This document shows, one piece after another, positions 1 to 64,000 of a stretch of DNA of 64,000 nucleotides. The stretch is from assembly GCF_000011385.1 (NCBI RefSeq), contig NC_005125.1, positions 3,038,001 to 3,102,000 on the forward strand, written 5' to 3'. Both the position numbers and the translations under genes were made by a program. How positions within the stretch are numbered: position 1 is the stretch's first letter; every line of letters begins with the position of its first letter. The notes under the pieces were generated by a model that saw only the letters and a program-made list of their open reading frames with translations, ran no database searches and had not been told where the DNA came from. This stretch comes from Gloeobacter violaceus PCC 7421. Its GTDB lineage: Bacteria > Cyanobacteriota > Cyanobacteriia > Gloeobacterales > Gloeobacteraceae.

Positions 1-2349
1 CTGGCGCGGCTTCTGGCCGAACGGGGATGGAAGGTGGTGATGCTCACCTCGGTGCACGATGGCGATGGGGAAGCGCAGCCGGCCGACGGAATGGAGAGGA
101 CCATCCTGGCGCCCGAAGCTGAACAGGCCGAGCAGGTGCGCTCGTTGCAGGAGCGCCACGGACCCCTCGGGGTGTTTATCTATCTGCATCCGGTGCTGCC
201 CCCAGGGGCTACTGCCCACAGCTTTATCAGCGCCGCGGACAGAGAACCGATCGAGCGGGTGTTTCTGCTGCTGCGGCATCTGAGAAGCCCTTTGCAGCGG
301 GCGGCCGAGGCCGGAGGTCGTGGCGCACTGTTAATGGTCGCCCGCCTGGACGGGGCACTCGGCCTGGGCGCAAACGGCGCCTTCCGGCCTGCCTCAGGAG
401 CGCTTTTTGGCCTGGGCAAAACCTTGCGCCAGGAATGGCCGCAGGTTTTCTGCCGAACTGTCGATCTCGACCCCGAGATCGCGGATGAGCAAGCTGCCCG
501 TCACATCCTGGCGGAGTTGCACGACCCGGATATCACCCTGGCGGAGACGGGCTACGGCTGGCAAGGAAGGGTCACCCTCGTTGCCGCACCCGCCATGGTA
601 CCGGCTTTGCCGGCGGAACCCGCCGCTATTCGCCCCGAATCGGTTTTTGTGGTGAGCGGTGGGGGCAGGGGCATCACCGCCCGCTGTGCCGTCGAGATGG
701 CCAGGCTCTACCGCTGCCGCTTCGTGCTGTTGGGCCGCTCGGGGCTTGAGCCTGTGCCCGACTGGGCCTGGGGGTCGGACGAAGCGGCTCTGAAGCGGCG
801 GCTACTTGCTGAGGCGACCGCGCGCGGCGAGAAGCTTTCCCCGCCTGCTCTCGAATCTGCTTGCCGGGATCTAGCCGCCCGGCAGGAAATTCAATCGACT
901 CTGCGGGCAATCGAACAGGCGGGGGGGCAGGCCCTTTACGCCTGCGCCGATGTGACGAACGCCGAGGCCGTCAAGGCGGCCATTGAAGCGGCAACGCTCC
1001 AGCTTGGCCCGGTGACGGGCGTCATCCACGGGGCGGGCAGCCTGGCCGACAAACGCCTTGAAAAAAAGACCGCCCGGGATTTCGCAGCCGTCTACGGTCC
1101 AAAAGTCGAAGGGCTTGCCAATCTGCTGGCGGCCGTGCCCCCGGAACAGCTGGAGTACCTGGTGCTTTTTTCCTCGGTGGCCGCTTTCTTCGGCAACCTG
1201 GGCCAGGCGGATTACGCCCTGGCAAACGAAGTGCTCAACAAAGCGGCCCACCGCCTCAAGCGGCTCTTCCCGGCCTGCCGGGTGCTGGCGCTCAACTGGG
1301 GGCCGTGGGACGGGGGGATGGTGAGCGCCGAACTCAAGCGTTCCTTCGAGCGCCAACAGATCGCCGTAATCCCTCCCCAGGCCGGTGCCAAAGCGTTCCT
1401 GGCCGAACTGGCCACAGCCGACGGACAGCCCCTGCAGCGGATCATCGGCAGTCCGCTGGTGCAACCCCCGGCTCACATCGAACCGGCAGCGCGCCGCGTG
1501 CGCATCGAAAGGCGGCTGAATCTGGCGGACAATCCCTTCCTGCCGGATCACGCGATCGCGGGTAAGCCCGTGTTGCCGTTTACCTGCGCTTTTGCCTGGA
1601 TCGCCGCCGCCTGCGAGCAAGTGTGCCCCGGCTATACCGCCTATTGCTACGAAGAAGCCCGCATCCTCAAAGGTATCGTCATGGGCAGCGAGCAGGATCA
1701 CCTTTGCACCCTGGAACTGGAGGAAATACCCGCTCCCACCGAGGGCCGGCTGCAATTTCTGGCCAAGATTTCAAGCCGGAGCAGCCGGGGCAAAGCCGTC
1801 TTTCATTACGCCTGCCGGGTGACGCTTGCGCGGCAATGGCCCGATGGCGACATCAAGCCGGACGGTCTGTCTTCCAGACCAACCGGCGTGGACGCGAGCC
1901 CGTTCTATGCAAGCGGTGTTCTCTTTCACGGCCCCTGCTTTCAGGGGATCGAGCGGCTGCTGACCATCGATGCGGACGGGCTGAGCCTGCAGTGCCGACT
2001 ACCGCCCATCGACCGGCGCACCCAGGGTCAGTTTCCCGTCCGCTTCCACAACCCCTTTGCGCTCGATGTGCAGTTGCAGGGGATGCTCATCTGGACCCAC
2101 AGATACTGCCACAAAGGTTGCCTGCCCACCCGGGTCGAACGTTACGAGCAGTTTGCCCCCATGCCTTTCGGCGAACCGTTCTACGTCCGTCTGCAGGTGC
2201 AAAATCGCGGCGCGAACAGCGTCACTGTCGATCTCACGGCGCACGCCGCCGCCGGCCGGATTCTCAGCCGCCTGCACAGTCTGCAAGGAACCTTGAGCGA
2301 ACGTCTACAGCACCAGTTCCAGGCCCGGTCCGAGCAACAACTGCACTAA
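1..2349 (+). CDS. Type I polyketide synthase, C-terminal part (KR-DH), 5' end outside window
   Basis: The frame is open from the first base, so this is the 3' part of a larger gene (782 residues visible). A ketoreductase occupies about residues 1-440: a structural subdomain, then a Rossmann core with SGGGRGIT near 217 and a Ser-Tyr pair (S391/S392, Y405). It is followed by a double-hotdog PKS dehydratase with the HxxxGxxxxP motif (H517 in DHAIAGKPVLP) and the partner Asp in DVQLQ (D689). Both domains look catalytically competent. They would reduce and dehydrate an ACP-bound beta-keto chain. KR domains with this large N-terminal half occur in PfaA/HglE-like secondary-lipid synthases; that affiliation is inferred. 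An ACP gene follows 38 nt downstream, then a thioesterase and a PPTase, so the module ends with discrete carrier and release proteins. KS and AT domains presumably lie upstream of the window. Confidence 0.9.
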   Translation: MARLLAERGWKVVMLTSVHDGDGEAQPADGMERTILAPEAEQAEQVRSLQERHGPLGVFIYLHPVLPPGATAHSFISAADREPIERVFLLLRHLRSPLQRAAEAGGRGALLMVARLDGALGLGANGAFRPASGALFGLGKTLRQEWPQVFCRTVDLDPEIADEQAARHILAELHDPDITLAETGYGWQGRVTLVAAPAMVPALPAEPAAIRPESVFVVSGGGRGITARCAVEMARLYRCRFVLLGRSGLEPVPDWAWGSDEAALKRRLLAEATARGEKLSPPALESACRDLAARQEIQSTLRAIEQAGGQALYACADVTNAEAVKAAIEAATLQLGPVTGVIHGAGSLADKRLEKKTARDFAAVYGPKVEGLANLLAAVPPEQLEYLVLFSSVAAFFGNLGQADYALANEVLNKAAHRLKRLFPACRVLALNWGPWDGGMVSAELKRSFERQQIAVIPPQAGAKAFLAELATADGQPLQRIIGSPLVQPPAHIEPAARRVRIERRLNLADNPFLPDHAIAGKPVLPFTCAFAWIAAACEQVCPGYTAYCYEEARILKGIVMGSEQDHLCTLELEEIPAPTEGRLQFLAKISSRSSRGKAVFHYACRVTLARQWPDGDIKPDGLSSRPTGVDASPFYASGVLFHGPCFQGIERLLTIDADGLSLQCRLPPIDRRTQGQFPVRFHNPFALDVQLQGMLIWTHRYCHKGCLPTRVERYEQFAPMPFGEPFYVRLQVQNRGANSVTVDLTAHAAAGRILSRLHSLQGTLSERLQHQFQARSEQQLH

Positions 2350-2387
2350 ACGGTAGTGTCCAAGCTCACTTTTTTTGGAGTCAGTCC

Positions 2388-2690
2388 ATGGCATTCATCG
2401 ACAATTTCGACACGGACAACCCCGCCGCCGCCGGTCCCACGGTCGCCTGTCTGGCGCAGTGTTTGAGCGAAATTCTGGACCAACCGCTTGTCGAGGCCGA
2501 TCTGCAGCTGCCGCTTATCTATGTGGGGATCGACTCTTTGATGGCTCTGGAGTTCAAGACCCGGATTCTGGTGGAGTGGGGAGTCGACGTGCCCATCAAT
2601 TTGTTGTTCAACCTCACCAGCTGTGCGCAACTGGCAACTCTGGTGCAGGATGCGCTCGCTGAACATGCTGTGGTGGAAACAAAACGATGA
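2388..2690 (+). CDS. Discrete acyl carrier protein of the PKS cluster
   Basis: This 100-residue protein has the phosphopantetheine attachment motif GIDSLMALEF, where the Ser would carry the prosthetic group. The start at MAFIDNF is chosen because TTGGAG lies 8-10 nt upstream; the open frame extends further back only inside the PKS gene. It lies 38 nt after the KR-DH gene, and its TGA stop overlaps the thioesterase ATG (ATGA), so the genes are probably translationally coupled. It is expected to be the carrier for the upstream module and the substrate of the PPTase two genes on. Confidence 0.88.
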   Translation: MAFIDNFDTDNPAAAGPTVACLAQCLSEILDQPLVEADLQLPLIYVGIDSLMALEFKTRILVEWGVDVPINLLFNLTSCAQLATLVQDALAEHAVVETKR

Positions 2691-3460
2691 ACAGGCATTC
2701 CCTTGCTGCGCGCGAGGAGGGCAAGCCGCGCCTGCGACTATTTTGCTTGCCCTACGCCGGGGGCGGAACCTCGGTGTACAGCACCTGGAACAGGCGCCTG
2801 CCGCCGGAGGTGCAAGTGTGCACACTCCCGTTTCCCGGCCGCGAACAACTGTGGCAGGAGGCTTTGCTCGATCGCTTCGAAGCGCTCATCGAACGGCTGG
2901 TCGGGGCGCTCGAAGGCAGGCTCGACCAGCCCTACGCCCTGTTCGGCCACAGCCTCGGAGCGTTGGTGGCCTTCGAACTGGCCCGCCGCCTCCGGCAGTT
3001 GTACGGGACCAACCCCGTCTGTCTATTCGTTTCGGGGCGCCAGGCGCCGCACCTCGCCGATCGGCTCCCCCCGCTCCACGCGCTGCCTGCCGGAGAATTT
3101 GTCGAGCAACTGCGCCGCCGTTACAACGGCATCCCCCAAGCCATTTTCGAGAACCCTGAGTGGCTGCGGTTTTTTCTGCCCGTGCTGCGGGCTGATATAG
3201 CCCTGCTTGAGACCTACGAGTATACGGGCGAGCGGCCCTTCACCTGTCCCATCTGCGTCTTCGGCGGCCTTAAGGACAGTCTCATCGGCATCGAAGCGTT
3301 AGAAGCCTGGCGCGTCCACACGGTTGGCGCCTTCCAATTGCAGCTGTATCCCGGCGATCACTTTTTTATCCATGACGACAAACTGCCGCTGGTTGCGGTG
3401 ATCGCCGCACAATTGCACAGCGAAGGTTGGATCCAAGGAGGGGCCCATGCCGGAGTATGA
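2687..3460 (+). CDS. Type II thioesterase (GrsT/TycF-like)
   Basis: This 257-residue alpha/beta hydrolase resembles the stand-alone thioesterases of PKS and NRPS clusters. It opens with the typical FCLPYAGGG segment, has the nucleophile in GHSLG (S89), an acidic residue in FGGLKDSL and the His in GDHFFI near the C-terminus. The family clears misprimed or stalled acyl groups from carrier proteins or releases product. It overlaps the ACP gene by 4 nt and the PPTase gene by 14 nt, so all three are probably co-translated. Length is normal for the family. Confidence 0.9.
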   Translation: MNRHSLAAREEGKPRLRLFCLPYAGGGTSVYSTWNRRLPPEVQVCTLPFPGREQLWQEALLDRFEALIERLVGALEGRLDQPYALFGHSLGALVAFELARRLRQLYGTNPVCLFVSGRQAPHLADRLPPLHALPAGEFVEQLRRRYNGIPQAIFENPEWLRFFLPVLRADIALLETYEYTGERPFTCPICVFGGLKDSLIGIEALEAWRVHTVGAFQLQLYPGDHFFIHDDKLPLVAVIAAQLHSEGWIQGGAHAGV

Positions 3461-4253
3461 CCGCAGCCTGTGGCGTCCGGCCCCCAGACAACCCGGTCTG
3501 GGCGCAGACGACGTGCACGTCTGGCGCGCCTGTCTGATGCAGCCGGACGCGCGCGTGCTGGAACTGGTCGAAACGCTCTCCGAGGACGAGCGCCACCGCG
3601 CCGAGCGCTACCGCTTTGTGGGGGATAAAAGGCGCTTTATCGTCGCTCGGGGGCTGTTGCGCCGGATCCTCCGTTGCTACCTGGAGATCCCCGCCGCTCA
3701 GATCCGCTTCAGCTATGGCATCAAGGGCAAACCGGCTCTGGCTTTGCCCGGGTGTACCCTGCAATTCAACCTCTCCCATTCGCGGGAAGTGGTGCTGATC
3801 GCCCTCACCCTGCGCCGGGATATCGGCATCGATCTCGAGCTGGTGCGTTCTTTAGCAGCAATGGATCAGATGGCCGAGCGGTTCTTCTCCGCCCACGAGA
3901 AGCAAATGCTGGGGGTGCTGGCGCCGCTTGAGCGACAGGAAACTTTTTTTCGCTTCTGGGCCTGCAAAGAAGCCTACATCAAGGCGTGCGGCAAGGGATT
4001 GGCCTTGGCCCTCGATCAGTTCGACGTGGCGATCGAACCAGACGGTGGCGTAAGCTTACTGGCCAATCGACAGGAGCGGGATGCTCATCCCGGGCATTGG
4101 GCCATCCGGCAAATCGAGCCTGGCAAGAACTACGTGGCGGCGGTGGCGGTCGGCGACGCCGCCTGGAACCTCCGCTGCTGGCAGTGGCAGGACGATCATT
4201 TCAATTGGGAGGAAGACTGCCACCAGGATTCCTGCCAGACCTACGACGAGTGA
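3447..4253 (+). CDS. 4'-phosphopantetheinyl transferase, Sfp type
   Basis: This 268-residue protein carries the two diagnostic Sfp-family motifs: GIDLE (Mg/CoA binding) and FFRFWACKEAYIKACGKGL (the WxxKEAxxKxxG motif). It would transfer 4'-phosphopantetheine from CoA to the Ser of carrier proteins and so activate both ACPs in this cluster and the carriers of the PKS. The start overlaps the thioesterase end by 14 nt, with AGGAGG upstream inside that gene. The stop lies 42 nt from the stop of the convergent KS-beta gene. Cyanobacteria often have one Sfp-like PPTase, so this may also serve other carrier proteins. Confidence 0.93.
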   Translation: MPEYDRSLWRPAPRQPGLGADDVHVWRACLMQPDARVLELVETLSEDERHRAERYRFVGDKRRFIVARGLLRRILRCYLEIPAAQIRFSYGIKGKPALALPGCTLQFNLSHSREVVLIALTLRRDIGIDLELVRSLAAMDQMAERFFSAHEKQMLGVLAPLERQETFFRFWACKEAYIKACGKGLALALDQFDVAIEPDGGVSLLANRQERDAHPGHWAIRQIEPGKNYVAAVAVGDAAWNLRCWQWQDDHFNWEEDCHQDSCQTYDE

Positions 4254-4295
4254 CCGGCTTCGCAGGCGGCGGGATTCGCTGCCCGCGCAGGTAGC

Positions 4296-5468
4296 TCACG
4301 TCGGTTTAGCGAGCAATAGGGCCAGGCTTCTGCCGGCTTCGTCCCTGGCGTTTACCAGTGCGTAGCGGATGGGTGCCGCCTCGGGGCGGCCGACGACATG
4401 GCGGCCGACGGGCGGTGATTTGACGCGCGCAGGAGTGCCGGCGGTGGGCAGGACTGCCTGCCGTTCGATGCTCATGCAAGCGATGATCACATCCATGGCC
4501 ACGCCCGCCCCGACGAGATCCCCGTACATGGATTTCGGGGCGCTCATACGCAGTTGGGCGTGGTTGGCAAACACTTCGCCGATGGCGCGGTATTCCTCGT
4601 CATCCCTTTGCGGGGTACCGAAAGCATCGAGCACGATATAGTCCACCGCTTCGGGGGAGACCCCCGCGCTGTGCAGGCACGAGCGCATCGCTTGGGCAAG
4701 ATCGTCCCCCCCGGCGATGGCCAGGATTTCGCAGTGCACCTTTGCCCCCCTCGCCGCAGCGGCGGGACTCAACTCCAACACCAGCATGGCGGAACCTTCA
4801 GCCAGCAGCCTGCCGTCGGCGGTTTCCTCAAAAGGCGCGTAGCAGCCCGATGGCGAGAGGCAGCCCGCACCCGCGTAGGCATTTAGCACAAAATCGCTGA
4901 GGGGAGCCTCCGTGCCTCCGACGACGACAGCTTCCACCCGGCCGCGTTCAACGGCGACGCTCGCCAATTCCAGGGCAAAACCGGCACTGAGGCGATCGGC
5001 ACACACCGTCTTGCTGTAACCGCCGATCCTATGGTGGATCGAAATTTCTCCCTGCGCCGCGGTCGGAAACCAGGCGGTGGCGGTGTAAGAATTGACCGCC
5101 TTCATGCCTTCGCTGTAAAGGGCCTGCATCGTCGGTTCCAGGAAAGTCCATCCGCCTGTGCTGTTGCCCACAACCAGACCGACGCGGTAGCAGTTCTCCG
5201 GCGCAATCTCAAAGTGGGAGTCCGCCAGAGCGTTTTCGCCGGCAATCATCGCCAGCATCGTGAAGCGATCGAGCTTTTGTGCGTGCCGGGCCGGTATGCG
5301 GCGCTCGATATGGTGGTCGTCAACTCTGCCCGCACCGGCGCCGGGACAGTCTTTGCCGAACAGCGGCCGGCCCTGGGACAGATGATTCCAAACGGTTTGC
5401 GCTTCGCAACCCATGGGGGTTGCCAGGCCAATTCCCGTGACTGCATATCCACTACCAACAATAGGCAT
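4296..5468 (-). CDS. Ketosynthase-like subunit without catalytic residues (KS-beta / chain-length-factor-like)
   Basis: This 390-residue FabF-fold protein is paired with the true KS gene 20 nt upstream. Aligned by eye from the shared VVGG motif, the active Cys position is Arg159 (TVCADRLSAG against TVTTGCTGAL), the first catalytic His is Phe (DAFGTP against NAHGSSTP) and the second is Asp (KSMYGD against KSHIGH). It cannot be an active condensing enzyme. The frame is intact with RBS AGAGGA, which argues for a functional non-catalytic partner such as the chain-length factor of type II PKS. A Cys exists three residues before the active-site position and is probably irrelevant. Its stop faces the PPTase stop. 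Confidence 0.85.
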   Translation of the reverse strand: MPIVGSGYAVTGIGLATPMGCEAQTVWNHLSQGRPLFGKDCPGAGAGRVDDHHIERRIPARHAQKLDRFTMLAMIAGENALADSHFEIAPENCYRVGLVVGNSTGGWTFLEPTMQALYSEGMKAVNSYTATAWFPTAAQGEISIHHRIGGYSKTVCADRLSAGFALELASVAVERGRVEAVVVGGTEAPLSDFVLNAYAGAGCLSPSGCYAPFEETADGRLLAEGSAMLVLELSPAAAARGAKVHCEILAIAGGDDLAQAMRSCLHSAGVSPEAVDYIVLDAFGTPQRDDEEYRAIGEVFANHAQLRMSAPKSMYGDLVGAGVAMDVIIACMSIERQAVLPTAGTPARVKSPPVGRHVVGRPEAAPIRYALVNARDEAGRSLALLLAKPT

Positions 5469-5488
5469 AAGATTGTCCTCTTATCTAT

Positions 5489-6757
5489 TTAATTTCTGTG
5501 CTCGAATTTGCGGATGACCAGGCTCGAATGGATGCCGGAAAATCCGCTGCTGGTCTTCAAAGTGCACCGGACGGATGCCCGCCTCGGCTCGTCGGCGACG
5601 ACATCGAGCATGCACCGCGAGTCCTGTTTGACCAGGTTGATGGTGGGAGGAACGATCCCAGTCCGCATAGACATAATCGAAGCGATCACTTCGATGGCGC
5701 TCGACGCTGCCAATGTGTGACCGATGTGGGACTTGATGCAGGTGACGGGGATCGTCGGGGTGCGTTCTTGAAACAGACGCCAGTAAGCGTTGGCTTCGGC
5801 AATGTCGTTCTGGGGCGTGGAAGAACCGTGGGCATTGATTGAGTCGATCTCATCGGGAGAAATGCCAGCGTCTTCTATGGCTGTGCGGGCGGACTGCGCA
5901 AGCTGCAGACCGTTTTCGGGCATTTTGGTCATGTGGTAAAAGTTGTTCAAACTTCCGTAGCCGCCCAGTTCCGCGAAGATTGGGGCTCCCCGCAGCAAGG
6001 CATGATCTAGAGCTTCGATCACCAACATGCCGCTGCCCTCGGCCAGGACAAAGCCGTCCCGGCCCATGTCAAACGGACGGCTCGCCTTCTGTGGTTCGGC
6101 GTTGCGGCTGGTGGTGGCCCCGATTTTGCTGAAAGCCGCCATACAGATGGGCGTGATCGGCGCTTCGGCGCCGCCGACAACGGCCAGGTCCATCTTGCCG
6201 AGCCGGATCAAGTCCATGGCGTAACCCATGGCGTCGAGCGCTCCTGTGCAACCGGTCGTCACGGTCAGGCATTCCCCCGGAATCCCGAACTGATTTGCCA
6301 ACGTCTTTGCTGTGGCATTAAAGTGAACGACTCCAGGGGTGGCGCGGGGGCGATGCAGAGCGAGCGTCTCGTCGCCAAGGGAAGCCAAGAAATCTTTTTC
6401 CATGCTTGCGATCTGGGCAGCGGCCGTCGACATCAGCAGTCTGCATTTGCCCGGAGACAAAGATTTTAGGAAGGATTCTCCAAGCCCGGCCGATTCGAGG
6501 GCCTCCTTTGCCGCCACCAGTGCAAAAATGCAGCTGCGGTCAACTCCGAGTAAATCGTTCTGGGGAAAATATTCCCAAAAATCGAAGTCCTCGACGACTC
6601 CCGCAATTTGGCTCTGGCTGTCCGCTATCGCAAAATCCGACACGACTTTGACACCTGAGACCCCCTTGCAACAGTTTTCCCAGAACTCGTTCACACTTTT
6701 GCCGATGGGATTCACAGTTCCCATACCCGTCACAACCACCCTTCTAGCTGGCAACAT
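5489..6757 (-). CDS. Beta-ketoacyl synthase, FabF/KS-alpha type
   Basis: This 422-residue condensing enzyme has a complete Cys-His-His set: C170 in TVTTGCTGALDA, H310 in NAHGSSTPQND and H347 in KSHIGHTLAA. I chose the ATG at 6757 (MLPARRVVVTGMG) because the fold begins there and GGGGGA lies upstream; an in-frame extension of 44 residues has no family support. It should catalyse decarboxylative condensation on the ACP encoded upstream. Transcription order is ACP, this gene, then the inactive KS-like gene, which resembles a minimal type II PKS cassette. It could also be a fatty-acid-type KASII recruited to a secondary lipid. Confidence 0.9.
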   Translation of the reverse strand: MLPARRVVVTGMGTVNPIGKSVNEFWENCCKGVSGVKVVSDFAIADSQSQIAGVVEDFDFWEYFPQNDLLGVDRSCIFALVAAKEALESAGLGESFLKSLSPGKCRLLMSTAAAQIASMEKDFLASLGDETLALHRPRATPGVVHFNATAKTLANQFGIPGECLTVTTGCTGALDAMGYAMDLIRLGKMDLAVVGGAEAPITPICMAAFSKIGATTSRNAEPQKASRPFDMGRDGFVLAEGSGMLVIEALDHALLRGAPIFAELGGYGSLNNFYHMTKMPENGLQLAQSARTAIEDAGISPDEIDSINAHGSSTPQNDIAEANAYWRLFQERTPTIPVTCIKSHIGHTLAASSAIEVIASIMSMRTGIVPPTINLVKQDSRCMLDVVADEPRRASVRCTLKTSSGFSGIHSSLVIRKFEHRN

Positions 6758-6937
6758 CAGATATTCCCCCTTTGTGGATCGAAGAAGTTGAAGCTTGCTT
6801 TGATTCTGGGCGTGTTCGCCCGCATTCCAAATCGAGACGGCGCCCACACGCCATGGCACTTCAGTACTCGGCAGGACATTACGTGTCACAGTTCGAGCAT
6901 TGCCTGTTTTGCAAAATAACGAAGGTCTGTGCTCCGA

Positions 6938-7204
6938 TCAGCGCTTCGCAAGCGGGGCTTGCGATTTTGTCGAACCATTTAGCTGAGCATTCACCTGCTC
7001 CACAACATTCCCGAGACAGAGATCTTCTTCGAACACCCGCGAGGGTATATCGAGGCCATACATCTTTTCGAGAATACACTGGAGATCTACGAGTTCTAAC
7101 GAGTCCATTCCAACGTCTTTTCCCAGCTTCGAGGAAGGGGTCAGCCCTTGGGTTGCAATCTTCATTTGCCCAAGGGCAAACAGCATATCTTCAAAACTCA
7201 TAGC
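6938..7204 (-). CDS. Acyl carrier protein next to the KS pair
   Basis: This 88-residue ACP has the attachment motif GMDSLELVDL. Two ATGs lie 12 nt apart; the second (MSFEDML) is preferred because GGAGGAG, which overlaps the first ATG, sits as its ribosome-binding site. A 180-nt gap separates it from KS-alpha downstream. It differs clearly from the ACP at 2388, so the two arms of the cluster have separate carriers. GC is visibly lower here than in the type I PKS arm. Confidence 0.87.
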   Translation of the reverse strand, partial: AMSFEDMLFALGQMKIATQGLTPSSKLGKDVGMDSLELVDLQCILEKMYGLDIPSRVFEEDLCLGNVVEQVNAQLNGSTKSQAPLAKR

Positions 7205-7308
7205 TTTCTCCTCCATATTGGATACACAACAGATAAACGAGAAGGTAGATCAATTCAATCATCCACCCATAGCCTTCGCGCTTTGCAAAGGACAGCATCT
7301 TTAGCGTT

Positions 7309-7779
7309 TTATGCGTTTCCTCTGGTGATCAAGATCACCAGTTCTCCCAGGCGTTGTCTATCGCCGCTGCTCAGATTGGAAAATAATTTTTCAATTTCTC
7401 GGTAGTACTGAGGGAGCAATATCTCTATCAACGTCTGCCCCTTAGTCAACAAACGCACAAGCACGACCCGCTTGTCGGTTTTCTGATACTCTCTTTGGAC
7501 AAAACCTTCCTGCTCAAGCCGTTTTAAAAGACGGGTGACTTCCGCTCGTGAGAATTTAGTTTTGTCTGCAAAATAAGAGGGAGAAGCTCCATGTCTGAGG
7601 CTTCTAAATAACAGCAGCATGAGCGTAAATTCTCCAATAGATACCCCGTAGCCCTCGAGCGTGTTTTTTAGTCTCTCCTTTGTCAAATCTGAAATTTCGA
7701 GCAGTCGCAAAACGGCCTCTATGCTCTGAGAGTCCGTTGCGGCGTAGCGATAGGCTACGTCTCTCAAAACGCTATACAT
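7309..7779 (-). CDS. MarR-family transcriptional regulator
   Basis: This 156-residue winged-helix protein has the MarR core: the helix pair SPSYFADKTKFSRAEVTRLLKRLEQEGFVQRE followed by a wing with DKRVVLVRLLTKG, flanked by dimerisation helices. MarR proteins usually repress nearby genes and are released by small ligands. It overlaps the LysR gene upstream by 8 nt and lies 104 nt before the ACP gene on the same strand, so it probably regulates the ACP/KS operon. The ligand cannot be predicted. Confidence 0.85.
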   Translation of the reverse strand: MYSVLRDVAYRYAATDSQSIEAVLRLLEISDLTKERLKNTLEGYGVSIGEFTLMLLLFRSLRHGASPSYFADKTKFSRAEVTRLLKRLEQEGFVQREYQKTDKRVVLVRLLTKGQTLIEILLPQYYREIEKLFSNLSSGDRQRLGELVILITRGNA

Positions 7780-8677
7780 TGACCGGGGTGCTCTGACGCA
7801 CCAACGAAGAAAATGCCTTGACGGCCGGTGACGTGACCTGGCTATTGCGGCTAATCAAATAAAAATTGCGTTCCATCACTGGCTTCAAAACCGTATTCAG
7901 GCTGCGAAGGGCACCCCATTTGATTTCTTTCTCGACCAAGGGCACCGACAGCAGCGCCACCCCAGCTCCAACTTCCGCAGCTCTTTTCGTCATCGCGCAA
8001 TTGGGCAATTCGAGAGCGATGTCGAGTTTGTCGGCGTCGATGTTGTGGGTAAAACACAGGTATTCGAAAAATTTTCGGACATCCGAGCCAGACTCACGCA
8101 ATACCCATCGCGTGCTTTTCAGCTCGTCCAGCCCGATATTCGTTCGCTCCCACAAAGGATGTTGTTTGCCGACAACAAATGCCATCTTGTCGCCTCCAAT
8201 CGCATTGAAGGTCAATGACTTGTTTCGAACCTCCCGCTCAACCAGGCCGATGTCAACCTGGCCTGCCGCAACCCACTCGCCGATTTCTTCTGTGTTGCCA
8301 GAAACCACTTTGAGTTGCACTTTCGGATATTGCTGACGGAATCTTTGCAGTTGCGGCGGCAGCCACCAGCTTGCTACTGTCTGACTGCTGCCAATGTACA
8401 GTTCTCCCCTTTGCAAGCTTTTGGTTTCGCGGAGTTTGCTTTCGATCGTCGTGATTTCTTGAATGACTTTGTGGGCTTCAGTCAACAAAAGCTGTCCCGA
8501 GTTTGTCAGCTCGATTCGCCTGCCCATTCGATTAAACAGAGGAACCTTGTAGTACGTTTCGAGGGCCGCTACCGCCGAACTAACCGCCGGCTGCGAGAGG
8601 GAAAGTTTCTCTGCTGCACGGGTAAAGTTTAGATGCTCAGCAACAGCTACGAACACCCTAAGCTGTTCAAAATTCAT
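7772..8677 (-). CDS. LysR-family transcriptional regulator (CysB/CbbR-like)
   Basis: This 301-residue protein has the N-terminal LysR helix-turn-helix (MNFEQLRVFVAVAEHLNFTRAAEKLSLSQPAVSSAVAALE) and the two-lobe effector domain of normal length. It overlaps the MarR gene by 8 nt, an unusual coupling of two regulator families in one transcript. The lower GC here, compared with the genes on either side, suggests that the regulators and perhaps the ACP/KS block arrived together. The stretch upstream (8678 onward) is AT-rich and probably contains its promoter. Confidence 0.88.
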   Translation of the reverse strand: MNFEQLRVFVAVAEHLNFTRAAEKLSLSQPAVSSAVAALETYYKVPLFNRMGRRIELTNSGQLLLTEAHKVIQEITTIESKLRETKSLQRGELYIGSSQTVASWWLPPQLQRFRQQYPKVQLKVVSGNTEEIGEWVAAGQVDIGLVEREVRNKSLTFNAIGGDKMAFVVGKQHPLWERTNIGLDELKSTRWVLRESGSDVRKFFEYLCFTHNIDADKLDIALELPNCAMTKRAAEVGAGVALLSVPLVEKEIKWGALRSLNTVLKPVMERNFYLISRNSQVTSPAVKAFSSLVRQSTPVNV

Positions 8678-9008
8678 CGTTTACTCCCGAATTTGTTTGC
8701 AGGCAAGTAATCTAGATGGCAGCAGCAGCATCACAGATGAATAAACATTGGGCCTCGGCTTTCAACGATTTAATCTGAGTGTATTTGTTCGATTTAGTTT
8801 TGACCAGAAAAGATTGTAAATTTAAAAGACTTAAGGAAAATGGCCATGACTTGCAAGCGCGCTTCAGGCATAACCCGCCGCGCGCAAGCCCGAGGATATC
8901 AAAGCAGGCGGCCGGCCGCCTGCGGTCATGGGTGCGGTGCCCAGCCCTGGAGGATTTCACTGGTGTGGATTAGGGGCGGGCACCGGCCGTTGCTGCTTTG
9001 GAGAAGGT
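8678..9008. other. Intergenic region, no convincing gene
   Basis: This stretch of 331 bases lies between the LysR start and the end of the monooxygenase-like gene. The LysR-proximal half is AT-rich, with oligo-A/T tracts around 8790-8835, as expected for a promoter. Short open frames on both strands lack a plausible RBS and any recognisable protein pattern. I see no RNA gene or strong hairpin. Confidence 0.5.
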
Positions 9009-9305
9009 CTAGCGGATGCGCTCGAAAAAACGAATCTCGAGGGGTTCGGCAAGCCAGGCCGGGCTCTCGGCGAGCATCGCTTTGAGATACGGCATGGCCA
9101 GGTGGGCGTCGAAATCGGCCTGCGACCGCCAGTTCTCATAGAGCTGGTACACACAGGGATCCTCTGTCGAGCGGTGCAGGACATATTCGATGCATCCGGG
9201 TTCTTCGCGGGTTGGGGCGACCAGCGCTTTGAGCGATGCGCTCAACTGCCGCTCCAGACCGGGCCGGGCCCGGAATCGGGCGAAGAGGGTCAGCGGTTGT
9301 GTCAT
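9009..9305 (-). CDS. Antibiotic-biosynthesis-monooxygenase (ABM) domain protein
   Basis: This 98-residue ferredoxin-like-fold protein has the ABM pattern: an N-terminal strand LTLFARFRARPG, then CIEYVLHRSTEDPCVYQLYENWRSQADFDAHL. The family includes small dimeric monooxygenases and quinol-modifying YgiN-like proteins. The start at MTQPLTLF follows the family boundary; the longer frame reads back into the SDR gene. It lies 37 nt downstream of that SDR on the same strand, so a two-gene redox operon is likely. The substrate is unknown. Confidence 0.83.
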   Translation of the reverse strand: MTQPLTLFARFRARPGLERQLSASLKALVAPTREEPGCIEYVLHRSTEDPCVYQLYENWRSQADFDAHLAMPYLKAMLAESPAWLAEPLEIRFFERIR

Positions 9306-9342
9306 TTTGGATATTCCTAAGAATTTGCGTTCCAGGCAGGTT

Positions 9343-10149
9343 TCAAGCAATGGAGTACCCGCCGTCAGCGAGCAGGCCGTGGCCGGAGACAAACGAAGCG
9401 TCCTCTGAAACCAGGAAAGCGACCACTTTGGCCATCTCTTCGGCCGTGCCGGCCCGGCCGGCGACCGTCGCGTTGGCGAAACTGTTTTTGGCTTCGGTGC
9501 TCGGCCAGATGCGGTCCTGGAAGGGCGTGTCGATGATGCCTGGGCAGATGGCGTTGACGCGCACGCCCCGGCGGTACCACTCGAGGGCGGCGCTCTTGGT
9601 CATGCCCAGCACCGCGTGCTTGGTGGCGATGTACAGCGCGGCATTCTCAAAGCCGATGACGCCACCCATCGAGGCGTTATTGACGATGACCCCTCCTCCC
9701 GCGCAGAGCATCGCCTGCGCCTGGTGCTTCATCGAATAGAACACGCTGCGCACATTGGCGTCGAAGACAAGGTCGTAAGTCTCTTTGGTCTGTTCGAGCA
9801 AGGGGGCGAAGACCCCCTCGGTGCCGGCGTTGTTGAAGGCGATATCCAGCTTACCGTAGGTCGCTATTGCCTCAGCTACGAGGCGCTCGACGTAGGCTTC
9901 GTCGGTGACGTCCGCCTGCACGAAAGTCGCCTCGTGGCCTTCGGCGCGGATCGCTTCCACCAGTTCGAGGGTAGGCCCGACGCGCCGGGCACTGGCGACC
10001 ACTTTGGCTCCCCGGCGCGCCAGTTCGAGGGCGGTGGCCCGTCCGATGCCGGAACTTGCTCCCGTGACGATGGCCACCTTGTTCTCAAGGGGGCGGGCAA
10101 AGACGGGCGGTGCACTTTGAATCTGGGCAGTGTTCGCGATGCGGTTCAT
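9343..10149 (-). CDS. Short-chain dehydrogenase/reductase (classical SDR)
   Basis: This 268-residue protein has the cofactor motif TGASSGIGRA, NNAG, the catalytic Tyr-Lys in YIATK and the Ser-bearing strand before it. It should reduce or oxidise a carbonyl/alcohol with NAD(P)(H). The ATG at 10149 is chosen because GGAGAGAT lies 5-12 nt upstream; the longer in-frame start lacks this. It is divergent from the quinone-reductase-like gene. The 286-nt intergenic region contains an inverted repeat GGACT-N8-AGTCC at 10280-10297 that might be an operator (weak). Confidence 0.9.
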   Translation of the reverse strand: MNRIANTAQIQSAPPVFARPLENKVAIVTGASSGIGRATALELARRGAKVVASARRVGPTLELVEAIRAEGHEATFVQADVTDEAYVERLVAEAIATYGKLDIAFNNAGTEGVFAPLLEQTKETYDLVFDANVRSVFYSMKHQAQAMLCAGGGVIVNNASMGGVIGFENAALYIATKHAVLGMTKSAALEWYRRGVRVNAICPGIIDTPFQDRIWPSTEAKNSFANATVAGRAGTAEEMAKVVAFLVSEDASFVSGHGLLADGGYSIA

Positions 10150-10435
10150 AAGATCTCTCCATGGGTTCATCCGCCGTTCGAAACGGCGGCCTGTCCACAG
10201 CGTAGGGGCGAGCCCCAACCGCAATCATCCGGTTTGAGAGAATGGCTTTGATGAAGAAAATTCACGAATCACCGCGATTGGACTCATCTCTTAGTCCGAA
10301 ACGTGTCTTTCAATATTCTGCATTGATGCCTCCAAATCATCGCTGTCTTTCCGAAAAGCCAGATGATTGCGCGGGTAGTTTCTGGTAGCTCTGGGGAAAG
10401 GCCGCTTGCGGTCTCTGACTCGAACCTAGAGGGGT

Positions 10436-11443
10436 ATGACCATGCGCGTCGTTCAGTTTCGCGTTTTCGGAGGATCTGAGGTGCTCGAAGTCGCCGATGC
10501 GGTGCTCCCGCAACCCCACCGCGGCGAAATCGCGGTGGATGTCCGCTACGCGGGCGTCAATTTCGCCGACATCATGTTGCGGCGGGGTGCCCTTGCGGGC
10601 ACGCCGTTGCCCACAGTGCCCGGACTCGAAGTCGCCGGCACCGTCGCCGAGATTGGGCCCGGGGTGAGCGGATTTGCTTACGGCGAGCCGGTTGCGGCCT
10701 TTTCATGGACACCCGGCAAAGCGATGGGCGGCTATGCGCAGCGGGTTGTGCTCGACTCCCGTCTCGCCGTGCCGCTGCGCAGGGCCGAGCGGGAACTTAG
10801 ATACGAAGAAGGGGCCGGCTTTGCCTGCGCCGCCGTCACCGCTTACCAGTTGCTGGCTGATGTTGCCCGCCTGCGACCGGGCGAAACCGTGCTCGTCCAA
10901 TCCGCCGCCGGCGGGGTGGGATCGCTTGCGGTCCAGTTCGCCCGCGCCCTCGGTGCTGCGCGTATTTTCGGTGTGGTCGGCTCTGCGTCTAAAACAGAAG
11001 CCGCCCTGGCCGCCGGTTGCGACCGGGTTGTGCTGCGCGAAGGCTGGATAGAAGCGGTACGCTCGTTCACCGGCGGCCGGGGCGTGGACATCGCGCTTGA
11101 GAGCGTCGGGGGCGACAGCCTGGCTGCTTGTTTGCAAGTGCTCGCCCCGTTCGGGCGCGTCGCGTATTTCGGCGACGCTTCCGGGTCCGGTCCGATTTCT
11201 CTGCCGGCGTTTGACCTGTGGTTCGGGACAAAGGGCGTGCTCGGATACAACATTGGCGGACTCGCCGCCGCTTCGCCCGAAAGTTGGAACGGTGCGGCCA
11301 ATCGCGCCATCGAACTGATCGCCAACGGCGCGGTGCGGCTTGCGCCGACGCGGATCTACCCGCTGGAGCGGGCGGCCGAGGCCCAGCATGCCCTCGAAAC
11401 GCGCGCCTCGACCGGCAAGATGTTGCTCCAGGTCACAAGCTGA
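10436..11443 (+). CDS. NADPH:quinone oxidoreductase-like MDR protein
   Basis: This 335-residue zinc-independent medium-chain dehydrogenase has an N-terminal GroES-like domain (GVNFADIMLRRG, GLEVAGTVAEIGPGV) and a nucleotide-binding domain with AAGGVGSLAVQFARALGA. It lacks the structural-zinc Cys cluster of alcohol dehydrogenases, as expected for quinone or enone reductases. A start at MRVVQF two codons in is also possible. It is divergent from the SDR and convergent with the LysR gene that follows, which may regulate it. The true acceptor is unknown. Confidence 0.88.
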   Translation: MTMRVVQFRVFGGSEVLEVADAVLPQPHRGEIAVDVRYAGVNFADIMLRRGALAGTPLPTVPGLEVAGTVAEIGPGVSGFAYGEPVAAFSWTPGKAMGGYAQRVVLDSRLAVPLRRAERELRYEEGAGFACAAVTAYQLLADVARLRPGETVLVQSAAGGVGSLAVQFARALGAARIFGVVGSASKTEAALAAGCDRVVLREGWIEAVRSFTGGRGVDIALESVGGDSLAACLQVLAPFGRVAYFGDASGSGPISLPAFDLWFGTKGVLGYNIGGLAAASPESWNGAANRAIELIANGAVRLAPTRIYPLERAAEAQHALETRASTGKMLLQVTS

Positions 11444-11468
11444 GGGGCGAGGAAAATCCCCGGCCCGC

Positions 11469-12434
11469 TCAGCGTCTTGCCGGGGGCGGGGGGGCGGGCA
11501 CCGGGAGCCTGTCCCAGGGCGGCGGATCTGCGAAGGTTCTGACCAGCAAATCGACAGCGCTGCGCACCTTCGTGGAGAGCTGCCGGGCCGAGGGGTAAAC
11601 GGCGTGGACGGCTGTCGGTTCGAATTCGTGCTCCGGCAAGACGCGCACAAGCTCGCCGCGCATCAGCAGTTCCGCGGCCACGAACGTCGCGGTCGGACAG
11701 ATGCCCAGGCTTTCGAGGGCCGCTTCGAGTAGTGCATCGCCGTTGTTCGCGCTCAACCGGCCCGTCACCGAGACGCTCGTGGTGCCCTCCGGCCCGACCA
11801 GCCGCCAGTCGCGCGGCCGGTTGAGCGCCGTGAAAATCAAACAGGAGTGTCGGGTGAGATCGGCGGGGCGGACGGGGGTGCCGGCGCGGGCCAGGTAATC
11901 GGGGCTTGCGACGAGTATGCGCCGGTTGGTGCAAAGGCGCCTGGCCATCAGCCGGGAGTCCGGCAGGGCGCCGATGCGCAGGGCAAGGTCGATCCCCTCC
12001 TCGATGAGGTCGACAAACCGGTCGGTAAGCGTCAGCTCGACGGCCAGTTCGGGAAACTGCCGCATCAGGCGGCCGATCAGCGGTGCCACGTGCAGCCGAC
12101 CAAACACCACCGGCACGCTCAGCTTCAAAGTGCCCCGCGGCTGGAGGTTTGCCGCGGCCACTTCCGCTTCGGCCTCGGCAACGTCTGCCAGGATCTGTAT
12201 GACCCGGGCGTGGTAGATGGCGCCCGCCTCGGTCAGCGACAGCTTGCGGGTGGAGCGCTGCAGCAGCCGCGCGCCCAGCCGCAGCTCGAGGCGGGAGATG
12301 ACACGGCTGACGGCCGAAGGGGTAAGGTTGTGTTCTTCGGCTGTCCGTGCAAAGCTTCCAAGATTGACGACGCAGGCAAATATGGCCATGTCGTTCGTGT
12401 CGCTCGGGAGTGCCCTGTTTCTTGCCTGTGTCAT
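11469..12434 (-). CDS. LysR-family transcriptional regulator
   Basis: This 321-residue protein has the LysR helix-turn-helix (MAIFACVVNLGSFARTAEEHNLTPSAVSRVISRLE) and an effector-binding domain of the type common in AphB/YafC-like regulators. I place the start at MTQARN because AGGAG lies about 8 nt upstream; an open extension of 21 residues is unsupported. The C-terminus ends in a Pro/Arg tail. It converges on the oxidoreductase gene, leaving 25 nt between stops. The target genes are unknown, though the neighbouring SDR/MDR pair is a reasonable guess. Confidence 0.88.
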   Translation of the reverse strand: MTQARNRALPSDTNDMAIFACVVNLGSFARTAEEHNLTPSAVSRVISRLELRLGARLLQRSTRKLSLTEAGAIYHARVIQILADVAEAEAEVAAANLQPRGTLKLSVPVVFGRLHVAPLIGRLMRQFPELAVELTLTDRFVDLIEEGIDLALRIGALPDSRLMARRLCTNRRILVASPDYLARAGTPVRPADLTRHSCLIFTALNRPRDWRLVGPEGTTSVSVTGRLSANNGDALLEAALESLGICPTATFVAAELLMRGELVRVLPEHEFEPTAVHAVYPSARQLSTKVRSAVDLLVRTFADPPPWDRLPVPAPPPPARR

Positions 12435-12702
12435 CCAGGCGCTCCTGATTCCGGTGTCGTACGAATGTCGGCGATGCCCGGCGGTGGTGCTGGGCAATTC
12501 TCGGTAATCCTACCACGTGGGAATTGCGGAGCAAGTTTCCAAGGGTTTGAGCTGTTTATCTTGGCATTCGCGCAAGCGGTCTAGTATGCGCGATCCACGC
12601 AAGCCCCCCCGAGGGCGGAAGCCGCCACCCATGCCAACCAGAACTGCAACTGCGAAATCGAAATGCCCATTGTTTGCCGTGCCGGGTGTCGATGGACCTG
12701 CT

Positions 12703-13389
12703 CTAGAGCGCTTCGCCGGCCACCTCCGTATCGACACCCGCCTTCACCAGCACGGGCCGCTCCTTGCGCGAGAGCAGGTGCTCGACAATCTTGCCGAAAT
12801 CATCGAAGACCTGGTTTTCGATCCGCCGGCGCATCCGCTCGGCGTTGCGGCTTGCCCCCAGGGTGCGCAGGGTGTCGGTGAGGTAGCGCACGTGGCGCTC
12901 CTCGTCGGCCAGGACCGATTCGAGCCCGGCGCGGGTTTTGCTCAGTTGCACCGGGATGGTGCGGATCAGACTGCGAAAGGCGCGCACTCCCCCTTCCTCG
13001 GCGATCAAAATGCCCGCAAGCAGATCCGTCAGCGCAATGGCCGCCAGATCTTCGCTTTTGTGGAAGCGCTTGATCGATCCTTCTCCGACGCTGGCCGAAG
13101 CCTGCACCGCCGCCGGGCTCTCAGCATCGATGCTCATCTTTTCGGCGGCCACAGCACGGCGGAAAATCACGGCGTGGCGCTCCTCGTCGCGGATGTGGCG
13201 CTGCATCAACTCGTCAAGCCAGGCGGGGATCTCGGCCGCCTTGGCCTGGCGGATGCGCTCCAGGGTGCGTCCGCCCTCCGCCTCCTGCAGGGCGAGCGAG
13301 GCGAAGACATTCACCCGCTGTCTGGCGTCGGCCGCCGCCCGGCCGTAAAAGTAGCCCGTCAACCCGGCAATCAAAAGGCGCTTCACCAT
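12703..13389 (-). CDS. Ferritin-like diiron protein
   Basis: This 228-residue helical protein carries two EExxH-type motifs, RDEERHAVIF and ADEERHVRYL, spaced as in rubrerythrin/ferritin-like four-helix bundles that bind a diiron centre. The start MVKRLLIAGLTGYFYGR is chosen for the GGGGGA upstream; the first helix is hydrophobic and could be a membrane anchor. No rubredoxin or CCC1 domain is attached. Possible roles are iron handling or peroxide removal. The 268 nt between it and the LysR start hold nothing I recognise. Confidence 0.75.
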   Translation of the reverse strand: MVKRLLIAGLTGYFYGRAAADARQRVNVFASLALQEAEGGRTLERIRQAKAAEIPAWLDELMQRHIRDEERHAVIFRRAVAAEKMSIDAESPAAVQASASVGEGSIKRFHKSEDLAAIALTDLLAGILIAEEGGVRAFRSLIRTIPVQLSKTRAGLESVLADEERHVRYLTDTLRTLGASRNAERMRRRIENQVFDDFGKIVEHLLSRKERPVLVKAGVDTEVAGEAL

Positions 13390-13585
13390 CGGCTGTCCCC
13401 CGCGACTGCCGCCAGTGTAACGTCTTGGTCGGGAGCCGGGCGTGCCCGAACAGCCGCCGGCGCGAAGCAGTAGAGCTATTCTGTGGGGGTGCCGCCGGAC
13501 GACACAATATCTAGTGCCCGACGGCTTTTCCAAACCGCTCGGCGCAAGCTAAAGTCATTGCAGACATGGACAGATTCCCACAGCC

Positions 13586-16500
13586 ATGATTCCCCTTCAC
13601 CTGAGCCTCAGCAATTTCTTGAGTTACCGCGACGGTCGCCTGGACTTTTCCGGGATCCATACCGCCTGCATCTGCGGAGCGAACGGTTCAGGCAAATCGT
13701 CGCTCTTAGAAGCGCTCACCTGGGTGCTCTGGGGCAAATCGCGGGCCGACTCCGACGACGATGTGGTGCGGCGGGGGGCGACCGAGGCGCGGGTGGATCT
13801 GACTTTCTCCTGCGAAGGGCAGCGCTTTCGGATCATCCGCACCCGGGTGACGGGCAAGACCAGCAGCCTCGAATTTCAGGTGGGCGACGGCGACAGCTTC
13901 CGCACGCTCACCCGTTCGTCGCTGCGGGTCACCCAGGAGGCGATCAACGAAGTGCTGAAGATGGACTACGACACGTTCATCAATTCGGCCTATCTGCGCC
14001 AGGGCCGCGCCGACGAATTTACCGTCAAGCGCCCTGCCGAGCGCAAAGAAGTGCTCGTCGAGATTCTCAACCTCAACCGCTACGAACAGCTGTGCGAGCG
14101 CAGCAAAGAACACGAAAAACAGTTCGCCGGCCGTGCTCAGGTGCTGGCCGACCAGTTGCAAAGAAGCCGCCTGGCGCTGGGCGAGCGACCGATGGTCCAG
14201 GCGCGGCGGGATACCACCGCAGGCGAACTCGAAGCGCTCCGCGCCCAACAGACCCAGATCCAGCAGCGCCTGGAGTTGCTCTCGACCCGCTCCCGCCAGC
14301 GCGAACAACTCGCCGGGCAACTCGAACGCCTCGACAGCCAGATCACCCAGACCCACCAGACCCATAGCCGCCTGCACGCCCAGTGCGAGCGCCAGACCCG
14401 CGTCGTGCGCGAACTGGAGGTGCTTCTGGAGCAGGAGGCCCAGATCGCCCAGGGTTGTGCGCGCTACCAGCAACTGTTGGCCGAGGAAGCGGCGATGGGC
14501 GAGCGGGGCAGCCGCCACCAGACGCTCACCGTCCGACGCACCGAACTGGAACGGCGCCTCGACGGCGAGCGCCACCAGCTCGAACTGCAGCTGCAACGCC
14601 ACAAAAGCCGCTTCGACGGGCTCACCCAGCAGCGGCGCGAGGCGCAAGCCGTCCTGGAGGAGGCCCCCAAGATCGAGCAGGGTTTAGCAGAACTGGCGCG
14701 CGTCCGCGAGTTGCTTACCAGCTACGACCAGCGCCAGCGCGAAGTCTTTCCCCACACCGAAGAAAAACTCCAGCTCGAACGGGAGATCCACCGCGTCTAC
14801 AGCGAACTGGCCGCCCAGATCCCCGTCTACGAGCAGCAACAGCGCAAACTGCAGCAAGATCTCAGCCGCCGCGGCTTCCTCGAGCAGACTTTTCAAAAAG
14901 TCAGCGAAAAAGTCGAGCAGCTCGAAAAAAAACGGGTCTACCAGCAGCGGGTCACCGAAAAAGGGCTGGAGCGCAGCACCTTCGAAGCGAAACTGCGGGC
15001 CCAACAACAGCAGTACCGCAAAGAACTCGACCAGCTGGCCGAAAAAGCGGCGCTGCTGGCCCAGGGGGAGACCGATTGTCCCCTGTGCGGCGGCCCCCTC
15101 GACGCCGAGCACCGAGAGCTATTGGGCGAGCAACACCAGCGCCAGCACGCCGAACTCGAAGATCACCTGACGCTATTGGCCCACCAGATCAGCGCCGCCG
15201 AGCACGAGGTGCGGGTGCTGCGCACCGAGTACAGCGAGCTGGTGCGCGAACTGGAGCAATTGCCCTCGCTGCTGCAGCAGCAGGCCCAACTGCGCCAGCA
15301 ACTGAGCGCCGTCGACGAGAGCAGCGGCACCAGCCGGCAGTTGCGCAGCCAAATTCAGGCCATCCGCACCCAGCTCGAGCGCGGCGACTACGCCCAGGAT
15401 CTCAAGGCCCGCCACACCGGAGTGCTCCAGCAAATCCAGATCATCAACTACGACGAAAAAGACCACGCCATGGCCCGCAGCGAGGCCGACCGCTGGCGGT
15501 GGGCGGAGATCCGCGCGGGCGAGCTGGAACGCGCCCGGCGGCAACTGGGGCAGATCGAAGCGGAGATCCCGGCGCTTGAGCAAACCTGCCACCAGATAGA
15601 AAGCCAACTCACCCACCAGCAGTACGGCCAGGAGCTGCAAAACCATCTGCGCGCCGCCGCCGAGCAACTGCAATCGCTCGGGTACGACGGCACTGCCCAC
15701 CAGAACCTGCGCAAGCACCTGCAAGATCACCTCCACTGGCTGAGCCGCCAGCAGGAACTGATCAAAGCGCGCAACCGCCACCCCGAGGAGCGCGGCGTTC
15801 TCCAGGAGCTGCAAAAAGCCTGGGCCGAGGGCAAAGACCTGCTCGTGCGTCTGGGCGAACAGCGCGTTGCCCTGCAGGCCGAACTCGACGCCACCCCCGA
15901 CCCACGCGAAGCCCTGGCCGCAGCACAGGCGGAGGAGCTGCTCAACCGCCGCCACCAGGAGCACAAACTCAGCGAACTGGGGGCAGCCGACCAGCGTCTC
16001 GCCCAGATAGATGCCCTCCAGGAGCAAATTGCCCACCAGCAAAGCCAGCTGGAACACGCCCAGAAGCAGCAGGCCCTCTACAAAGAACTCACCCGCGCCT
16101 TCGGCAAAAACGGCATCCAGGCGTTGATTATCGAGAACGTACTCCCTGAACTGGAGACCGAGACCAACCGGCTGCTCTCCCGGCTGTGCGACAGCCAGCT
16201 GCACGTCCAGTTCATCACCCAGCGCGCCTCCAAAAACGCCAAAAAACTGATCGATACCCTCGACATTTTGATCGCCGACGCCCGCGGCACACGTCCCTAC
16301 GAAACCTACTCCGGAGGCGAAGCCTACCGGGTCAACTTCGCCATTCGCCTCGCTCTCTCGCGCCTATTGGCCCGCCGCTCCGGGGCCGCCCTGCAGACGC
16401 TCATTATCGACGAAGGCTTCGGCACCCAGGATCTTGAGGGCCGCAACCGCCTGGTGCAGTCGATCAACACCGTCGCCGACGACTTTGCCTGTATCCTGGT

Positions 16501-16594
16501 GATCACCCACATCCACGAACTCAAAGAAGCCTTCCAGTCGCGCATCGAGGTCGAAAAAGACCACCAGGGCTCCCAGCTCAGCGTTGTGCTGTAG
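13586..16594 (+). CDS. sbcC: Exonuclease subunit SbcC (Rad50/SMC family)
   Basis: This 1002-residue SMC-like ATPase shows a Walker A (GANGSGKSS, residues 32-40), a Q-loop (AYLRQGRADEF), long Gln-rich coiled coils, a zinc hook CPLCGG (C498/C501) at the coil apex, the signature YSGGEAYRVNFAIRLALSRLL, the Walker B LQTLIIDEGFG and an H-loop (ITHIHELK). With the SbcD nuclease it would process hairpins and blocked DNA ends in repair. sbcD is not adjacent here. Length is normal and all ATPase motifs are intact. Confidence 0.96.
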   Translation: MIPLHLSLSNFLSYRDGRLDFSGIHTACICGANGSGKSSLLEALTWVLWGKSRADSDDDVVRRGATEARVDLTFSCEGQRFRIIRTRVTGKTSSLEFQVGDGDSFRTLTRSSLRVTQEAINEVLKMDYDTFINSAYLRQGRADEFTVKRPAERKEVLVEILNLNRYEQLCERSKEHEKQFAGRAQVLADQLQRSRLALGERPMVQARRDTTAGELEALRAQQTQIQQRLELLSTRSRQREQLAGQLERLDSQITQTHQTHSRLHAQCERQTRVVRELEVLLEQEAQIAQGCARYQQLLAEEAAMGERGSRHQTLTVRRTELERRLDGERHQLELQLQRHKSRFDGLTQQRREAQAVLEEAPKIEQGLAELARVRELLTSYDQRQREVFPHTEEKLQLEREIHRVYSELAAQIPVYEQQQRKLQQDLSRRGFLEQTFQKVSEKVEQLEKKRVYQQRVTEKGLERSTFEAKLRAQQQQYRKELDQLAEKAALLAQGETDCPLCGGPLDAEHRELLGEQHQRQHAELEDHLTLLAHQISAAEHEVRVLRTEYSELVRELEQLPSLLQQQAQLRQQLSAVDESSGTSRQLRSQIQAIRTQLERGDYAQDLKARHTGVLQQIQIINYDEKDHAMARSEADRWRWAEIRAGELERARRQLGQIEAEIPALEQTCHQIESQLTHQQYGQELQNHLRAAAEQLQSLGYDGTAHQNLRKHLQDHLHWLSRQQELIKARNRHPEERGVLQELQKAWAEGKDLLVRLGEQRVALQAELDATPDPREALAAAQAEELLNRRHQEHKLSELGAADQRLAQIDALQEQIAHQQSQLEHAQKQQALYKELTRAFGKNGIQALIIENVLPELETETNRLLSRLCDSQLHVQFITQRASKNAKKLIDTLDILIADARGTRPYETYSGGEAYRVNFAIRLALSRLLARRSGAALQTLIIDEGFGTQDLEGRNRLVQSINTVADDFACILVITHIHELKEAFQSRIEVEKDHQGSQLSVVL

Positions 16595-16668
16595 GCGCTA
16601 TTCCCCGATGCAGCCGGGTGTATTGAGTGTGTTAGCATAAGCTCGTATGCCAGGTTTGGGCTCAAGTC

Positions 16669-17064
16669 ATGGTTCACTTCGACAATCCGAAGGACCGGCC
16701 CGTGTATATTATCTCGGTCGCGGCGGAGTTGGTCGGGATGCACCCGCAAACCCTGCGCCAGTACGAGCGGGCCGGTCTGGTGCATCCCTATCGCATGCCG
16801 GGCCGCGGCGAGGGCAAAGGCGGCAAAGAGCGCGAGACGCGTCTGTATTCTGAGCACGATATCGAGCAGTTGCGCTACATCAAGCGCCTCACGCAGGAGC
16901 TAAAAGTCAATCTTGAAGGTGTGAAGCAAATCGCCTTGCTCAAAGAAGAACTCGACTTGCGTCAGCGCGAACTCGACAAGCAAAAGCAAAAGATGCAGCA
17001 AGAGATCCAGCGGCTACGCTCGAAGATCGGTCAGCTGGAAGTGCAGATAGAAGAGGAAGTCTGA
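16669..17064 (+). CDS. MerR-family regulator, HspR-like
   Basis: This 131-residue protein has a MerR helix-turn-helix in the HspR style ([56 protein letters not shown]) followed by a long charged coiled coil for dimerisation. HspR represses dnaK/clpB-type heat-shock genes. No dnaK operon is adjacent, and the canonical HAIR operator is not visible upstream. GroESL in this window carries CIRCE instead, so the two heat-shock circuits may be separate. The sequence family is also annotated simply as MerR in cyanobacteria. Confidence 0.88.
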
Positions 17065-17081
17065 TCCCCCCGGCTGCGCCG

Positions 17082-17100
17082 CCCCCCTTGAAACGGGGGG
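17082..17100. terminator. Possible bidirectional hairpin between the MerR gene and accA
   Basis: CCCCCC, a TTGAAAC loop and GGGGGG form a short perfect GC stem between two convergent genes. The U-tract is poor in both directions, so termination efficiency is doubtful. Confidence 0.35.
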
Positions 17101-17115
17101 TTGCGTAGCTAGGTG

Positions 17116-18096
17116 TCAGATTTCCTGGAAGCGGGCCATGGCCCGGAATTTTTCGTAGCGCTGGGTACGGCGGGTAGGGCCGTCCAGGGTCAAGAGTTCA
17201 TCCAGGTGCCGCAGGAGTGCTTCTTTGAGATTGGCGGCGGCGCGCTGCGGGTCGCGGTGGGCGCCGCCCGAGGGTTCGGGGATGATCTCATCGACAATCC
17301 CCAATTGCTTGAGATCGCGGGCGGTGATCTTGAGAGCGTTGGCGGCCTGCTCGATGTGCTTTTTGTCGCGCCAGAGGATCACCGAGCAGCTGTCGGGAGA
17401 AATCACCGAGTAGACGGCGTACTCGAACATCAGCATGCGGTTGCCGACGCCGATGGCGAGCGCTCCGCCGGAGCCGCCTTCGCCAATCACCGCGCAGAGG
17501 ATGGGCACCTCGTAGCTGAACATGTGCTGGAGGTTGCGGGCAATCGCCTCCCCCTGGCCGCGCTGTTCGGCATCGACACCGGCGTGGGCGCCGGGGGTGT
17601 CGATGAGGGCGATGATCGGCAACTGAAAGTGATTGGCGTGGTCCATCAGGCGCAGAGCTTTGCGGTAACCCTCGGGCTGGGGCATGCCGAAGTTGCGCTG
17701 GATGTTGTCCTTGGTGTCGCGGCCTTTTTGGTGGCCCATGATCACCACCGGGTGATCCCCCAGGCGCGCCAGGCCCCCCACCAGGGCCAGATCGTCGCCG
17801 AACAGCCGATCGCCGTGCAATTCGACCCAGTCTTCGCACAACAGCTGGATGTAGTCGAGGGTACTGGGCCGCTTCGGATTGCGGGCCAGCTGCAAAATGT
17901 CTTTGGGGGGCAGGTTGGCGTATAGGTCGCGGCGCAGTTCCGCGGCCCGCGCTTCGATCTCGGCCAGTTGCGTCGAGACATCGACGTTGTTTTCTTCTGC
18001 AAAGCGCCGGATGTCGTCGAGGCGCGTCTCCAGTTCCATCAGCTCGCGCTCGAAATCCAGCGAAGGTCCGGGTGTTGCACTGCGAGATTGCGTCAT
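17116..18096 (-). CDS. accA: Acetyl-CoA carboxylase carboxyltransferase subunit alpha
   Basis: This 326-residue protein matches AccA throughout: the N-terminal helical region (LELETRLDDIR-type), YIQLLCEDWVELHGDRLFGDDLALVGG, GHQKGRDTKDNIQRNFGM, the oxyanion-forming GEGGSGGALAIG and YSVISPDSCSVILWRD. With AccD it moves the carboxyl from biotin-BCCP to acetyl-CoA, making malonyl-CoA for fatty acids. Malonyl-CoA is also the extender for the PKS cluster at the left edge. The ATG at 18096 is chosen by homology; an upstream ATG would add eight residues. Confidence 0.97.
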   Translation of the reverse strand: MTQSRSATPGPSLDFERELMELETRLDDIRRFAEENNVDVSTQLAEIEARAAELRRDLYANLPPKDILQLARNPKRPSTLDYIQLLCEDWVELHGDRLFGDDLALVGGLARLGDHPVVIMGHQKGRDTKDNIQRNFGMPQPEGYRKALRLMDHANHFQLPIIALIDTPGAHAGVDAEQRGQGEAIARNLQHMFSYEVPILCAVIGEGGSGGALAIGVGNRMLMFEYAVYSVISPDSCSVILWRDKKHIEQAANALKITARDLKQLGIVDEIIPEPSGGAHRDPQRAAANLKEALLRHLDELLTLDGPTRRTQRYEKFRAMARFQEI

Positions 18097-18203
18097 GGCG
18101 AATGACCGATGAGTGAGCACATCCTAGCAGTTGCTTGGCGCTCATCCGTTCGAGGCGCACAGTATGCTGGTTTTGACCCAGCGTTCCGCCGAGTCTTGCT
18201 TTC

Positions 18204-19385
18204 ATGAAAATCCTTGCCCTGGCCTGGGAATTCCCGCCGCGCATCGTGGGCGGCATTGCCCGCCACGTCGCCGAACTGTACCCGGAGATCGTCCGCCTCG
18301 GCCACGAAGTGCATTTGATTACTGTCGAATTCGGCCAGGCGCCGGGCTATGAGGTCGTCGACGGCATCTCCGTGCACCGGGTGCCGGTGGGAGCGGCCGA
18401 CGACTTCTTTCACTGGATTGTCTTGATGAACGAGGCGATGGGGGCGCGCGGCGCCAAGCTCCTTATGGAGGACGGCCCCTTCGATCTGATCCACGCCCAC
18501 GACTGGCTGGTGCAGGACGCGGCGGTCGCCCTCAAGTACAACTTCAAGCTGCCGGTGGTCTCCACCGTGCACGCCACCGAGTACGGCCGCTACAACGGCA
18601 TCTGGACCGACACCCAGCGCTATATTCACCTCAAAGAATTTTCGCTGGTCTACCAGTCCTGGCGGACGATCGTCTGCACCAACTACATGCGCGGCGAGTT
18701 GGAGCGCGCCTTCGGTTGCCCTTGGGACAAGATGGACGTCATTCCCAACGGCATCAAAGCGTCCAAAAAAGAGCGGGCGGATTTTGACCGTTGGGCGTTT
18801 CGCCGCCGCTTCGCCTACGACCACGAAAAGATCGTCTACTACGTCGGGCGCATGGCCTACGAAAAGGGCGTGCGGTTTCTGGTGGAGGCGATGCCCAAGG
18901 TGCTCCGGGAGCACCCGGACGCCAAATTCGTGATCATCGGCGGCGGCAACACCGATCACCTCCGGCGGCGGGTGGGCGAACTCGGCCTCTCTAACAAGTG
19001 CTTCTTCACCGGCTTCATGCCAGACGACGATCTCGACTGCTTCCAGCAGGTGGCCGACTGTGCGGTCTTCCCGAGCCTGTACGAACCCTTTGGGATCGTG
19101 GCGCTCGAAAGCTTTGCCGCCGGGGTGCCGGTGGTGGTCTCCGACACCGGCGGCCTGCCGGAGGTGGTCACCCACACCAAGACGGGCGTGGTCACCTACA
19201 CCGGCAACGCCGATTCGCTCGCCTGGGGCATCCTTGAAGTGATCCGCAACCCCGGCTATGCCCAGTGGCTCAAGGACAACGCCCGCGAGGCGGTCTGGAC
19301 CCGCTTCGGCTGGGAGAGCATCGCCCGCTCGACGGTGGCAGTCTACGAGCGGGTCGTCCACGAGCGCCGCAACACCAGCTGGTAG
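18204..19385 (+). CDS. GT4-family glycosyltransferase (glycogen-synthase-like)
   Basis: This 393-residue GT-B enzyme starts with MKILALAWEFPPRIVGGIARHV, the sugar-nucleotide-binding start of GT4/GT5 enzymes, and has the C-terminal EX7E-type motif in FPSLYEPFGIVALES. Starch synthases and alpha-glucan or lipid glycosyltransferases share this pattern. It is shorter than GlgA (about 470 residues), so it is probably a GT4 transferase rather than the main glycogen synthase. It is divergent from accA with 107 nt between starts. The acceptor is unknown. Confidence 0.85.
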   Translation: MKILALAWEFPPRIVGGIARHVAELYPEIVRLGHEVHLITVEFGQAPGYEVVDGISVHRVPVGAADDFFHWIVLMNEAMGARGAKLLMEDGPFDLIHAHDWLVQDAAVALKYNFKLPVVSTVHATEYGRYNGIWTDTQRYIHLKEFSLVYQSWRTIVCTNYMRGELERAFGCPWDKMDVIPNGIKASKKERADFDRWAFRRRFAYDHEKIVYYVGRMAYEKGVRFLVEAMPKVLREHPDAKFVIIGGGNTDHLRRRVGELGLSNKCFFTGFMPDDDLDCFQQVADCAVFPSLYEPFGIVALESFAAGVPVVVSDTGGLPEVVTHTKTGVVTYTGNADSLAWGILEVIRNPGYAQWLKDNAREAVWTRFGWESIARSTVAVYERVVHERRNTSW

Positions 19386-19505
19386 CTTTGGGTCTGCCTG
19401 CGCGTGCGGGTCAAACACAGTGCTGTAGCGCTCCGGCCGAAAGCGTACTTACAATCGGTCTGAATTTTTTATAGTTCCGCTTTGTGCAAAGCGGAGAGCC
19501 GCTGC

Positions 19506-20357
19506 TCACCGCACCGGATTTGGTCGGGGTGGGACCACCTGTGTCGCCAACCCGGCCATTTCCAGCGCTCGAATCACCCACCAGGTCATGTCCACTTCCC
19601 ACCACCGCAGGCCCGCCCGCGCGGCGTTCGGTTGGGCATGGTGGTTGTTGTGCCAGCCCTCGCCGTAGGTGAGCAGAGCCGCCCACCAGAGGTTGCGCGA
19701 ACTGTCCGGCACCTCGCTGGTGCGGTAACCTGCCAGGTGGGCGGCGGAGTTGATGAGCCAGGTGGTGTGCCAGAGCACGACCGCACGCACGAACACTCCA
19801 TAGACCACAAACGGCCAGCCCCCCAGCGCAAATAGCAGCACCGCCAAAGGAATCTGCAGCAGCAGGTGGTAGCGGTTCAGCCAGCGGTAGAACGGTTGAC
19901 GGGCCAAATCCGGGGCGTACTTGCGGTGGGTTTGGCCATCGGAAAGTTCCGGGTGCCGGTAGAGAAGCCACAGCACATGGCTCCACCAGAAGCCCCGGCC
20001 GGAGGAGTGGGGGTCTCGGGCGTCGTCGTCGGCGTGGGCATGGTGCAGCCGGTGGGCTGCCACCCAGAAGATGGGGCCGCCCTGCAGCGCCAGGGCTCCC
20101 AGCATCGCAAAAACACACTCCAACCCCCTCGGCACCCGAAAGCTGCGGTGGGTCAAAAGCCGGTGGTAACCCAGACAGATGCCCAGGCTGCCGATGAGCC
20201 AATGCAACCCGAGGGCAACCGCCAATGCCTGCCAGTTGAAAAACCAGGGTGCCAGCAGAGCAAGCCCGTGCATCAGGACCAAAAAGCCCAGGGTGGGCCA
20301 GTTGAGCGCGCGCCAACCAGCAACGCCCCCGGCGCCCGAAACGACATTCGCAGTCAT
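19506..20357 (-). CDS. Acyl-lipid/acyl-CoA fatty-acid desaturase (DesC-like)
   Basis: This 283-residue membrane desaturase shows all three His boxes: HRLLTH, HRLHHAHAD and HNNHH, with four hydrophobic stretches between them. Enzymes of this form insert a double bond, usually at delta-9, in membrane acyl chains using ferredoxin or cytochrome b5. The start MTANVVSG at 20357 is chosen for family length and an AGGA upstream; the open frame continues 99 residues back through the promoter region and into the end of the TetR gene and is not credible there. Two palindromes lie 105-172 nt upstream, making TetR-type control likely. Confidence 0.92.
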   Translation of the reverse strand: MTANVVSGAGGVAGWRALNWPTLGFLVLMHGLALLAPWFFNWQALAVALGLHWLIGSLGICLGYHRLLTHRSFRVPRGLECVFAMLGALALQGGPIFWVAAHRLHHAHADDDARDPHSSGRGFWWSHVLWLLYRHPELSDGQTHRKYAPDLARQPFYRWLNRYHLLLQIPLAVLLFALGGWPFVVYGVFVRAVVLWHTTWLINSAAHLAGYRTSEVPDSSRNLWWAALLTYGEGWHNNHHAQPNAARAGLRWWEVDMTWWVIRALEMAGLATQVVPPRPNPVR

Positions 20358-20461
20358 CAGGATTTCCTTGTCGATAAGTACCGATGCCGGAGCCCGCATT
20401 GGCGACCAGAGGAGCATTTCGCGAAATCCGACAGCCCCTCCACGCATCGAAGCGCGGAAGA

Positions 20462-20480
20462 ATGCAAGTGTCACTTGCAT
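20462..20480. promoter_or_regulatory. Operator palindrome 1 upstream of the desaturase
   Basis: ATGCAAGTGTCACTTGCAT is a perfect 19-bp palindrome. The same TGCAAGTG half-sites recur in the second copy, centred 48 bp away. On the minus strand it follows a candidate -10 (TACGAT, 20492 to 20487), so binding here would block the transcription start. Confidence 0.8.
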
Positions 20481-20486
20481 ACCTGA

Positions 20487-20492
20487 ATCGTA
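20487..20492 (-). promoter_or_regulatory. Candidate -10 box between the two operators
   Basis: Minus-strand TACGAT (4 of 6 to consensus) lies 17 nt after TTGCAT, itself part of the edge of operator 2. The match is modest, but the position between two palindromes and upstream of the desaturase start makes it plausible. Confidence 0.35.
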
Positions 20493-20510
20493 CCGGTTCG
20501 CCACGCACAA

Positions 20511-20527
20511 TGCAAGTGACACTTGCA
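20511..20527. promoter_or_regulatory. Operator palindrome 2 upstream of the desaturase
   Basis: TGCAAGTGACACTTGCA is a perfect 17-bp palindrome with the same arms as the site at 20462. It sits 17 nt beyond the stop codon of the TetR-like gene on the minus-strand path to the desaturase. The two sites together suggest cooperative binding of a dimeric repressor. Confidence 0.8.
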
Positions 20528-20544
20528 ACATCTTGACAGGCGGT

Positions 20545-21708
20545 TCAGCGGTCGAGTTTGAGGGCCGTTTCCAGGGCCAGTTTTTCTTGGGCTCGGCGGG
20601 CGAAGGGCTGCAACAGTTCGGGCGGTTGGCCGGTAAGCAGGGCGAGGGTTTCAAGATTGGCGCCGCGGGTGAGCATCTCCACGCACCAGGTCTCGCAGGC
20701 TTGTTCGAGGGCGGGCGGCGCTGCTCCAGTCGTGACCAGTTCCCGGGTACAGACGCTCCAGCGAAATCGGACGCCCTCGGGCGTCATCGGTTTGCCGATT
20801 TCGTCGATGAACACAGCCTGGCAGCCGTCGCGGCGGGTCTTCAGCCAACGGGTCAAGGGATTGTTGTTGTAAGAGCCGTACCTGCGGCCCAGGATCTGGC
20901 GGTTGAGGGGCACCTGCCGGTTCGCCACCTGCAGCAAAGCGCGGTCTTTATCAAACACCTGATCGGTGCGTGCGAGGGTGCTCACCTCCTCGGCGCTCAA
21001 TCCTGCCGCAAACAGGACGTACACAAGCGCAAAATCCTGGGCACCGGATTTTTTGGCCCCATCGAGAATCCGGTGGACAAGCTCGCCGTCCAGGTCGTTC
21101 ACCGTTTGTAGCGCCGAGGTTTTATCGAACACCCCGCAGAAAAACAGTTCCACCACACTGGCTAAGAAGTCTTCGCGCTCAACCCAGGGAGTCTGGGGAG
21201 CCCCTGCGTAAGCGCTTACCGCCCGGCCGAGCAGAAGCGTATTGAGCAAAGTGGCGATCTTGAAAAGATCCTGTCCTCCGGTACGCTCACCCAGAGCCGC
21301 CTCCAGGCGGTTGGCAAGCGACCGATTAACCCCCTCAAGACTCCTGCCGACAGCAATCCGTTCCTCGGCAGCGTCGCGCTCAGCCTCCACAACCGCCGAG
21401 AGCAACAATTCCGGCAGTTGGGCAAAAGCCTGCAAACAGTCGTCAGCCAGATGGGCAAACCGCGTGCGTACCGCGCCGCCGCCGGCCGAGGATGGGTCAG
21501 TGGATTCTTCGAGAGCCGCGAACAGGCCCGATTCTTTGATGACCGCCAGCATCAGCGCGTGTTTGTTGCCGAACTGGCGAAAAAGAGTGACTTCGTTGAG
21601 TTCTGCCCGCTCGGCAATCTGCCGGGTGGTGGTTTCCCGGACGCCTTGGGCGGCAAACAATTCTGCAGCAGCCCGGATCAAACGTTCCCGGCTAGAAGTG
21701 CGCGGCAT
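20545..21708 (-). CDS. TetR-type regulator fused to a degenerate tyrosine-recombinase-like domain
   Basis: This 387-residue protein begins with a clear TetR helix-turn-helix (RLIRAAAELFAAQGVRETTTRQIAERAELNEVTLFRQFGNKHALM, residues 10-53) and a ligand-domain-like helical region to about 200. Residues 222-380 follow the tyrosine-recombinase catalytic-domain pattern (FALVYVLFAAGLSAEEVSTL ... GKPMTPEGVRFRW ... ETWCVEMLTRGANLETLALLTGQ). Every catalytic position is changed: Arg I is S238, the HxxR box is replaced, the GH motif is GQ (Q361) and no Tyr follows. Standard TetR proteins are about 200 residues. It lies directly upstream of the desaturase, with two palindromes between them, so it probably regulates membrane fluidity. 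Confidence 0.8.
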   Translation of the reverse strand: MPRTSSRERLIRAAAELFAAQGVRETTTRQIAERAELNEVTLFRQFGNKHALMLAVIKESGLFAALEESTDPSSAGGGAVRTRFAHLADDCLQAFAQLPELLLSAVVEAERDAAEERIAVGRSLEGVNRSLANRLEAALGERTGGQDLFKIATLLNTLLLGRAVSAYAGAPQTPWVEREDFLASVVELFFCGVFDKTSALQTVNDLDGELVHRILDGAKKSGAQDFALVYVLFAAGLSAEEVSTLARTDQVFDKDRALLQVANRQVPLNRQILGRRYGSYNNNPLTRWLKTRRDGCQAVFIDEIGKPMTPEGVRFRWSVCTRELVTTGAAPPALEQACETWCVEMLTRGANLETLALLTGQPPELLQPFARRAQEKLALETALKLDR

Positions 21709-21782
21709 CAGAAGCGGCGGCCCGACCGCCGGAGAAAAATCGATCCTACCTTTTTACTCTACTAAAAGTGAACAGGCGAGCT

Positions 21783-22553
21783 TCACTTGATCTCGACTCG
21801 ATCAGTTTCGATTGAAGCAATACCGCGAACGCTTTTAGCTACTGTTACTACTCGCGAAAGAAGCTCTTCATTGAAAACTTGACCTTCGAGTACAATTTTT
21901 CCATCTATCTGAGTAATGTTGATAGTATTAGAAACATTTTCTTTCTTAATAATGATGTAAATGCAGTTAGGGTGAATACCCTTGTCTTCATTACCTTCCT
22001 TGGAAATAATTTTAAATCTAGCACCACCTATTTGTGGATCGCTTTTCAGTGCAGAAGCAACTTGCCACGCCAGATTGAGCGTACTGCCCTGGGACATTTT
22101 GAGAAGTGTAGGCTGTCCACCTTGACTCGACCGTTTGGAAACCGATTTTTGCATTGACTTGCCATACAGCGAACGCAAGAAATCTATGAGTAGCCAGCTT
22201 GAGAAAGTGCCCAAAATAGTAACAGCAATTGACGAGGTGAGAGCGAAAAGCAAAGTACCTATTACAGCGAAAATACTTCCCTGCGCAACGATAGTAGTCG
22301 GCTCCACAGAACTTACTTGCGATGAATTGGCTGAGACATCCGTCGCCTCCGAGCTGAGCCATTCATCTACTCCCACCAGCAACATTGTAAGTATAAATGT
22401 AAAGGCCACAATCTCTGGGGACGGCTCCCCCTTTGTAGCTGAAAGCATGAAAATCCATAATGCGAAGCCGACAAGTATTTGCTTTGGCAACGAGGCTAAG
22501 GCACTCTTTGCCTCAGTGTAAAGATCAGGAAATTTCTGTTTTGATTTATACAT
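21783..22553 (-). CDS. Membrane protein with C-terminal BON-like domain
   Basis: This 256-residue protein has about two pairs of hydrophobic helices (ILVGFALWIFMLSAT, IVAFTFILTMLLVGV; IFAVIGTLLFALTSSIAVTILGTF), a Gln/Ser-rich linker and a C-terminal segment resembling a BON domain (DGKIVLEGQVFNEELLSRVVTVAKSVRGIASIETDRVEI). BON domains bind phospholipid or other ligands and occur in OsmY. The start MYKSKQ overlaps the upstream stop as TAATG, so the two genes are coupled. The stretch is AT-rich compared with its surroundings, suggesting acquisition. The BON assignment is from pattern only. Confidence 0.6.
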   Translation of the reverse strand: MYKSKQKFPDLYTEAKSALASLPKQILVGFALWIFMLSATKGEPSPEIVAFTFILTMLLVGVDEWLSSEATDVSANSSQVSSVEPTTIVAQGSIFAVIGTLLFALTSSIAVTILGTFSSWLLIDFLRSLYGKSMQKSVSKRSSQGGQPTLLKMSQGSTLNLAWQVASALKSDPQIGGARFKIISKEGNEDKGIHPNCIYIIIKKENVSNTINITQIDGKIVLEGQVFNEELLSRVVTVAKSVRGIASIETDRVEIK

Positions 22554-22855
22554 TATGAATCTCTCAAGTCCTTCACAAAGCGCACAATGATACGCACAGC
22601 CAGGAGCGCCCAAAGCAAAAAATCAGATATTACTATAATAAAGCATGCATAGAAAGCTGGCCCAAGCGGGTTTTCATCCAGGCAAACGTCAAAACTTGCA
22701 AAGCTCCTGCCAATAATCCACTCTACAATCAGTCCTGGGATGCGCAGCAAAACGCTAAGAGCGATTGCATCTTGAATAGTAAGATATACTATTCTCCAAA
22801 AATCGCCCATCAATGCTCGACCGATAGGGTCAATGCTCTCCGAAGCACTCAGCAC
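22553..22855 (-). CDS. Small membrane protein, unknown function
   Basis: This 100-residue protein has three hydrophobic segments (YLTIQDAIALSVLLRIPGLIVEWIIG, AFYACFIIVISDFLLW, ALLAVRIIVRFV) and no family I recognise. Its stop overlaps the start of the BON-like gene as TAATG, which is the main support for it being real. An internal Met at residue 16 is an alternative start. It shares the low GC of its partner. The 169 nt between it and the ABC transporter stop hold nothing evident. Confidence 0.5.
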   Translation of the reverse strand: MLSASESIDPIGRALMGDFWRIVYLTIQDAIALSVLLRIPGLIVEWIIGRSFASFDVCLDENPLGPAFYACFIIVISDFLLWALLAVRIIVRFVKDLRDS

Positions 22856-23024
22856 AACTTCCTTGACCCATAACCAAGTTTTGTCTTTGGTTCTATTGAG
22901 TAGCCCGCGTTATCTCTGCCTAAGTCTGGAGATGAAGAGCCAACTGATGCTGATTTTGGTTCCTGTTCAGGAGTACCCTCAGGCGGTTGTTGCTCACTCA
23001 CCCCTCGTTTTCCTCGCTACTGAA

Positions 23025-24791
23025 TCAAGAGGCCAGAGCCTGTAGCTTGTAGAGGCTCTCGTAAAGCCCGTGCTGGGCCAATAGCTGTTCGTGACTGCCG
23101 TCTTCGATCAGTTCACCTTTGCGCAACACCAAAATGCGATCGACGTCGCGGATGGTGGATAGCCGGTGGGCGATCATGATACAGGTGCGCCCTTCGAGCA
23201 GACGACCCAGATCTTGTTGGATGAGCGACTCGGTGCCTACATCGAGCGAAGCGGTGGCCTCGTCAAGGATCAGGATGCGTGGGTTGCGCACGGCGGCGCG
23301 GGCGAAGGCCAACAGCTGCTTTTGGCCGCCGGAAAGGTTGTTGCCGCGCTCGCGCACCTGGGTCTTGTAGCCGTTCGGTAACTCGCGGATGAAGCGATCG
23401 ACGTTCATCGCCCGCGCGGCTTGTTGAATCTCTTCTTCGCTGAAGGGTTCACCAAGGGCGATGTTCGAGTTGATATCGCCGGAGAAGAGGAACCCCTCCT
23501 GCAAAATGACCCCGATGCGGCGGCGCAACTCTTCCTGGGCAATCAGTTGGATATCGACGCCGTCGATGAGGATGCGCCCCTGGGTGGGTTCGTACAGGCG
23601 GCACAACAGCCGGATAATCGTGCTCTTGCCGGAGCCGGTGGGACCGACCAGGGCCACGGTCTGGCCGGGTTTGATCGTGAAGCTGACATTTTTGAGCACG
23701 TATTCGTCCGCTTTGTAGGCAAACCAGACGTTTTGAAACGTGACTTCTCCGGTACCGTCCGCGGGCAGTTGCAACGGTTTGTCCTGGTCTTTGATCTCGA
23801 TGGGTTCATCGAGGATGTCGGTGATCCGCTCCAGGGACGTAAAGCCCGACTGGATCGACGTGAAGCGCTCGCCCAACTGGCGAATCGGATCAAACAGGCG
23901 CTGGGCGTACTGGATAAAGGCCACCAGCGTCCCAAAAGTAATGGCATTTTGGAGCACCTGGCCGCCGCCGAACCAGAGCACCCCGGCAATGGCCACCAGC
24001 GAAATCCACTCCATCACCGCCGAGAGGGCCGAATCGTAGAGGATCGTCTCGTCCACCGACTTGATGTACCCGCGGTTGACCCGGTCGAACTGCTCGGCGT
24101 TGCGCCCCTCGCGGCGGAACATCTGCACGACGTTCACGCCGATTAGATTTTCCTGCAAGATGGCGTTGAGGTTGGAAAGCGCCTCGCGCACGCGGGAATT
24201 GGCCGCCCGGTAGGTGTTCTGAAACCAGATGACGATGGCGGTGATCGGGAAGAGTAAGATTACTACCACCAGGGCCAGATCCCAGCGCAGCGTGAACATG
24301 AAGGCGGCCACGATCACAATCGAGACGGCATCGCTGAGGATACCCACGCCGCCGGTGGAAAAGACTTCGCCCAACGCTTCGACGTCGCTGGTGAGGCGGG
24401 TGATCAGCTTGCCCACCGGCGTGCGGCTGAAGTAGCTGCTCGATAGGCGGGTGACGTGGTCAAAAAGTGCTGAGCGGATGTCGGCGGTCATCCGCTGGCC
24501 CGCCTGCTGCAGCAAATAGCCCTGCCAGGCCTGTAGACCCAACCGCACCAGCACCGTAAGGGCGAACAAAAACGCCAGCCAATGCAGAAGCCCCATGTCG
24601 CCGGTCTTGGCCGGTCCGTCGATGGCCCGCTGGATGAGAATCGGGCCGATGGCGCTCGCGGTGGCCAGGGGCGGCAGCAGGACCAAGGCCAGTATAAAAA
24701 GGCGCACCTGCCGACGGGCAAAAGGCCAGACGCGCTTGAGCAGTTCCCAGTTGCGGCGCTCACCCGGCTGCGGCTCGACGGCTTCGGACAT
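23025..24791 (-). CDS. ABC exporter, fused permease-ATPase (MsbA/LmrA type)
   Basis: This 588-residue half-transporter has six transmembrane helices in the first 320 residues and an ATPase domain with Walker A (GPTGSGKST), signature (NNLSGGQKQLLAFARA), Walker B (ILILDEATAS) and H-loop (IAHRLSTI). It would function as a homodimer or pair with another half-transporter exporting lipids, peptides or drugs from the cytoplasm. No accessory protein is adjacent, so the substrate is open. All ATPase motifs are intact. Confidence 0.95.
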   Translation of the reverse strand: MSEAVEPQPGERRNWELLKRVWPFARRQVRLFILALVLLPPLATASAIGPILIQRAIDGPAKTGDMGLLHWLAFLFALTVLVRLGLQAWQGYLLQQAGQRMTADIRSALFDHVTRLSSSYFSRTPVGKLITRLTSDVEALGEVFSTGGVGILSDAVSIVIVAAFMFTLRWDLALVVVILLFPITAIVIWFQNTYRAANSRVREALSNLNAILQENLIGVNVVQMFRREGRNAEQFDRVNRGYIKSVDETILYDSALSAVMEWISLVAIAGVLWFGGGQVLQNAITFGTLVAFIQYAQRLFDPIRQLGERFTSIQSGFTSLERITDILDEPIEIKDQDKPLQLPADGTGEVTFQNVWFAYKADEYVLKNVSFTIKPGQTVALVGPTGSGKSTIIRLLCRLYEPTQGRILIDGVDIQLIAQEELRRRIGVILQEGFLFSGDINSNIALGEPFSEEEIQQAARAMNVDRFIRELPNGYKTQVRERGNNLSGGQKQLLAFARAAVRNPRILILDEATASLDVGTESLIQQDLGRLLEGRTCIMIAHRLSTIRDVDRILVLRKGELIEDGSHEQLLAQHGLYESLYKLQALAS

Positions 24792-24801
24792 GGAAAATTC
24801 G

Positions 24802-25701
24802 TTACAGACTTTTTACATTATGGCTTCCCGCAAAGCCATGGGTAGGCAAACCGACGGCAAGGCCCTGGACTGAAAACACGTCCCCGGAGTGGAAGCTCTT
24901 TTCGATCTGCGCTTCGCTGAGGCCCACCGAGGCACTGGTGATGTAGAGCGTGCCCAGATCCGCTCCGCCGAAGGTGCAGCAGGTGGGGCGCTGCACGGGC
25001 AGGGGGAGCCGCAGCAGTTCGTGGCCGTCGGGTGCAAAGCGGATGACGCACCAGCCGTCCCACATCGCCGACCAGAGGCAGCCCTCCCGGTCCACCGTCA
25101 GGCCGTCGGGAAAAAACGGTGCGCCGCTGAGATCCACGCACGGGCGCCGGTTGACGATCCGGCCACTTTCAAAGTCGAAGTCGTAGGCGTAGATCGTCTG
25201 CTGGGACGAATCGGTGAGATAAAAGGTGCGGTTGTCGGGGCTCCAGCCGAGGCCGTTGGAAACAAAAATCCCCGTCTCCATCAGGTGCAGCGCACCGTCC
25301 GGGTCGTAGCGGTACAGGCGTCCTTCGCCCCCGGCAGGGTCCATCGAGCCGAACCAGAAGCGCCCGGCGGCGTCGCACTTGCCGTCGTTGAAGCGCACCC
25401 CCGGCCGCGGCGCCTCGACATCGAGAAGCGGCGTCACCGTGCTGTCGATGATATCTAGAAAAGCCAGATCGTGGCGCCGGGCCAGGATGAGCCGGTTTTC
25501 CCCCGCCGGTGCGACGCAACCGACCACTTCGCCTGCATCGAAAAAACGGTCCGTGCCGGTGTCCGGGTCGTAGTGGTGGATCCGGTGGTTATAGATGTCG
25601 ACCCAGTACAAGCTCCGGGTTGGTTGGTGCCAGCAGGGACCTTCCCCGAGGCGGGCTCTGGCATTTACAAGCACTGTCGGCGAAGGGGCGGCGGTCTCCA
25701 C
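24802..25701 (-). CDS. SMP-30/gluconolactonase family protein
   Basis: This six-bladed propeller protein matches the SMP-30/regucalcin/gluconolactonase family: ARLGEGPCWHQPTRSLYWVDI, the metal-site residues in RFNDGKCDAAGRFWFG, GIFVSNGLGWSPDNRTFYLTDS and FPDGLTVDREGCLW. These enzymes hydrolyse sugar lactones with a divalent metal. The start is uncertain. GTG at 25701 (VETAAPSPTVLVNARA) gives 299 residues, the usual length, but has a poor RBS; an ATG at 25824 would overlap the DUF2949 gene by 29 nt. It probably shares a transcript with the two small genes upstream. Confidence 0.88.
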   Translation of the reverse strand: METAAPSPTVLVNARARLGEGPCWHQPTRSLYWVDIYNHRIHHYDPDTGTDRFFDAGEVVGCVAPAGENRLILARRHDLAFLDIIDSTVTPLLDVEAPRPGVRFNDGKCDAAGRFWFGSMDPAGGEGRLYRYDPDGALHLMETGIFVSNGLGWSPDNRTFYLTDSSQQTIYAYDFDFESGRIVNRRPCVDLSGAPFFPDGLTVDREGCLWSAMWDGWCVIRFAPDGHELLRLPLPVQRPTCCTFGGADLGTLYITSASVGLSEAQIEKSFHSGDVFSVQGLAVGLPTHGFAGSHNVKSL

Positions 25702-25795
25702 TGGTGGCCATTCGAGTAGATAACGCCGCTGGTTTACCCCAAAGAGCCAAGCCCCGTCAACCGCGCCAGGACGGATCCGAACTCGCCCCTCCCGC

Positions 25796-25969
25796 TTAAG
25801 ACGAATATTCGAGCAGCACAGCAAACGTGTTCAAGTCGATCCAGCCCAGCTTCCACAGCACCACCGGCACGGTTCCCTGCCACAGTTGCGCCAGTTCTCT
25901 GGCCCGCCGCAGTTGCCGTTCGCTCACCAGGCCGCGCCCGATCAGATAGTCGTCGATTGCCGGGTACAT
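25796..25969 (-). CDS. DUF2949-like small protein
   Basis: This 57-residue protein matches the cyanobacterial DUF2949 pattern: an N-terminal helix, then QGTVPVVLWKLGWIDLNTFAVLLEY, where the family has a LPMVLWQYGLITLEQL-type segment. Function is unknown. The start MYPAID is supported by TGAGG, overlapping the stop of the preceding 40-residue gene. Longer in-frame starts would run through that gene. Confidence 0.7.
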   Translation of the reverse strand: MYPAIDDYLIGRGLVSERQLRRARELAQLWQGTVPVVLWKLGWIDLNTFAVLLEYSS

Positions 25970-25977
25970 GGCGGGCC

Positions 25978-26100
25978 TCAAAAGATGCGGTAGCGTTCGA
26001 GGACGCTCAGCACCATCAGCGCCATACCGATCCAGAGCAGGGCGAGGTGCTCTGTTTGGATGGGGATGGGCCAGAGAAAGGCCGTCAGAAACTGGTGCAT
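25978..26100 (-). CDS. Very small membrane protein (40 residues)
   Basis: ATG at 26100 is preceded by AGGAGTGACCC, a strong ribosome-binding site, and encodes 40 residues: a hydrophobic helix (about residues 19-34, LALLWIGMALMVLSVL) ending in ERYRIF. The TGA stop lies 8 nt before the DUF2949 start, so the two are almost certainly one operon. The size and single helix recall photosystem or cytochrome small subunits, but I find no motif that identifies one. It is too short for standard gene calling and easily missed. Confidence 0.6.
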   Translation of the reverse strand: MHQFLTAFLWPIPIQTEHLALLWIGMALMVLSVLERYRIF

Positions 26101-26270
26101 GGGTCACTCCTGGGGGCGAGGGGGGAACAGCGGCATTCGGGAACTTGCTGTTGTCATGATGAGTACGTCCATCCGGCCCCGATGGATTCATTTGCGCGAA
26201 GGGCGACGGTGCTCATATCCCATCGGCGCGAAAACCGGAATAATCGTGGGTGTAGAGCGGGGGCACGGCG

Positions 26271-27623
26271 ATGGAAAAGGCGGATGTGATCGTGATCGGC
26301 AGCGGCCAGGGGGGCGTCCCGCTGGCGGTGGACCAGGCCCGTTCCGGGCGGCGGGTGGTGCTCTTCGAGCGCGGGGCGCTGGGAGGAAGCTGTATCAACT
26401 ACGGCTGCACGCCTTCAAAAGCCCTGCTGGCCGCCGCCCATGCCGCCGGGCGGGCGCGACTGGCGGCTCCGCTGGGTATCCACGCCGAGGTGACGGTCGA
26501 TTTTGCCCGGGTCATGGAGCGGGTGCGGGGCATCCGCGCCAGTTTCCGCCAGGGCATCGAGCAGCGGCTCGCCGACGCAGGCGTGCAGATCGTGCATGCC
26601 GAGGCAAGCTTTGCGGGCTCCTCCACCGTTGTCGGCGGCGGGGTGGAAGTGCAGGCACCGCTGGTGGTCATCAACACCGGTACCGGGCCTACCATTCCCG
26701 AACTGCCCGGCCTGGCGGGGTTGCCTCTGCTCACCAACTTGAACATCTTCGACCTCGAAACCCTGCCCAGGTGCACATTGATCCTGGGGGGCGGCTACAT
26801 CGGCCTCGAACTCGGGCAGGGACTGGCGCGCCTGGGCAGCGAGGTGCACATCGTCCATAACCACGAGCGCCTGCTCAACCACGAGGAACCGGAGGTGGGC
26901 GAAGTGTTGGCTGAGGCCCTGCGCCGGGACGGCATCCACCTGCACCTGCAGAGCGAGGTGAGCCAGGCGGTGTACCAGGACGGTATCTGCGCGCTTACCC
27001 TCGAAGACGGACAGATTTTGCGGGGGGAGGCGGCCCTGCTCGCCGCCGCCGGCCGCACGCCGAACACCGCTGCCCTGGGCGCTCCGGCGGCGGGCATCGC
27101 CCTTGACAAGCAGGGCTACGTGGCCATCGACGAGCACTTTCGCACCACCGCTGCGGGGGTGTACGCCATCGGCGATGTGGCCCGGCAGCCCGCCTTCACC
27201 CACGTCTCCTGGGAGGATTACCGGCGCTTGCAGGCGATCTTGGGCGGCGAGGAGCGCACCCGCTCCGATCGGGTGCTGGGCTACGCGGTCTACACCGAAC
27301 CGCAGGTCGGGCGGGTGGGGCTGACGCTCGATCAGGCGCTGGCCAAGGGCCATCGGGCGCGCTCGGTGACCTTGCCCATGGCCCACATCGCCCGGGCGAT
27401 CGAGTGGGGACACGACCTTGGTTTCTATCGGCTGGTGGTGGACGAAGACACCGACAAAATTCTCGGGGCGACCCTGGTGGGTTACGAGGCGGCGGAAATC
27501 GTCCATGTGCTGCTCGCCCACATGCAGGCAGATTCAACCTGGAAGGTCCTCGAACAATCCGTCCACATCCATCCGACTTACTGCGAAGCGCTACCCAGTT
27601 TGGCTCGACTGTTGAAACAGTAA
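26271..27623 (+). CDS. FAD-dependent pyridine-nucleotide-disulfide reductase (mercuric-reductase/Lpd-like)
   Basis: This 450-residue class I disulfide oxidoreductase has an FAD site (VIVIGSGQGGVPLAV), the redox-active pair in GGSCINYGCTPSK, an NAD(P) site (LILGGGYIGLELGQGLARLG), the second FAD motif (GVYAIGDVA) and a C-terminal HPTYCEALPSL with the acid-base His. No N-terminal heavy-metal domain is present and no mer genes are nearby, so mercury reduction is not established. Lpd-like or SoxF-like roles are possible. The extra Cys in the HPTxxE motif is unusual. Confidence 0.9.
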   Translation: MEKADVIVIGSGQGGVPLAVDQARSGRRVVLFERGALGGSCINYGCTPSKALLAAAHAAGRARLAAPLGIHAEVTVDFARVMERVRGIRASFRQGIEQRLADAGVQIVHAEASFAGSSTVVGGGVEVQAPLVVINTGTGPTIPELPGLAGLPLLTNLNIFDLETLPRCTLILGGGYIGLELGQGLARLGSEVHIVHNHERLLNHEEPEVGEVLAEALRRDGIHLHLQSEVSQAVYQDGICALTLEDGQILRGEAALLAAAGRTPNTAALGAPAAGIALDKQGYVAIDEHFRTTAAGVYAIGDVARQPAFTHVSWEDYRRLQAILGGEERTRSDRVLGYAVYTEPQVGRVGLTLDQALAKGHRARSVTLPMAHIARAIEWGHDLGFYRLVVDEDTDKILGATLVGYEAAEIVHVLLAHMQADSTWKVLEQSVHIHPTYCEALPSLARLLKQ

Positions 27624-27645
27624 GTTTAGGACAGAAGCAGCAGAA

Positions 27646-28425
27646 TCAAAACTCTCTGCGACCGAAAACGGTAATGGCAAGAGCGAGCAGGATGCCGGTG
27701 TAGAGAAGGCCGTAGGCTCCGGCTTGCACCAGTTCGGTTGTCGGTGGAATCTGGCCGAAGACGGCGCCGTTGCGCAGATTGAGCCGTTCAAGATCCGGCA
27801 GGATCAAATAAAGAATCCGGGTGGTCTGCTCGATGGAGGCACTGCCGGCAAGGCGGCCGAGTTTGAGCAGATCCTGGGTGAAGTGGCCTACTAAGTAGAG
27901 ACACAGCGTAAAGATCGAAGCCATCACCGCGCTGGCGAAGCTTCCGAAAAATAAAGCCGCCGCCACCAACAACAGCAGTTCGATGTAGATAAAGACCATC
28001 GAGAGCAACAACGGCGAACCGAGGCCATCTATCGGTATCCGCTCGATCCAGATCACCCCGAAAAAACAAAGGGCCATCGCCGCTACCAACAGAGCAATCA
28101 CCGCCGCGAGGCCCAGGTGCTTGCCCAGGATAAATTCCCCCCGCCCAAGGGGTTTGGAGAGCAGCACGAAGATCGTTCGCTTGTCGATTTCTTTGCTGAG
28201 CAGGTTGGTGCCCAGGAAGATAGCCACCACCAGGCCAAACAGGTGCATCGCCCCCAGGCCGAGATCGAGGATGATTTTGTACTCGGCCCCGGCGCTGAGG
28301 TCCGGCAGTAACCTTGCCCCTACCAGCAACAGCACCGCAAACAGGGCAATCAGATACAAAATGCGGTCGCGGACCGACTCGCGAAAGACGTTGCTCGCCA
28401 CTGCCCAGATCCGAACCGCGTTCAC
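27646..28425 (-). CDS. ABC-2 type transporter permease
   Basis: This 259-residue protein has six predicted helices and the ABC-2 permease hallmark FLGTNLLSKEIDKRTIFVLLSKPLGRGEFILGKHLG after helix two. Such permeases pair with a separate ATPase, which is not adjacent here. It resembles NosY/YhaP-type permeases. It converges on the reductase gene with 22 nt between stops. The substrate is unknown. Confidence 0.85.
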   Translation of the reverse strand: MNAVRIWAVASNVFRESVRDRILYLIALFAVLLLVGARLLPDLSAGAEYKIILDLGLGAMHLFGLVVAIFLGTNLLSKEIDKRTIFVLLSKPLGRGEFILGKHLGLAAVIALLVAAMALCFFGVIWIERIPIDGLGSPLLLSMVFIYIELLLLVAAALFFGSFASAVMASIFTLCLYLVGHFTQDLLKLGRLAGSASIEQTTRILYLILPDLERLNLRNGAVFGQIPPTTELVQAGAYGLLYTGILLALAITVFGRREF

Positions 28426-28579
28426 TCGACCCCGCTCCCCCGCTGTTCAACACCAGAATGCCGCAGCCGGTCCAACCGCGCCAAACGCCAGCCGCCACCG
28501 TCCACAGATTCCCACCTGGGGCAGGGGGCGAGGGTCACTATCGACAGCAACCTGGCAGAAGGACATACAGGAGACCGGC

Positions 28580-28987
28580 ATGATTCGATTGACCCGCGCG
28601 CTTGTCGCCGTGGTGGCTGTCGGGGCCACCGCAAGCGCTTGGTTGTTTCCGGCGGCAGCCCAGACTACAACCACCCCGGGAGGAACCGCCCCCGGACCTG
28701 CAACAGTGCCCAACAGCAGCCCGATCAACCCGAACCCGCCTGCTACCCCCGTTTATGCCGGTCCGAATCAACCGGGAACAAACGTCAATCCCAGTTCCTC
28801 TGGTGTTTACAGCAATCCGAGCGGGACCGTTTCGCCCGGACCGGCCGGCAGTCCCTCGACTGTCAACCCGGCTTCCCCAGGTTCACCAGCCGGTTCGACA
28901 CTCAACCCCCAGCCCTCCGCAACCCCTACCCCGAACCCAACCACCGTCCCGCCAAGCGGTACGGCTGCGACGACCAATCCCAGGTAG
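28580..28987 (+). CDS. Secreted Pro/Ser/Gly/Asn-rich low-complexity protein
   Basis: This 135-residue protein has a signal peptide (MIRLTRALVAVVAVGATASAWLFPAAAQ, cleavage after AAAQ likely) followed by about 105 residues made almost only of Pro, Ser, Thr, Gly, Asn and Ala, without Cys or a folded domain. RBS CAGGAG fixes the start. It may be a cell-surface or periplasmic spacer protein. The convergent neighbour at 29122 has the same type of signal peptide and linker, so the two may be related in origin. Confidence 0.6.
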   Translation: MIRLTRALVAVVAVGATASAWLFPAAAQTTTTPGGTAPGPATVPNSSPINPNPPATPVYAGPNQPGTNVNPSSSGVYSNPSGTVSPGPAGSPSTVNPASPGSPAGSTLNPQPSATPTPNPTTVPPSGTAATTNPR

Positions 28988-29121
28988 ATCCGTACAGAAA
29001 TGCCTGCCCCGGTAAAGTAGGCAAAAAAGCAGGAAACGGCCTGGGAGAAAGGCGAAGTTCACGAAAGCTCCCAGGCCGGTAATGCTGCTATCCGAGTTGT
29101 ATCTTCAGTCGAAATCTTGGC

Positions 29122-29598
29122 CTACTTCATTTTGGGATTGGCTCTGAGGATATCCATGTTCGCTTTGAGCGCCGCCTTGGTCTGTTCGGAAAGACCCTGC
29201 ACCTGAAGAACATCCTCCGGCTTGGTGTAGGGTTGGTTCTGTTCAATGAGTTTGGCGGAAGGTTCGTCGAGACCGGCACGAACCAGTTGTGCAGAAGTTA
29301 CGGCGTTGAGGTCGATCGTCCGGGCTGTCGGGGCCGGGGTAGTCGACGGGCTGGTGGAAGACGGCGGCGTGGTCGACGGCTGAGCCGGGGCACCGTAGGG
29401 GCTGCTCGGGCTTGGCGGGGTGCCGGCGGGGCCGGGCTCGGGTGTGGTCGTTGTGGGCGGTACCTGATTGGTTTTATCACCCGGTTGATAAGTGCCCGAC
29501 GGACTGGGGCTGCTCTGGGCCAAAACCGCAGTACCCATCCCCATGCAGACTGCTCCGCTCAACACCAGAGCGCTGATCTTGCGGATATGTTCCTGCAT
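29122..29598 (-). CDS. Secreted helix-hairpin-helix protein, PsbU/ComEA-like
   Basis: This 158-residue protein has a signal peptide ending near VLAQ (residue 28), a Pro/Ser/Thr linker to about residue 92 and a C-terminal helix-hairpin-helix domain beginning IDLNAV. Its pattern ([37 protein letters not shown]) is closest by eye to PsbU, the extrinsic 12-kDa photosystem II protein, which has IDLN, PYKSVEDVL, GLT and LKANLDNF at equivalent places. ComEA DNA-uptake proteins share the fold. The long linker is not typical of PsbU. The start has GAAGAGGA upstream. Confidence 0.7.
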
Positions 29599-29956
29599 TT
29601 TGGAATCCTCTTCATAATCTAAATGCTAAAGACAGTGTCACCGGCTAACAGACGCTTCGTCCTCCTTGATATGGAGGAAATCACTCTTTGCATATCGTCT
29701 TCATTTATCCCTTGAAATGGGGAGAACACAATCAACAGTGCGCCCGAGGACAAGCCATGCGCTCCCTATTCTGTATTCCAGCATGAGTAATCTCAGCAAT
29801 TCAATCAGAAGCCATTGCAGTTGCTGAAACCCTATATTTAGATGTTTATAAACAATCGGTCTGCCGGAGCAGTTTTGAGACATAAATAAAGACTCAGAAG
29901 CCGATAGACTGCCTCTGTCTCTTCGAGCGCAAGAACGGCGCGCTGGTGCTTAAAAT
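29599..29956. other. Intergenic region upstream of the HhH gene
   Basis: These 358 bases are more AT-rich than the surroundings. The part next to 29598 must hold the promoter and leader of the secreted HhH gene. A 60-codon minus-strand frame here has no RBS and no recognisable features. No RNA gene or repeat is seen. Confidence 0.45.
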
Positions 29957-31480
29957 TCAGGAAACGGAGGTTTCGAGCAGCTTCACACAGTTGAGTGCTG
30001 AATAGCTCACCCCGGCCGTGCCCTCCCCGGGGTGGGTGCTATCGCCCACCAGCCAGAGGTTTTCGACCGGCGTGCGGTTGGAGAGCGAAAAAGGACCGAA
30101 CTGACTCGGGCGCTGACCGATACCGCCCACGAAGCCGTGGGGGCGGGCGGTAAAGTGCTCAAAGGTGCGCGGTGTGGCCGCTTCAACGTGCACCAGGTGG
30201 GCTTCGAGGTCAGGAAAGTACCGGCCAAGCAACTCGATGGCAGTGCGGGTGTAGCGCTCCTTCATCGCGGTGTAGTCCGCCGCGGCACTCCAGGCTTTGG
30301 CATCGGTGAAGCTGGAGGCGATGATTGTGGAGCAGCCCTGGGGGGCCCGGCCGTCGCCGGGCTGACTCACCGAGACGAACAGCGAGTTGTTTTCAGCCAC
30401 TGGGCCGTCGTAATCGTACAGAAACTGCAGATGGGGCGGGCAGTCCACCGGAACGGCCTCCGAGCGCACACCCAGGTAAACGACGAAGGCTCCCGGGGCC
30501 TCCGGGAGCTTGTCGACTCGCTCGCGATAATTTTTAGTGAGGGCCGGACCGGCCAGTTCCGGCAGGCTCCAGACGGGCACATTCGCCACGATCTGAGCGG
30601 CGCGCACTTCCCAGTCGCGCTCGCTGCGGCGGTCGTGCACGGTGACCCCGGCGGCCAGGCCGTGGCGGGTGTGGATGGCCGTCACCTTCTGGCCGGTCAA
30701 AAGCCGGCCGTTGTGTTGGCGCAGCGCCTCCACCAGGCGGTCGCTGAGGGTCTGCATGCTGCCTTCGAGGTGAAAGAGCCCCCGCGGATCACAGGTAATT
30801 CCCAGGGAAACCGCCCCGTACAGCGCGGCGGTCTGGTCCGCCTCGACGGTCGAGTAGAGTTTGAGCTGCATGTCCAGGAACCGCCTGAGCCGCCGGTCAT
30901 CCGCAAGCTTGTAGTCTCTGAGCAGGTCCGCGACGGTGCGCAGGGTGTAGGGCAAGGTCAGCAGCGTGCGGGGTCTGAGCTTGGCGGCCAGGGCCAGGTA
31001 CTCCTCGGGTCGTACCGGCGGCAGCAGCGGTTCGCGCGAGTTGAAATCCCAACTCAATTCAAAGAGCTGGTCCAGCTTCGCCCAGAAGCGCTCACTGCCG
31101 GGAAAGTGACGGATGCGCTCTGCGCGCCAGCGCTCCGGGTCGCGCCACAGGCAGATAGGCTCCGTTTCCTGCGGTAGGTACACCGCACAGGCCGGGTCGC
31201 AGGGCCGGGCGGCGGGCGGCTCCACCCCGAGTTCGCGGAAGATGCGCTCGTGCACCCCACCCGGTTCGAGCCCCGCCACCTGGGTAGCCCCGACGTCGAA
31301 GGTGAACCCGCGCCGCTTAAAAGTCGAGGCGCACCCCCCCGGTACAAAAGCCTGTTCGAGTACCAGTACATCGAAGCCGCGGGCGGCCAGAAGCGCCCCG
31401 GCCGTCAATCCGCCAATTCCAGCTCCGATCACGACAACTTGACAGTCGCGCGGGTGGCGGCCTGCCGTTTTTTCGGTCAT
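29957..31480 (-). CDS. crtD: Carotenoid C-3',4' desaturase, CrtD-like
   Basis: This 507-residue FAD-dependent phytoene-desaturase-family enzyme has VVVIGAGIGGLTAGALLAARG, GGCASTFKRRGFTFDVGATQVAGLEPGG and a C-terminal FAD motif (NLWLVGDSTHPGEGTAGVSYSA). These stretches match the cyanobacterial CrtD group, which desaturates the 3',4' bond on the way to myxol- and oscillol-type carotenoids. Related CrtH isomerases and CrtI desaturases share the fold, so the exact bond is inferred. It is co-directional with pyrB upstream (63 nt gap). Confidence 0.82.
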   Translation of the reverse strand: MTEKTAGRHPRDCQVVVIGAGIGGLTAGALLAARGFDVLVLEQAFVPGGCASTFKRRGFTFDVGATQVAGLEPGGVHERIFRELGVEPPAARPCDPACAVYLPQETEPICLWRDPERWRAERIRHFPGSERFWAKLDQLFELSWDFNSREPLLPPVRPEEYLALAAKLRPRTLLTLPYTLRTVADLLRDYKLADDRRLRRFLDMQLKLYSTVEADQTAALYGAVSLGITCDPRGLFHLEGSMQTLSDRLVEALRQHNGRLLTGQKVTAIHTRHGLAAGVTVHDRRSERDWEVRAAQIVANVPVWSLPELAGPALTKNYRERVDKLPEAPGAFVVYLGVRSEAVPVDCPPHLQFLYDYDGPVAENNSLFVSVSQPGDGRAPQGCSTIIASSFTDAKAWSAAADYTAMKERYTRTAIELLGRYFPDLEAHLVHVEAATPRTFEHFTARPHGFVGGIGQRPSQFGPFSLSNRTPVENLWLVGDSTHPGEGTAGVSYSALNCVKLLETSVS

Positions 31481-31543
31481 TGTCTACTTAACTCCACCTC
31501 TCTCCAGTGTTGCCGTTGCAGCGGTCCCCCCGCAAGGAAATCT

Positions 31544-32536
31544 TCAAGCCGCCTTGCCCCCAGCAAGCAGATAGAGCAGGGCCATGCGCACCGCCACACC
31601 GCTGGTGACCTGCTGGGAAACCAGGCTGAGGCGCGGATCGTCGAGCAAATCGGAACTCAGTTCGACGCCGCGGTTGACCGGGCCGGGGTGAAGCAGGCGC
31701 ACCCCCGGACTGCACAGGGCGAGCCGCTCGCGGGTGATCCCGTAGAGGCGGTGGTACTCGCGCAGACTGGGCAGCAGATAATCGCCCATGCGTTCTTTTT
31801 GCAGGCGCAGGGTCATCACAAAATCCGCCCCTTCGAGGGCGGGGGCGAGGTGGTGGTGGAGGGTGGCGCCGTACTGGCGAAATTCGCCGGGCAACAGCGT
31901 CGGCGGCCCGGCCAGGTGCACCTCGCCCCCGCAGGTGACCAGACTGCACAGATTCGAGCGGGCGACGCGCGAGTGAAGAATATCGCCGACGATGACGATT
32001 TTTTTGCCCGCGAGCAACTCGGGGCGAGGATCGTAGGCATCCAGCAGTGTGCAGAGGGTAAACAGGTCAAGCAGCGCCTGGGTGGGGTGCTCGTGCTGGC
32101 CGTCGCCCGCATTGATCACGCTCACGGGGCTACCGAGTTGTTCGAGGTCGCGGGCGACGGCATGGGGTACGCCGCTGTCTCGGTGGCGGACGACGACGAT
32201 ATCCATGCCCATCGCCAGAAAGGTGCGGGTGGTGTCGAAGATGGTTTCGCCCTTGGTGAGCGAGGAGGTAGCGGCGGAGAAGTTGACCACATCCGCCGAG
32301 AGGGCCTTGGCCGCCAGTTCAAAGCTCGTGCGGGTGCGCGTCGAGGACTCGAAGAACAAATTGACGATAATCCGGCCCTGCAGCGTCGGAACTTTGCGGT
32401 TGCGCCGGGCGAGCACCTGCTGAAAGCTACCGGCTGTCTGCAATACCAGGGCGTACTCGGCGGCGCTGAAATCCTCCAGGCTCAAAACGTGGCGGCGGGT
32501 CCAGGGAAACGGCGCATTCAAAGCGGCGAGCACCAA
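31544..32536 (-). CDS. pyrB: Aspartate carbamoyltransferase catalytic subunit
   Basis: This 330-residue enzyme of pyrimidine synthesis has the carbamoyl-phosphate motif [13 protein letters not shown], the [13 protein letters not shown] motif, the R-H-S segment [12 protein letters not shown] and [11 protein letters not shown]. It joins carbamoyl phosphate and aspartate. No pyrI regulatory subunit is adjacent, as is normal in cyanobacteria. The start at 32536 is accepted for length. Confidence 0.97.
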
Positions 32537-32655
32537 TCGGCTCGCTCAGTATACCGCCGCGCTCCGCGATTCGGCCCGCCAGCCTATGCCGTGGGAGGCA
32601 TGGAGACAGCTGCCAGGTTGAATAGGATCGAAGGGTGAGAGACGAGGTTACCCCG

Positions 32656-32970
32656 ATGCGCAAATCTTTTGCCCTGTTGACCGCGCTCGCCATGGGTCTG
32701 AGCGTAAATGCCGCTTTGTTGGCCCAGGCTGGTGAAGCCAGAGAGAGCACTCGGACCGAAAAGGCGCGTGTCAGCCAGAAAAAAGCGAAAAACCCCGGTG
32801 AGAACAGCTACACCTGCCAGGGCGAAGCGAAGCAGGACAGCGTCACCAAAGGTGCCGCTTACGGCGGGGCAGGCGGTCTGTTGCTAGGTGGAATCGGCGG
32901 CGCGGTCGTGGGTGCCGCAGCCGGGGCGGGCGTACAGCATATGCAGAACAACGCTGCCTGCGGCCGCTAG
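32656..32970 (+). CDS. Secreted glycine-zipper protein
   Basis: This 104-residue protein has a signal peptide (MRKSFALLTALAMGLSVNAALLAQAGEA), a basic middle and a C-terminal glycine zipper (GAAYGGAGGLLLGGIGGAVVGAAAGAGV), a pattern seen in outer-membrane or surface 17-kDa-antigen/SlyB-like proteins. The ATG at 32656 with GAGG upstream is chosen; GTG at 32635 would add seven residues before the signal. Two Cys flank the zipper. A strong terminator follows at 32991. Confidence 0.7.
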   Translation: MRKSFALLTALAMGLSVNAALLAQAGEARESTRTEKARVSQKKAKNPGENSYTCQGEAKQDSVTKGAAYGGAGGLLLGGIGGAVVGAAAGAGVQHMQNNAACGR

Positions 32971-32990
32971 GAGGGATTCCTGTTGCCGAC

Positions 32991-33018
32991 AAAAAGCCCC
33001 CGCAAGCGGGGGCTTTTT
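32991..33018. terminator. Strong bidirectional rho-independent terminator
   Basis: A 13-bp perfect stem, AAAAAGCCCCCGC / GCGGGGGCTTTTT with an AA loop, lies between the convergent glycine-zipper and nfu genes. T-tracts flank the GC core on both strands, so it can terminate both transcripts. Confidence 0.92.
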
Positions 33019-33034
33019 GATTTTAGGATATGCC

Positions 33035-33292
33035 TTAGAGAACCTGTTCGACCTCGGCAACGGCCGGAATGAGTTCGCGCATGCGCCGCTCGATACCGAG
33101 CTTCAGGGTATAGGTCGAACTGGGGCAGGAGCCGCAGGCGCCCTGCAGGCGCAGTTTGACGATCGGCCCTTCGATTTCGACGAGTTCGACGTTGCCGCCG
33201 TCGGACATCAAATAGGGGCGCAATTCGTCGAGGACCAGCTCGACGTTATCCCGATTCAGTTCGAGAACCTCGTCTTCAAAGGTTTCTCTCAT
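33035..33292 (-). CDS. nfu: NifU-like iron-sulfur scaffold (Nfu)
   Basis: This 85-residue protein is the stand-alone NifU C-terminal domain: [44 protein letters not shown] with the CxxC that bridges a [4Fe-4S] cluster between subunits. In cyanobacteria this small Nfu is a main carrier of Fe-S clusters to photosystem I and other targets. The gene is single, between a terminator and a divergent flavoprotein gene. Confidence 0.95.
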
Positions 33293-33365
33293 CGCAACTT
33301 CTCCAGCTTTGTGCCTTCATCTTAACGCCACCTGCCCGTTGCCCCGGCGCGTTAGGCTGGAGGGC

Positions 33366-34394
33366 ATGCACGATGTCTTGATTGTCGGAGCGGGTGTGGC
33401 GGGACTCGCAGCCGCCGGGGTGCTGCGCAAAGCCGGCCTTACCGTGCGCCTGGTCGAAAAGTCGCGGGGGGTGGGGGGGCGCCTTGCCACCCGGCGCGTG
33501 GCCACAGCCTCGGGAGAAGTGCGCCTCGACCACGGCGCCCAATATTTCACCTGCCGCAGCGAAGCTTTTCGGCAGGTGGTAGAGCCGCTGATCGCAGACG
33601 GCGAGATCACCCTTTGGTTGGACGGCGTACCGACGCTCAAACAAGGCATTCTGGATCCCCCGGACGCCGCACACCGCTCGGCGCGCTATATCTGCCCGCA
33701 GGGGATGACGGCGCTTGCCAAGGTGCTTACCCACGAACTTGATATCCGGCTTGAGACCAAAGCCACCGCTCTCGCTCTGGAGGAGAACGGCCGCTGGCGG
33801 GTGACGACCGACCGGGGAGTGGAAATTGCCAGAGCCGTATTGCTCACGCCGCCCCCGCAGCAAAGTTTGGCAATCGCCGGCGAATTTGGAGATGTATCGG
33901 CTTTCGACCCGGCCCGCGCCGTCGATTTTCTGCCCTGTCTGGCGGTGATGGCGGGTTATGGCGCCGCCGACCCCGGCGGGTTGCCTCGGGGTTTGCGCTG
34001 GGAGGACGACCCGATTGTCGCCTGGAGCGCCCTCGATTCGAGCAAGCGCCGCGATCCGAAAGCCACCACTTTCGTCGTGCACACGCTGCCGGACTTCAGC
34101 CGGGAGCACTTCGACGCCGTGGCTGAAAAAACCGCCCAGCGGGTCCTCGAACACTGTGCCTGCAAGCTGGGGGGTTTCACCCCGCTCGCCCTGGCCCGTC
34201 CCGAATGGGTGCAAGTGCACCGCTGGCGCTACGCGATGCCCGCCAACCCCCTCGATGCGGCGTTTCTGGCCCGCTCCCGGCCGGCCCCATTGCTCCTGGC
34301 CGGCTGCTGGTGCAGCGGTGCGCGGGTGGAGGGCGCCTTTCTTTCGGGTCAGGCGGCGGGCCGGGAACTGGTGCAGTGTCTGGCCGCTTCGTAA
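33366..34394 (+). CDS. Renalase-like FAD-dependent oxidoreductase
   Basis: This 342-residue flavoprotein has DVLIVGAGVAGLAAAGVLRKAG, EKSRGVGGRLATRR, DHGAQYFTCR and a C-terminal FAD segment (LLLAGCWCSGARVEGAFLSGQAAG). This set defines the bacterial renalase/amine-oxidase-like group, some of which oxidise dihydronicotinamide isomers. The ATG at 33366 is preceded by CTGGAGGGC. The last 19 nt overlap the next gene. Confidence 0.85.
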   Translation: MHDVLIVGAGVAGLAAAGVLRKAGLTVRLVEKSRGVGGRLATRRVATASGEVRLDHGAQYFTCRSEAFRQVVEPLIADGEITLWLDGVPTLKQGILDPPDAAHRSARYICPQGMTALAKVLTHELDIRLETKATALALEENGRWRVTTDRGVEIARAVLLTPPPQQSLAIAGEFGDVSAFDPARAVDFLPCLAVMAGYGAADPGGLPRGLRWEDDPIVAWSALDSSKRRDPKATTFVVHTLPDFSREHFDAVAEKTAQRVLEHCACKLGGFTPLALARPEWVQVHRWRYAMPANPLDAAFLARSRPAPLLLAGCWCSGARVEGAFLSGQAAGRELVQCLAAS

Positions 34395-35080
34395 CCGGCG
34401 AGGGCGCCTGGGCACTTCTGGCCGCCTGCACCCTCGGCGTGGGTGCCCTGGTACTGCAATGGCCGCGCCTGGAGGCAAAACCCGGCACAGCGCTCTCACC
34501 TCCCGCCCCGCTACCCCCGGCCGCCCTTTTGGGTTCGGCCTGCCTGGGCTACCGCAACCTGTATGCGGACTGGCTGTGGCTGCAGTACGTCCAGTACTTC
34601 GGCGACCGGCCGGCGCGACTTGTAGACGGCTACGGCCGCAGCGCCGACTACCTGGAGGCAATCACCACCCTCAATCCCCGGTTCTTGTTAGCCTATGCCC
34701 AGGCCAACTACGCCGTGGCCGAATCGATGGGCGAGCCGGCCCACGCCCTAGAAATCCTCGTGCGCGGCGCCGGGGCCAACCCCGGCCGCCCCGACGCCCT
34801 GGGCAACACCGGCACCTGGTATCTGTGGCGGCTTGCGGGCTCGGTCGCCTTTCGCCACTTCGGCGATTACGCCCGCTCAGCAAACTACTTCGCGCGGGCC
34901 GCCGCCGAACCCGGGGCACCGGCGGTGATGAAGGAAAACGCCGCCGCCTTTTTTGGCGCCGCCAACAACCGGGAGCGGGCCATCAGGCTATGGAAAGAGT
35001 TCTACCTCGAAGCGCCTACCGCTCCGTTGCGCGAGGAAGCTCGCCGTCGGCTGCGGGAGTTGGGTGTGCCTACACCCTAA
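34376..35080 (+). CDS. TPR-like protein with N-terminal membrane helix
   Basis: The GTG at 34376, inside the end of the renalase-like gene, is the most likely start of this 234-residue protein; the frame is open further back only in overlap. It has one N-terminal hydrophobic helix (WALLAACTLGVGALVLQWP), then helical repeats with YRNLYADWLWLQYVQYFGD, YLEAITTLNPRFLLAYAQANYA and KENAAAFFGAANNRERAIRLWKEFY, resembling TPRs. The stop overlaps the stop of the convergent ferredoxin gene by 4 nt. Function is unknown, probably a membrane-anchored assembly factor. Confidence 0.68.
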   Translation: MSGRFVTGEGAWALLAACTLGVGALVLQWPRLEAKPGTALSPPAPLPPAALLGSACLGYRNLYADWLWLQYVQYFGDRPARLVDGYGRSADYLEAITTLNPRFLLAYAQANYAVAESMGEPAHALEILVRGAGANPGRPDALGNTGTWYLWRLAGSVAFRHFGDYARSANYFARAAAEPGAPAVMKENAAAFFGAANNRERAIRLWKEFYLEAPTAPLREEARRRLRELGVPTP

Positions 35081-35511
35081 TCCTTGGGCCTGGGCCGTCG
35101 CACCGACGGGCGGCGCGAGCGCACTTTGCGTGCCGTGGGCGGTAAGCCGATATCGGGAATTTCTTGGTAGCGCCGCTGCTCTTCGAGGGCGGGAAGCTCG
35201 GTGTAATCGACCCAGTGGATACAATCGACCGGGCAGCAGTCGATCGCCTCTTGAATCAATTCAGTCGCGTCGCCATTTTGATCGACAACCCGCGAGCGCC
35301 CATACTCGGCCTCGAGGTAAAACGTATTGCGGGCCACGTAGGCGCAGTGACCGCAGCCGATACAGGTCACTTCATCGACGTAGACGCCTTTCTGCCGTAG
35401 AGCTCCACCCAGTTCGGGTTCATGACCTGAACGCTCGACACCGTCGCGGAGCAGACCGCCTAGTTCCGGCTCGAAGCCGGAGCGGCCGGGCGCGGGCTGC
35501 TGCGCCGCCAT
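35077..35511 (-). CDS. Small ferredoxin with one 4Fe-4S site
   Basis: This 144-residue protein has CIGCGHCAYVARNTF and, later, CCPVDCIHWV, giving the CxxCxxC plus CP ligands of a [4Fe-4S] cluster. The 45-residue N-terminus and the basic C-terminal tail (RKVRSRRPSVRRPRPKD) are extensions. It is the third gene of a DUF2997-ycf35-ferredoxin string, one base after the ycf35 stop, so it is co-transcribed. The role is probably electron transfer to an unknown partner encoded with ycf35. Confidence 0.88.
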   Translation of the reverse strand: MAAQQPAPGRSGFEPELGGLLRDGVERSGHEPELGGALRQKGVYVDEVTCIGCGHCAYVARNTFYLEAEYGRSRVVDQNGDATELIQEAIDCCPVDCIHWVDYTELPALEEQRRYQEIPDIGLPPTARKVRSRRPSVRRPRPKD

Positions 35512-35512
35512 C

Positions 35513-35899
35513 TCAGGCGCTCCAGCGCTGAAGCACCAGACGCATCGTGCCGTCCTCGCGGTTCTCCTGGGTGACCAGATTGAAACCCTGGGGGACCGAC
35601 TCGGCCAGCACTGTGTGCAGGGCGTAGCGCTGAGACACCTTGCCCAAGAAGCGCTCGACCGTCCAGGGCTGCTGCCAGAATTGAACGTCGGTGACTATCT
35701 CGTATTCCTGGCCGTTCCAGACAAAGCCGACGTCGTGTCCGTTGTCCTGGCGGATCACCAGTTGGGCTGGGCGGGTCTCGCCGCGGTAACCGCGCACTGA
35801 GACATTGCCGCGCTCGGCAGCGATCTGAAGGTCGACAAGGGCCTTCTCCAACGAGTCCAGGTTGCGAATGCGCGTCTTGATCTGGGTGAAATGGGACAT
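35513..35899 (-). CDS. ycf35: Ycf35 (DUF1257) protein
   Basis: This 128-residue protein matches Ycf35: MSHFTQIKTRIRNLDSLEKALVDL, then VWNGQEYEIVTDVQFWQQPWTVERFLGKVSQRYALHTV. It is found in cyanobacteria and some plastid genomes and its function is unknown. The ATG at 35899 is preceded by GGAG; longer frames run into the DUF2997 gene. Linkage to a ferredoxin and DUF2997 suggests a redox complex. Confidence 0.93.
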   Translation of the reverse strand: MSHFTQIKTRIRNLDSLEKALVDLQIAAERGNVSVRGYRGETRPAQLVIRQDNGHDVGFVWNGQEYEIVTDVQFWQQPWTVERFLGKVSQRYALHTVLAESVPQGFNLVTQENREDGTMRLVLQRWSA

Positions 35900-35927
35900 A
35901 GGTCGGCTCCTGCGGCTCTGCGAGGTG

Positions 35928-36128
35928 TCAGTGGGTCTGGGAAGTATTCCACAAAGGCTGGGCAATATTCGATTGCTGAAAGTACTCGGAAGTCGGCTGC
36001 ACATGCTGTACCGGGCCAAGCGCCTGCTCGATCGAACGGGTGAGCTCCGAGCAACGACTGCCGGCGACCCCCGTGACGCGCTCTTCGACGCGGCCGTCTG
36101 AATGGACGATAAACTCGATCTGCTCCAT
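35928..36128 (-). CDS. DUF2997 protein
   Basis: This 66-residue protein matches cyanobacterial DUF2997: MEQIEFIVHSDGRVEERVTGVAGSRCSELTRSIEQALG...QPTSEYF. TTGGAG precedes the ATG. It is the first gene of the string with ycf35 (28 nt gap) and the ferredoxin. One conserved Cys (in SRC) could be functional. No activity is known. Confidence 0.87.
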   Translation of the reverse strand: MEQIEFIVHSDGRVEERVTGVAGSRCSELTRSIEQALGPVQHVQPTSEYFQQSNIAQPLWNTSQTH

Positions 36129-36338
36129 GGCTCCAAGGTGACCGGCAAGCGGGACAGTAAAGTCGACTGTAGTTTTGTAACAAGCGAAGCAAGTTAGTAG
36201 TCATCGTCTCCTAAGAATTGATCGTCGTCAAGCAACATCGGGAATAGTTCCGATTGCAGAAATGTCGGGTGCCTTCGGCTAAAATACCCGGACTGGAACG
36301 ATTAAGATCGAGGCACCCGCTGCAGGAAGCACTCACTT

Positions 36339-36875
36339 ATGGATCTTTCGCGCTCCCAGCTGCTGTTGACCCTGGCGTTCTCGGCGATCGTGCTGCTGCT
36401 GATTGCCCAGATCTGGCGCAGTTTGGCTGGCATCGATCTACCGGTGGTCTTCTCGTGGCTCGCCCTTGGCCAGGGTGTCGGTCTGGGGCTTGCCATCGGG
36501 GCGATGAGTTTCGCGGTCTATCAGTGGTGGCCTGCCTACCGCGAGAGCGCCGATCAATATATGGAGATGGTGCTGACGCCTTTGAGCCGCTTCGACCGCG
36601 TCTGGCTGGGGCTGTTGCCGGGGCTCAGCGAGGAGCTGTTGTTTCGGGGCGTGGCGCTGCCGGCCATCGGCTTGGTGGCCAGCAGTCTGTTGTTTGGCCT
36701 GTTGCACATCTGGGACTGGCGGCACTGGCCCTACGCGCTGTGGGCGACGCTCATCGGTCTGGTACTGGGAGTGGCGACGCTCGCGACCGGCAATCTGGTG
36801 GTGCCGGTGGTGGCCCACGTGCTGGTCAACTGGCTCTCGTGCCTACTCTGGCGTAAGGAGCCGAGTCGGGTGTGA
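36339..36875 (+). CDS. CPBP-family intramembrane metalloprotease
   Basis: This 178-residue protein has five or more hydrophobic helices and the CPBP (CAAX/Abi) motifs: SEELLFRG (motif 1, EExxxR), FGLLHI (motif 2 His) and a late His/Asn in AHVLVN. The family cleaves prenylated or membrane proteins or acts in bacteriocin self-immunity. The stop overlaps the ruvA start as GTGA, so ruvA is likely co-translated. The 210 nt upstream hold the promoter region and nothing else clear. Confidence 0.88.
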   Translation: MDLSRSQLLLTLAFSAIVLLLIAQIWRSLAGIDLPVVFSWLALGQGVGLGLAIGAMSFAVYQWWPAYRESADQYMEMVLTPLSRFDRVWLGLLPGLSEELLFRGVALPAIGLVASSLLFGLLHIWDWRHWPYALWATLIGLVLGVATLATGNLVVPVVAHVLVNWLSCLLWRKEPSRV

Positions 36876-37492
36876 TCACTTTTGTGCGCGGCATGCTCGC
36901 GGAGGTGGGTCCGCGCAGTGGCCAGAGTTGGGCGACCGTGGATGTGGGCGGTGTGGGTTACCGGGTGTGGACCCACGCGCGCACCGTCGGCAAATTGCCC
37001 CGCATCGGCGAAGAGGTCAAACTCTTCACCCTGATGATCGTGCGCGAGGATGCCATGCAGCTGTTCGGCTTTTTGGAACCCGGCGAGCGCGAACTGTTCG
37101 GCCAGCTGGTCTCTGTGAGCGGCATCGGACCGCGCATGGGCCTGGCGCTGCTGGAGACGCTCGCTCCGACCGAACTGGTGCAGGCGATTTTGCAGGGCAA
37201 CACCCGCGCCCTCGCCCTTGCCCCGGGCGTCGGTGCCAAGACCGCCCAGCGCCTGGCTCTGGAGTTGCGCTCGCGCCTCTCGAAGTGGCGCGAGGAGTCG
37301 GGGTTGAGTGCTATGGGTGCCCGCGCCTCCTCGCGCGTCTACGAAGAAGTCGAGCTGGCGCTGTTGGCCCTGGGCTTCGCGCCGGGCGAAGTCGTGCGCG
37401 CCCTCGATGCGGTCGCCCCGGCGATGGCGGGCGAGGAGCAGACCGAAGCCTGGCTCAGGGCCGCCATCGCCTGGCTTTCGGAGCAGGGCTGA
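36872..37492 (+). CDS. ruvA: Holliday-junction branch-migration protein RuvA
   Basis: This 206-residue protein has the RuvA OB-fold start (MITFVRGMLAEV...VDVGGVGYRVW), the helix-hairpin-helix pair (LFGQLVSVSGIGPRMGLALLE, ALALAPGVGAKTAQRLALELRSRL) and the C-terminal RuvB-binding helices (EVELALLALGFAPGEVVRALDAV). It binds four-way junctions for RuvB. The GTG start overlaps the CPBP stop. ruvB is not adjacent. Confidence 0.97.
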   Translation: MITFVRGMLAEVGPRSGQSWATVDVGGVGYRVWTHARTVGKLPRIGEEVKLFTLMIVREDAMQLFGFLEPGERELFGQLVSVSGIGPRMGLALLETLAPTELVQAILQGNTRALALAPGVGAKTAQRLALELRSRLSKWREESGLSAMGARASSRVYEEVELALLALGFAPGEVVRALDAVAPAMAGEEQTEAWLRAAIAWLSEQG

Positions 37493-37493
37493 A

Positions 37494-38657
37494 TCAGCGT
37501 CCCGGCACCAGATCGACGGCGAAACCGAGAAACTGGGTGAACTGGGTCTCGCTGAAGTTGTTGTCGCTCACGAGGATCAAAGCCCGCCGCCCGTCGCCCA
37601 AAGTCGGCCCGAGGGTGAGCCCTTCGAGGTTATCCAGCACAATGCCGAGCACCGCCAGATCCAACAGCAGCCGCTTCTGGACGGGTTTGACCCGGGCGAT
37701 GTCGATGGCGCTCAGGCTGCCGATGTCGCGGATGTCCGTCGCCCCGGCGGTGGAGATTTCGTAGAGCTTGACGGTGTTGCCCACCCCCTCGGAGAAGGCG
37801 CGCTCCAGGGCCAGGAGCGTCCCTTCGTCGTCGAGGGCCAGCAAGTCCACCAGGCCGTTGGTGGCGAAAGCCTCCGGGGGCACCGGCGCGTTCGGGATGG
37901 GTTCGACCGGGTAGAGATATTCCGCCGTCGGCCGACCCGACAGCGTGTTGAAGCGCAGGATGCGCGAGGGGCTGCCCTCGCTGAGCGAGGCCTGGGGTCC
38001 GTCCTGCACCAGGGCGTTCTCGGTGGCGCTGTAGAGAAACGCCTTGTTCGGGGTAAGCGTCAGGCTTTCCAGGGCGAGGTTGTTGCGGATGCCCACGGTC
38101 GTGGGAACAGTAGCGGGATAGGGCAAGAACTTGAGCGGCACCGGCAGTTCGCGGTTCTGCTCGCCGTTGAGCGCAAAGCGGTTGACAAACGGATCGACGA
38201 TGCGGGTGCTGCTCACTTCCCCTTCCGAGGAGATGTAAACGGTCCTGCCGGTAAAGGCGATCCCCTCGGGATCGATGCTGGAAGCCGCGAAGGGCTGGCC
38301 CGCACCGTCGAGCAGGGTGGTCACCCCGGTAAACTGCACCCCGGCAAGGGTGTTGGCGGCCAGATCGATGGCGACGGTGTAGAAGCGGGCGGGGTTGATC
38401 GAGCTGCGGTCGTCCGAAACGGTGTAGTAGACGTTGCGCTCGGCGTCGTAGGTGATCCCCGAGAGTCCCCCGACCTGGGTGTTGTCAAAAAACGTCGCCG
38501 TCGGGAAGGTCACTTCACCGATGAAGCTGATTGTCCCGACTTTGGTCGGCTGCGCCAGGGCTGCCGACGACCCGAGCGCCGCACCCGTCAGGGCGGCTGC
38601 CGACAGCGCCGCGAGCGCGCGGCTACCCACCAGGCCACCCAATTTGAAACTGAACAT
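37494..38657 (-). CDS. Secreted phytase-like (esterase-like) propeller protein
   Basis: This 387-residue protein has a signal peptide ending near SSAALAQ and a phytase-like domain: VGGLSGITYDAERNVYYTVSDDRSS, SSIDPEGIAFTGRTVYISSEGE, NNLALESLTLTPNKAFLYSATENAL and NLEGLTLGPTLGDGRRALILVSDNNFS. Proteins with this domain are annotated as esterase-like activity of phytase, and substrate data are thin. GGAGGG precedes the ATG at 38657. It ends one base from the ruvA stop. It may release phosphate from organic esters outside the cell. Confidence 0.85.
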   Translation of the reverse strand: MFSFKLGGLVGSRALAALSAAALTGAALGSSAALAQPTKVGTISFIGEVTFPTATFFDNTQVGGLSGITYDAERNVYYTVSDDRSSINPARFYTVAIDLAANTLAGVQFTGVTTLLDGAGQPFAASSIDPEGIAFTGRTVYISSEGEVSSTRIVDPFVNRFALNGEQNRELPVPLKFLPYPATVPTTVGIRNNLALESLTLTPNKAFLYSATENALVQDGPQASLSEGSPSRILRFNTLSGRPTAEYLYPVEPIPNAPVPPEAFATNGLVDLLALDDEGTLLALERAFSEGVGNTVKLYEISTAGATDIRDIGSLSAIDIARVKPVQKRLLLDLAVLGIVLDNLEGLTLGPTLGDGRRALILVSDNNFSETQFTQFLGFAVDLVPGR

Positions 38658-38834
38658 CTGCTTGCCCTCCGTACCCAGCAATACGCAAACGCATTGCATC
38701 GTAGTGGAGTGACATTAAACGCCCATTAAGCCGCGCTCGCCGTGACTTTTCGGCAGCCTGCGCGGAGGACTTTGTCCGGCCGCTTTGGCGCTTTGAAATG
38801 CCACAATGGCGGTTGCAGTTGCGACTCGAAGGCT

Positions 38835-40625
38835 ATGGAAAACGACATTCTCCGGCAAAGCGACCCCGAAAAACTGCACCGGATCCGCCACAGCACCAGC
38901 CACATCCTGGCGATGGCGGTCCAGAAGCTTTTCCCGGAGACCAAGGTAACCATCGGCCCGGCCATCGAGAACGGCTTCTACTACGACTTCGACCGGCCGA
39001 CTCCCTTCACCCCCGAAGATCTCAAAAAGATCGAAAAAGAGATGCGCCGCATCGTGCAGCAGAAATTGCCGCTGGTGCGCGAGGAAGTGCCGCGCGAGGC
39101 GATGCGCGAGCGCCTCGAAGCGCTGGGGGAGCCCTACAAACTGGAACTCTTTGAAGGCTTCGACCACGACGCGCCGGTGAGCCTCTACCGCACCGGCGAC
39201 TGGTGGGATCTGTGCGCCGGTCCCCACGTCGAATCGACCGCCGAGATCCACCCGAACGCCTTCAAATTGCGCTCGGTGGCAGGGGCTTACTGGCGCGGCG
39301 ACGAGAAGCGCGCCCAACTGCAGCGCATCTACGGCACCGCCTGGGAGACCCCCGAGCAACTCGAAGAATTTTTGCGCCGCGAGGAGGAGGCCAAAAAGCG
39401 CGACCACCGCAAACTCGGCCGCGAATTGGGACTGTTTGTCTTCTCGGATCTGGTCGGGCCGGGTCTACCGCTGTGGACCCCCAAAGGAGCCCTGCTGCGC
39501 TATATCCTCGAAGAATTCCTGCGCAAGGAGCAGGTCAAGCGCGGCTACCAGCAGGTAGTCACCCCCCACATCGCCCGCGTGGACCTGTTCAAAACCAGCG
39601 GCCACTGGTTCAAGTACAAAGACGACATGTTTCCGCTGATGGCCACAAGCGAGGAGGAAGGGGCCGAAGAAGGCTTCGTGATGAAGCCGATGAACTGTCC
39701 TTTCCATATCCAGATCTACAAGTCGGAGTTACACTCCTACCGGGAGCTGCCGATCCGCCTCGCCGAATTCGGGACGGTGTACCGCTACGAGCAGTCGGGC
39801 GAGTTGGGCGGCCTGACGCGCGTGCGCGGCTTTACGGTCGACGACTCGCACCTGTTTGTGACGCCCGAACAACTGGACGACGAATTTAAAAAAGTCGTCG
39901 ATTTGATCCAGTTCGTCTTCCGCTCGCTGCAGTTGGGCGACGGTTTTTCCGCCCGCCTCTCCTTTCGCGACCCGACCTCAGACAAATACATCGGCTCCGA
40001 CGCAGCCTGGGAAAAAGCCCAGGCAGCTATCCTCAAAGCATCCCAAGACTTGGGTCTCAAGTACTTCGTGGCCGAAGGGGAAGCGGCATTTTACGGCCCC
40101 AAGCTCGACTTTATCTTCCGAGATGCCCTCGGCCGCGAGTGGCAACTGGGCACCGTCCAGGTCGATTACATCCTGCCGGAGCGCTTCGAGTTGGAGTACG
40201 TCGCCGAGGACGGCTCCCGCCGCCGCCCGGTGATGATCCACCGCGCCCCCTTCGGTTCGCTCGAACGGTTCATCGCCATCCTCATTGAGCACTTTGCGGG
40301 CGATTTTCCGCTCTGGCTCGCCCCTGAGCAGGTACGGATTTTGCCCGTCACCGACCAGTTCGTGGGCTATGCCGAGTCGGTCAAAGATCGCCTCGTGTCC
40401 CTGGAGATGCGCGCCGAGGTCGACGCGAGCAGCGAACGGCTGGGCAAGAAGATCCGCAACGGCGAGACCGCCAAGGTGCCGGTGCTGCTGGTGGTGGGTG
40501 AAAGTGAGGCGAATAGCGGCACGGTGGCGGTCCGCACCCGCGTCGAGGGCGAAAAGGACAAAGGTACCCTACCCGTTGAGGAGGCCATCGCCTACCTGCA
40601 GGAGCGCCTCGCAAAGCGTACCTGA
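38835..40625 (+). CDS. thrS: Threonyl-tRNA synthetase, without TGS domain
   Basis: This 596-residue enzyme has an editing domain starting at once (HRIRHSTSHILAMAVQKLF; HxxxH), followed by class II motifs (motif 1 KRGYQQVVTPHIAR, motif 2 RLAEFGTVYRYEQSGELGGLTRVRGFTVDDSH, motif 3 VMIHRAPFGSLERFIAILIEH), the zinc ligand Cys in KPMNCPFH and an anticodon-binding domain. E. coli ThrRS has about 50 more N-terminal residues (TGS). Absence of this domain is usual in cyanobacterial ThrRS. It charges tRNA-Thr and edits Ser. Confidence 0.96.
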   Translation: MENDILRQSDPEKLHRIRHSTSHILAMAVQKLFPETKVTIGPAIENGFYYDFDRPTPFTPEDLKKIEKEMRRIVQQKLPLVREEVPREAMRERLEALGEPYKLELFEGFDHDAPVSLYRTGDWWDLCAGPHVESTAEIHPNAFKLRSVAGAYWRGDEKRAQLQRIYGTAWETPEQLEEFLRREEEAKKRDHRKLGRELGLFVFSDLVGPGLPLWTPKGALLRYILEEFLRKEQVKRGYQQVVTPHIARVDLFKTSGHWFKYKDDMFPLMATSEEEGAEEGFVMKPMNCPFHIQIYKSELHSYRELPIRLAEFGTVYRYEQSGELGGLTRVRGFTVDDSHLFVTPEQLDDEFKKVVDLIQFVFRSLQLGDGFSARLSFRDPTSDKYIGSDAAWEKAQAAILKASQDLGLKYFVAEGEAAFYGPKLDFIFRDALGREWQLGTVQVDYILPERFELEYVAEDGSRRRPVMIHRAPFGSLERFIAILIEHFAGDFPLWLAPEQVRILPVTDQFVGYAESVKDRLVSLEMRAEVDASSERLGKKIRNGETAKVPVLLVVGESEANSGTVAVRTRVEGEKDKGTLPVEEAIAYLQERLAKRT

Positions 40626-40698
40626 GGCGGGGGATTTTGCCGTAGTTTTTCGCCGGGAATTGTGGTAGATATTTCTAGCATCTCTTCCCCAAATTCCA

Positions 40699-41787
40699 GT
40701 GAAATACGCGCTTGGGCTGCTTCTGCCTCTATTTTTCTGTACCGTCGCTGCGGCCCAGCCCATCGATTCGAGCGGTGAATTTCCCGGCGGGGAGGCTTAT
40801 CGTCCCTGCGCCTGGCTTGCCGAATCCTTGCCGCTGCAGGTCTTTATCGATCCGATCCCCAAATCCGCCGCCGAGCGCGAGGGCGAGTACCTGCAGACGC
40901 TGCTCGACGCCATCAAAGCCTGGAACGATGTGGGCGTCGGCGGCAAGCCGGTCTTCGAGCAGACGCGCGACCGCGCCGATGCGGATGTGGCAGTGGCCTG
41001 GCAGTTCGAGCCGAATACGACCGCCTCCGGCTTCATGCAGGTGCAGATGCGCAGCGGCGGCAGATCCTATGGTGTGTGCGTCCGCTCGCGCATTACTTTG
41101 ATACTTCAGCACTGGCGGCGGCGGCAGATCCCCACGGGACTGTTGGGTTTTTTCCTGCCGGTGCCGATTCCCAACTTCACCACCGAAAATCTTGAACTGC
41201 GCAGTGCCGACGAGTTGCGCGTCATCGCCACCCACGAATTGGGCCATGCCCTCGGCCTACCCCACAGCACCGATACGGGCGATGTGATGTACCCCTTCGA
41301 GGGCCAAAAATTTCTCTACTACGGCATCGAGTTCACCAACGTCCAGGTGCTCACCGAGAAGTCCAGGCGCACCCTGGCCGCTTTTTACGACGACGCCTGG
41401 CTTGATTTTCGGCTCGCGCAGATCGAGCGGCCCATCCATACACGTTCCGGCACAGCAGACACCCCGCCGGCCGCCGCTCCGATGCTTTCTCGGGCTGCGA
41501 CCGGCCGGGGGCGTCCCCTGGTGGAGGCGGCGGCGGCGGGCAGACTGCCGGAGGCCGAGCGACTGCTGGCTGGCGGCCTGGAAATTGACGCGCGCGACGA
41601 GAGCGGTTGGACGCCGCTGATTGCTGCCGCCGCGAGCGGACGCGAGCAGATGGTGGCTTTTTTGATTCAAAAGGGAGCGGACGTGAATGCCCGGGATACC
41701 AGCGGTTACACAGCCCTGAGCCACGCGCGGGCGGGTCGGTTTACCCGCATCGTCGAATTGCTCACCCGCGCCGGGGCGAGAAATTAA
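40699..41787 (+). CDS. Secreted matrixin-like zinc protease fused to ankyrin repeats
   Basis: This 362-residue protein starts at GTG with a signal peptide (ending AAAQ, residue 20). Residues about 30-215 form a metzincin domain with the zinc site THELGHALGLPHS (HExxHxxxxxH) and a Met-turn (DVMYP). Residues about 270-360 hold two to three ankyrin repeats (LVEAAAAGRLPEAERLLAGGLEIDARDESGWTPLIAAAASGREQMVAFLIQKGADVNARDTSGYTALSHAR). Ankyrin repeats behind a secreted matrixin are unusual; they may direct binding to target proteins outside the cell or in the periplasm. Confidence 0.88.
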   Translation: MKYALGLLLPLFFCTVAAAQPIDSSGEFPGGEAYRPCAWLAESLPLQVFIDPIPKSAAEREGEYLQTLLDAIKAWNDVGVGGKPVFEQTRDRADADVAVAWQFEPNTTASGFMQVQMRSGGRSYGVCVRSRITLILQHWRRRQIPTGLLGFFLPVPIPNFTTENLELRSADELRVIATHELGHALGLPHSTDTGDVMYPFEGQKFLYYGIEFTNVQVLTEKSRRTLAAFYDDAWLDFRLAQIERPIHTRSGTADTPPAAAPMLSRAATGRGRPLVEAAAAGRLPEAERLLAGGLEIDARDESGWTPLIAAAASGREQMVAFLIQKGADVNARDTSGYTALSHARAGRFTRIVELLTRAGARN

Positions 41788-41824
41788 AGCTCAAGAAGCT
41801 TTGACAGCGGCCGCACAGGGCTTT

Positions 41825-44800
41825 CTAAGTTCCGACCGCCCCAAGCGCGCGCAGGGTGGCCATCTGGGACTCGGTGAGGCCGACGGCGCCTGCGATGTTC
41901 ATGCCTTCGTAGAGCCTTTCGGCCTGCAGGATCTTCAGGCACTCGCCGGTAGCCGGGTTCCACAAGCGGATGGTCTTGTCCTGGCTGCCGCTTGCCAGGG
42001 TCTCGCCGCGCGGGTCGTAGGCCACAGACCAGACTTGATCGCTGTGGCCGCGCAGGGTGGCGGTGAGCGCACCGCTCCCGGCATCCCAGAACCGGACGAC
42101 CTGATCGTGGCCGCAGCTCGCCAGGTGCAACCCATCTGGGGCAAAGGCCACCGACCAGACCGGGCCGCAGTGTCCGGCGAGGGTCGCCACGCACTCTCCT
42201 GTGGCTAGGTTCCACAGTTTGACGAGGTGATCTTCGGCGGCACTGGCCAGCAGGCTGCCGTCGGGGCTGAAGGCAACGGCGCAAATCTGGCCGCGGTGCC
42301 CGCCCAGAGTCGCAACGCACTCGCCCGTAGCGGCGTCCCAGATTTTGATGGTTCGGTCCAGGCTGCCGCTGGCGAGCTGTCGGCCGTCGGGGCCAAACGC
42401 GACACAGCGCACCCAGCCGGTGTGCCCGGTGAGTACGGCGGTGCAATTCCCGGCAGGCCACGCCCAGAGCCGGATGGTCTGATCGACGCCGGCGCTGGCG
42501 ATCTGAGCACCGTCCGGGGAAAAGGCGACGGCGCGAATCCAGTTGGTGTGGCCTGCGAGCGATTGGATGCAGCGCCCGGTGTCCACCTCCCACAGTTTGA
42601 CGGTCTGATCGAAACTGCCGCTGGCGAGTATCTCTCCGCCCGGATGAAACGCCAGCGACCACACCCAGCAGCCGTGACCGGCGAGGGTCTTGAGGCACTG
42701 GCCCGTGCGGGTGTCCCAGAGGCGCACCAGCCGGTCCATGCTGCCGCTGGCGAGCAGGTGCCCGCCGGGGTGAAAGGCCACCGACCAGATCCAGCCGGAG
42801 TTGCCCTGAAAAGTCTTGAGCGAGCGACCCGAATCGACCTCCCAGAGCCGGACGGTCTGATCCATGCTGCCGCTTGCCAGGGTGCGCCCGTTCGGGTGAA
42901 ACGCCAGCGACCAGACCTGGCCGGTGTGCCCCGGCAAAACCCGCAGGCACCGCCCGGAGCGTACCTCCCAGAGCCGGACTGTCTGGTCGTGCCCGCCGCT
43001 GGCGAGCAGGTGCCCCCCAGGGCTGAAGGCCACCGTGCGCACCCGGCTGGTGTGGCCCTCCAGCACCATCAGGCACGCACCGAGCGGCACATCCCACAGC
43101 CTGACGGTGCCGTCGACACCGGCGCTTGCCAAGGTGCGGCCGTCGGGGCTGAAGGCCACCGAGCGCACCTGAGCGGTGTGGCCTTCAAGGCTCAGCGCGC
43201 ATGCGCCGCTGCTGACCTGCCAGAGCTTGATCGCGTGGCCGTGGCCGGCGGTGGCGAGGGTCTGGCCGTCCGGGGCAAAAGCCACCGACCAGAACTGCCC
43301 CCCAGGTTCGCACAGGATCTTCAAGCAAAGACCCGTGCCCACGTCCCAGAGCCTCACGGTGCCATCGACGCTGCCGCTGGCAAGCGTGCGGCCGTCCGGG
43401 GCGAAAGCGACCGCATAGACCCAGCCGGTGTGCCCGGTGAGGGTGGCCAGGCACTGACCGGAACCCGCCGCCCACAGCTTGACGCTCAGATCTTCGCTGC
43501 CGCTGGCCAGCAGATTACCCTCCGGATGAAAGGCCATCGCACACAGCGCGTCGGTGTGGCCGGTGCAACGGGCCTGCTGCTGGCCGTCGGCGGCGCGCAA
43601 CAGGCGAATCTCGCCGCTGTCGTCGCCAATGGCGAGCACCGTGCCCTCCGGATTGAAGGCGACTAATAAAATGCCTGCGAACGTTTGACCAAAGACACTC
43701 CCGCGCAAGTCGGCGCGGGCAAAACTGGTGCGCCGCAGCGGCGCGCGTTGCAAGTCCGCCTGCCAGACGCACAGGCCCGAAAAGTCCCAATCGCTGAGAT
43801 CCGTCCCCAGGGCGCACAGCAAATTGATGAGATTGCCGCCCACGTACCCCGGCTCCAGGGGCGTCTGCTCGCGCTGGTCGGCGAGCAGGCAGGCGATCCG
43901 GGTTTCGATGTGCTGTTTACTTTTCAGATGATTTAGCAACCGGTCGAGCAGCGGTCCGACAATGAGCCGGGTTTGGGTCTCTTTGATATAGTCTTTGCTC
44001 TGGGCCTTGAGCAGGGCATGGCTTTTGAGCAAAACCGCCTCCTGCTGCACAATCTCCCGGCAGACTTGTTGGATAATCCGTTCGCTCGTATATTCCATCA
44101 CCACCGGTTGCTGGGTGAATCCAGCGCTGCTGCGTTCGATCAGCGAGCGCTTGAGAAGCGATTCGAGCGTCTGCAAAAGGCGCGGCGCGGTGACCGAGGG
44201 GACGATGTCCGCCTGCAACTGTGCTACTTCCGTCCCTTCGCGGTCGATGGCAAGCCAGTACATCACCTGCTTCTCAAAGGCGGTCAACCGGTCGAACTGC
44301 TGATCGAGCAAGCTGCGCAGTCCGTCGAAGACCACCGCGTCCTGGGCCACAAAGGCGCCAATGTCGCCGCTGAACAATTCCTGAATCGTCGCGCCCATGA
44401 TCTTGAGCGCCAGGGGATTGCCGCGGTAACGCTCCACCAACTGCCGCCGCTGCCCGTCGGTCCCTCTCAATCCCCACACTTCCAGAATCCTTTCCCCTTC
44501 GCCCTGCTGCAATCCCCCAAGCCGCATCGAGCGCACCGGCAGCATCTCCCCTTCGAGCACCGCCACCTCGTCGGGTTTCTCGCGGCTGGTGATGAGCAGA
44601 CAGCTGCGGTGCACCGATTCTCCCACCCGCCTGAACAGTTCGCCGTACCCTTCGTAACCCTGTAGATAGCTCCCCGGCCGCTCACCGCCGCCCAGAAGCG
44701 ACTCGCCGTTGTCGAGCATCAGCAGGCAACGGCACCGCCGCAGTTGTGCCAACAGTTGCGTGGTGCGGCCTTCAACCGTGACCGGTAGGGAGGTCTGCGG

Positions 44801-45070
44801 GCTACCTGCGATCAATTCGATAAGTTCCGCCAGCAGATCACTCAAGGGCGGCGCATTGCGCAGCGACCGCCACAGCACGCGCTCGAAGTGGGGCTGCACC
44901 CGGCGGGCCAATCGAATCGAAAGCGCCGTCTTGCCGACCCCACCGATACCTACAACGGCGATCAGGCGACAGTGTTCCCGGGCCAGCCACCGCTCCAGGG
45001 TCGCCAGCTCGTCGGTGCGACCGTAGAAAACGGCCGCGTCTGCCACTTCGAGCGCGTCTTCAAAATGCAT
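41825..45070 (-). CDS. NB-ARC NTPase with 14 WD40 repeats (STAND protein)
   Basis: This 1081-residue protein has a P-loop (VVGIGGVGKTAL, residues 39-50), the cyanobacterial NB-ARC pattern (LMLDNGESLL..GSYLQGYEGYGELFRRVGESVHRSCLLITSREKP), a winged-helix/helical region, a short pentapeptide-like stretch (WDFSGLCVWQADLQRAPLRRTSFARADLRG) and 14 WD40 units from about 460 to 1048, enough for two seven-bladed propellers. STAND proteins of this type sense a ligand and oligomerise. The usual N-terminal effector or helix-turn-helix is absent: the sequence starts almost at FYGRTDEL. It is divergent from a WYL regulator. Confidence 0.92.
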   Translation of the reverse strand: MHFEDALEVADAAVFYGRTDELATLERWLAREHCRLIAVVGIGGVGKTALSIRLARRVQPHFERVLWRSLRNAPPLSDLLAELIELIAGSPQTSLPVTVEGRTTQLLAQLRRCRCLLMLDNGESLLGGGERPGSYLQGYEGYGELFRRVGESVHRSCLLITSREKPDEVAVLEGEMLPVRSMRLGGLQQGEGERILEVWGLRGTDGQRRQLVERYRGNPLALKIMGATIQELFSGDIGAFVAQDAVVFDGLRSLLDQQFDRLTAFEKQVMYWLAIDREGTEVAQLQADIVPSVTAPRLLQTLESLLKRSLIERSSAGFTQQPVVMEYTSERIIQQVCREIVQQEAVLLKSHALLKAQSKDYIKETQTRLIVGPLLDRLLNHLKSKQHIETRIACLLADQREQTPLEPGYVGGNLINLLCALGTDLSDWDFSGLCVWQADLQRAPLRRTSFARADLRGSVFGQTFAGILLVAFNPEGTVLAIGDDSGEIRLLRAADGQQQARCTGHTDALCAMAFHPEGNLLASGSEDLSVKLWAAGSGQCLATLTGHTGWVYAVAFAPDGRTLASGSVDGTVRLWDVGTGLCLKILCEPGGQFWSVAFAPDGQTLATAGHGHAIKLWQVSSGACALSLEGHTAQVRSVAFSPDGRTLASAGVDGTVRLWDVPLGACLMVLEGHTSRVRTVAFSPGGHLLASGGHDQTVRLWEVRSGRCLRVLPGHTGQVWSLAFHPNGRTLASGSMDQTVRLWEVDSGRSLKTFQGNSGWIWSVAFHPGGHLLASGSMDRLVRLWDTRTGQCLKTLAGHGCWVWSLAFHPGGEILASGSFDQTVKLWEVDTGRCIQSLAGHTNWIRAVAFSPDGAQIASAGVDQTIRLWAWPAGNCTAVLTGHTGWVRCVAFGPDGRQLASGSLDRTIKIWDAATGECVATLGGHRGQICAVAFSPDGSLLASAAEDHLVKLWNLATGECVATLAGHCGPVWSVAFAPDGLHLASCGHDQVVRFWDAGSGALTATLRGHSDQVWSVAYDPRGETLASGSQDKTIRLWNPATGECLKILQAERLYEGMNIAGAVGLTESQMATLRALGAVGT

Positions 45071-45197
45071 GAAGCCAGGAGGCCGGCTGCGACGCCCTCA
45101 GTCTATCTGAACTTCCCATTTCTTTATCCAACGTCCATAGCCGTCGAAATTTCCCTATGGAACACTCGGTACTCTCGCGCGGGGGACAGCATTACCC

Positions 45198-46187
45198 ATG
45201 GCCGACGTCTCGCTTGAACAACTCGACCGCCTACTTAAAATTGACCGGCTCGTCCGCCTCGGGCAGGCGCGCAGCACCGCCCAACTCGCCCGAGCCCTCG
45301 GGGTGAGCACCGGTACCGTGCAGCGGGCCTTGCTGACTCTGCGCGACGAATACGGTGCGCCGCTGGTGGTCGATCGGGTCCGCGGCTACGTCTACCGCGA
45401 AACCACCTGGCAACTGCCGCCCTTGCCCCTTACCCAGGGCGAACTGTTCGTGCTGATGGCCGGCAACCGTCTACTCGCCGCTGCCGAAGGCACCCTCTAC
45501 GAACAGCAAATCCAGTCGGCCATCGCCCAACTGGTGCACCATCTGCCCAAACTCGCCTGGGTGGACCTGGAGACGGTGCGCGACTACCTGCACACCAGTG
45601 CCGAACTGCCCGCCACTTTCAACGATTTCGAAGTCTGGCAACAACTGGGCGACGCCTTCGAATCGGGCCTGCAGACTTTGATTGGCTACGCCGCCCCCGG
45701 CGAGGTACCCATCACCCGCCAGGTCAACCCTTATTTGCTCTACGTCTGGCGCGGCTACGAGCCGTACCTGATTGGCTACGACCTGGGCACCAAACAATTC
45801 GAAGCCTTCAGAGTCGACCGCATCCAAGTCATGCAGACATTGGGCGACAAGTTCACCCGCGACCCGGCCTTTGACCCCCGGCCGGTCATCGACAAAATTA
45901 ATCAACTGCAACTGGGCACCGCCGTCACCCGGGTGAGCGTGCGCCTTACCCCCAGAGCGGCCCGGGCCTTGCGCGGCCGGTTGCTCCACCCGACCCAGGT
46001 GAGCACCACCCTCGCGGACGGTTCGCTCAGGCTGCAGATGCACGTCTCGGAACTCGAAGATCTCAAGCGCTGGGTGCTCGGTTTTGGGGCCGAGGCCGTC
46101 GTCGAAGAACCCCGAGCGCTCGTGGAGCAAATCCGCGCCGAACTCGGCAAACTCAGTGCCCTCTACGGTGCGCCGGTGGCGCGCTGA
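45198..46187 (+). CDS. WYL-domain transcriptional regulator
   Basis: This 329-residue protein has a helix-turn-helix (RSTAQLARALGVSTGTVQRALLTLRDEYGAPLVVDRVRGYVY), a WYL domain (ITRQVNPYLLYVWRGYEPYLIGYDLGTKQFEAFRVDRI) and a WCX-like C-terminal part ending with LEDLKRWVLGFGAEAVVEEPRALVEQI. WYL proteins respond to nucleic acid or nucleotide ligands and often control defence or DNA-damage genes. The 127-nt divergent gap with the NB-ARC gene must contain both promoters. Confidence 0.9.
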   Translation: MADVSLEQLDRLLKIDRLVRLGQARSTAQLARALGVSTGTVQRALLTLRDEYGAPLVVDRVRGYVYRETTWQLPPLPLTQGELFVLMAGNRLLAAAEGTLYEQQIQSAIAQLVHHLPKLAWVDLETVRDYLHTSAELPATFNDFEVWQQLGDAFESGLQTLIGYAAPGEVPITRQVNPYLLYVWRGYEPYLIGYDLGTKQFEAFRVDRIQVMQTLGDKFTRDPAFDPRPVIDKINQLQLGTAVTRVSVRLTPRAARALRGRLLHPTQVSTTLADGSLRLQMHVSELEDLKRWVLGFGAEAVVEEPRALVEQIRAELGKLSALYGAPVAR

Positions 46188-46461
46188 CCACCCCTGCCAT
46201 CAATTTTCATCTTCGGTGGCTGTCGCTTCGGTGTAGTCCTGCCCTGCTTCGGCGGGTGAGGGATCGCGGCGCCGCCTACGGTCGCAGGCTCGTACGCGCC
46301 GCCTGGGGCGGGCGGGATGTTTTCCTCCATCAACTCGTCGAACAATTCGCGAATTTCGAGCGCTTGTGGGGCGACCCACGATCCTCCGCCAGTAGACGTG
46401 AGTACAGGACTATGCTTGGGGGGCGGAGGGAAAAAAACTGCATGTAGGGCCAAGACTGAAC

Positions 46462-46869
46462 TTACAAAGAGCCTCTAAGTTTCGACATCATTGCTGCTTC
46501 ATCCCAATAAGATGATATTTTTTGTATCTTGCCCGCATCATTCATTTCAAAAACACTGATTCCCTCGGAAGTGGCGTGGAGATTGTTCTTTGTGACGACT
46601 TGCATCCTCCACTTGACTGCTGCCCCATTCTTCACAAAGAAAATGTCGTCTTTCGACACTTCTATCTTTTCGAAAAAGTTGGACATTGTTTTGAAGAACC
46701 GATGAGAATCTTTGTGTGCAGATCTTGGAGGGTCTCCAACTGGGTCATGGATAACGGCATCTTCAGCAAAAACTGTCAACCATTCATCTACATTCATGGC
46801 TGCCATGTTGTCAAAATAAGTCGTTACCAACAAGGCGATTTCTTCTGTTGACATCTTGTTTTCATCCAC
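46462..46869 (-). CDS. SnoaL-like / NTF2-fold protein
   Basis: This 135-residue protein has the SnoaL-like pattern: YFDNMAAMNVDEWLTVFAEDAVIHDPVGDPP, then WRMQVVTKNNLHATSEGISVFEMNDAGKIQKISSYWD. The fold covers polyketide cyclases, ketosteroid isomerases and small stress proteins. Codon use is AT-rich against its GC-rich neighbours, which suggests transfer. A second Met at residue 6 (MSTEEI) is an alternative start. The 270 nt before the WYL stop hold only an unsupported frame. Confidence 0.78.
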   Translation of the reverse strand: MDENKMSTEEIALLVTTYFDNMAAMNVDEWLTVFAEDAVIHDPVGDPPRSAHKDSHRFFKTMSNFFEKIEVSKDDIFFVKNGAAVKWRMQVVTKNNLHATSEGISVFEMNDAGKIQKISSYWDEAAMMSKLRGSL

Positions 46870-47033
46870 TCCCGTAGTTTGATAGATTGTCCATTCGGCT
46901 AGCCCTGTTGTAGAAATCCGAGGTACTGAGAAGGCATGACAATCATTAATTCCTATTGAAATTAAAGCTCTTTCTTCTCATCCGTCAACAGAACCTAAAA
47001 ATGCGCCTGGCAGAATCCGGGCGGCCTTGCCCA

Positions 47034-47888
47034 TCAGGAAAACGCCGCCGCGTAGTCGCGCGCGAACGCATTGAAACTGCGCGGCGTTCTGCCAATCGCG
47101 TCCTGGACGCCGGAGGTGATCGCCTCGGCCTCACCGCGCCGGTAGAGCGCGTACTCTTCGATCAATCCCTCCGCCTGCCAGGGTGGGAGCCCGGCACCGC
47201 GCAGGGCCTCGCCCATGGCTTCGGGCGGGATGTCGACAAAGGCGACGTGGTGCCCCAGCGAGGCGGAGAGGTGTTCTGCCATCTCGGTGTGAGTGAGTGC
47301 TTCGGGGCCGGTCAGTTCGTAGGTTTTCCCTTCGTGGCCGCTCTCCGTCAGGGCGGCCACGGCGACCTCTGCGACGTCGCGCACGTCGACGATGCTGACT
47401 TTCGCGTCGCCGGCCGCCGCGTAGAAGGCCTGGCGGGCGGCGATAACCGCGCGGAAATTGAGCAGTCCCTGCATAAAGAGGTTGGGTCTTAGGAACGTGC
47501 AGGCCAGGCCGGACGCCCGCACGGCCGCCTCCACCACCGCATGGTAGCGCTGGAAGCGGCCCTCAGAGCGGGTGTCGGCACCAAACTGCGACAATTTCAC
47601 GATGTGCCTGATACCGATTTGCCGGGCCGCGTCGATGAAGGCGAGTTGTTGGCTTTCGGCGCGTTCGGAGGAAGGGGTGAGCAGGAACGCCCGATCGACG
47701 CCGACGAGGGCGGCAAGGAGAGTCTCGGGGCGGTCGAAATTCCCCTCGACAACCTCGATGTGGGGCAACGCGACAGCGCCGGCCCGCTTGGAGTCGCGCA
47801 CCAGTGCGCGCGCTGAGATGTTTTTCTGCGCAAGCAATCGGACGATTTCCACCCCGTTGTTGCCGGTGGCGCCGGTAATCAAGATCAT
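47034..47888 (-). CDS. NmrA-type atypical SDR
   Basis: This 284-residue Rossmann protein starts MILITGATGNNGVEIVRLLAQKN and has the NmrA/QorB features: ALVRDSKRAG, VEGNFDRPETLLAALVGVDRAFLLTP, VKLSQFGAD and TFLRPNLFMQ. Such proteins bind NAD(P) as sensors or reduce quinones or other small molecules. It lies alone between AT-rich sequence and the pentapeptide gene on the same strand, 26 nt from the pentapeptide stop, so the two could be transcribed together. Confidence 0.9.
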   Translation of the reverse strand: MILITGATGNNGVEIVRLLAQKNISARALVRDSKRAGAVALPHIEVVEGNFDRPETLLAALVGVDRAFLLTPSSERAESQQLAFIDAARQIGIRHIVKLSQFGADTRSEGRFQRYHAVVEAAVRASGLACTFLRPNLFMQGLLNFRAVIAARQAFYAAAGDAKVSIVDVRDVAEVAVAALTESGHEGKTYELTGPEALTHTEMAEHLSASLGHHVAFVDIPPEAMGEALRGAGLPPWQAEGLIEEYALYRRGEAEAITSGVQDAIGRTPRSFNAFARDYAAAFS

Positions 47889-47914
47889 TGGGTCTCCTCC
47901 TCGACTGGGTTCTG

Positions 47915-49288
47915 TTAGCTTTCAGCGCAGCCACACTCGAGCAGCGACGCGTTCCCCTCGTTTCGGGTCCTCACTTGTTTGTTCACGCGCAATTGCTCGG
48001 ACTTCGCCTCGGCGGGGACAACGCCCCCCTCCCCAAGCGAGGCCAGGAGGTGTTCCGGCGAACCGTACTCGAAAACGGCTTCCACGACGTTCGACCGGTG
48101 CATGAGCCCCTCGATTTGCCCGTGCACCCGGCTGCCTTCCTCCGCAATGAGCACGAACGCCAGGCTATCCATGTCGGGGACAATCGAGTGCAACTCCGCA
48201 GGAACGCTCCTGCCGTCGGCGAGGTCGGCGATGACAAACCTCGCCAGGCCCGCTAAAATCCTGACCGTTTCTGTGGCTGCCTGGTTTTGGGTTGTGGCGA
48301 GATCGAACACGACAGGCAGGTGATCGCGCTCGCGCAATGCTTCCCGCAGGGCGTCGAGGACGGGCTTGCGCTCCGGCGAGAAGCGCCCCAGGATCAGCAC
48401 CGCCTTGAAGGTGATCGCGTCGATGGCATCTCGGATCTCGGCGTTGTCGATCAGCAAGTGGAGGAACCGGGCGATCTTCAAGTTGTCTACGCTCACCGCG
48501 GGCTGGCCCACGTCGGTGATGACGAGGTTGCGTTGGTCGGTGCTCTCGTCGATTTTGGCGTCCCAGGCAGCGGTCCCGTAAACCTGGCAGCCTTCCAAAA
48601 CTGCCCCCTCAAGGGAGCAGCCGGTGAGTCGGGTCCTTCGCAAGTCCGCGCCGCGCAGGTCCGCCCCCCTCAAACTCGTGCGTTCCAGGTTCGCCCCGCC
48701 CAGGTCTGCCCCTTTCAGGTTCGCCCCGCCCAGGTTCGCCCCACCTAGGTCCGCCTCGCTTAGGTTTGCCCCGCCCAGGTCCGCCCCGCGCAGATCCGCC
48801 CCGCTCATGAACGCTCTGCTCAGGCTCACCCCGCTCAGGTTCGCCCCGCCCAGGTTTGCCTCCCTCAGGTTCGCTCTGTTCAGTTCTGCCCCGCCCAGGT
48901 TTGCCTCCCTCAGGTCGGCCCAGTTCAGGTGGGCCCAGTTCAGGTTCGCCCCATTCAGGTCCGCCCCGCTCAGGTCGGCCCAGTTTAGGTTCGCCCAGTT
49001 CAGGTTCGCCCAGTTCAGGTTCGCCCCTCTCAAGTCTGCCTCGCTTAGGTTTGCCCCGCCCAGGTTCGCCCCTTCCAGATCCGCTCCGCCCAGGTCGGCT
49101 CCACCCAGGTCGGCTCCGTCCAGGTCGGCTCCACCCAGGTTGGCTCCGCCCAGGTCGACTCCACCCAGGTTGGCTCCGCCCAGGTCCGCCGCCGACAAAT
49201 CGGGCCGAATGCCCCCGTTGGCCCTCCGCCACGCCGAGAACTGTGCACTTCCGCAAAGGAGTATTTTCAGGTGCTCTAGCTTTGCCAT
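47915..49288 (-). CDS. Pentapeptide-repeat protein with C-terminal TIR-like domain
   Basis: This 457-residue protein starts MAKLEHLKILLCG (GGAG upstream). From residue 30 to about 235 it has roughly 41 tandem A(D/N)LXX pentapeptides, forming a right-handed quadrilateral helix. After a linker, residues about 297-410 show an alternating strand/helix domain (AVLILGRFSPERKPVLDALREALRERDHLPVVFDL..., ARFVIADLADGRSVPAELHSIVPDM) like the TIR/SLOG-type C-termini known on bacterial pentapeptide proteins. The TIR-like call is by pattern. The product may be cytoplasmic and part of a signalling or defence protein. An unsupported extension of 105 codons upstream was left out. Confidence 0.82.
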   Translation of the reverse strand: MAKLEHLKILLCGSAQFSAWRRANGGIRPDLSAADLGGANLGGVDLGGANLGGADLDGADLGGADLGGADLEGANLGGANLSEADLRGANLNWANLNWANLNWADLSGADLNGANLNWAHLNWADLREANLGGAELNRANLREANLGGANLSGVSLSRAFMSGADLRGADLGGANLSEADLGGANLGGANLKGADLGGANLERTSLRGADLRGADLRRTRLTGCSLEGAVLEGCQVYGTAAWDAKIDESTDQRNLVITDVGQPAVSVDNLKIARFLHLLIDNAEIRDAIDAITFKAVLILGRFSPERKPVLDALREALRERDHLPVVFDLATTQNQAATETVRILAGLARFVIADLADGRSVPAELHSIVPDMDSLAFVLIAEEGSRVHGQIEGLMHRSNVVEAVFEYGSPEHLLASLGEGGVVPAEAKSEQLRVNKQVRTRNEGNASLLECGCAES

Positions 49289-50594
49289 TGGGGGTGCTCC
49301 ACAAATTAGTGTCCCTTCTCGATGTGTGCACGGGGGGGGTCGGTACGCAGTCGGATCGCCCCGGGTCCCCCGCCAAGCCGGCGCTCGGGGGAGCGCGCCG
49401 GTACGAAAAAGGTCCGAGAAATTGCCCAACGGACAGGCTGCCGCGATTGCATCCAAACAACCGGTCCAACCATTGGGATACAAACCTACTGGCCCGCGTC
49501 GTCGGCGTGCTGGGCAGCGTGCTGTGCCGCCGCCTCTTTGAATCCCCTGCGGTATAGATAGCTCAAGCTCATCAGCACGTATGTGACGGGATGGGGATGA
49601 CAATGCAGACGGTGGTTCCAGCCCAGGCGATACAGGCGATAGTCAAGCGAAGACAACAGCGAACTGCTGTCGGAACAGGGGGTGCGCCGGCTCAATAGTT
49701 TCATTGGTTTCATTCGCGTAACTCGTTGCTGGCTGCGGAGCGGGGAACGGGCGCTTCGTGGCGGTCGGCAGCCGCGATCCGAACGCCGCGTCCGAAGACA
49801 GTGGCAAGCGGCGCAGAACCTGCGGCACACACTTATCCCGCAGTGCGAAGCGGATTGAGCAGTTGGGCAAGCACTCCGACATCGAGCCGGACACCGGCGG
49901 CACAGCCACCGCCGAAGCGGTACCCCATGCTGGAAAGCAGCGGCTTGCCGATGTGCAGGTATTCGTCGTCGACCCAAAAGGCGGCTCCTGCCCCCACTCT
50001 CAAACGTGAGCGACTGGTCCCAGTCATCGATCACGGGGTTGGGCTGGTAGAAGTGAACGGACGGGATACAAAACAGAAAAACGCCATGGGCGGCTCTCCC
50101 GGTAGAACCTGTTTGTCCGTCCATCTTGCCTTTGCAAACCATCTCAATGGAACCTCCCAAACCCTCGGCCGAACGATAGCGGCAACCCCCGAAGTTTGCG
50201 AGGGCAAACGGGAGCAGATCTTGCGCAAAACAGTCACCCGTGCAAGTTTTTTAACCTACCGTGCGGGCTGCTGTTCGGCCATCCTGCCAAGGGCGTTCTG
50301 TCTCAAAACCCTTGTATCCAAAAACGCGCGTCGGGTTTAGCCCCCCGCCAAAACTTTTTTTCCGATACCGCCCGAAAAGCGACGTCCGGGTGTCCGTCCG
50401 TCCAATAAATAAGGGCCTTTGCGCGGCGTCTGCCGACCGCCGTCGCTCGGCAACTCCCTATTTCGAGGAGATTGCGCAAACCGGATTGCGCTATCATTCC
50501 CCCTAGCACTGTGCAGCGGTATTTGTGTTATCAAAACCGTTGCCCGCAGCCGTCTTTCCTTTTCAGCCCTTTCCGGCAGTGTGAGGTCACACCA
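49289..50594. other. 1.3-kb region without an intact gene
   Basis: The pentapeptide and sigma-like genes diverge across this stretch, so it contains both promoters. Protein-like fragments in different minus-strand frames (49486-50160) look like remnants of one decayed gene and are listed separately. The remainder (50160-50594) has T- and C-rich runs and no supported frame, RNA gene or hairpin. Confidence 0.45.
49486..50160 (-). pseudogene. Possible decayed gene, frames shifted
   Basis: Minus-strand fragments read sensibly only if frames are joined: FYQPNPVIDDWDQS, then in another frame VGAGAAFWVDDEYLHIGKPLLSSMGYRFGGG and RLDVGVLAQLLN, then, back in the first frame, RLYRLGWNH...TYVLMSLSYLYRRGF near the end. 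The alternation of short hydrophobic and polar residues and the final aromatic-rich strand recall an outer-membrane beta-barrel. This is tentative: single frames carry no domain and I could not test coding potential. Confidence 0.25.
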
Positions 50595-52520
50595 GTGGAC
50601 AGCAGCGTTCCTTTCGAGCGGCGGTTCCCCCATAAAAGCAGGGCGGAGCAATTGCACCGACTAGCTTTGGCAATAAGACCCATCGAATGCAAACGACAGC
50701 AGGTCGTTGGCGCACCGGGTCTACTTCCTGCTCAGAGAATTCAGCACCTGGGGCGGCTGGAGCACGAGGCGGCTCGGGCGGGTCTTGGGGAGTTCCACAG
50801 CGTGCTCGACCGGCTGTGTCGGGAGTTCTGCCGACGCTCGCCCGCGGGGAGCCACCCGCGCTTCGACGCAGAACTGTTGAGCGAAGAGGTGAAGCTCATG
50901 GTCCACGCTCGCCTGCCCCATTTCGACCCCGAGCGGGGCCACTTTGGGCCCTGGTTCAAGGTGTACGTCCTGCTACCGGTGTACAAGCGTTTGTGCTCCG
51001 AGATCGATGCCGACTGGGGCCGCCGGGCGCCGCAGACGCAAGGAGGGCGCGTGCGCCGCTGGCTGAAGCGGTGGGTGCACGCGCCCCTGTCCCTCGACGC
51101 GCCGGTGGGAGACGCTCGCCAGGATGGGGAACTGCCCGCCTTGGGCGAGACGGTCGCAAGCGGTGGCGGCGGCCCCGAAACCCAGTTGCTCGAAGATCAG
51201 TGCCGGGAGCGGTTTTTGCGAGCACTGGAGCGATTGGCGGAAGCGGAGCGGGTGCTCATCGAACGGGTACACCTGCGCGGGGAGCGGCAACAGGAGGTGG
51301 CCCGATCGGTGGGGCTGACACCCGGCCGGGTGAGCCAGAAGCTCAAGCGCGCCGCCGGGAGGCTGGCGGAGACCCTGGAAGAGAGCTTTGAAGACGAATG
51401 CGGCGGAACGGCCTTTTGCCGAGGACTCTCGGATGGAGGAGGGCAGGCCGCGACCGGGAGCCGCGCAGCCCCTGGCACGGTGGCCCAAGCGGCATTCGAG
51501 CGGGTGTTTCCGGAAATGGTGCGCCGCTCGGGGTGGCGAGGGACCGAATTTGCACAGCCCGAATCCGCCGGTGGCCCTGAGGGAGAGCTGCTCAACGAGC
51601 TACTGGCAGGCCCGGCGCAGGCAGGGTCGTGGTCAACCGGTTCACCGCGGGCGGCATCTTTGGCGACGGGGGCGGTGGCCGCGGCCTGGGCGCTGTTCGT
51701 GCTCGCGCCGTCAGAGTTTCAGCCCGTCTTTCATCCGCCGGATGGGCGAGGACCACAACCTACCACTGGTGACTCTCGCCGCCCTGCTTCGAGTCGGGCG
51801 GGAAGTCCTGCGGAACATCCGAATTCGGCGGCGAGCGGCGGTTCTCTCAGGACGGTTGCCCCCGCGTTCCCCGTGAGGCCTCCTGAGCAGACAAACAGGC
51901 ACAACCCGATCGCGGTGAAAGGGCCACAGGCAGGGCGGAGCGTGCCCAGGGTCGAGGACAATGGCAGCCCCTCCGTTCCAAAAGCATCGCCGGGGGGCTT
52001 AGCCAAAGTACCCAAGGCTGTCGCAAACCCCGACAGGGCGGGGACGGCTCGGGTGCAGCAGCCCCCGGCGACAGACACCGGCTCGCTCCCGGATGAGGTG
52101 CGGAACCCAAGTGGCTCCCGCGCCTTGCCGTCGGGTGCGCAAAGCGTATGCTCGGCGCTGGCGGCGTCGGCCCCGGTACCGTCCGGACTGGAGGGCTTCG
52201 CCGTGATCGAGGTCACCCTGGGGGTTGACGGCACCTTGGTAGAAGGCAGTCATTCTCCCCAGATACTCGTCTCCGGCGGCGAGCAGGTGGACGCGTTCGT
52301 CTTGCGCTCGCTGCAGACCCTGGCGGCTGGCGGGTCGGAGGCCAGGACGGCGGCGGAGCGCGAAGCCATCATTGCCGGAAGCGGCAGATACCGTGTGGCG
52401 TTGGAGGCGGAGCTGAACCGCTGGAGCTGTCAGGAGGCAAAGCAAGATCCTGCAGAGAACGTTCCTGCATCGGGGATGGATGCGGGTGCGGGTGCCGGGG
52501 CCGTGCACAAGTACGAATGA
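50595..52520 (+). CDS. Sigma-70-like protein with membrane helix and predicted periplasmic domain
   Basis: With the GTG at 50595 (GTGAGG upstream) this is 641 residues. Residues about 90-144 resemble sigma region 2 (EEVKLMVHARLPHFDPERGHFGPWFKVYVLLPVYKRL). Residues about 206-264 resemble region 4 (RFLRALERLAEAERVLIERVHLRGERQQEVARSVGLTPGRVSQKLKRA). A single hydrophobic helix follows at about 353-371 (LATGAVAAAWALFVLAP), then a Pro/Ser/Gly-rich linker of about 160 residues and a C-terminal domain (530-610; FAVIEVTLGVDGTLVEG...DAFVLRSLQTLAAGG...RYRVALEAEL) resembling TonB C-terminal domains. Predicted topology: sigma part in the cytoplasm, C-terminus in the periplasm. Its TGA overlaps the CHAT gene start (ATGA). 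An ATG earlier in the frame exists but has no RBS. Confidence 0.78.
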   Translation: MDSSVPFERRFPHKSRAEQLHRLALAIRPIECKRQQVVGAPGLLPAQRIQHLGRLEHEAARAGLGEFHSVLDRLCREFCRRSPAGSHPRFDAELLSEEVKLMVHARLPHFDPERGHFGPWFKVYVLLPVYKRLCSEIDADWGRRAPQTQGGRVRRWLKRWVHAPLSLDAPVGDARQDGELPALGETVASGGGGPETQLLEDQCRERFLRALERLAEAERVLIERVHLRGERQQEVARSVGLTPGRVSQKLKRAAGRLAETLEESFEDECGGTAFCRGLSDGGGQAATGSRAAPGTVAQAAFERVFPEMVRRSGWRGTEFAQPESAGGPEGELLNELLAGPAQAGSWSTGSPRAASLATGAVAAAWALFVLAPSEFQPVFHPPDGRGPQPTTGDSRRPASSRAGSPAEHPNSAASGGSLRTVAPAFPVRPPEQTNRHNPIAVKGPQAGRSVPRVEDNGSPSVPKASPGGLAKVPKAVANPDRAGTARVQQPPATDTGSLPDEVRNPSGSRALPSGAQSVCSALAASAPVPSGLEGFAVIEVTLGVDGTLVEGSHSPQILVSGGEQVDAFVLRSLQTLAAGGSEARTAAEREAIIAGSGRYRVALEAELNRWSCQEAKQDPAENVPASGMDAGAGAGAVHKYE

Positions 52521-55453
52521 AAGTGGATGTTGGGGAGATGCTGTTATCTTTTCCTCTGAGTCGTAGCGCCCGTCGGTGGTTGTGCACCTTGTCACTGGTG
52601 GCGAGCCTGAATGGTGCTTGCCCTTTTTATCCTGTTCAGGCACAACCGAGCGAGGAACTGGTCGAAGCGCAACGGCTGTACGATCAGAGCGTGAAGTTGT
52701 GGGAAGCGAGCCAGTACAGGGAGGCCCAGCCCCTGGCCGAACGGGCTTTGGCCATCCGCACAAAGGCCCTGGGAGAGAAGCACCTGGAAGTGGCCCAAAG
52801 CCTGCACAGTCTGGGCAATCTGTACCTCAAGCAGGGCAACTACGCCGGGGCCGAGCCCCTTTACAGACGCGCCCTGGCCATTCGCGAGAAGGCCCTCGGG
52901 CCCAATCACCCGGAGGTGGCAAGAAGCCTCAACAGTCTGGCGGTCCTGTACATCGATCGGGGCAACTACGCCGGGGCCGAGTCGCTCCACAAGCGCGCCC
53001 TGGCCATCCGCGAGAAAGCCCTGGGAGGGGAGCACCCGGATGTGATCCAGACCCTCAACAACCTGGCAGCCCTGCACGCGGAACGGGGTGACTACACGGA
53101 GGCCGGGTTACTGTTCCGGCGCGCCCTGGCCCTTTTGGAGAAGGCCCTCGGGCCCGATCACCCGGAGGTGGCAAGAGGCCTCAACAACCTGGCTGCCCTG
53201 TACGGGCGGCTGGGCGATTACACGGAGGCCGGGTTACTGTTCCGGCGCGCCCTGGCCCTTTTGGAGAAGGCCCTCGGGCCCGATCACCCGGAGGTGGCAA
53301 GAAGCCTCAACAACCTGGCTACCCTGTACGGGCGGCTGGGCGATTACACGAAGGCCGAGCCGCTGTCCCAGCGCGCCCTATCTATCCTGGAGAAGGCCCT
53401 GGGGACCGAGCACCCGGAGGTGGGTCAGAGCCTCGTCAATCTGGCCATCCCGCGCCGAAAACGGGGCGATTACACGGAGGCGGAGCCGCTCATCAGGCGT
53501 GCCCTGCTCCTCCGCGAAAAATTCCTGGGACCGGAGCACCCGGATGTTGCCACTGGCTTTGAGGAGCTGGCTTTGTTGCGCCTCGGCCAGGACCGGCTCG
53601 ACGACGCCCGCCAGGCCCTCCAAAAGGCCATCGACATTCAGGAACAAAACCTCGCCCTCAACCTTTCTTCCACCTCCCAATCGCAAAACCAGGCCTACCT
53701 CGCCACCCTCAAAGACACCGCCGACTTTGCCCTCTGGCTCCACCTCGCCCGCCTCGGGGACGACCCCGAGGCCGCCCGCCTCGCCCTCACCGCCGCCCTT
53801 AGCCGCAAAGGGCGGGTGCTGGAAGAGGCCACCCTTGCCCTCGCCCGCCTGCGCCGACGTCTGCCTGCCGACCGCCAGCAGCCGTTGCAGCAATTGGCCG
53901 ATGCCCGCGCCCAACTGGCCTCCCTCGTTTTTCAGGAATCTGGCCCGTTGCCTTCCGAGCAATACCAGGCCCGGGTGGGCGAATTGCGGCAGCGGGTTCG
54001 CCGACTGGAGGACGGCCTGGAGGGTACCGGCGGCCCTTTGCGCATGCTCACCCGCCCGCTCAGCCTCCAGGCCGTCCAGCAGGCCCTCCCCAAGGACGCC
54101 GTGCTCGTCGAGTTCGTGCTCTACCGCCCCTTCGATGCGAAAGCAGCCACACCCGATCGGCAATTTGGGGCATCGCGCTACGCCGCCTACCTGTTGCGAC
54201 CCACTGGAGCACCCCTCGGTGTCGATCTTGGCGATGCCCGACAGATAGACGATCTGGTGACCGCCTGGCACTCGTGGTTGCTCGATCCCACCTCGCCCGT
54301 CGATGGTCCGGTCCACAAGCTCGCCCGCCTTCTGCACCAAAAACTCCTCGCCCCCCTGGGAAGTCAGTTGCAGGCCAAGCACCTGCTCATTGCTCCCGAC
54401 GGACAGCTCAACACCCTGCCCTTCGCCGCCCTCGTCGGACAAGATGGCCACCCTCTGCTGCAAGATCACACCCTCACCTACCTTGTCTCCGGTCGCGAAC
54501 TGCCCCGGCTGGCCCAGGCCAGCTCGGCTCCTCGATCCGCGCCGCTGGTGTTGGGCGGGCCGGACTTCGCCCGCGCCGCCGCCGGCCTATCCCCTGCCAC
54601 CCAACAGAGGGCGGGGCCAGACTACGGGGCAGAGACGCGCCTGGAGGAGAACCTGCGCTCCCCCGCCCTGACGGGCTTTACCGTCCGGCCCCTCCCTGGG
54701 GCCAAAGTCGAGGCTGCCGCCGTCGCCCGGCTGCTGGGCATTCCCTCCACCGAACTATTGACTGGGGCGCGGGCCACCGAGAACGCCCTCAAGGCGACTC
54801 GCTCCCCCGCCCTGTTGCACCTGGCCACCCACGGCTTCTTCCTCAAAGATCAAGGCGGTGCTGAGAAAGAAATCGGGCTCCAGGAGCCGCTGTTGCGCTC
54901 CGGGGTGGCCCTGGCGGGCTTCAACGCCCGCTCCTCGGGGACCGAGGACGGCGTGCTCACCGCCCTCGAAGCCCAGGGGCTCGATCTCGAAGGGACCGAG
55001 CTGGCGGTGGTGTCGGCCTGCCAGAGCGGAGCCGGTGCAGTCGTCGGCGGCGAGGGGGTGCAGGGGCTCAGGCGGGCACTGGCCCTGGCGGGAACGAGAA
55101 GCCAGGTGCTGGCGCTGTGGCCGGTGGGGGACCGGACAACGGCGGATTTGATGGAGCGGTTCTACCGGAGGTTGGCAGCGGGAGCAGGACGCTCTGAGGC
55201 CCTTCGGCAGGCGCAATTGGCGGTGTCAGGCCAGCAACGACGGTCGCACCCTTTTTGGTGGGCATCCTTCGCGGCGTCGGGGGACTGGCGGCCGGTGCAA
55301 TTGTCTCAGCACCGACGTAGAGCTTTACTGTTGCATGAATTCGGTACTGTTCACAGGGCAAACACATTTGAGACCGCAAAGCGGACGACAAGTCCAACGA
55401 AATCCCGGCCATCGTCCCGCTTTCAAGAAGCGATCCCCTGGGAGAAGCGTTAG
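52517..55453 (+). CDS. Secreted TPR-CHAT protease
   Basis: This 978-residue protein has a signal peptide (to about residue 43, PVQAQ), then about eight kinesin-light-chain-type TPRs of 42 residues (50-375), a helical segment and a C-terminal CHAT caspase-like domain with the His in LHLATHGFF (H772) and Cys in VVSACQSGAG (C835). CHAT proteases cleave specific protein partners. An atypical tail of about 45 residues (from about 934) follows the normal family end (HPFWWASFAASGDWRPV). The start overlaps the sigma-like gene by ATGA. The stop codon lies inside the CIRCE element of groESL. Confidence 0.9.
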   Translation: MKVDVGEMLLSFPLSRSARRWLCTLSLVASLNGACPFYPVQAQPSEELVEAQRLYDQSVKLWEASQYREAQPLAERALAIRTKALGEKHLEVAQSLHSLGNLYLKQGNYAGAEPLYRRALAIREKALGPNHPEVARSLNSLAVLYIDRGNYAGAESLHKRALAIREKALGGEHPDVIQTLNNLAALHAERGDYTEAGLLFRRALALLEKALGPDHPEVARGLNNLAALYGRLGDYTEAGLLFRRALALLEKALGPDHPEVARSLNNLATLYGRLGDYTKAEPLSQRALSILEKALGTEHPEVGQSLVNLAIPRRKRGDYTEAEPLIRRALLLREKFLGPEHPDVATGFEELALLRLGQDRLDDARQALQKAIDIQEQNLALNLSSTSQSQNQAYLATLKDTADFALWLHLARLGDDPEAARLALTAALSRKGRVLEEATLALARLRRRLPADRQQPLQQLADARAQLASLVFQESGPLPSEQYQARVGELRQRVRRLEDGLEGTGGPLRMLTRPLSLQAVQQALPKDAVLVEFVLYRPFDAKAATPDRQFGASRYAAYLLRPTGAPLGVDLGDARQIDDLVTAWHSWLLDPTSPVDGPVHKLARLLHQKLLAPLGSQLQAKHLLIAPDGQLNTLPFAALVGQDGHPLLQDHTLTYLVSGRELPRLAQASSAPRSAPLVLGGPDFARAAAGLSPATQQRAGPDYGAETRLEENLRSPALTGFTVRPLPGAKVEAAAVARLLGIPSTELLTGARATENALKATRSPALLHLATHGFFLKDQGGAEKEIGLQEPLLRSGVALAGFNARSSGTEDGVLTALEAQGLDLEGTELAVVSACQSGAGAVVGGEGVQGLRRALALAGTRSQVLALWPVGDRTTADLMERFYRRLAAGAGRSEALRQAQLAVSGQQRRSHPFWWASFAASGDWRPVQLSQHRRRALLLHEFGTVHRANTFETAKRTTSPTKSRPSSRFQEAIPWEKR
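53090..53341 (+). repeat. Recent tandem duplication of one TPR unit (2 x 126 bp)
   Basis: Units 53090-53215 and 53216-53341 differ at three of 126 positions. Each encodes one 42-residue TPR (DYTEAGLLFRRALALLEKAL...). The next unit is much more divergent, so this is a recent in-frame duplication. Confidence 0.9.
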
Positions 55454-55476
55454 CACTTGACTAAAGAGAGTGCTAA
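55450..55476 (+). promoter_or_regulatory. CIRCE element (HrcA operator) of groESL
   Basis: TTAGCACTT-N9-GAGTGCTAA matches CIRCE (TTAGCACTC-N9-GAGTGCTAA) except for one base. A possible -35 (TTGACT, 55457-55462) lies within it, 17 nt before GATGAA at 55480. Repression by HrcA is expected. The TAG stop of the CHAT gene (55451-55453) is inside the left arm. Confidence 0.9.
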
Positions 55477-55484
55477 CGTGATGA

Positions 55485-57527
<2,043 letters not shown>

Positions 57528-57547
57528 CCCCACCAAACCACGCCTGC

Positions 57548-57577
57548 AAAGCCTGCGCCGCAACCGGTGCAGGCTTT
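57548..57577 (+). terminator. Rho-independent terminator after groEL
   Basis: AAAGCCTGC...GCAGGCTTT forms a stem of 9 bp plus a GCC/GGT extension with one wobble pair, loop GCAACC, then TACTTTT. It lies 20 nt after the groEL stop. Confidence 0.75.
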
Positions 57578-57648
57578 ACTTTTGGTGGGGCAATCAGCCA
57601 AATGGTGTGCGCCGTGTATTAATAGGCAGAGAACAAACGAGCGACAGC

Positions 57649-58368
57649 ATGGGTACCGGTCTGGAAGTGCGGGGGTTGACGGCGGGCTACGGGCAAATTG
57701 AAGTGCTGCACCAGGTGAATCTGCACGTAGGAGCGGGGGAACTGGTGACGGTGATTGGCCCCAACGGCGCCGGCAAATCGACGCTGCTGCGCACCATCTC
57801 GGGCCTCATCCGGCCCACCGCCGGGGAGGTGCTTTTAGACAACCGGCGCCTCGACCGGCTCTCGGCCGACCTGATTGTCCGCACCGGGCTGATGCACGTT
57901 CCGGAGGGGCGGCGCATCTTCTCGCGCCTCACGGTGCTCGAAAACCTGGAGATGGGCGCCTACACCCGCAACGACCGCATCGAAACGGACCTCGAAGACA
58001 TTTTTAATCTGTTTCCGATTCTCAAGGAGCGCCGCTACCAGCGCGCCGGCACCCTCTCGGGAGGCGAGCAGCAGATGCTCGCCATCGGCCGGGCCTTACT
58101 CGGCAAACCGCGCTTGCTGGTGCTCGACGAGCCCAGCATGGGCCTCGCACCGCTGATTGTGCAAAGCATCTTTCAGATCATTGAGCGCATCCGCTCCCAG
58201 GGAGTGATGGTGCTCTTAGTCGAACAGAACGCTCTGCAGGCGTTAAAACTGGCCGACCGGGGCTACGTGCTCGAAAACGGCCGCATCGCCCTTGAAGGTC
58301 CGGCCAATGAACTACTCGTCTGCGAAGAAGTACGCCGGAGCTATTTGGGCGAATCGATGGTCAGCTGA
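57649..58368 (+). CDS. Branched-chain amino-acid type ABC ATPase (LivF-like)
   Basis: This 239-residue ATPase has GPNGAGKSTLLRTISG (Walker A), the LivF-specific segment MHVPEGRRIFSRLTVLENLEMGAY, TLSGGEQQMLAIGRALLGKPRLLVLDEPSMGLAP (signature and Walker B) and VEQN in the H-loop region. LivF pairs with LivG and the LivHM permeases for branched-chain or other amino acids or urea; none of them is adjacent. The start MGTGLEV is chosen by family boundary, the RBS being weak. Confidence 0.9.
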   Translation: MGTGLEVRGLTAGYGQIEVLHQVNLHVGAGELVTVIGPNGAGKSTLLRTISGLIRPTAGEVLLDNRRLDRLSADLIVRTGLMHVPEGRRIFSRLTVLENLEMGAYTRNDRIETDLEDIFNLFPILKERRYQRAGTLSGGEQQMLAIGRALLGKPRLLVLDEPSMGLAPLIVQSIFQIIERIRSQGVMVLLVEQNALQALKLADRGYVLENGRIALEGPANELLVCEEVRRSYLGESMVS

Positions 58369-58389
58369 GGTTCCTCCCTCCATGGCCTG

Positions 58390-58791
58390 TTATATGCAGG
58401 AAAATCGCACGCAAGAAAGTGCGCGCACCTGCTGAATCGCTTCGAAATCGCGATCACTGTGCACAAGTGCAAGTCGGCGCTCGATGGCCAGCTGAGCGAT
58501 GCAGCAATCGATGCTGCTGCGGACAGTTAATCCTCGCCGCCGCAGGTCGTAGTAGATGCGCGCTGCCTGTGTCCAGGCGTATTCCGATAGTTCAGCGTAG
58601 TCTTGCTCCTGGAGATGGGTTTGCAACAGCACCCATTCGCGCTGATCGCGGCAACCCTGCAGCAACTCCATCTGCGTGAAGCGACTCAAAAATACTGGCT
58701 CGTCACCGACTACTCGCTCGAAACACTCCCTCGCCATCCCGGTGCGATCGCGAAGAATACTCACCCACACCGAGGTGTCAACCAGAAACAC
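58390..58791 (-). CDS. vapC: VapC-type PIN-domain toxin
   Basis: This 133-residue PIN-domain RNase has FLVDTSVWVSILRDR (first acidic residue), an Arg/Glu segment (MELLQGCRD), SSIDCCIAQLAIERRLALVHSDRDFEAI with the later Asp residues. GTG at 58791 is chosen, overlapping the antitoxin stop by 14 nt; a longer upstream start is unlikely. VapC toxins cut tRNA or rRNA and are neutralised by VapB encoded immediately upstream. Confidence 0.9.
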   Translation of the reverse strand: MFLVDTSVWVSILRDRTGMARECFERVVGDEPVFLSRFTQMELLQGCRDQREWVLLQTHLQEQDYAELSEYAWTQAARIYYDLRRRGLTVRSSIDCCIAQLAIERRLALVHSDRDFEAIQQVRALSCVRFSCI

Positions 58792-58990
58792 GACGATCCA
58801 CGCGCAGAGCTTCGGGGTCAAAATCATCGGCAAATCGAATTTGCCCGCTTAGATCGAGTAAGTTGCGCTTCTTGCGCGCGCGGATAAGTTCTTGCAGTGC
58901 CAGCTGCAGTAATTCTTTCTTGGTTCGGACGTTGGTCAATTGGAAGGCTTCTTCGAGAAGCGCGTCGTCAAGTTCGACGTTGGTACGCAT
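58778..58990 (-). CDS. vapB: VapB-type antitoxin
   Basis: This 70-residue protein has the ribbon-helix-helix start MRTNVELDDALLEEAFQLTNVRTKKELLQLALQELIRARKKRN of the VapB/DUF2191 group, with an acidic, less-ordered C-terminus (FADDFDPEALRVD) that should bind VapC. The ATG is directly preceded by the GTGTAT-repeat operator region. It overlaps vapC, giving a normal bicistron. Confidence 0.9.
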   Translation of the reverse strand: MRTNVELDDALLEEAFQLTNVRTKKELLQLALQELIRARKKRNLLDLSGQIRFADDFDPEALRVDRRVSG

Positions 58991-58993
58991 AAT

Positions 58994-59027
58994 GTGTATA
59001 GCGTGTATGTATGTGTGTATTATACAC
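58994..59027. promoter_or_regulatory. vapBC operator/promoter with GTGTAT repeats
   Basis: GTGTAT occurs at 58994, 59003 and 59015 and, with its inverse ATACAC at 59022, forms the 13-bp palindrome GTGTATTATACAC (59015-59027). On the minus strand this contains TATAAT, a perfect -10. Repeated half-sites at a VapB promoter fit autorepression by the VapBC complex. Confidence 0.6.
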
Positions 59028-59148
59028 GTTGCCAGATTGACGCGGACCCCTGGCGACCAGTACCTGCGCGCCCAGCTTGGTGGAAAAAGTAGCCGCGCCT
59101 GGCCGGGAAAAGCCTACCCGACGGCCGATGTCTACGAACAAGCCGGTC

Positions 59149-59655
59149 TCAATCGAAGTAAAAAAGCGTCACGACCTTGCGCAACTCCTCGGCAAATTCG
59201 CACCCTTCAAGCAGTACTCGCGAGTCGTGAAAGGCAAAACAAATCAATTGCTGCGCCTTTTCGATGATTTCACGGTTGCAGACGACGCTCGCCTCACCTA
59301 GGGGCATGTGGTTGTTTTCGGGGTGTTCGACCAGATGAATAATGTTTTCGAGCTGGTCGCGGGTTTCGCGCGGTTGGCGATCCAGACTCTGGGGCAAGAT
59401 TACCGTCAGCGCGTTGGGATCGGCGCGCACCACACCCCGGATCACCGCCTGGTTGGTGCCGGCGGCGCCGCTGGTGAGGATGCGGTTGCCGGTGAGGGCC
59501 AGGGCGTAGCTCAAGATTTCGATCAGTTGCTGATGGCCGAGGGGGACGTGGCGGGAACCCAGGATGGCAATTTGCTTGGAAGCCGTCTGCTGGATGGTCA
59601 TCAACTCCAGCAAAAATGTATCCAGTGCAGGCGGCAATTCGGTGGCTCGTGTCAA
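59149..59655 (-). CDS. DprA/Smf-like (LOG-superfamily) protein
   Basis: This 168-residue single-domain protein follows the DprA Rossmann pattern: IAILGSRHVPLGHQQLIEILSYALALTGNRILTSGAAGTNQAVIRGVVRADP, then ALTVILPQSLDRQ. It lacks the SAM and winged-helix parts of full DprA (about 370 residues). TTG at 59655 is chosen because GGAGAGG lies upstream; ATG at 59601 is an alternative. It may bind nucleotides or DNA; a role in recombination is not proven. Confidence 0.75.
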   Translation of the reverse strand: MTRATELPPALDTFLLELMTIQQTASKQIAILGSRHVPLGHQQLIEILSYALALTGNRILTSGAAGTNQAVIRGVVRADPNALTVILPQSLDRQPRETRDQLENIIHLVEHPENNHMPLGEASVVCNREIIEKAQQLICFAFHDSRVLLEGCEFAEELRKVVTLFYFD

Positions 59656-59702
59656 ATGCCTCTCCAGTCAGGCCCAGGGCCAAAAACAGCGTACCTAGCT
59701 TA

Positions 59703-60845
59703 TCAAATGCTGGCGGGCATTTTGAGCAACAGATAGTAGAGCCGCGCCGGGGCATTGATCTGCCCGGCCCGGTCCTCCGCCTCAGGCCCCGTGCCCACGA
59801 ACAGATCCAACCGGCCGCGCCCGCGGATGGCCGCCCCCGTGTCATGGTCGAGCACGAACTGCCGGAGCATCCCGGCGCGGGTCTGGGCCTGGATGAACAA
59901 CAGTGCCCCCGGCGGAAAGACGCTCTTGTCCATCGCCGCCGAGTGCATCGCCGTCACCGGAAAGCCGAGGCTGCCGTAGGGACCGCCGTCGTCGGTCCAA
60001 CGGAAAAAAACGTAGGACTCGTTTTTGTGCAAGTAGGATTCAAGCTCCTCCGGGTGGGCGCGAAAGTAAGCTTTGACCGCCTGCAGCGTCAGGTCTTCCT
60101 CGCGGATTTTGCCGTCGGCCACCAGCGCCTTGCCGATGCTCTGGTAGGGCCTATCGGTCTTGGCGGCAAAGCCCACCGAGCGGGTCGCACCGTCGGTCAG
60201 CACCAGCTTCGCCGAGCCCTGGACGTGCACCAAAAAGCGTTCGAGCGGATCGGCCAGCCAGATCAGTTCGCGGCCTGCGAGCAAATTCTGCTTTTCGATC
60301 TGCGCGCGGGTGGGGTAGGGCCGCACCCCGGCGGCGGTGCGCTGACCGAGACCGCGCACGCCGTCGGTGACAAGGTCGCCGGGGGTTTTGTAGAGCGGGT
60401 AGCGGTAGGTTGCGGTAGGTTTGCGGCTCGCCCGGTAGACCGGCGCGAAGTAGCCGGTGATGAGCACCTCGGGGCTGTCGGGCTCGGGATTGACCCGATA
60501 GAGGTCAAATTCGCGCCCCACCCGCACGCTGAATGCTTCTGCGCTAGGCGAAGTCTTCAAGATGGCCCGAAAGCGCCTGAGACTCGCAGCAAGCCGTTCG
60601 CGGGTGATCCCCCGGCGTGGATAGGCGCGCGAAGCTGCCGGGGTAGAGAGATACCGCAGGCTGGTATCCACACTCTTGATGAGCGTCCAGCGGTCGTGCC
60701 AGCCACCCGCAAGATCCACCTCCTCGAAGCTCGCACCCACCAAAAGCGGCTCCTCAGAGCGCGCCACCGGAGCGCAGACCAGCCAGCCGGCCAGCAGCGC
60801 GGCGCTAATCGTCGTCGAGATTATCCCAGTCGGTTGGGGTTTCAC
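59703..60845 (-). CDS. mltA: Membrane-bound lytic transglycosylase MltA-like
   Basis: This 380-residue protein has a signal peptide (ending PVARS), the MltA domain (ITGYFAPVYRASRKPTATYRYPLYKTP..., FLVHVQGSAKLVLTDG) and a 3D domain with the conserved Asp triplet (VLDHDTGAAIRGRGRLDLFVGTG). It cleaves peptidoglycan with anhydro-muropeptide formation. No lipobox Cys is evident, unlike E. coli MltA, so it may be periplasmic rather than a lipoprotein. The start overlaps the preceding small gene by 41 nt. Confidence 0.92.
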   Translation of the reverse strand: MKPQPTGIISTTISAALLAGWLVCAPVARSEEPLLVGASFEEVDLAGGWHDRWTLIKSVDTSLRYLSTPAASRAYPRRGITRERLAASLRRFRAILKTSPSAEAFSVRVGREFDLYRVNPEPDSPEVLITGYFAPVYRASRKPTATYRYPLYKTPGDLVTDGVRGLGQRTAAGVRPYPTRAQIEKQNLLAGRELIWLADPLERFLVHVQGSAKLVLTDGATRSVGFAAKTDRPYQSIGKALVADGKIREEDLTLQAVKAYFRAHPEELESYLHKNESYVFFRWTDDGGPYGSLGFPVTAMHSAAMDKSVFPPGALLFIQAQTRAGMLRQFVLDHDTGAAIRGRGRLDLFVGTGPEAEDRAGQINAPARLYYLLLKMPASI

Positions 60846-61041
60846 GGGTTAGCTTCCGCTCGATGCGCTCGGCTTTTCGAAGCAGAGTATACAGCAAAGC
60901 CAGCTCGTCGCTGCCGGGAGAAGCCGCGTCGATGGCCGTTTGCAGGGCGCGGGTGAGCGCTTCGCACTCCTCGCGGTTGAAGACGATGGGCAGCCGCAGT
61001 TTCGGCGGCCGAGCATGGGAGCGGGAGCGCTGAAAAGGCAT
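60805..61041 (-). CDS. Hypothetical 78-residue protein
   Basis: The protein is helical and charged (FNREECEALTRALQTAIDAASPGSDELALLYTLLRKAERIERKLTRETPTDWDNLDDD), preceded by a basic N-terminus. It overlaps the mltA start by 41 nt on the same strand. Good codon bias and the acidic tail suggest it is real. I do not recognise a family. Confidence 0.5.
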   Translation of the reverse strand: MPFQRSRSHARPPKLRLPIVFNREECEALTRALQTAIDAASPGSDELALLYTLLRKAERIERKLTRETPTDWDNLDDD

Positions 61042-61220
61042 GTGGACACCCTAGCACGTCGTCCATACCCGCGGCCGGGTTACTATCGACACGGACGCGA
61101 AGAATCGCTGCAGCGATAAGATTTGCAGATAAGTTGCAGGGTTGACACAGTGGAACGAAAGCGTTCGGACTCCCCCATTCCCGAGAGGCAGTGACCGATT
61201 GCAGCTTTATCGTTGAGAGT

Positions 61221-63137
61221 ATGTCATTTCTGAATATGAACAACCGAAGTCGGGGCGGCGACGGGCGCACCCTCGGCGCCTGGCTGGGTGCGGTACTACT
61301 CGGCGCCTGGCTGGTCGTCGGGTGGGCGCTACCCGCACAGGCCCAACTGAGCCTGTCCGGTTTGGGCGAACAAGCTACCGACAGCCTGCCCGAAGGGGTG
61401 CAAAGACTCGGCGAAATCGAAATTGCCCCGGTCAAATTCGAAGGGCAGCGGATTTTTGATGTCGCATCACCGACGGTCAGAAACCGCACCTCCCCCGGCA
61501 AGTTGCTCCCCGTCGAAGTGCGCGCCGAACTGGTCGAGGCAAGCCTCGAGCGCATCGTCGCCCCGGATGTCCGCGTCAAGGCCGTCGTGGGCGACGACGG
61601 GCAGAAGGCCGACCCGGCAGCACCAACTTTGCCCCCCCCGGACAATGACCGGGCGCGGGACTATTTCACCAACTATGACCCGAAATCGACTTATATCTAT
61701 ATTTCCAAGTTGAACGGGGCGAACGTCATCTTCGCCATCGACGACTACCACACCAACCCGCTCAAGATCGTCACGGTCACGGCCGCCGACGCCGACTACT
61801 ACGGCCTGACCCAGGACGATCTGGCGGAGCGCTGGCGTTCCGTACTCGAAAGCTTACTGCGCAATGCGCTGCAGGAGCGTCAGCCCGCCAGTTTCGACGG
61901 GCAGTGGCGCTGGGCCGCCCTCGCCGTGGGTGCTGTGGCCGGGATCAGTCTGCTTATCTGGTTGCTGCAAAAGCTCATCAAAAGCCGCGACCGCCAGTTG
62001 GCCGAAGAACAGGCACAGCAGGCGGAGTGGGCTGCCAACCAGGCCCCTGTCGCCACCGAAAATGCCCCCGCCGAGAACTTCGACTTTCACCGGAGGCAAT
62101 TTCTGGAGGCGCTGCGCCAGCAGTTCAGCCTCCAGCGCCGCCGCAGCTTGATTGCTATCCTCGGGTTTTTGCTCGACTGGGCACAGGCGGTCGCCTGGGT
62201 CGTCGGGGCCACCGTGGTGCTGTATATCTTTCCCTGGACGCGGGCCTATGCCTTTCAGGTGCTGCGCATCCCCTTCGTGCTGCTGGGGATCTGGTTTGTG
62301 GCGGGCCTCGCCAACCGGATCGGCGACGCGGTGATCGAACGCTTCTCGAAGGTGTGGGAAGAAAACGACCTGTTCGACCTGGCGGACGTACAGCGCAAGT
62401 CCCTGCGCATCGCCACCACCATCCAGGCGCTCAAGGGCCTCAAGACTTTTATGATCTACCTGGTGGCCATCGGCTCAGCGCTCTCGTTTCTCGGAGTGCC
62501 CCTGGGCTCGGTGCTCGCCATCGGCGGTCTGGTGGCCTTCGCGATTTCTTTTAGTCTGCAAAACCTGGTCAAAGACCTGGTCAACGGCTGCCTGATTCTC
62601 TGGGAGGACCAGTTTGCGATCGGCGATGTGGTGGCGATCGGCGCGGTCTCAGGCGCGGTCGAGAACCTGAGCCTGCGGGTCACCCAACTGCGCAACAGCG
62701 AAGGGCGGCTGATTACGATTCCCAACAGCGCCATCGCCCAGGTGGAGAACCTGACGCGCACCTGGTCGCGGGTGGATTTTGCCGTCGAGGTCGCCTACGA
62801 CACCGATATCCGCCGCGCCCTGGCGGTGATTGGCGACATCGCCCGCACCATGTACGACGAGCCCGAGTGGCACGCCCAGATGCTCGAAGCGCCGCAGGTG
62901 CTGGGAGTCGACGCGCTCTCTTCGACCGGGGCGCTCATTCGGGTATGGCTGCGCACCCAGCCGGGGCAGCAGTGGGCGGTGGGGCGCGAATTCCGCCTGC
63001 GCGTGCGCCTGGCCCTGGAGCAGAACCAAATCGATATCGGCACCCCCCAGCAGGCGCTGCTCTACAAGGGGACGGTACCCACGCCCAACGGCAACAGCAG
63101 CGCCGGGAGCGGGAGCCAACCCGTCAACAAGCCATAA
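61221..63137 (+). CDS. MscS-type mechanosensitive channel with large N-terminal part
   Basis: The protein has about 638 residues. It has a signal peptide (ending LPAQAQ), a periplasmic domain of about 200 residues, several transmembrane helices, and the MscS pore helix and beta-domain (GSVLAIGGLVAFAISFSLQNLVKDLVNGCLILWEDQFAIGDVV, LRNSEGRLITIPNSAI). It should open under hypo-osmotic stress. The start could be ATG at 61221 or 61236 or a GTG at 61191; none has a strong RBS. Confidence 0.9.
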   Translation: MSFLNMNNRSRGGDGRTLGAWLGAVLLGAWLVVGWALPAQAQLSLSGLGEQATDSLPEGVQRLGEIEIAPVKFEGQRIFDVASPTVRNRTSPGKLLPVEVRAELVEASLERIVAPDVRVKAVVGDDGQKADPAAPTLPPPDNDRARDYFTNYDPKSTYIYISKLNGANVIFAIDDYHTNPLKIVTVTAADADYYGLTQDDLAERWRSVLESLLRNALQERQPASFDGQWRWAALAVGAVAGISLLIWLLQKLIKSRDRQLAEEQAQQAEWAANQAPVATENAPAENFDFHRRQFLEALRQQFSLQRRRSLIAILGFLLDWAQAVAWVVGATVVLYIFPWTRAYAFQVLRIPFVLLGIWFVAGLANRIGDAVIERFSKVWEENDLFDLADVQRKSLRIATTIQALKGLKTFMIYLVAIGSALSFLGVPLGSVLAIGGLVAFAISFSLQNLVKDLVNGCLILWEDQFAIGDVVAIGAVSGAVENLSLRVTQLRNSEGRLITIPNSAIAQVENLTRTWSRVDFAVEVAYDTDIRRALAVIGDIARTMYDEPEWHAQMLEAPQVLGVDALSSTGALIRVWLRTQPGQQWAVGREFRLRVRLALEQNQIDIGTPQQALLYKGTVPTPNGNSSAGSGSQPVNKP

Positions 63138-63335
63138 AAAATGGACGCCCTCGGGCCGAAAAAGCACCGACTCAAGGCAAGGTGATCTGCCCTACCTGGG
63201 TTTCCCACTGGCACTCACCGGCGATCGTGGTGGCCCGCTCGCCCACCACCCACACGCCGGTCAGATCCGGGGCTGTCTGTGCGCCCAGGTAGTCACCATA
63301 CCTTTTGCTGCTTCATGCGCACAATCGTCCCAAAG

Positions 63336-63367
63336 AAAAAGGCGCGCGCTTCAGCTGCGCGCCCTTT
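63336..63367 (-). terminator. Rho-independent terminator after atpA
   Basis: On the minus strand a GC-rich stem (GGCGCGC / GCGCGCC with an asymmetric loop) ends in TTTTTC, 22 nt beyond the atpA stop. It would end the atp transcript here. Confidence 0.75.
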
Positions 63368-63388
63368 GAGGTTGAACGAAATCTGCGC

Positions 63389-64000
63389 CTACTTCTTGAC
63401 GGTCGTCTTAAAGTCGTTGAGCGCCTTTTTGAGCAGGTCCACCGCTTTGTCGGTGAGGGCTTTGGTGGTCTCGATTTCCTGGCCGTACTCAGACACGCTG
63501 GAATCGAGATAGTTGAGGAACTGCTGCTTGAAGGGCTGGATGCCTTTGACGTCGATGTCGTCGAGGTAGCCGTTGGTGGCGGCATAGATGATCGCCACCT
63601 GCTGGGCCACCGACAGGGGCGAGTACTGCGGCTGCTTGAGGATTTCGCGCAGGCGCAGACCGCGGGCGAGCTGGGCCTGGGTGGCCTTATCGAGGTCGGA
63701 GGCAAACTGCGAAAAGGCCTCCAGTTCGCTGAACTGGGCCAGATCGAGGCGCAGTTTGCCGGCCACTTTTTTCATCGCCTTGGTCTGGGCGGCCCCGCCC
63801 ACCCGCGAGACCGAGATGCCCGCGTCGATGGCAGGGCGCAGTCCCGAGTTGAACAGGCCCGAATCGAGGAAGATCTGGCCGTCGGTGATCGAGATGACGT
63901 TGGTGGGGATGTAGGCCGAGACGTCACCCGCCTGGGTCTCGATGATCGGCAGGGCGGTGAGCGAACCTTCGCCCAGATCGGGGCTCAGTTTGGCGGCGCG
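63389..64000 (-). CDS. atpA: F1 ATP synthase subunit alpha, C-terminal part (5' end outside window)
   Basis: The frame is open to the right edge and reads ...[77 protein letters not shown]..., the conserved C-terminal third of AtpA, to a final FKTTVKK. AtpA alternates with beta in the catalytic hexamer of the thylakoid/plasma-membrane ATP synthase. The upstream part lies beyond the window. No gamma-subunit gene follows; a terminator does. Confidence 0.96.

Follow-up and report, generated by a model that had tools for sequence, protein, structure and literature searches.

Two adjacent genes lie on the forward strand of the Gloeobacter violaceus PCC 7421 genome (one contig of 4,659,019 bp) within a 64,000-nucleotide stretch, here called the window, whose first letter is position 1. 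The first encodes a protein of 641 aa that is best read as a sigma/anti-sigma hybrid and the second a TPR-CHAT protein with a predicted signal peptide; both open reading frames, and the coordinates given for them in an earlier note on this DNA, were confirmed. The pair is flanked by a divergent pentapeptide-repeat gene on one side and by groES/groEL on the other. The pentapeptide-repeat gene (47915-49603, - strand) has a homologue of 62% identity that also adjoins the ortholog pair in a second Gloeobacter genome (G294); that ortholog pair does not adjoin groESL. A CIRCE-like inverted repeat, TTAGCACTT-N9-GAGTGCTAA, was read by eye at 55450-55476 ahead of groES, where it overlaps the CHAT stop codon (TAG, 55451-55453). 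The features of the two genes are as follows.

50595..52520, +, sigma/anti-sigma-like hybrid gene; GTG start, 641 aa, from the list of open reading frames
50595..51434, +, ECF-like sigma domain in the cytoplasm, residues 1-280; contains regions 2 and 4 and an extra helical stretch at the N-terminus; TIGR02937, Sigma70_r4 and structure matches
51462..51629, +, short cytoplasmic anti-sigma-like segment (residues 290-345) with an RRSGW motif
51651..51707, +, transmembrane helix (residues 353-371); Kyte-Doolittle mean 1.89 over 19 residues
51708..52127, +, disordered, proline-rich, putative periplasmic linker; pLDDT mostly below 50 at residues 345-510
52101..52103, +, Arg503, candidate cleavage residue
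52128..52439, +, putative periplasmic C-terminal domain with a predicted TolA/TonB C-terminal fold; AlphaFold, folded alone, pTM 0.69
52149..52430, +, Cys519 to Cys612, the sole two cysteines after the transmembrane helix, probable disulfide
52538..55453, +, secreted (predicted) TPR-CHAT gene; an in-frame ATG upstream at 52517 overlaps the sigma stop and is not conserved
52538..52642, +, signal peptide with predicted cut VQA/QPS, from a reading of the sequence (RSARRWLCTLSLVASLNGACPFYPVQA/QPS) and homologues with hydrophobic N-termini
52700..53660, +, kinesin-light-chain-type TPR repeats; TPR_12 and TPR_10, seven matched stretches each
54317..55285, +, CHAT domain; PF12770, 293 bits
54830..54832, +, predicted catalytic His, residue 772 from the first ATG, conserved in 15/15
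55019..55021, +, predicted catalytic Cys, residue 835 from the first ATG, conserved in 15/15

The sigma/anti-sigma-like hybrid

The GTG at 50595 is shared as the hybrid's start by the G294 ortholog (68% identity), on whose upstream side a stop lies close by. The domain that follows matches sigma-70 profiles, a point on which the earlier note had been prepared to give up its reading: TIGR02937 scores 51.1 bits over residues 73-260 (cut-off 42.9) and region 4, as Sigma70_r4, 24.8 bits against the Pfam cut-off of 24.1. Pfam calls region 2 in 4 of 19 family members, the window protein not being one of them. In the AlphaFold model of the full hybrid the sigma helices are mostly at pLDDT >90, residues from about 345 to 510 are disordered and the C-terminal domain is ordered again. 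The main matches of the predicted structure in both Foldseek and VIA-align are sigma factors, the top VIA-align match being E. coli sigmaE (1or7; Z 7.7, rmsd 5.4 over 113 residues). Of the two regions claimed previously, region 4 thus stands by profile, while region 2 fits the structure and lacks a Pfam call in the window protein. The cytoplasmic sigma part also has two conserved pairs of cysteines, residues 75/79 (CxxxC, 50817-50831) and residues 269/275 (CxxxxxC after region 4, 51399-51419), which could serve metal binding or redox sensing.

The sigma domain is followed by the anti-sigma-like segment, predicted with pLDDT of about 84-92 over residues 300-340, which corresponds to the N-terminus of a separate gene in the split relatives L070, L019, L071 and L020. 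Judged by its position, the RRSGW segment may inhibit the sigma domain. A zinc-binding anti-sigma domain of the HxxxCxxC (ECF52) type was not found, residues 276-352 of the window protein containing neither Cys nor His. The single transmembrane helix reported earlier is borne out: it lies at residues 353-371, and its position is identical in all family members (Kyte-Doolittle 1.6-2.4). Beyond it, the linker and the C-terminal domain would lie in the periplasm.

The fold of the C-terminal domain matches TolA/TonB C-terminal domains with moderate confidence. TolA-III and TonB-CTD structures take all of the first seven places in VIA-align, at Z 6.7-4.9 and rmsd 3.2-5.2 for 78-97 residues, and the next row, at Z 4.3, consists of unrelated proteins. 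The TolA/TonB signal, of moderate Z, stems from VIA-align, a re-ranking of Foldseek's own matches; Foldseek by itself gave weak unrelated matches to this domain and did not rank TolA/TonB first. A Pfam scan of the anti-sigma/periplasmic part of 18 members matched no family, FecR families included. Exactly two cysteines follow the transmembrane helix in 14/14 proteins, one at each end of the C-terminal domain, and the pair (Cys519 and Cys612 in the window protein) probably forms a disulfide in the periplasm.

Relatives and paralogs encode this protein in two genes, one for the sigma domain and one for the segment, transmembrane helix, linker and periplasmic domain. Some split forms carry the TolA-like C-terminal domain (L070, L019, L074, L078) and others carry different C-terminal domains (L071, L081, L020, L079). 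For example, L070 has the order sigma, membrane protein, CHAT; the first two genes overlap as ATGA and the CHAT gene begins 84 nt further on. Since the two genes are separate in relatives, the window gene is best read as a fused sigma/anti-sigma-like pair, with a sigma domain, a transmembrane helix and a domain predicted to be periplasmic in one polypeptide.

The TPR-CHAT protein and its linkage to sigma genes

The earlier note had joined the two genes by an ATGA overlap. The letters are present in the window, where the ATG at 52517 overlaps the sigma stop codon, but the G294 ortholog reads ATAG with a 1-nt indel there, and translational coupling through this overlap was therefore rejected. 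The homologues L069, L017, L076 and L080 align at an ATG 21 nt downstream, at 52538, 17 nt after the sigma stop. The overlap is thus neither conserved in the ortholog nor the CHAT start in homologues, and the real start is probably 52538. The signal peptide ascribed to this protein is readable, with RSARRWLCTLSLVASLNGACPFYPVQA before QPS. N-termini were judged by eye, as an automatic AxA-only rule was too strict and missed clear cases, the window CHAT included. By the same reading most of the CHAT proteins sampled from other cyanobacteria begin with a signal-peptide-like N-terminus, so secretion as such is not special. The solved structures nearest to the TPR repeats are kinesin light chains. 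H772 and C835, described before as intact, are present, and their equivalents are kept in all 15 Gloeobacteraceae CHAT proteins compared; with the PF12770 match, this dyad predicts a peptidase.

Linkage was surveyed in nine genomes of the order, and sigma hybrids or split forms were found near CHAT genes in five of them (G000, G294, G295, G296 and G298). The arrangements include i) sigma then CHAT, in the window, L069, L070, L075, L076 and L017; ii) CHAT then sigma, in L018, L073 and L077; and iii) divergent (L072) and convergent (L080) pairs. In L017 a gene for a secreted GDSL lipase (10122-11126, - strand) stands between the sigma hybrid and CHAT. At least six lineages of Gloeobacter and its family have sigma-CHAT neighbourhoods. 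The order differs among them, and this variation, together with the convergent pair, means that there is no fixed operon. What had been proposed about conservation accordingly divides: the pair is conserved in close relatives, with an ortholog in G294 and linkage in five genomes, and the gene order is not, order and orientation differing among paralogs.

In other cyanobacteria and the family's MAG, a sigma-like ORF was found in one of 36 CHAT neighbourhoods of 20 kb, 6.5 kb off. The comparison (12/33 versus 1/36) gives a Fisher p of 4e-4, which is an indication and no independent test because the genomes are related. The zone of about 6 kb around CHAT genes makes up about 1.5% of the present genome, and 3-4 of the genome's five sigma paralogs fall inside it; the chance of such linkage is near 4e-5 for three of five and near 3e-7 for four of five when paralogs are treated as independent. 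Trees group the window and L069 for sigma and for CHAT, and the deeper branches disagree between the two proteins. Not every paralog is linked: there are solitary CHAT genes and solitary sigma genes, and the TolA-like lineage L019/L074/L078 has no CHAT nearby. Related sigma genes without CHAT nearby were also seen at L071 (8642-10359), L081 (9076-10763) and L082 (3499-4356); two of the three have membrane-protein partners, whose C-terminal domain is not TolA-like. A scan of GTDB contigs with the window protein returned no match, and a pattern-based scan with alignment A5 returned Aphanocapsa lilacina HA4352-LM1 and Gloeobacterales ES-bin-313 and no others; a search of this kind could have missed relatives in other phyla.

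At two loci a protease of another family fills the slot. L020 (3994-7466, - strand) and L079 (8850-12320, + strand) encode a split sigma, a membrane protein with a different periplasmic domain and then, third in the operon, a secreted S8 subtilase (PF00082); a CHAT gene lies 2-4 kb from each operon. These loci support a theme of sigma, membrane protein and secreted protease; a subtilase gene under the control of the sigma factor would also fit. In L020, two tandem repeat-protein genes with FNCDGKPDI-type repeats (7679-9806, + strand) separate the CHAT gene from the sigma/subtilase operon.

Both genes are under purifying selection relative to the G294 ortholog: dN/dS is about 0.14 for the sigma domain (dN 0.10, dS 0.71), about 0.15 for the periplasmic domain and about 0.20 for the CHAT domain (dN 0.13, dS 0.67). 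The linker is the fastest-evolving part (dN 0.54, dN/dS about 0.55). Within it, 10 of 11 CHAT-linked proteins (5 of 6 lineages) share a hydrophobic-Arg pair placed 15-19 residues ahead of the first periplasmic Cys, the sixth lineage having Thr-Arg; the pair is absent from the sole TolA-like lineage without a nearby CHAT. In the window protein this places the candidate cleavage residue at Arg503. Shuffled linkers matched this result, at any offset, in 3 of 2000 trials; as the motif was chosen post hoc and the lineages share descent, it is a lead. Co-variation of CHAT with the periplasmic domain versus the sigma domain was not significant among six lineages (Mantel r 0.34, 103 of 720 permutations). 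L070 is the one suggestive case, its sigma part being nearest to L019 and its periplasmic domain nearest to the window protein.

Proposed mechanism and rival explanations

These features led to a model in which the CHAT protein cuts the hybrid; the locus would then be a sigma/anti-sigma switch contained in one polypeptide and served by a periplasmic protease of its own. It is the reading we favour, tentatively and at a little short of an even call. The sigma domain would be kept at the membrane by the fused anti-sigma-like segment and the transmembrane helix, and the flexible linker would present a TolA/TonB-like sensor domain, closed by the probable disulfide, in the periplasm. The exported TPR-CHAT protein would be triggered either by an envelope signal engaging the TPR groove or by a change of state of the sensor domain. 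It would then cut the linker, possibly at Arg503, and the sensor domain would be shed, as happens to RseA or IutY at site 1; release of the sigma domain would then fall to one of the cell's site-2 (M50) proteases. M50-family proteases are encoded in the genome. Against the model stand the unfixed gene order, the non-significant co-variation and the TolA-like lineage with no CHAT nearby; secreted CHAT proteins are also common in cyanobacteria without a sigma neighbour, so the CHAT protein may have other targets. The periplasmic location, the anti-sigma function, cleavage by CHAT, the cut site, site-2 release and the signal are steps that we infer.

The main rival makes the CHAT protein the output. 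The membrane-held sigma would sense the envelope through its TolA/TonB-like domain and be freed by general proteases, and it would switch on the neighbouring CHAT gene, whose product would act on other envelope proteins. ECF sigma factors commonly control themselves and neighbouring genes, and linkage in any orientation, on the same strand in either order, divergent or convergent, asks for proximity alone. A secreted lipase and a secreted subtilase in the same slot are what a secreted-enzyme regulon would be expected to contain, and IutY, released by Prc and RseP, needs no dedicated neighbour protease (PMC5411451). This explanation leaves the conserved hydrophobic-Arg motif in the fast-evolving linker unexplained, and we regard it as possible but doubtful.

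Alternatively, the CHAT protein could be a binding partner of the hybrid, its TPR groove holding the linker or the sensor domain and gating the sigma factor without cleavage. The closeness of the repeats to the peptide-binding TPRs of kinesin light chains, the proline-rich linker as a plausible ligand, and the independence of substrate binding from activation in Csx29 (PMC10028731) would suit such a role; the His and Cys kept in 15/15 proteins favour catalysis of something, and we consider it unlikely. Chance or historical adjacency with no functional link, in keeping with the unfixed order and the solitary CHAT and sigma paralogs, is very improbable given the linkage frequencies above (again with paralogs taken as independent) and its recurrence in other genomes.

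Comparison with known systems and meaning

Sigma/anti-sigma hybrids freed by two-step proteolysis are known, namely P. putida IutY (PMC5411451) and the ECF48, ECF52 and ECF53 groups (PMC8999054). IutY, an ECF243 hybrid (PMC5411451, PMC8999054), has a cytoplasmic sigma, a transmembrane helix and a periplasmic domain in one polypeptide, as here, and is released by successive proteolysis, which for the present protein is a proposal. IutY works through Prc and RseP, both general proteases, together with a siderophore receptor of the outer membrane, and it has no CHAT, whereas the present hybrid has a linked gene for a predicted secreted CHAT protein. The hybrid's periplasmic domain resembles TolA/TonB instead of the FecR type of IutY/FecR signalling, and no TonB-dependent receptor gene was noticed on a reading of the ORFs of window 46000-60000. 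The ECF48, ECF52 and ECF53 proteins (PMC8999054) likewise have sigma fused to a regulatory extension that bears a transmembrane helix, with proteolysis proposed, and in SCO4117 of Streptomyces coelicolor (PMC8999054) the extracytoplasmic part is, as here, proline-rich at first and then folded. Their zinc-finger anti-sigma and carbohydrate-binding domains are not seen in the window protein.

TolA and TonB resemble the hybrid in having a transmembrane helix and a long periplasmic linker, and their C-terminal domain has the fold predicted for that of the hybrid; they lack a cytoplasmic sigma domain, which the hybrid carries on that side. The His of their SHLS motor-coupling motif is absent from the transmembrane segments listed across the family, so there is no sign of that motif. 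Bacterial caspase-like proteins also stand next to ECF sigma genes in the EACC2-caspase/ECF sigma/DUF1822 neighbourhoods (PMC8195603), in a different protein architecture; neither DUF1822 nor EACC2 was seen here.

Modules of protease, anti-sigma and sigma are known from CRISPR systems, namely Csx29-Csx30 (PMC10028731) and CalpL-CalpT-CalpS (PMC11229360). The latter, of type III CRISPR, differs in having a Lon-type protease activated by cyclic oligoadenylate. The type III-E Csx29/Csx30/CASP-sigma system (PMC10028731) is closer: a TPR-CHAT protease is genetically linked to an ECF-like sigma and an inhibitor, the anti-sigma role at the present locus being a presumed one. That system is cytoplasmic and RNA-activated, whereas here the CHAT protein is predicted to be secreted and the sigma membrane-held. 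No PF03787 (RAMP) match was found in the whole genome at E<=0.001, hence no type III CRISPR effector (Cas7-11/RAMP, Craspase) at that threshold, and PADLOC gave generic TPR and subtilase matches and nothing else. The earlier suggestion of a protease-gated, membrane-held sigma outside CRISPR stands up, as a proposal, to the checks on pair conservation, sigma profiles, CHAT dyad and signal peptide, and no RAMP protein was found; a conserved gene order is refuted. In its wider form it would make the secreted TPR-CHAT protein a dedicated, signal-controlled site-1 protease of a membrane-held sigma, a CRISPR-free envelope counterpart of Csx29-Csx30-sigma that builds on a sigma/TolA-like hybrid and has a sister version with a subtilase; this we put forward as a possibility somewhat short of likely.

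The statement that no such arrangement had been described has to be narrowed, as tethered hybrids and CRISPR protease-sigma modules are known. The literature searched, which covered few subscription papers, yielded no description of a membrane-held sigma with a secreted CHAT partner in the envelope. New here are a secreted CHAT protein linked to the hybrid, a C-terminal domain like that of TolA/TonB, and a paralogous operon in which a secreted subtilase takes the place of CHAT. Secreted cyanobacterial CHAT proteins are abundant and no paper naming a substrate of one was found; for such proteins this locus supplies a putative substrate, a possible cut site and an output that can serve as a reporter. 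If the proposed switch is true, the CHAT-protease-to-sigma logic of type III-E CRISPR would work outside CRISPR, in the envelope, and a single genus would provide both split and fused sigma/anti-sigma forms, a natural series for studying the origin of hybrids. The system would then sit in the earliest-branching cyanobacteria.
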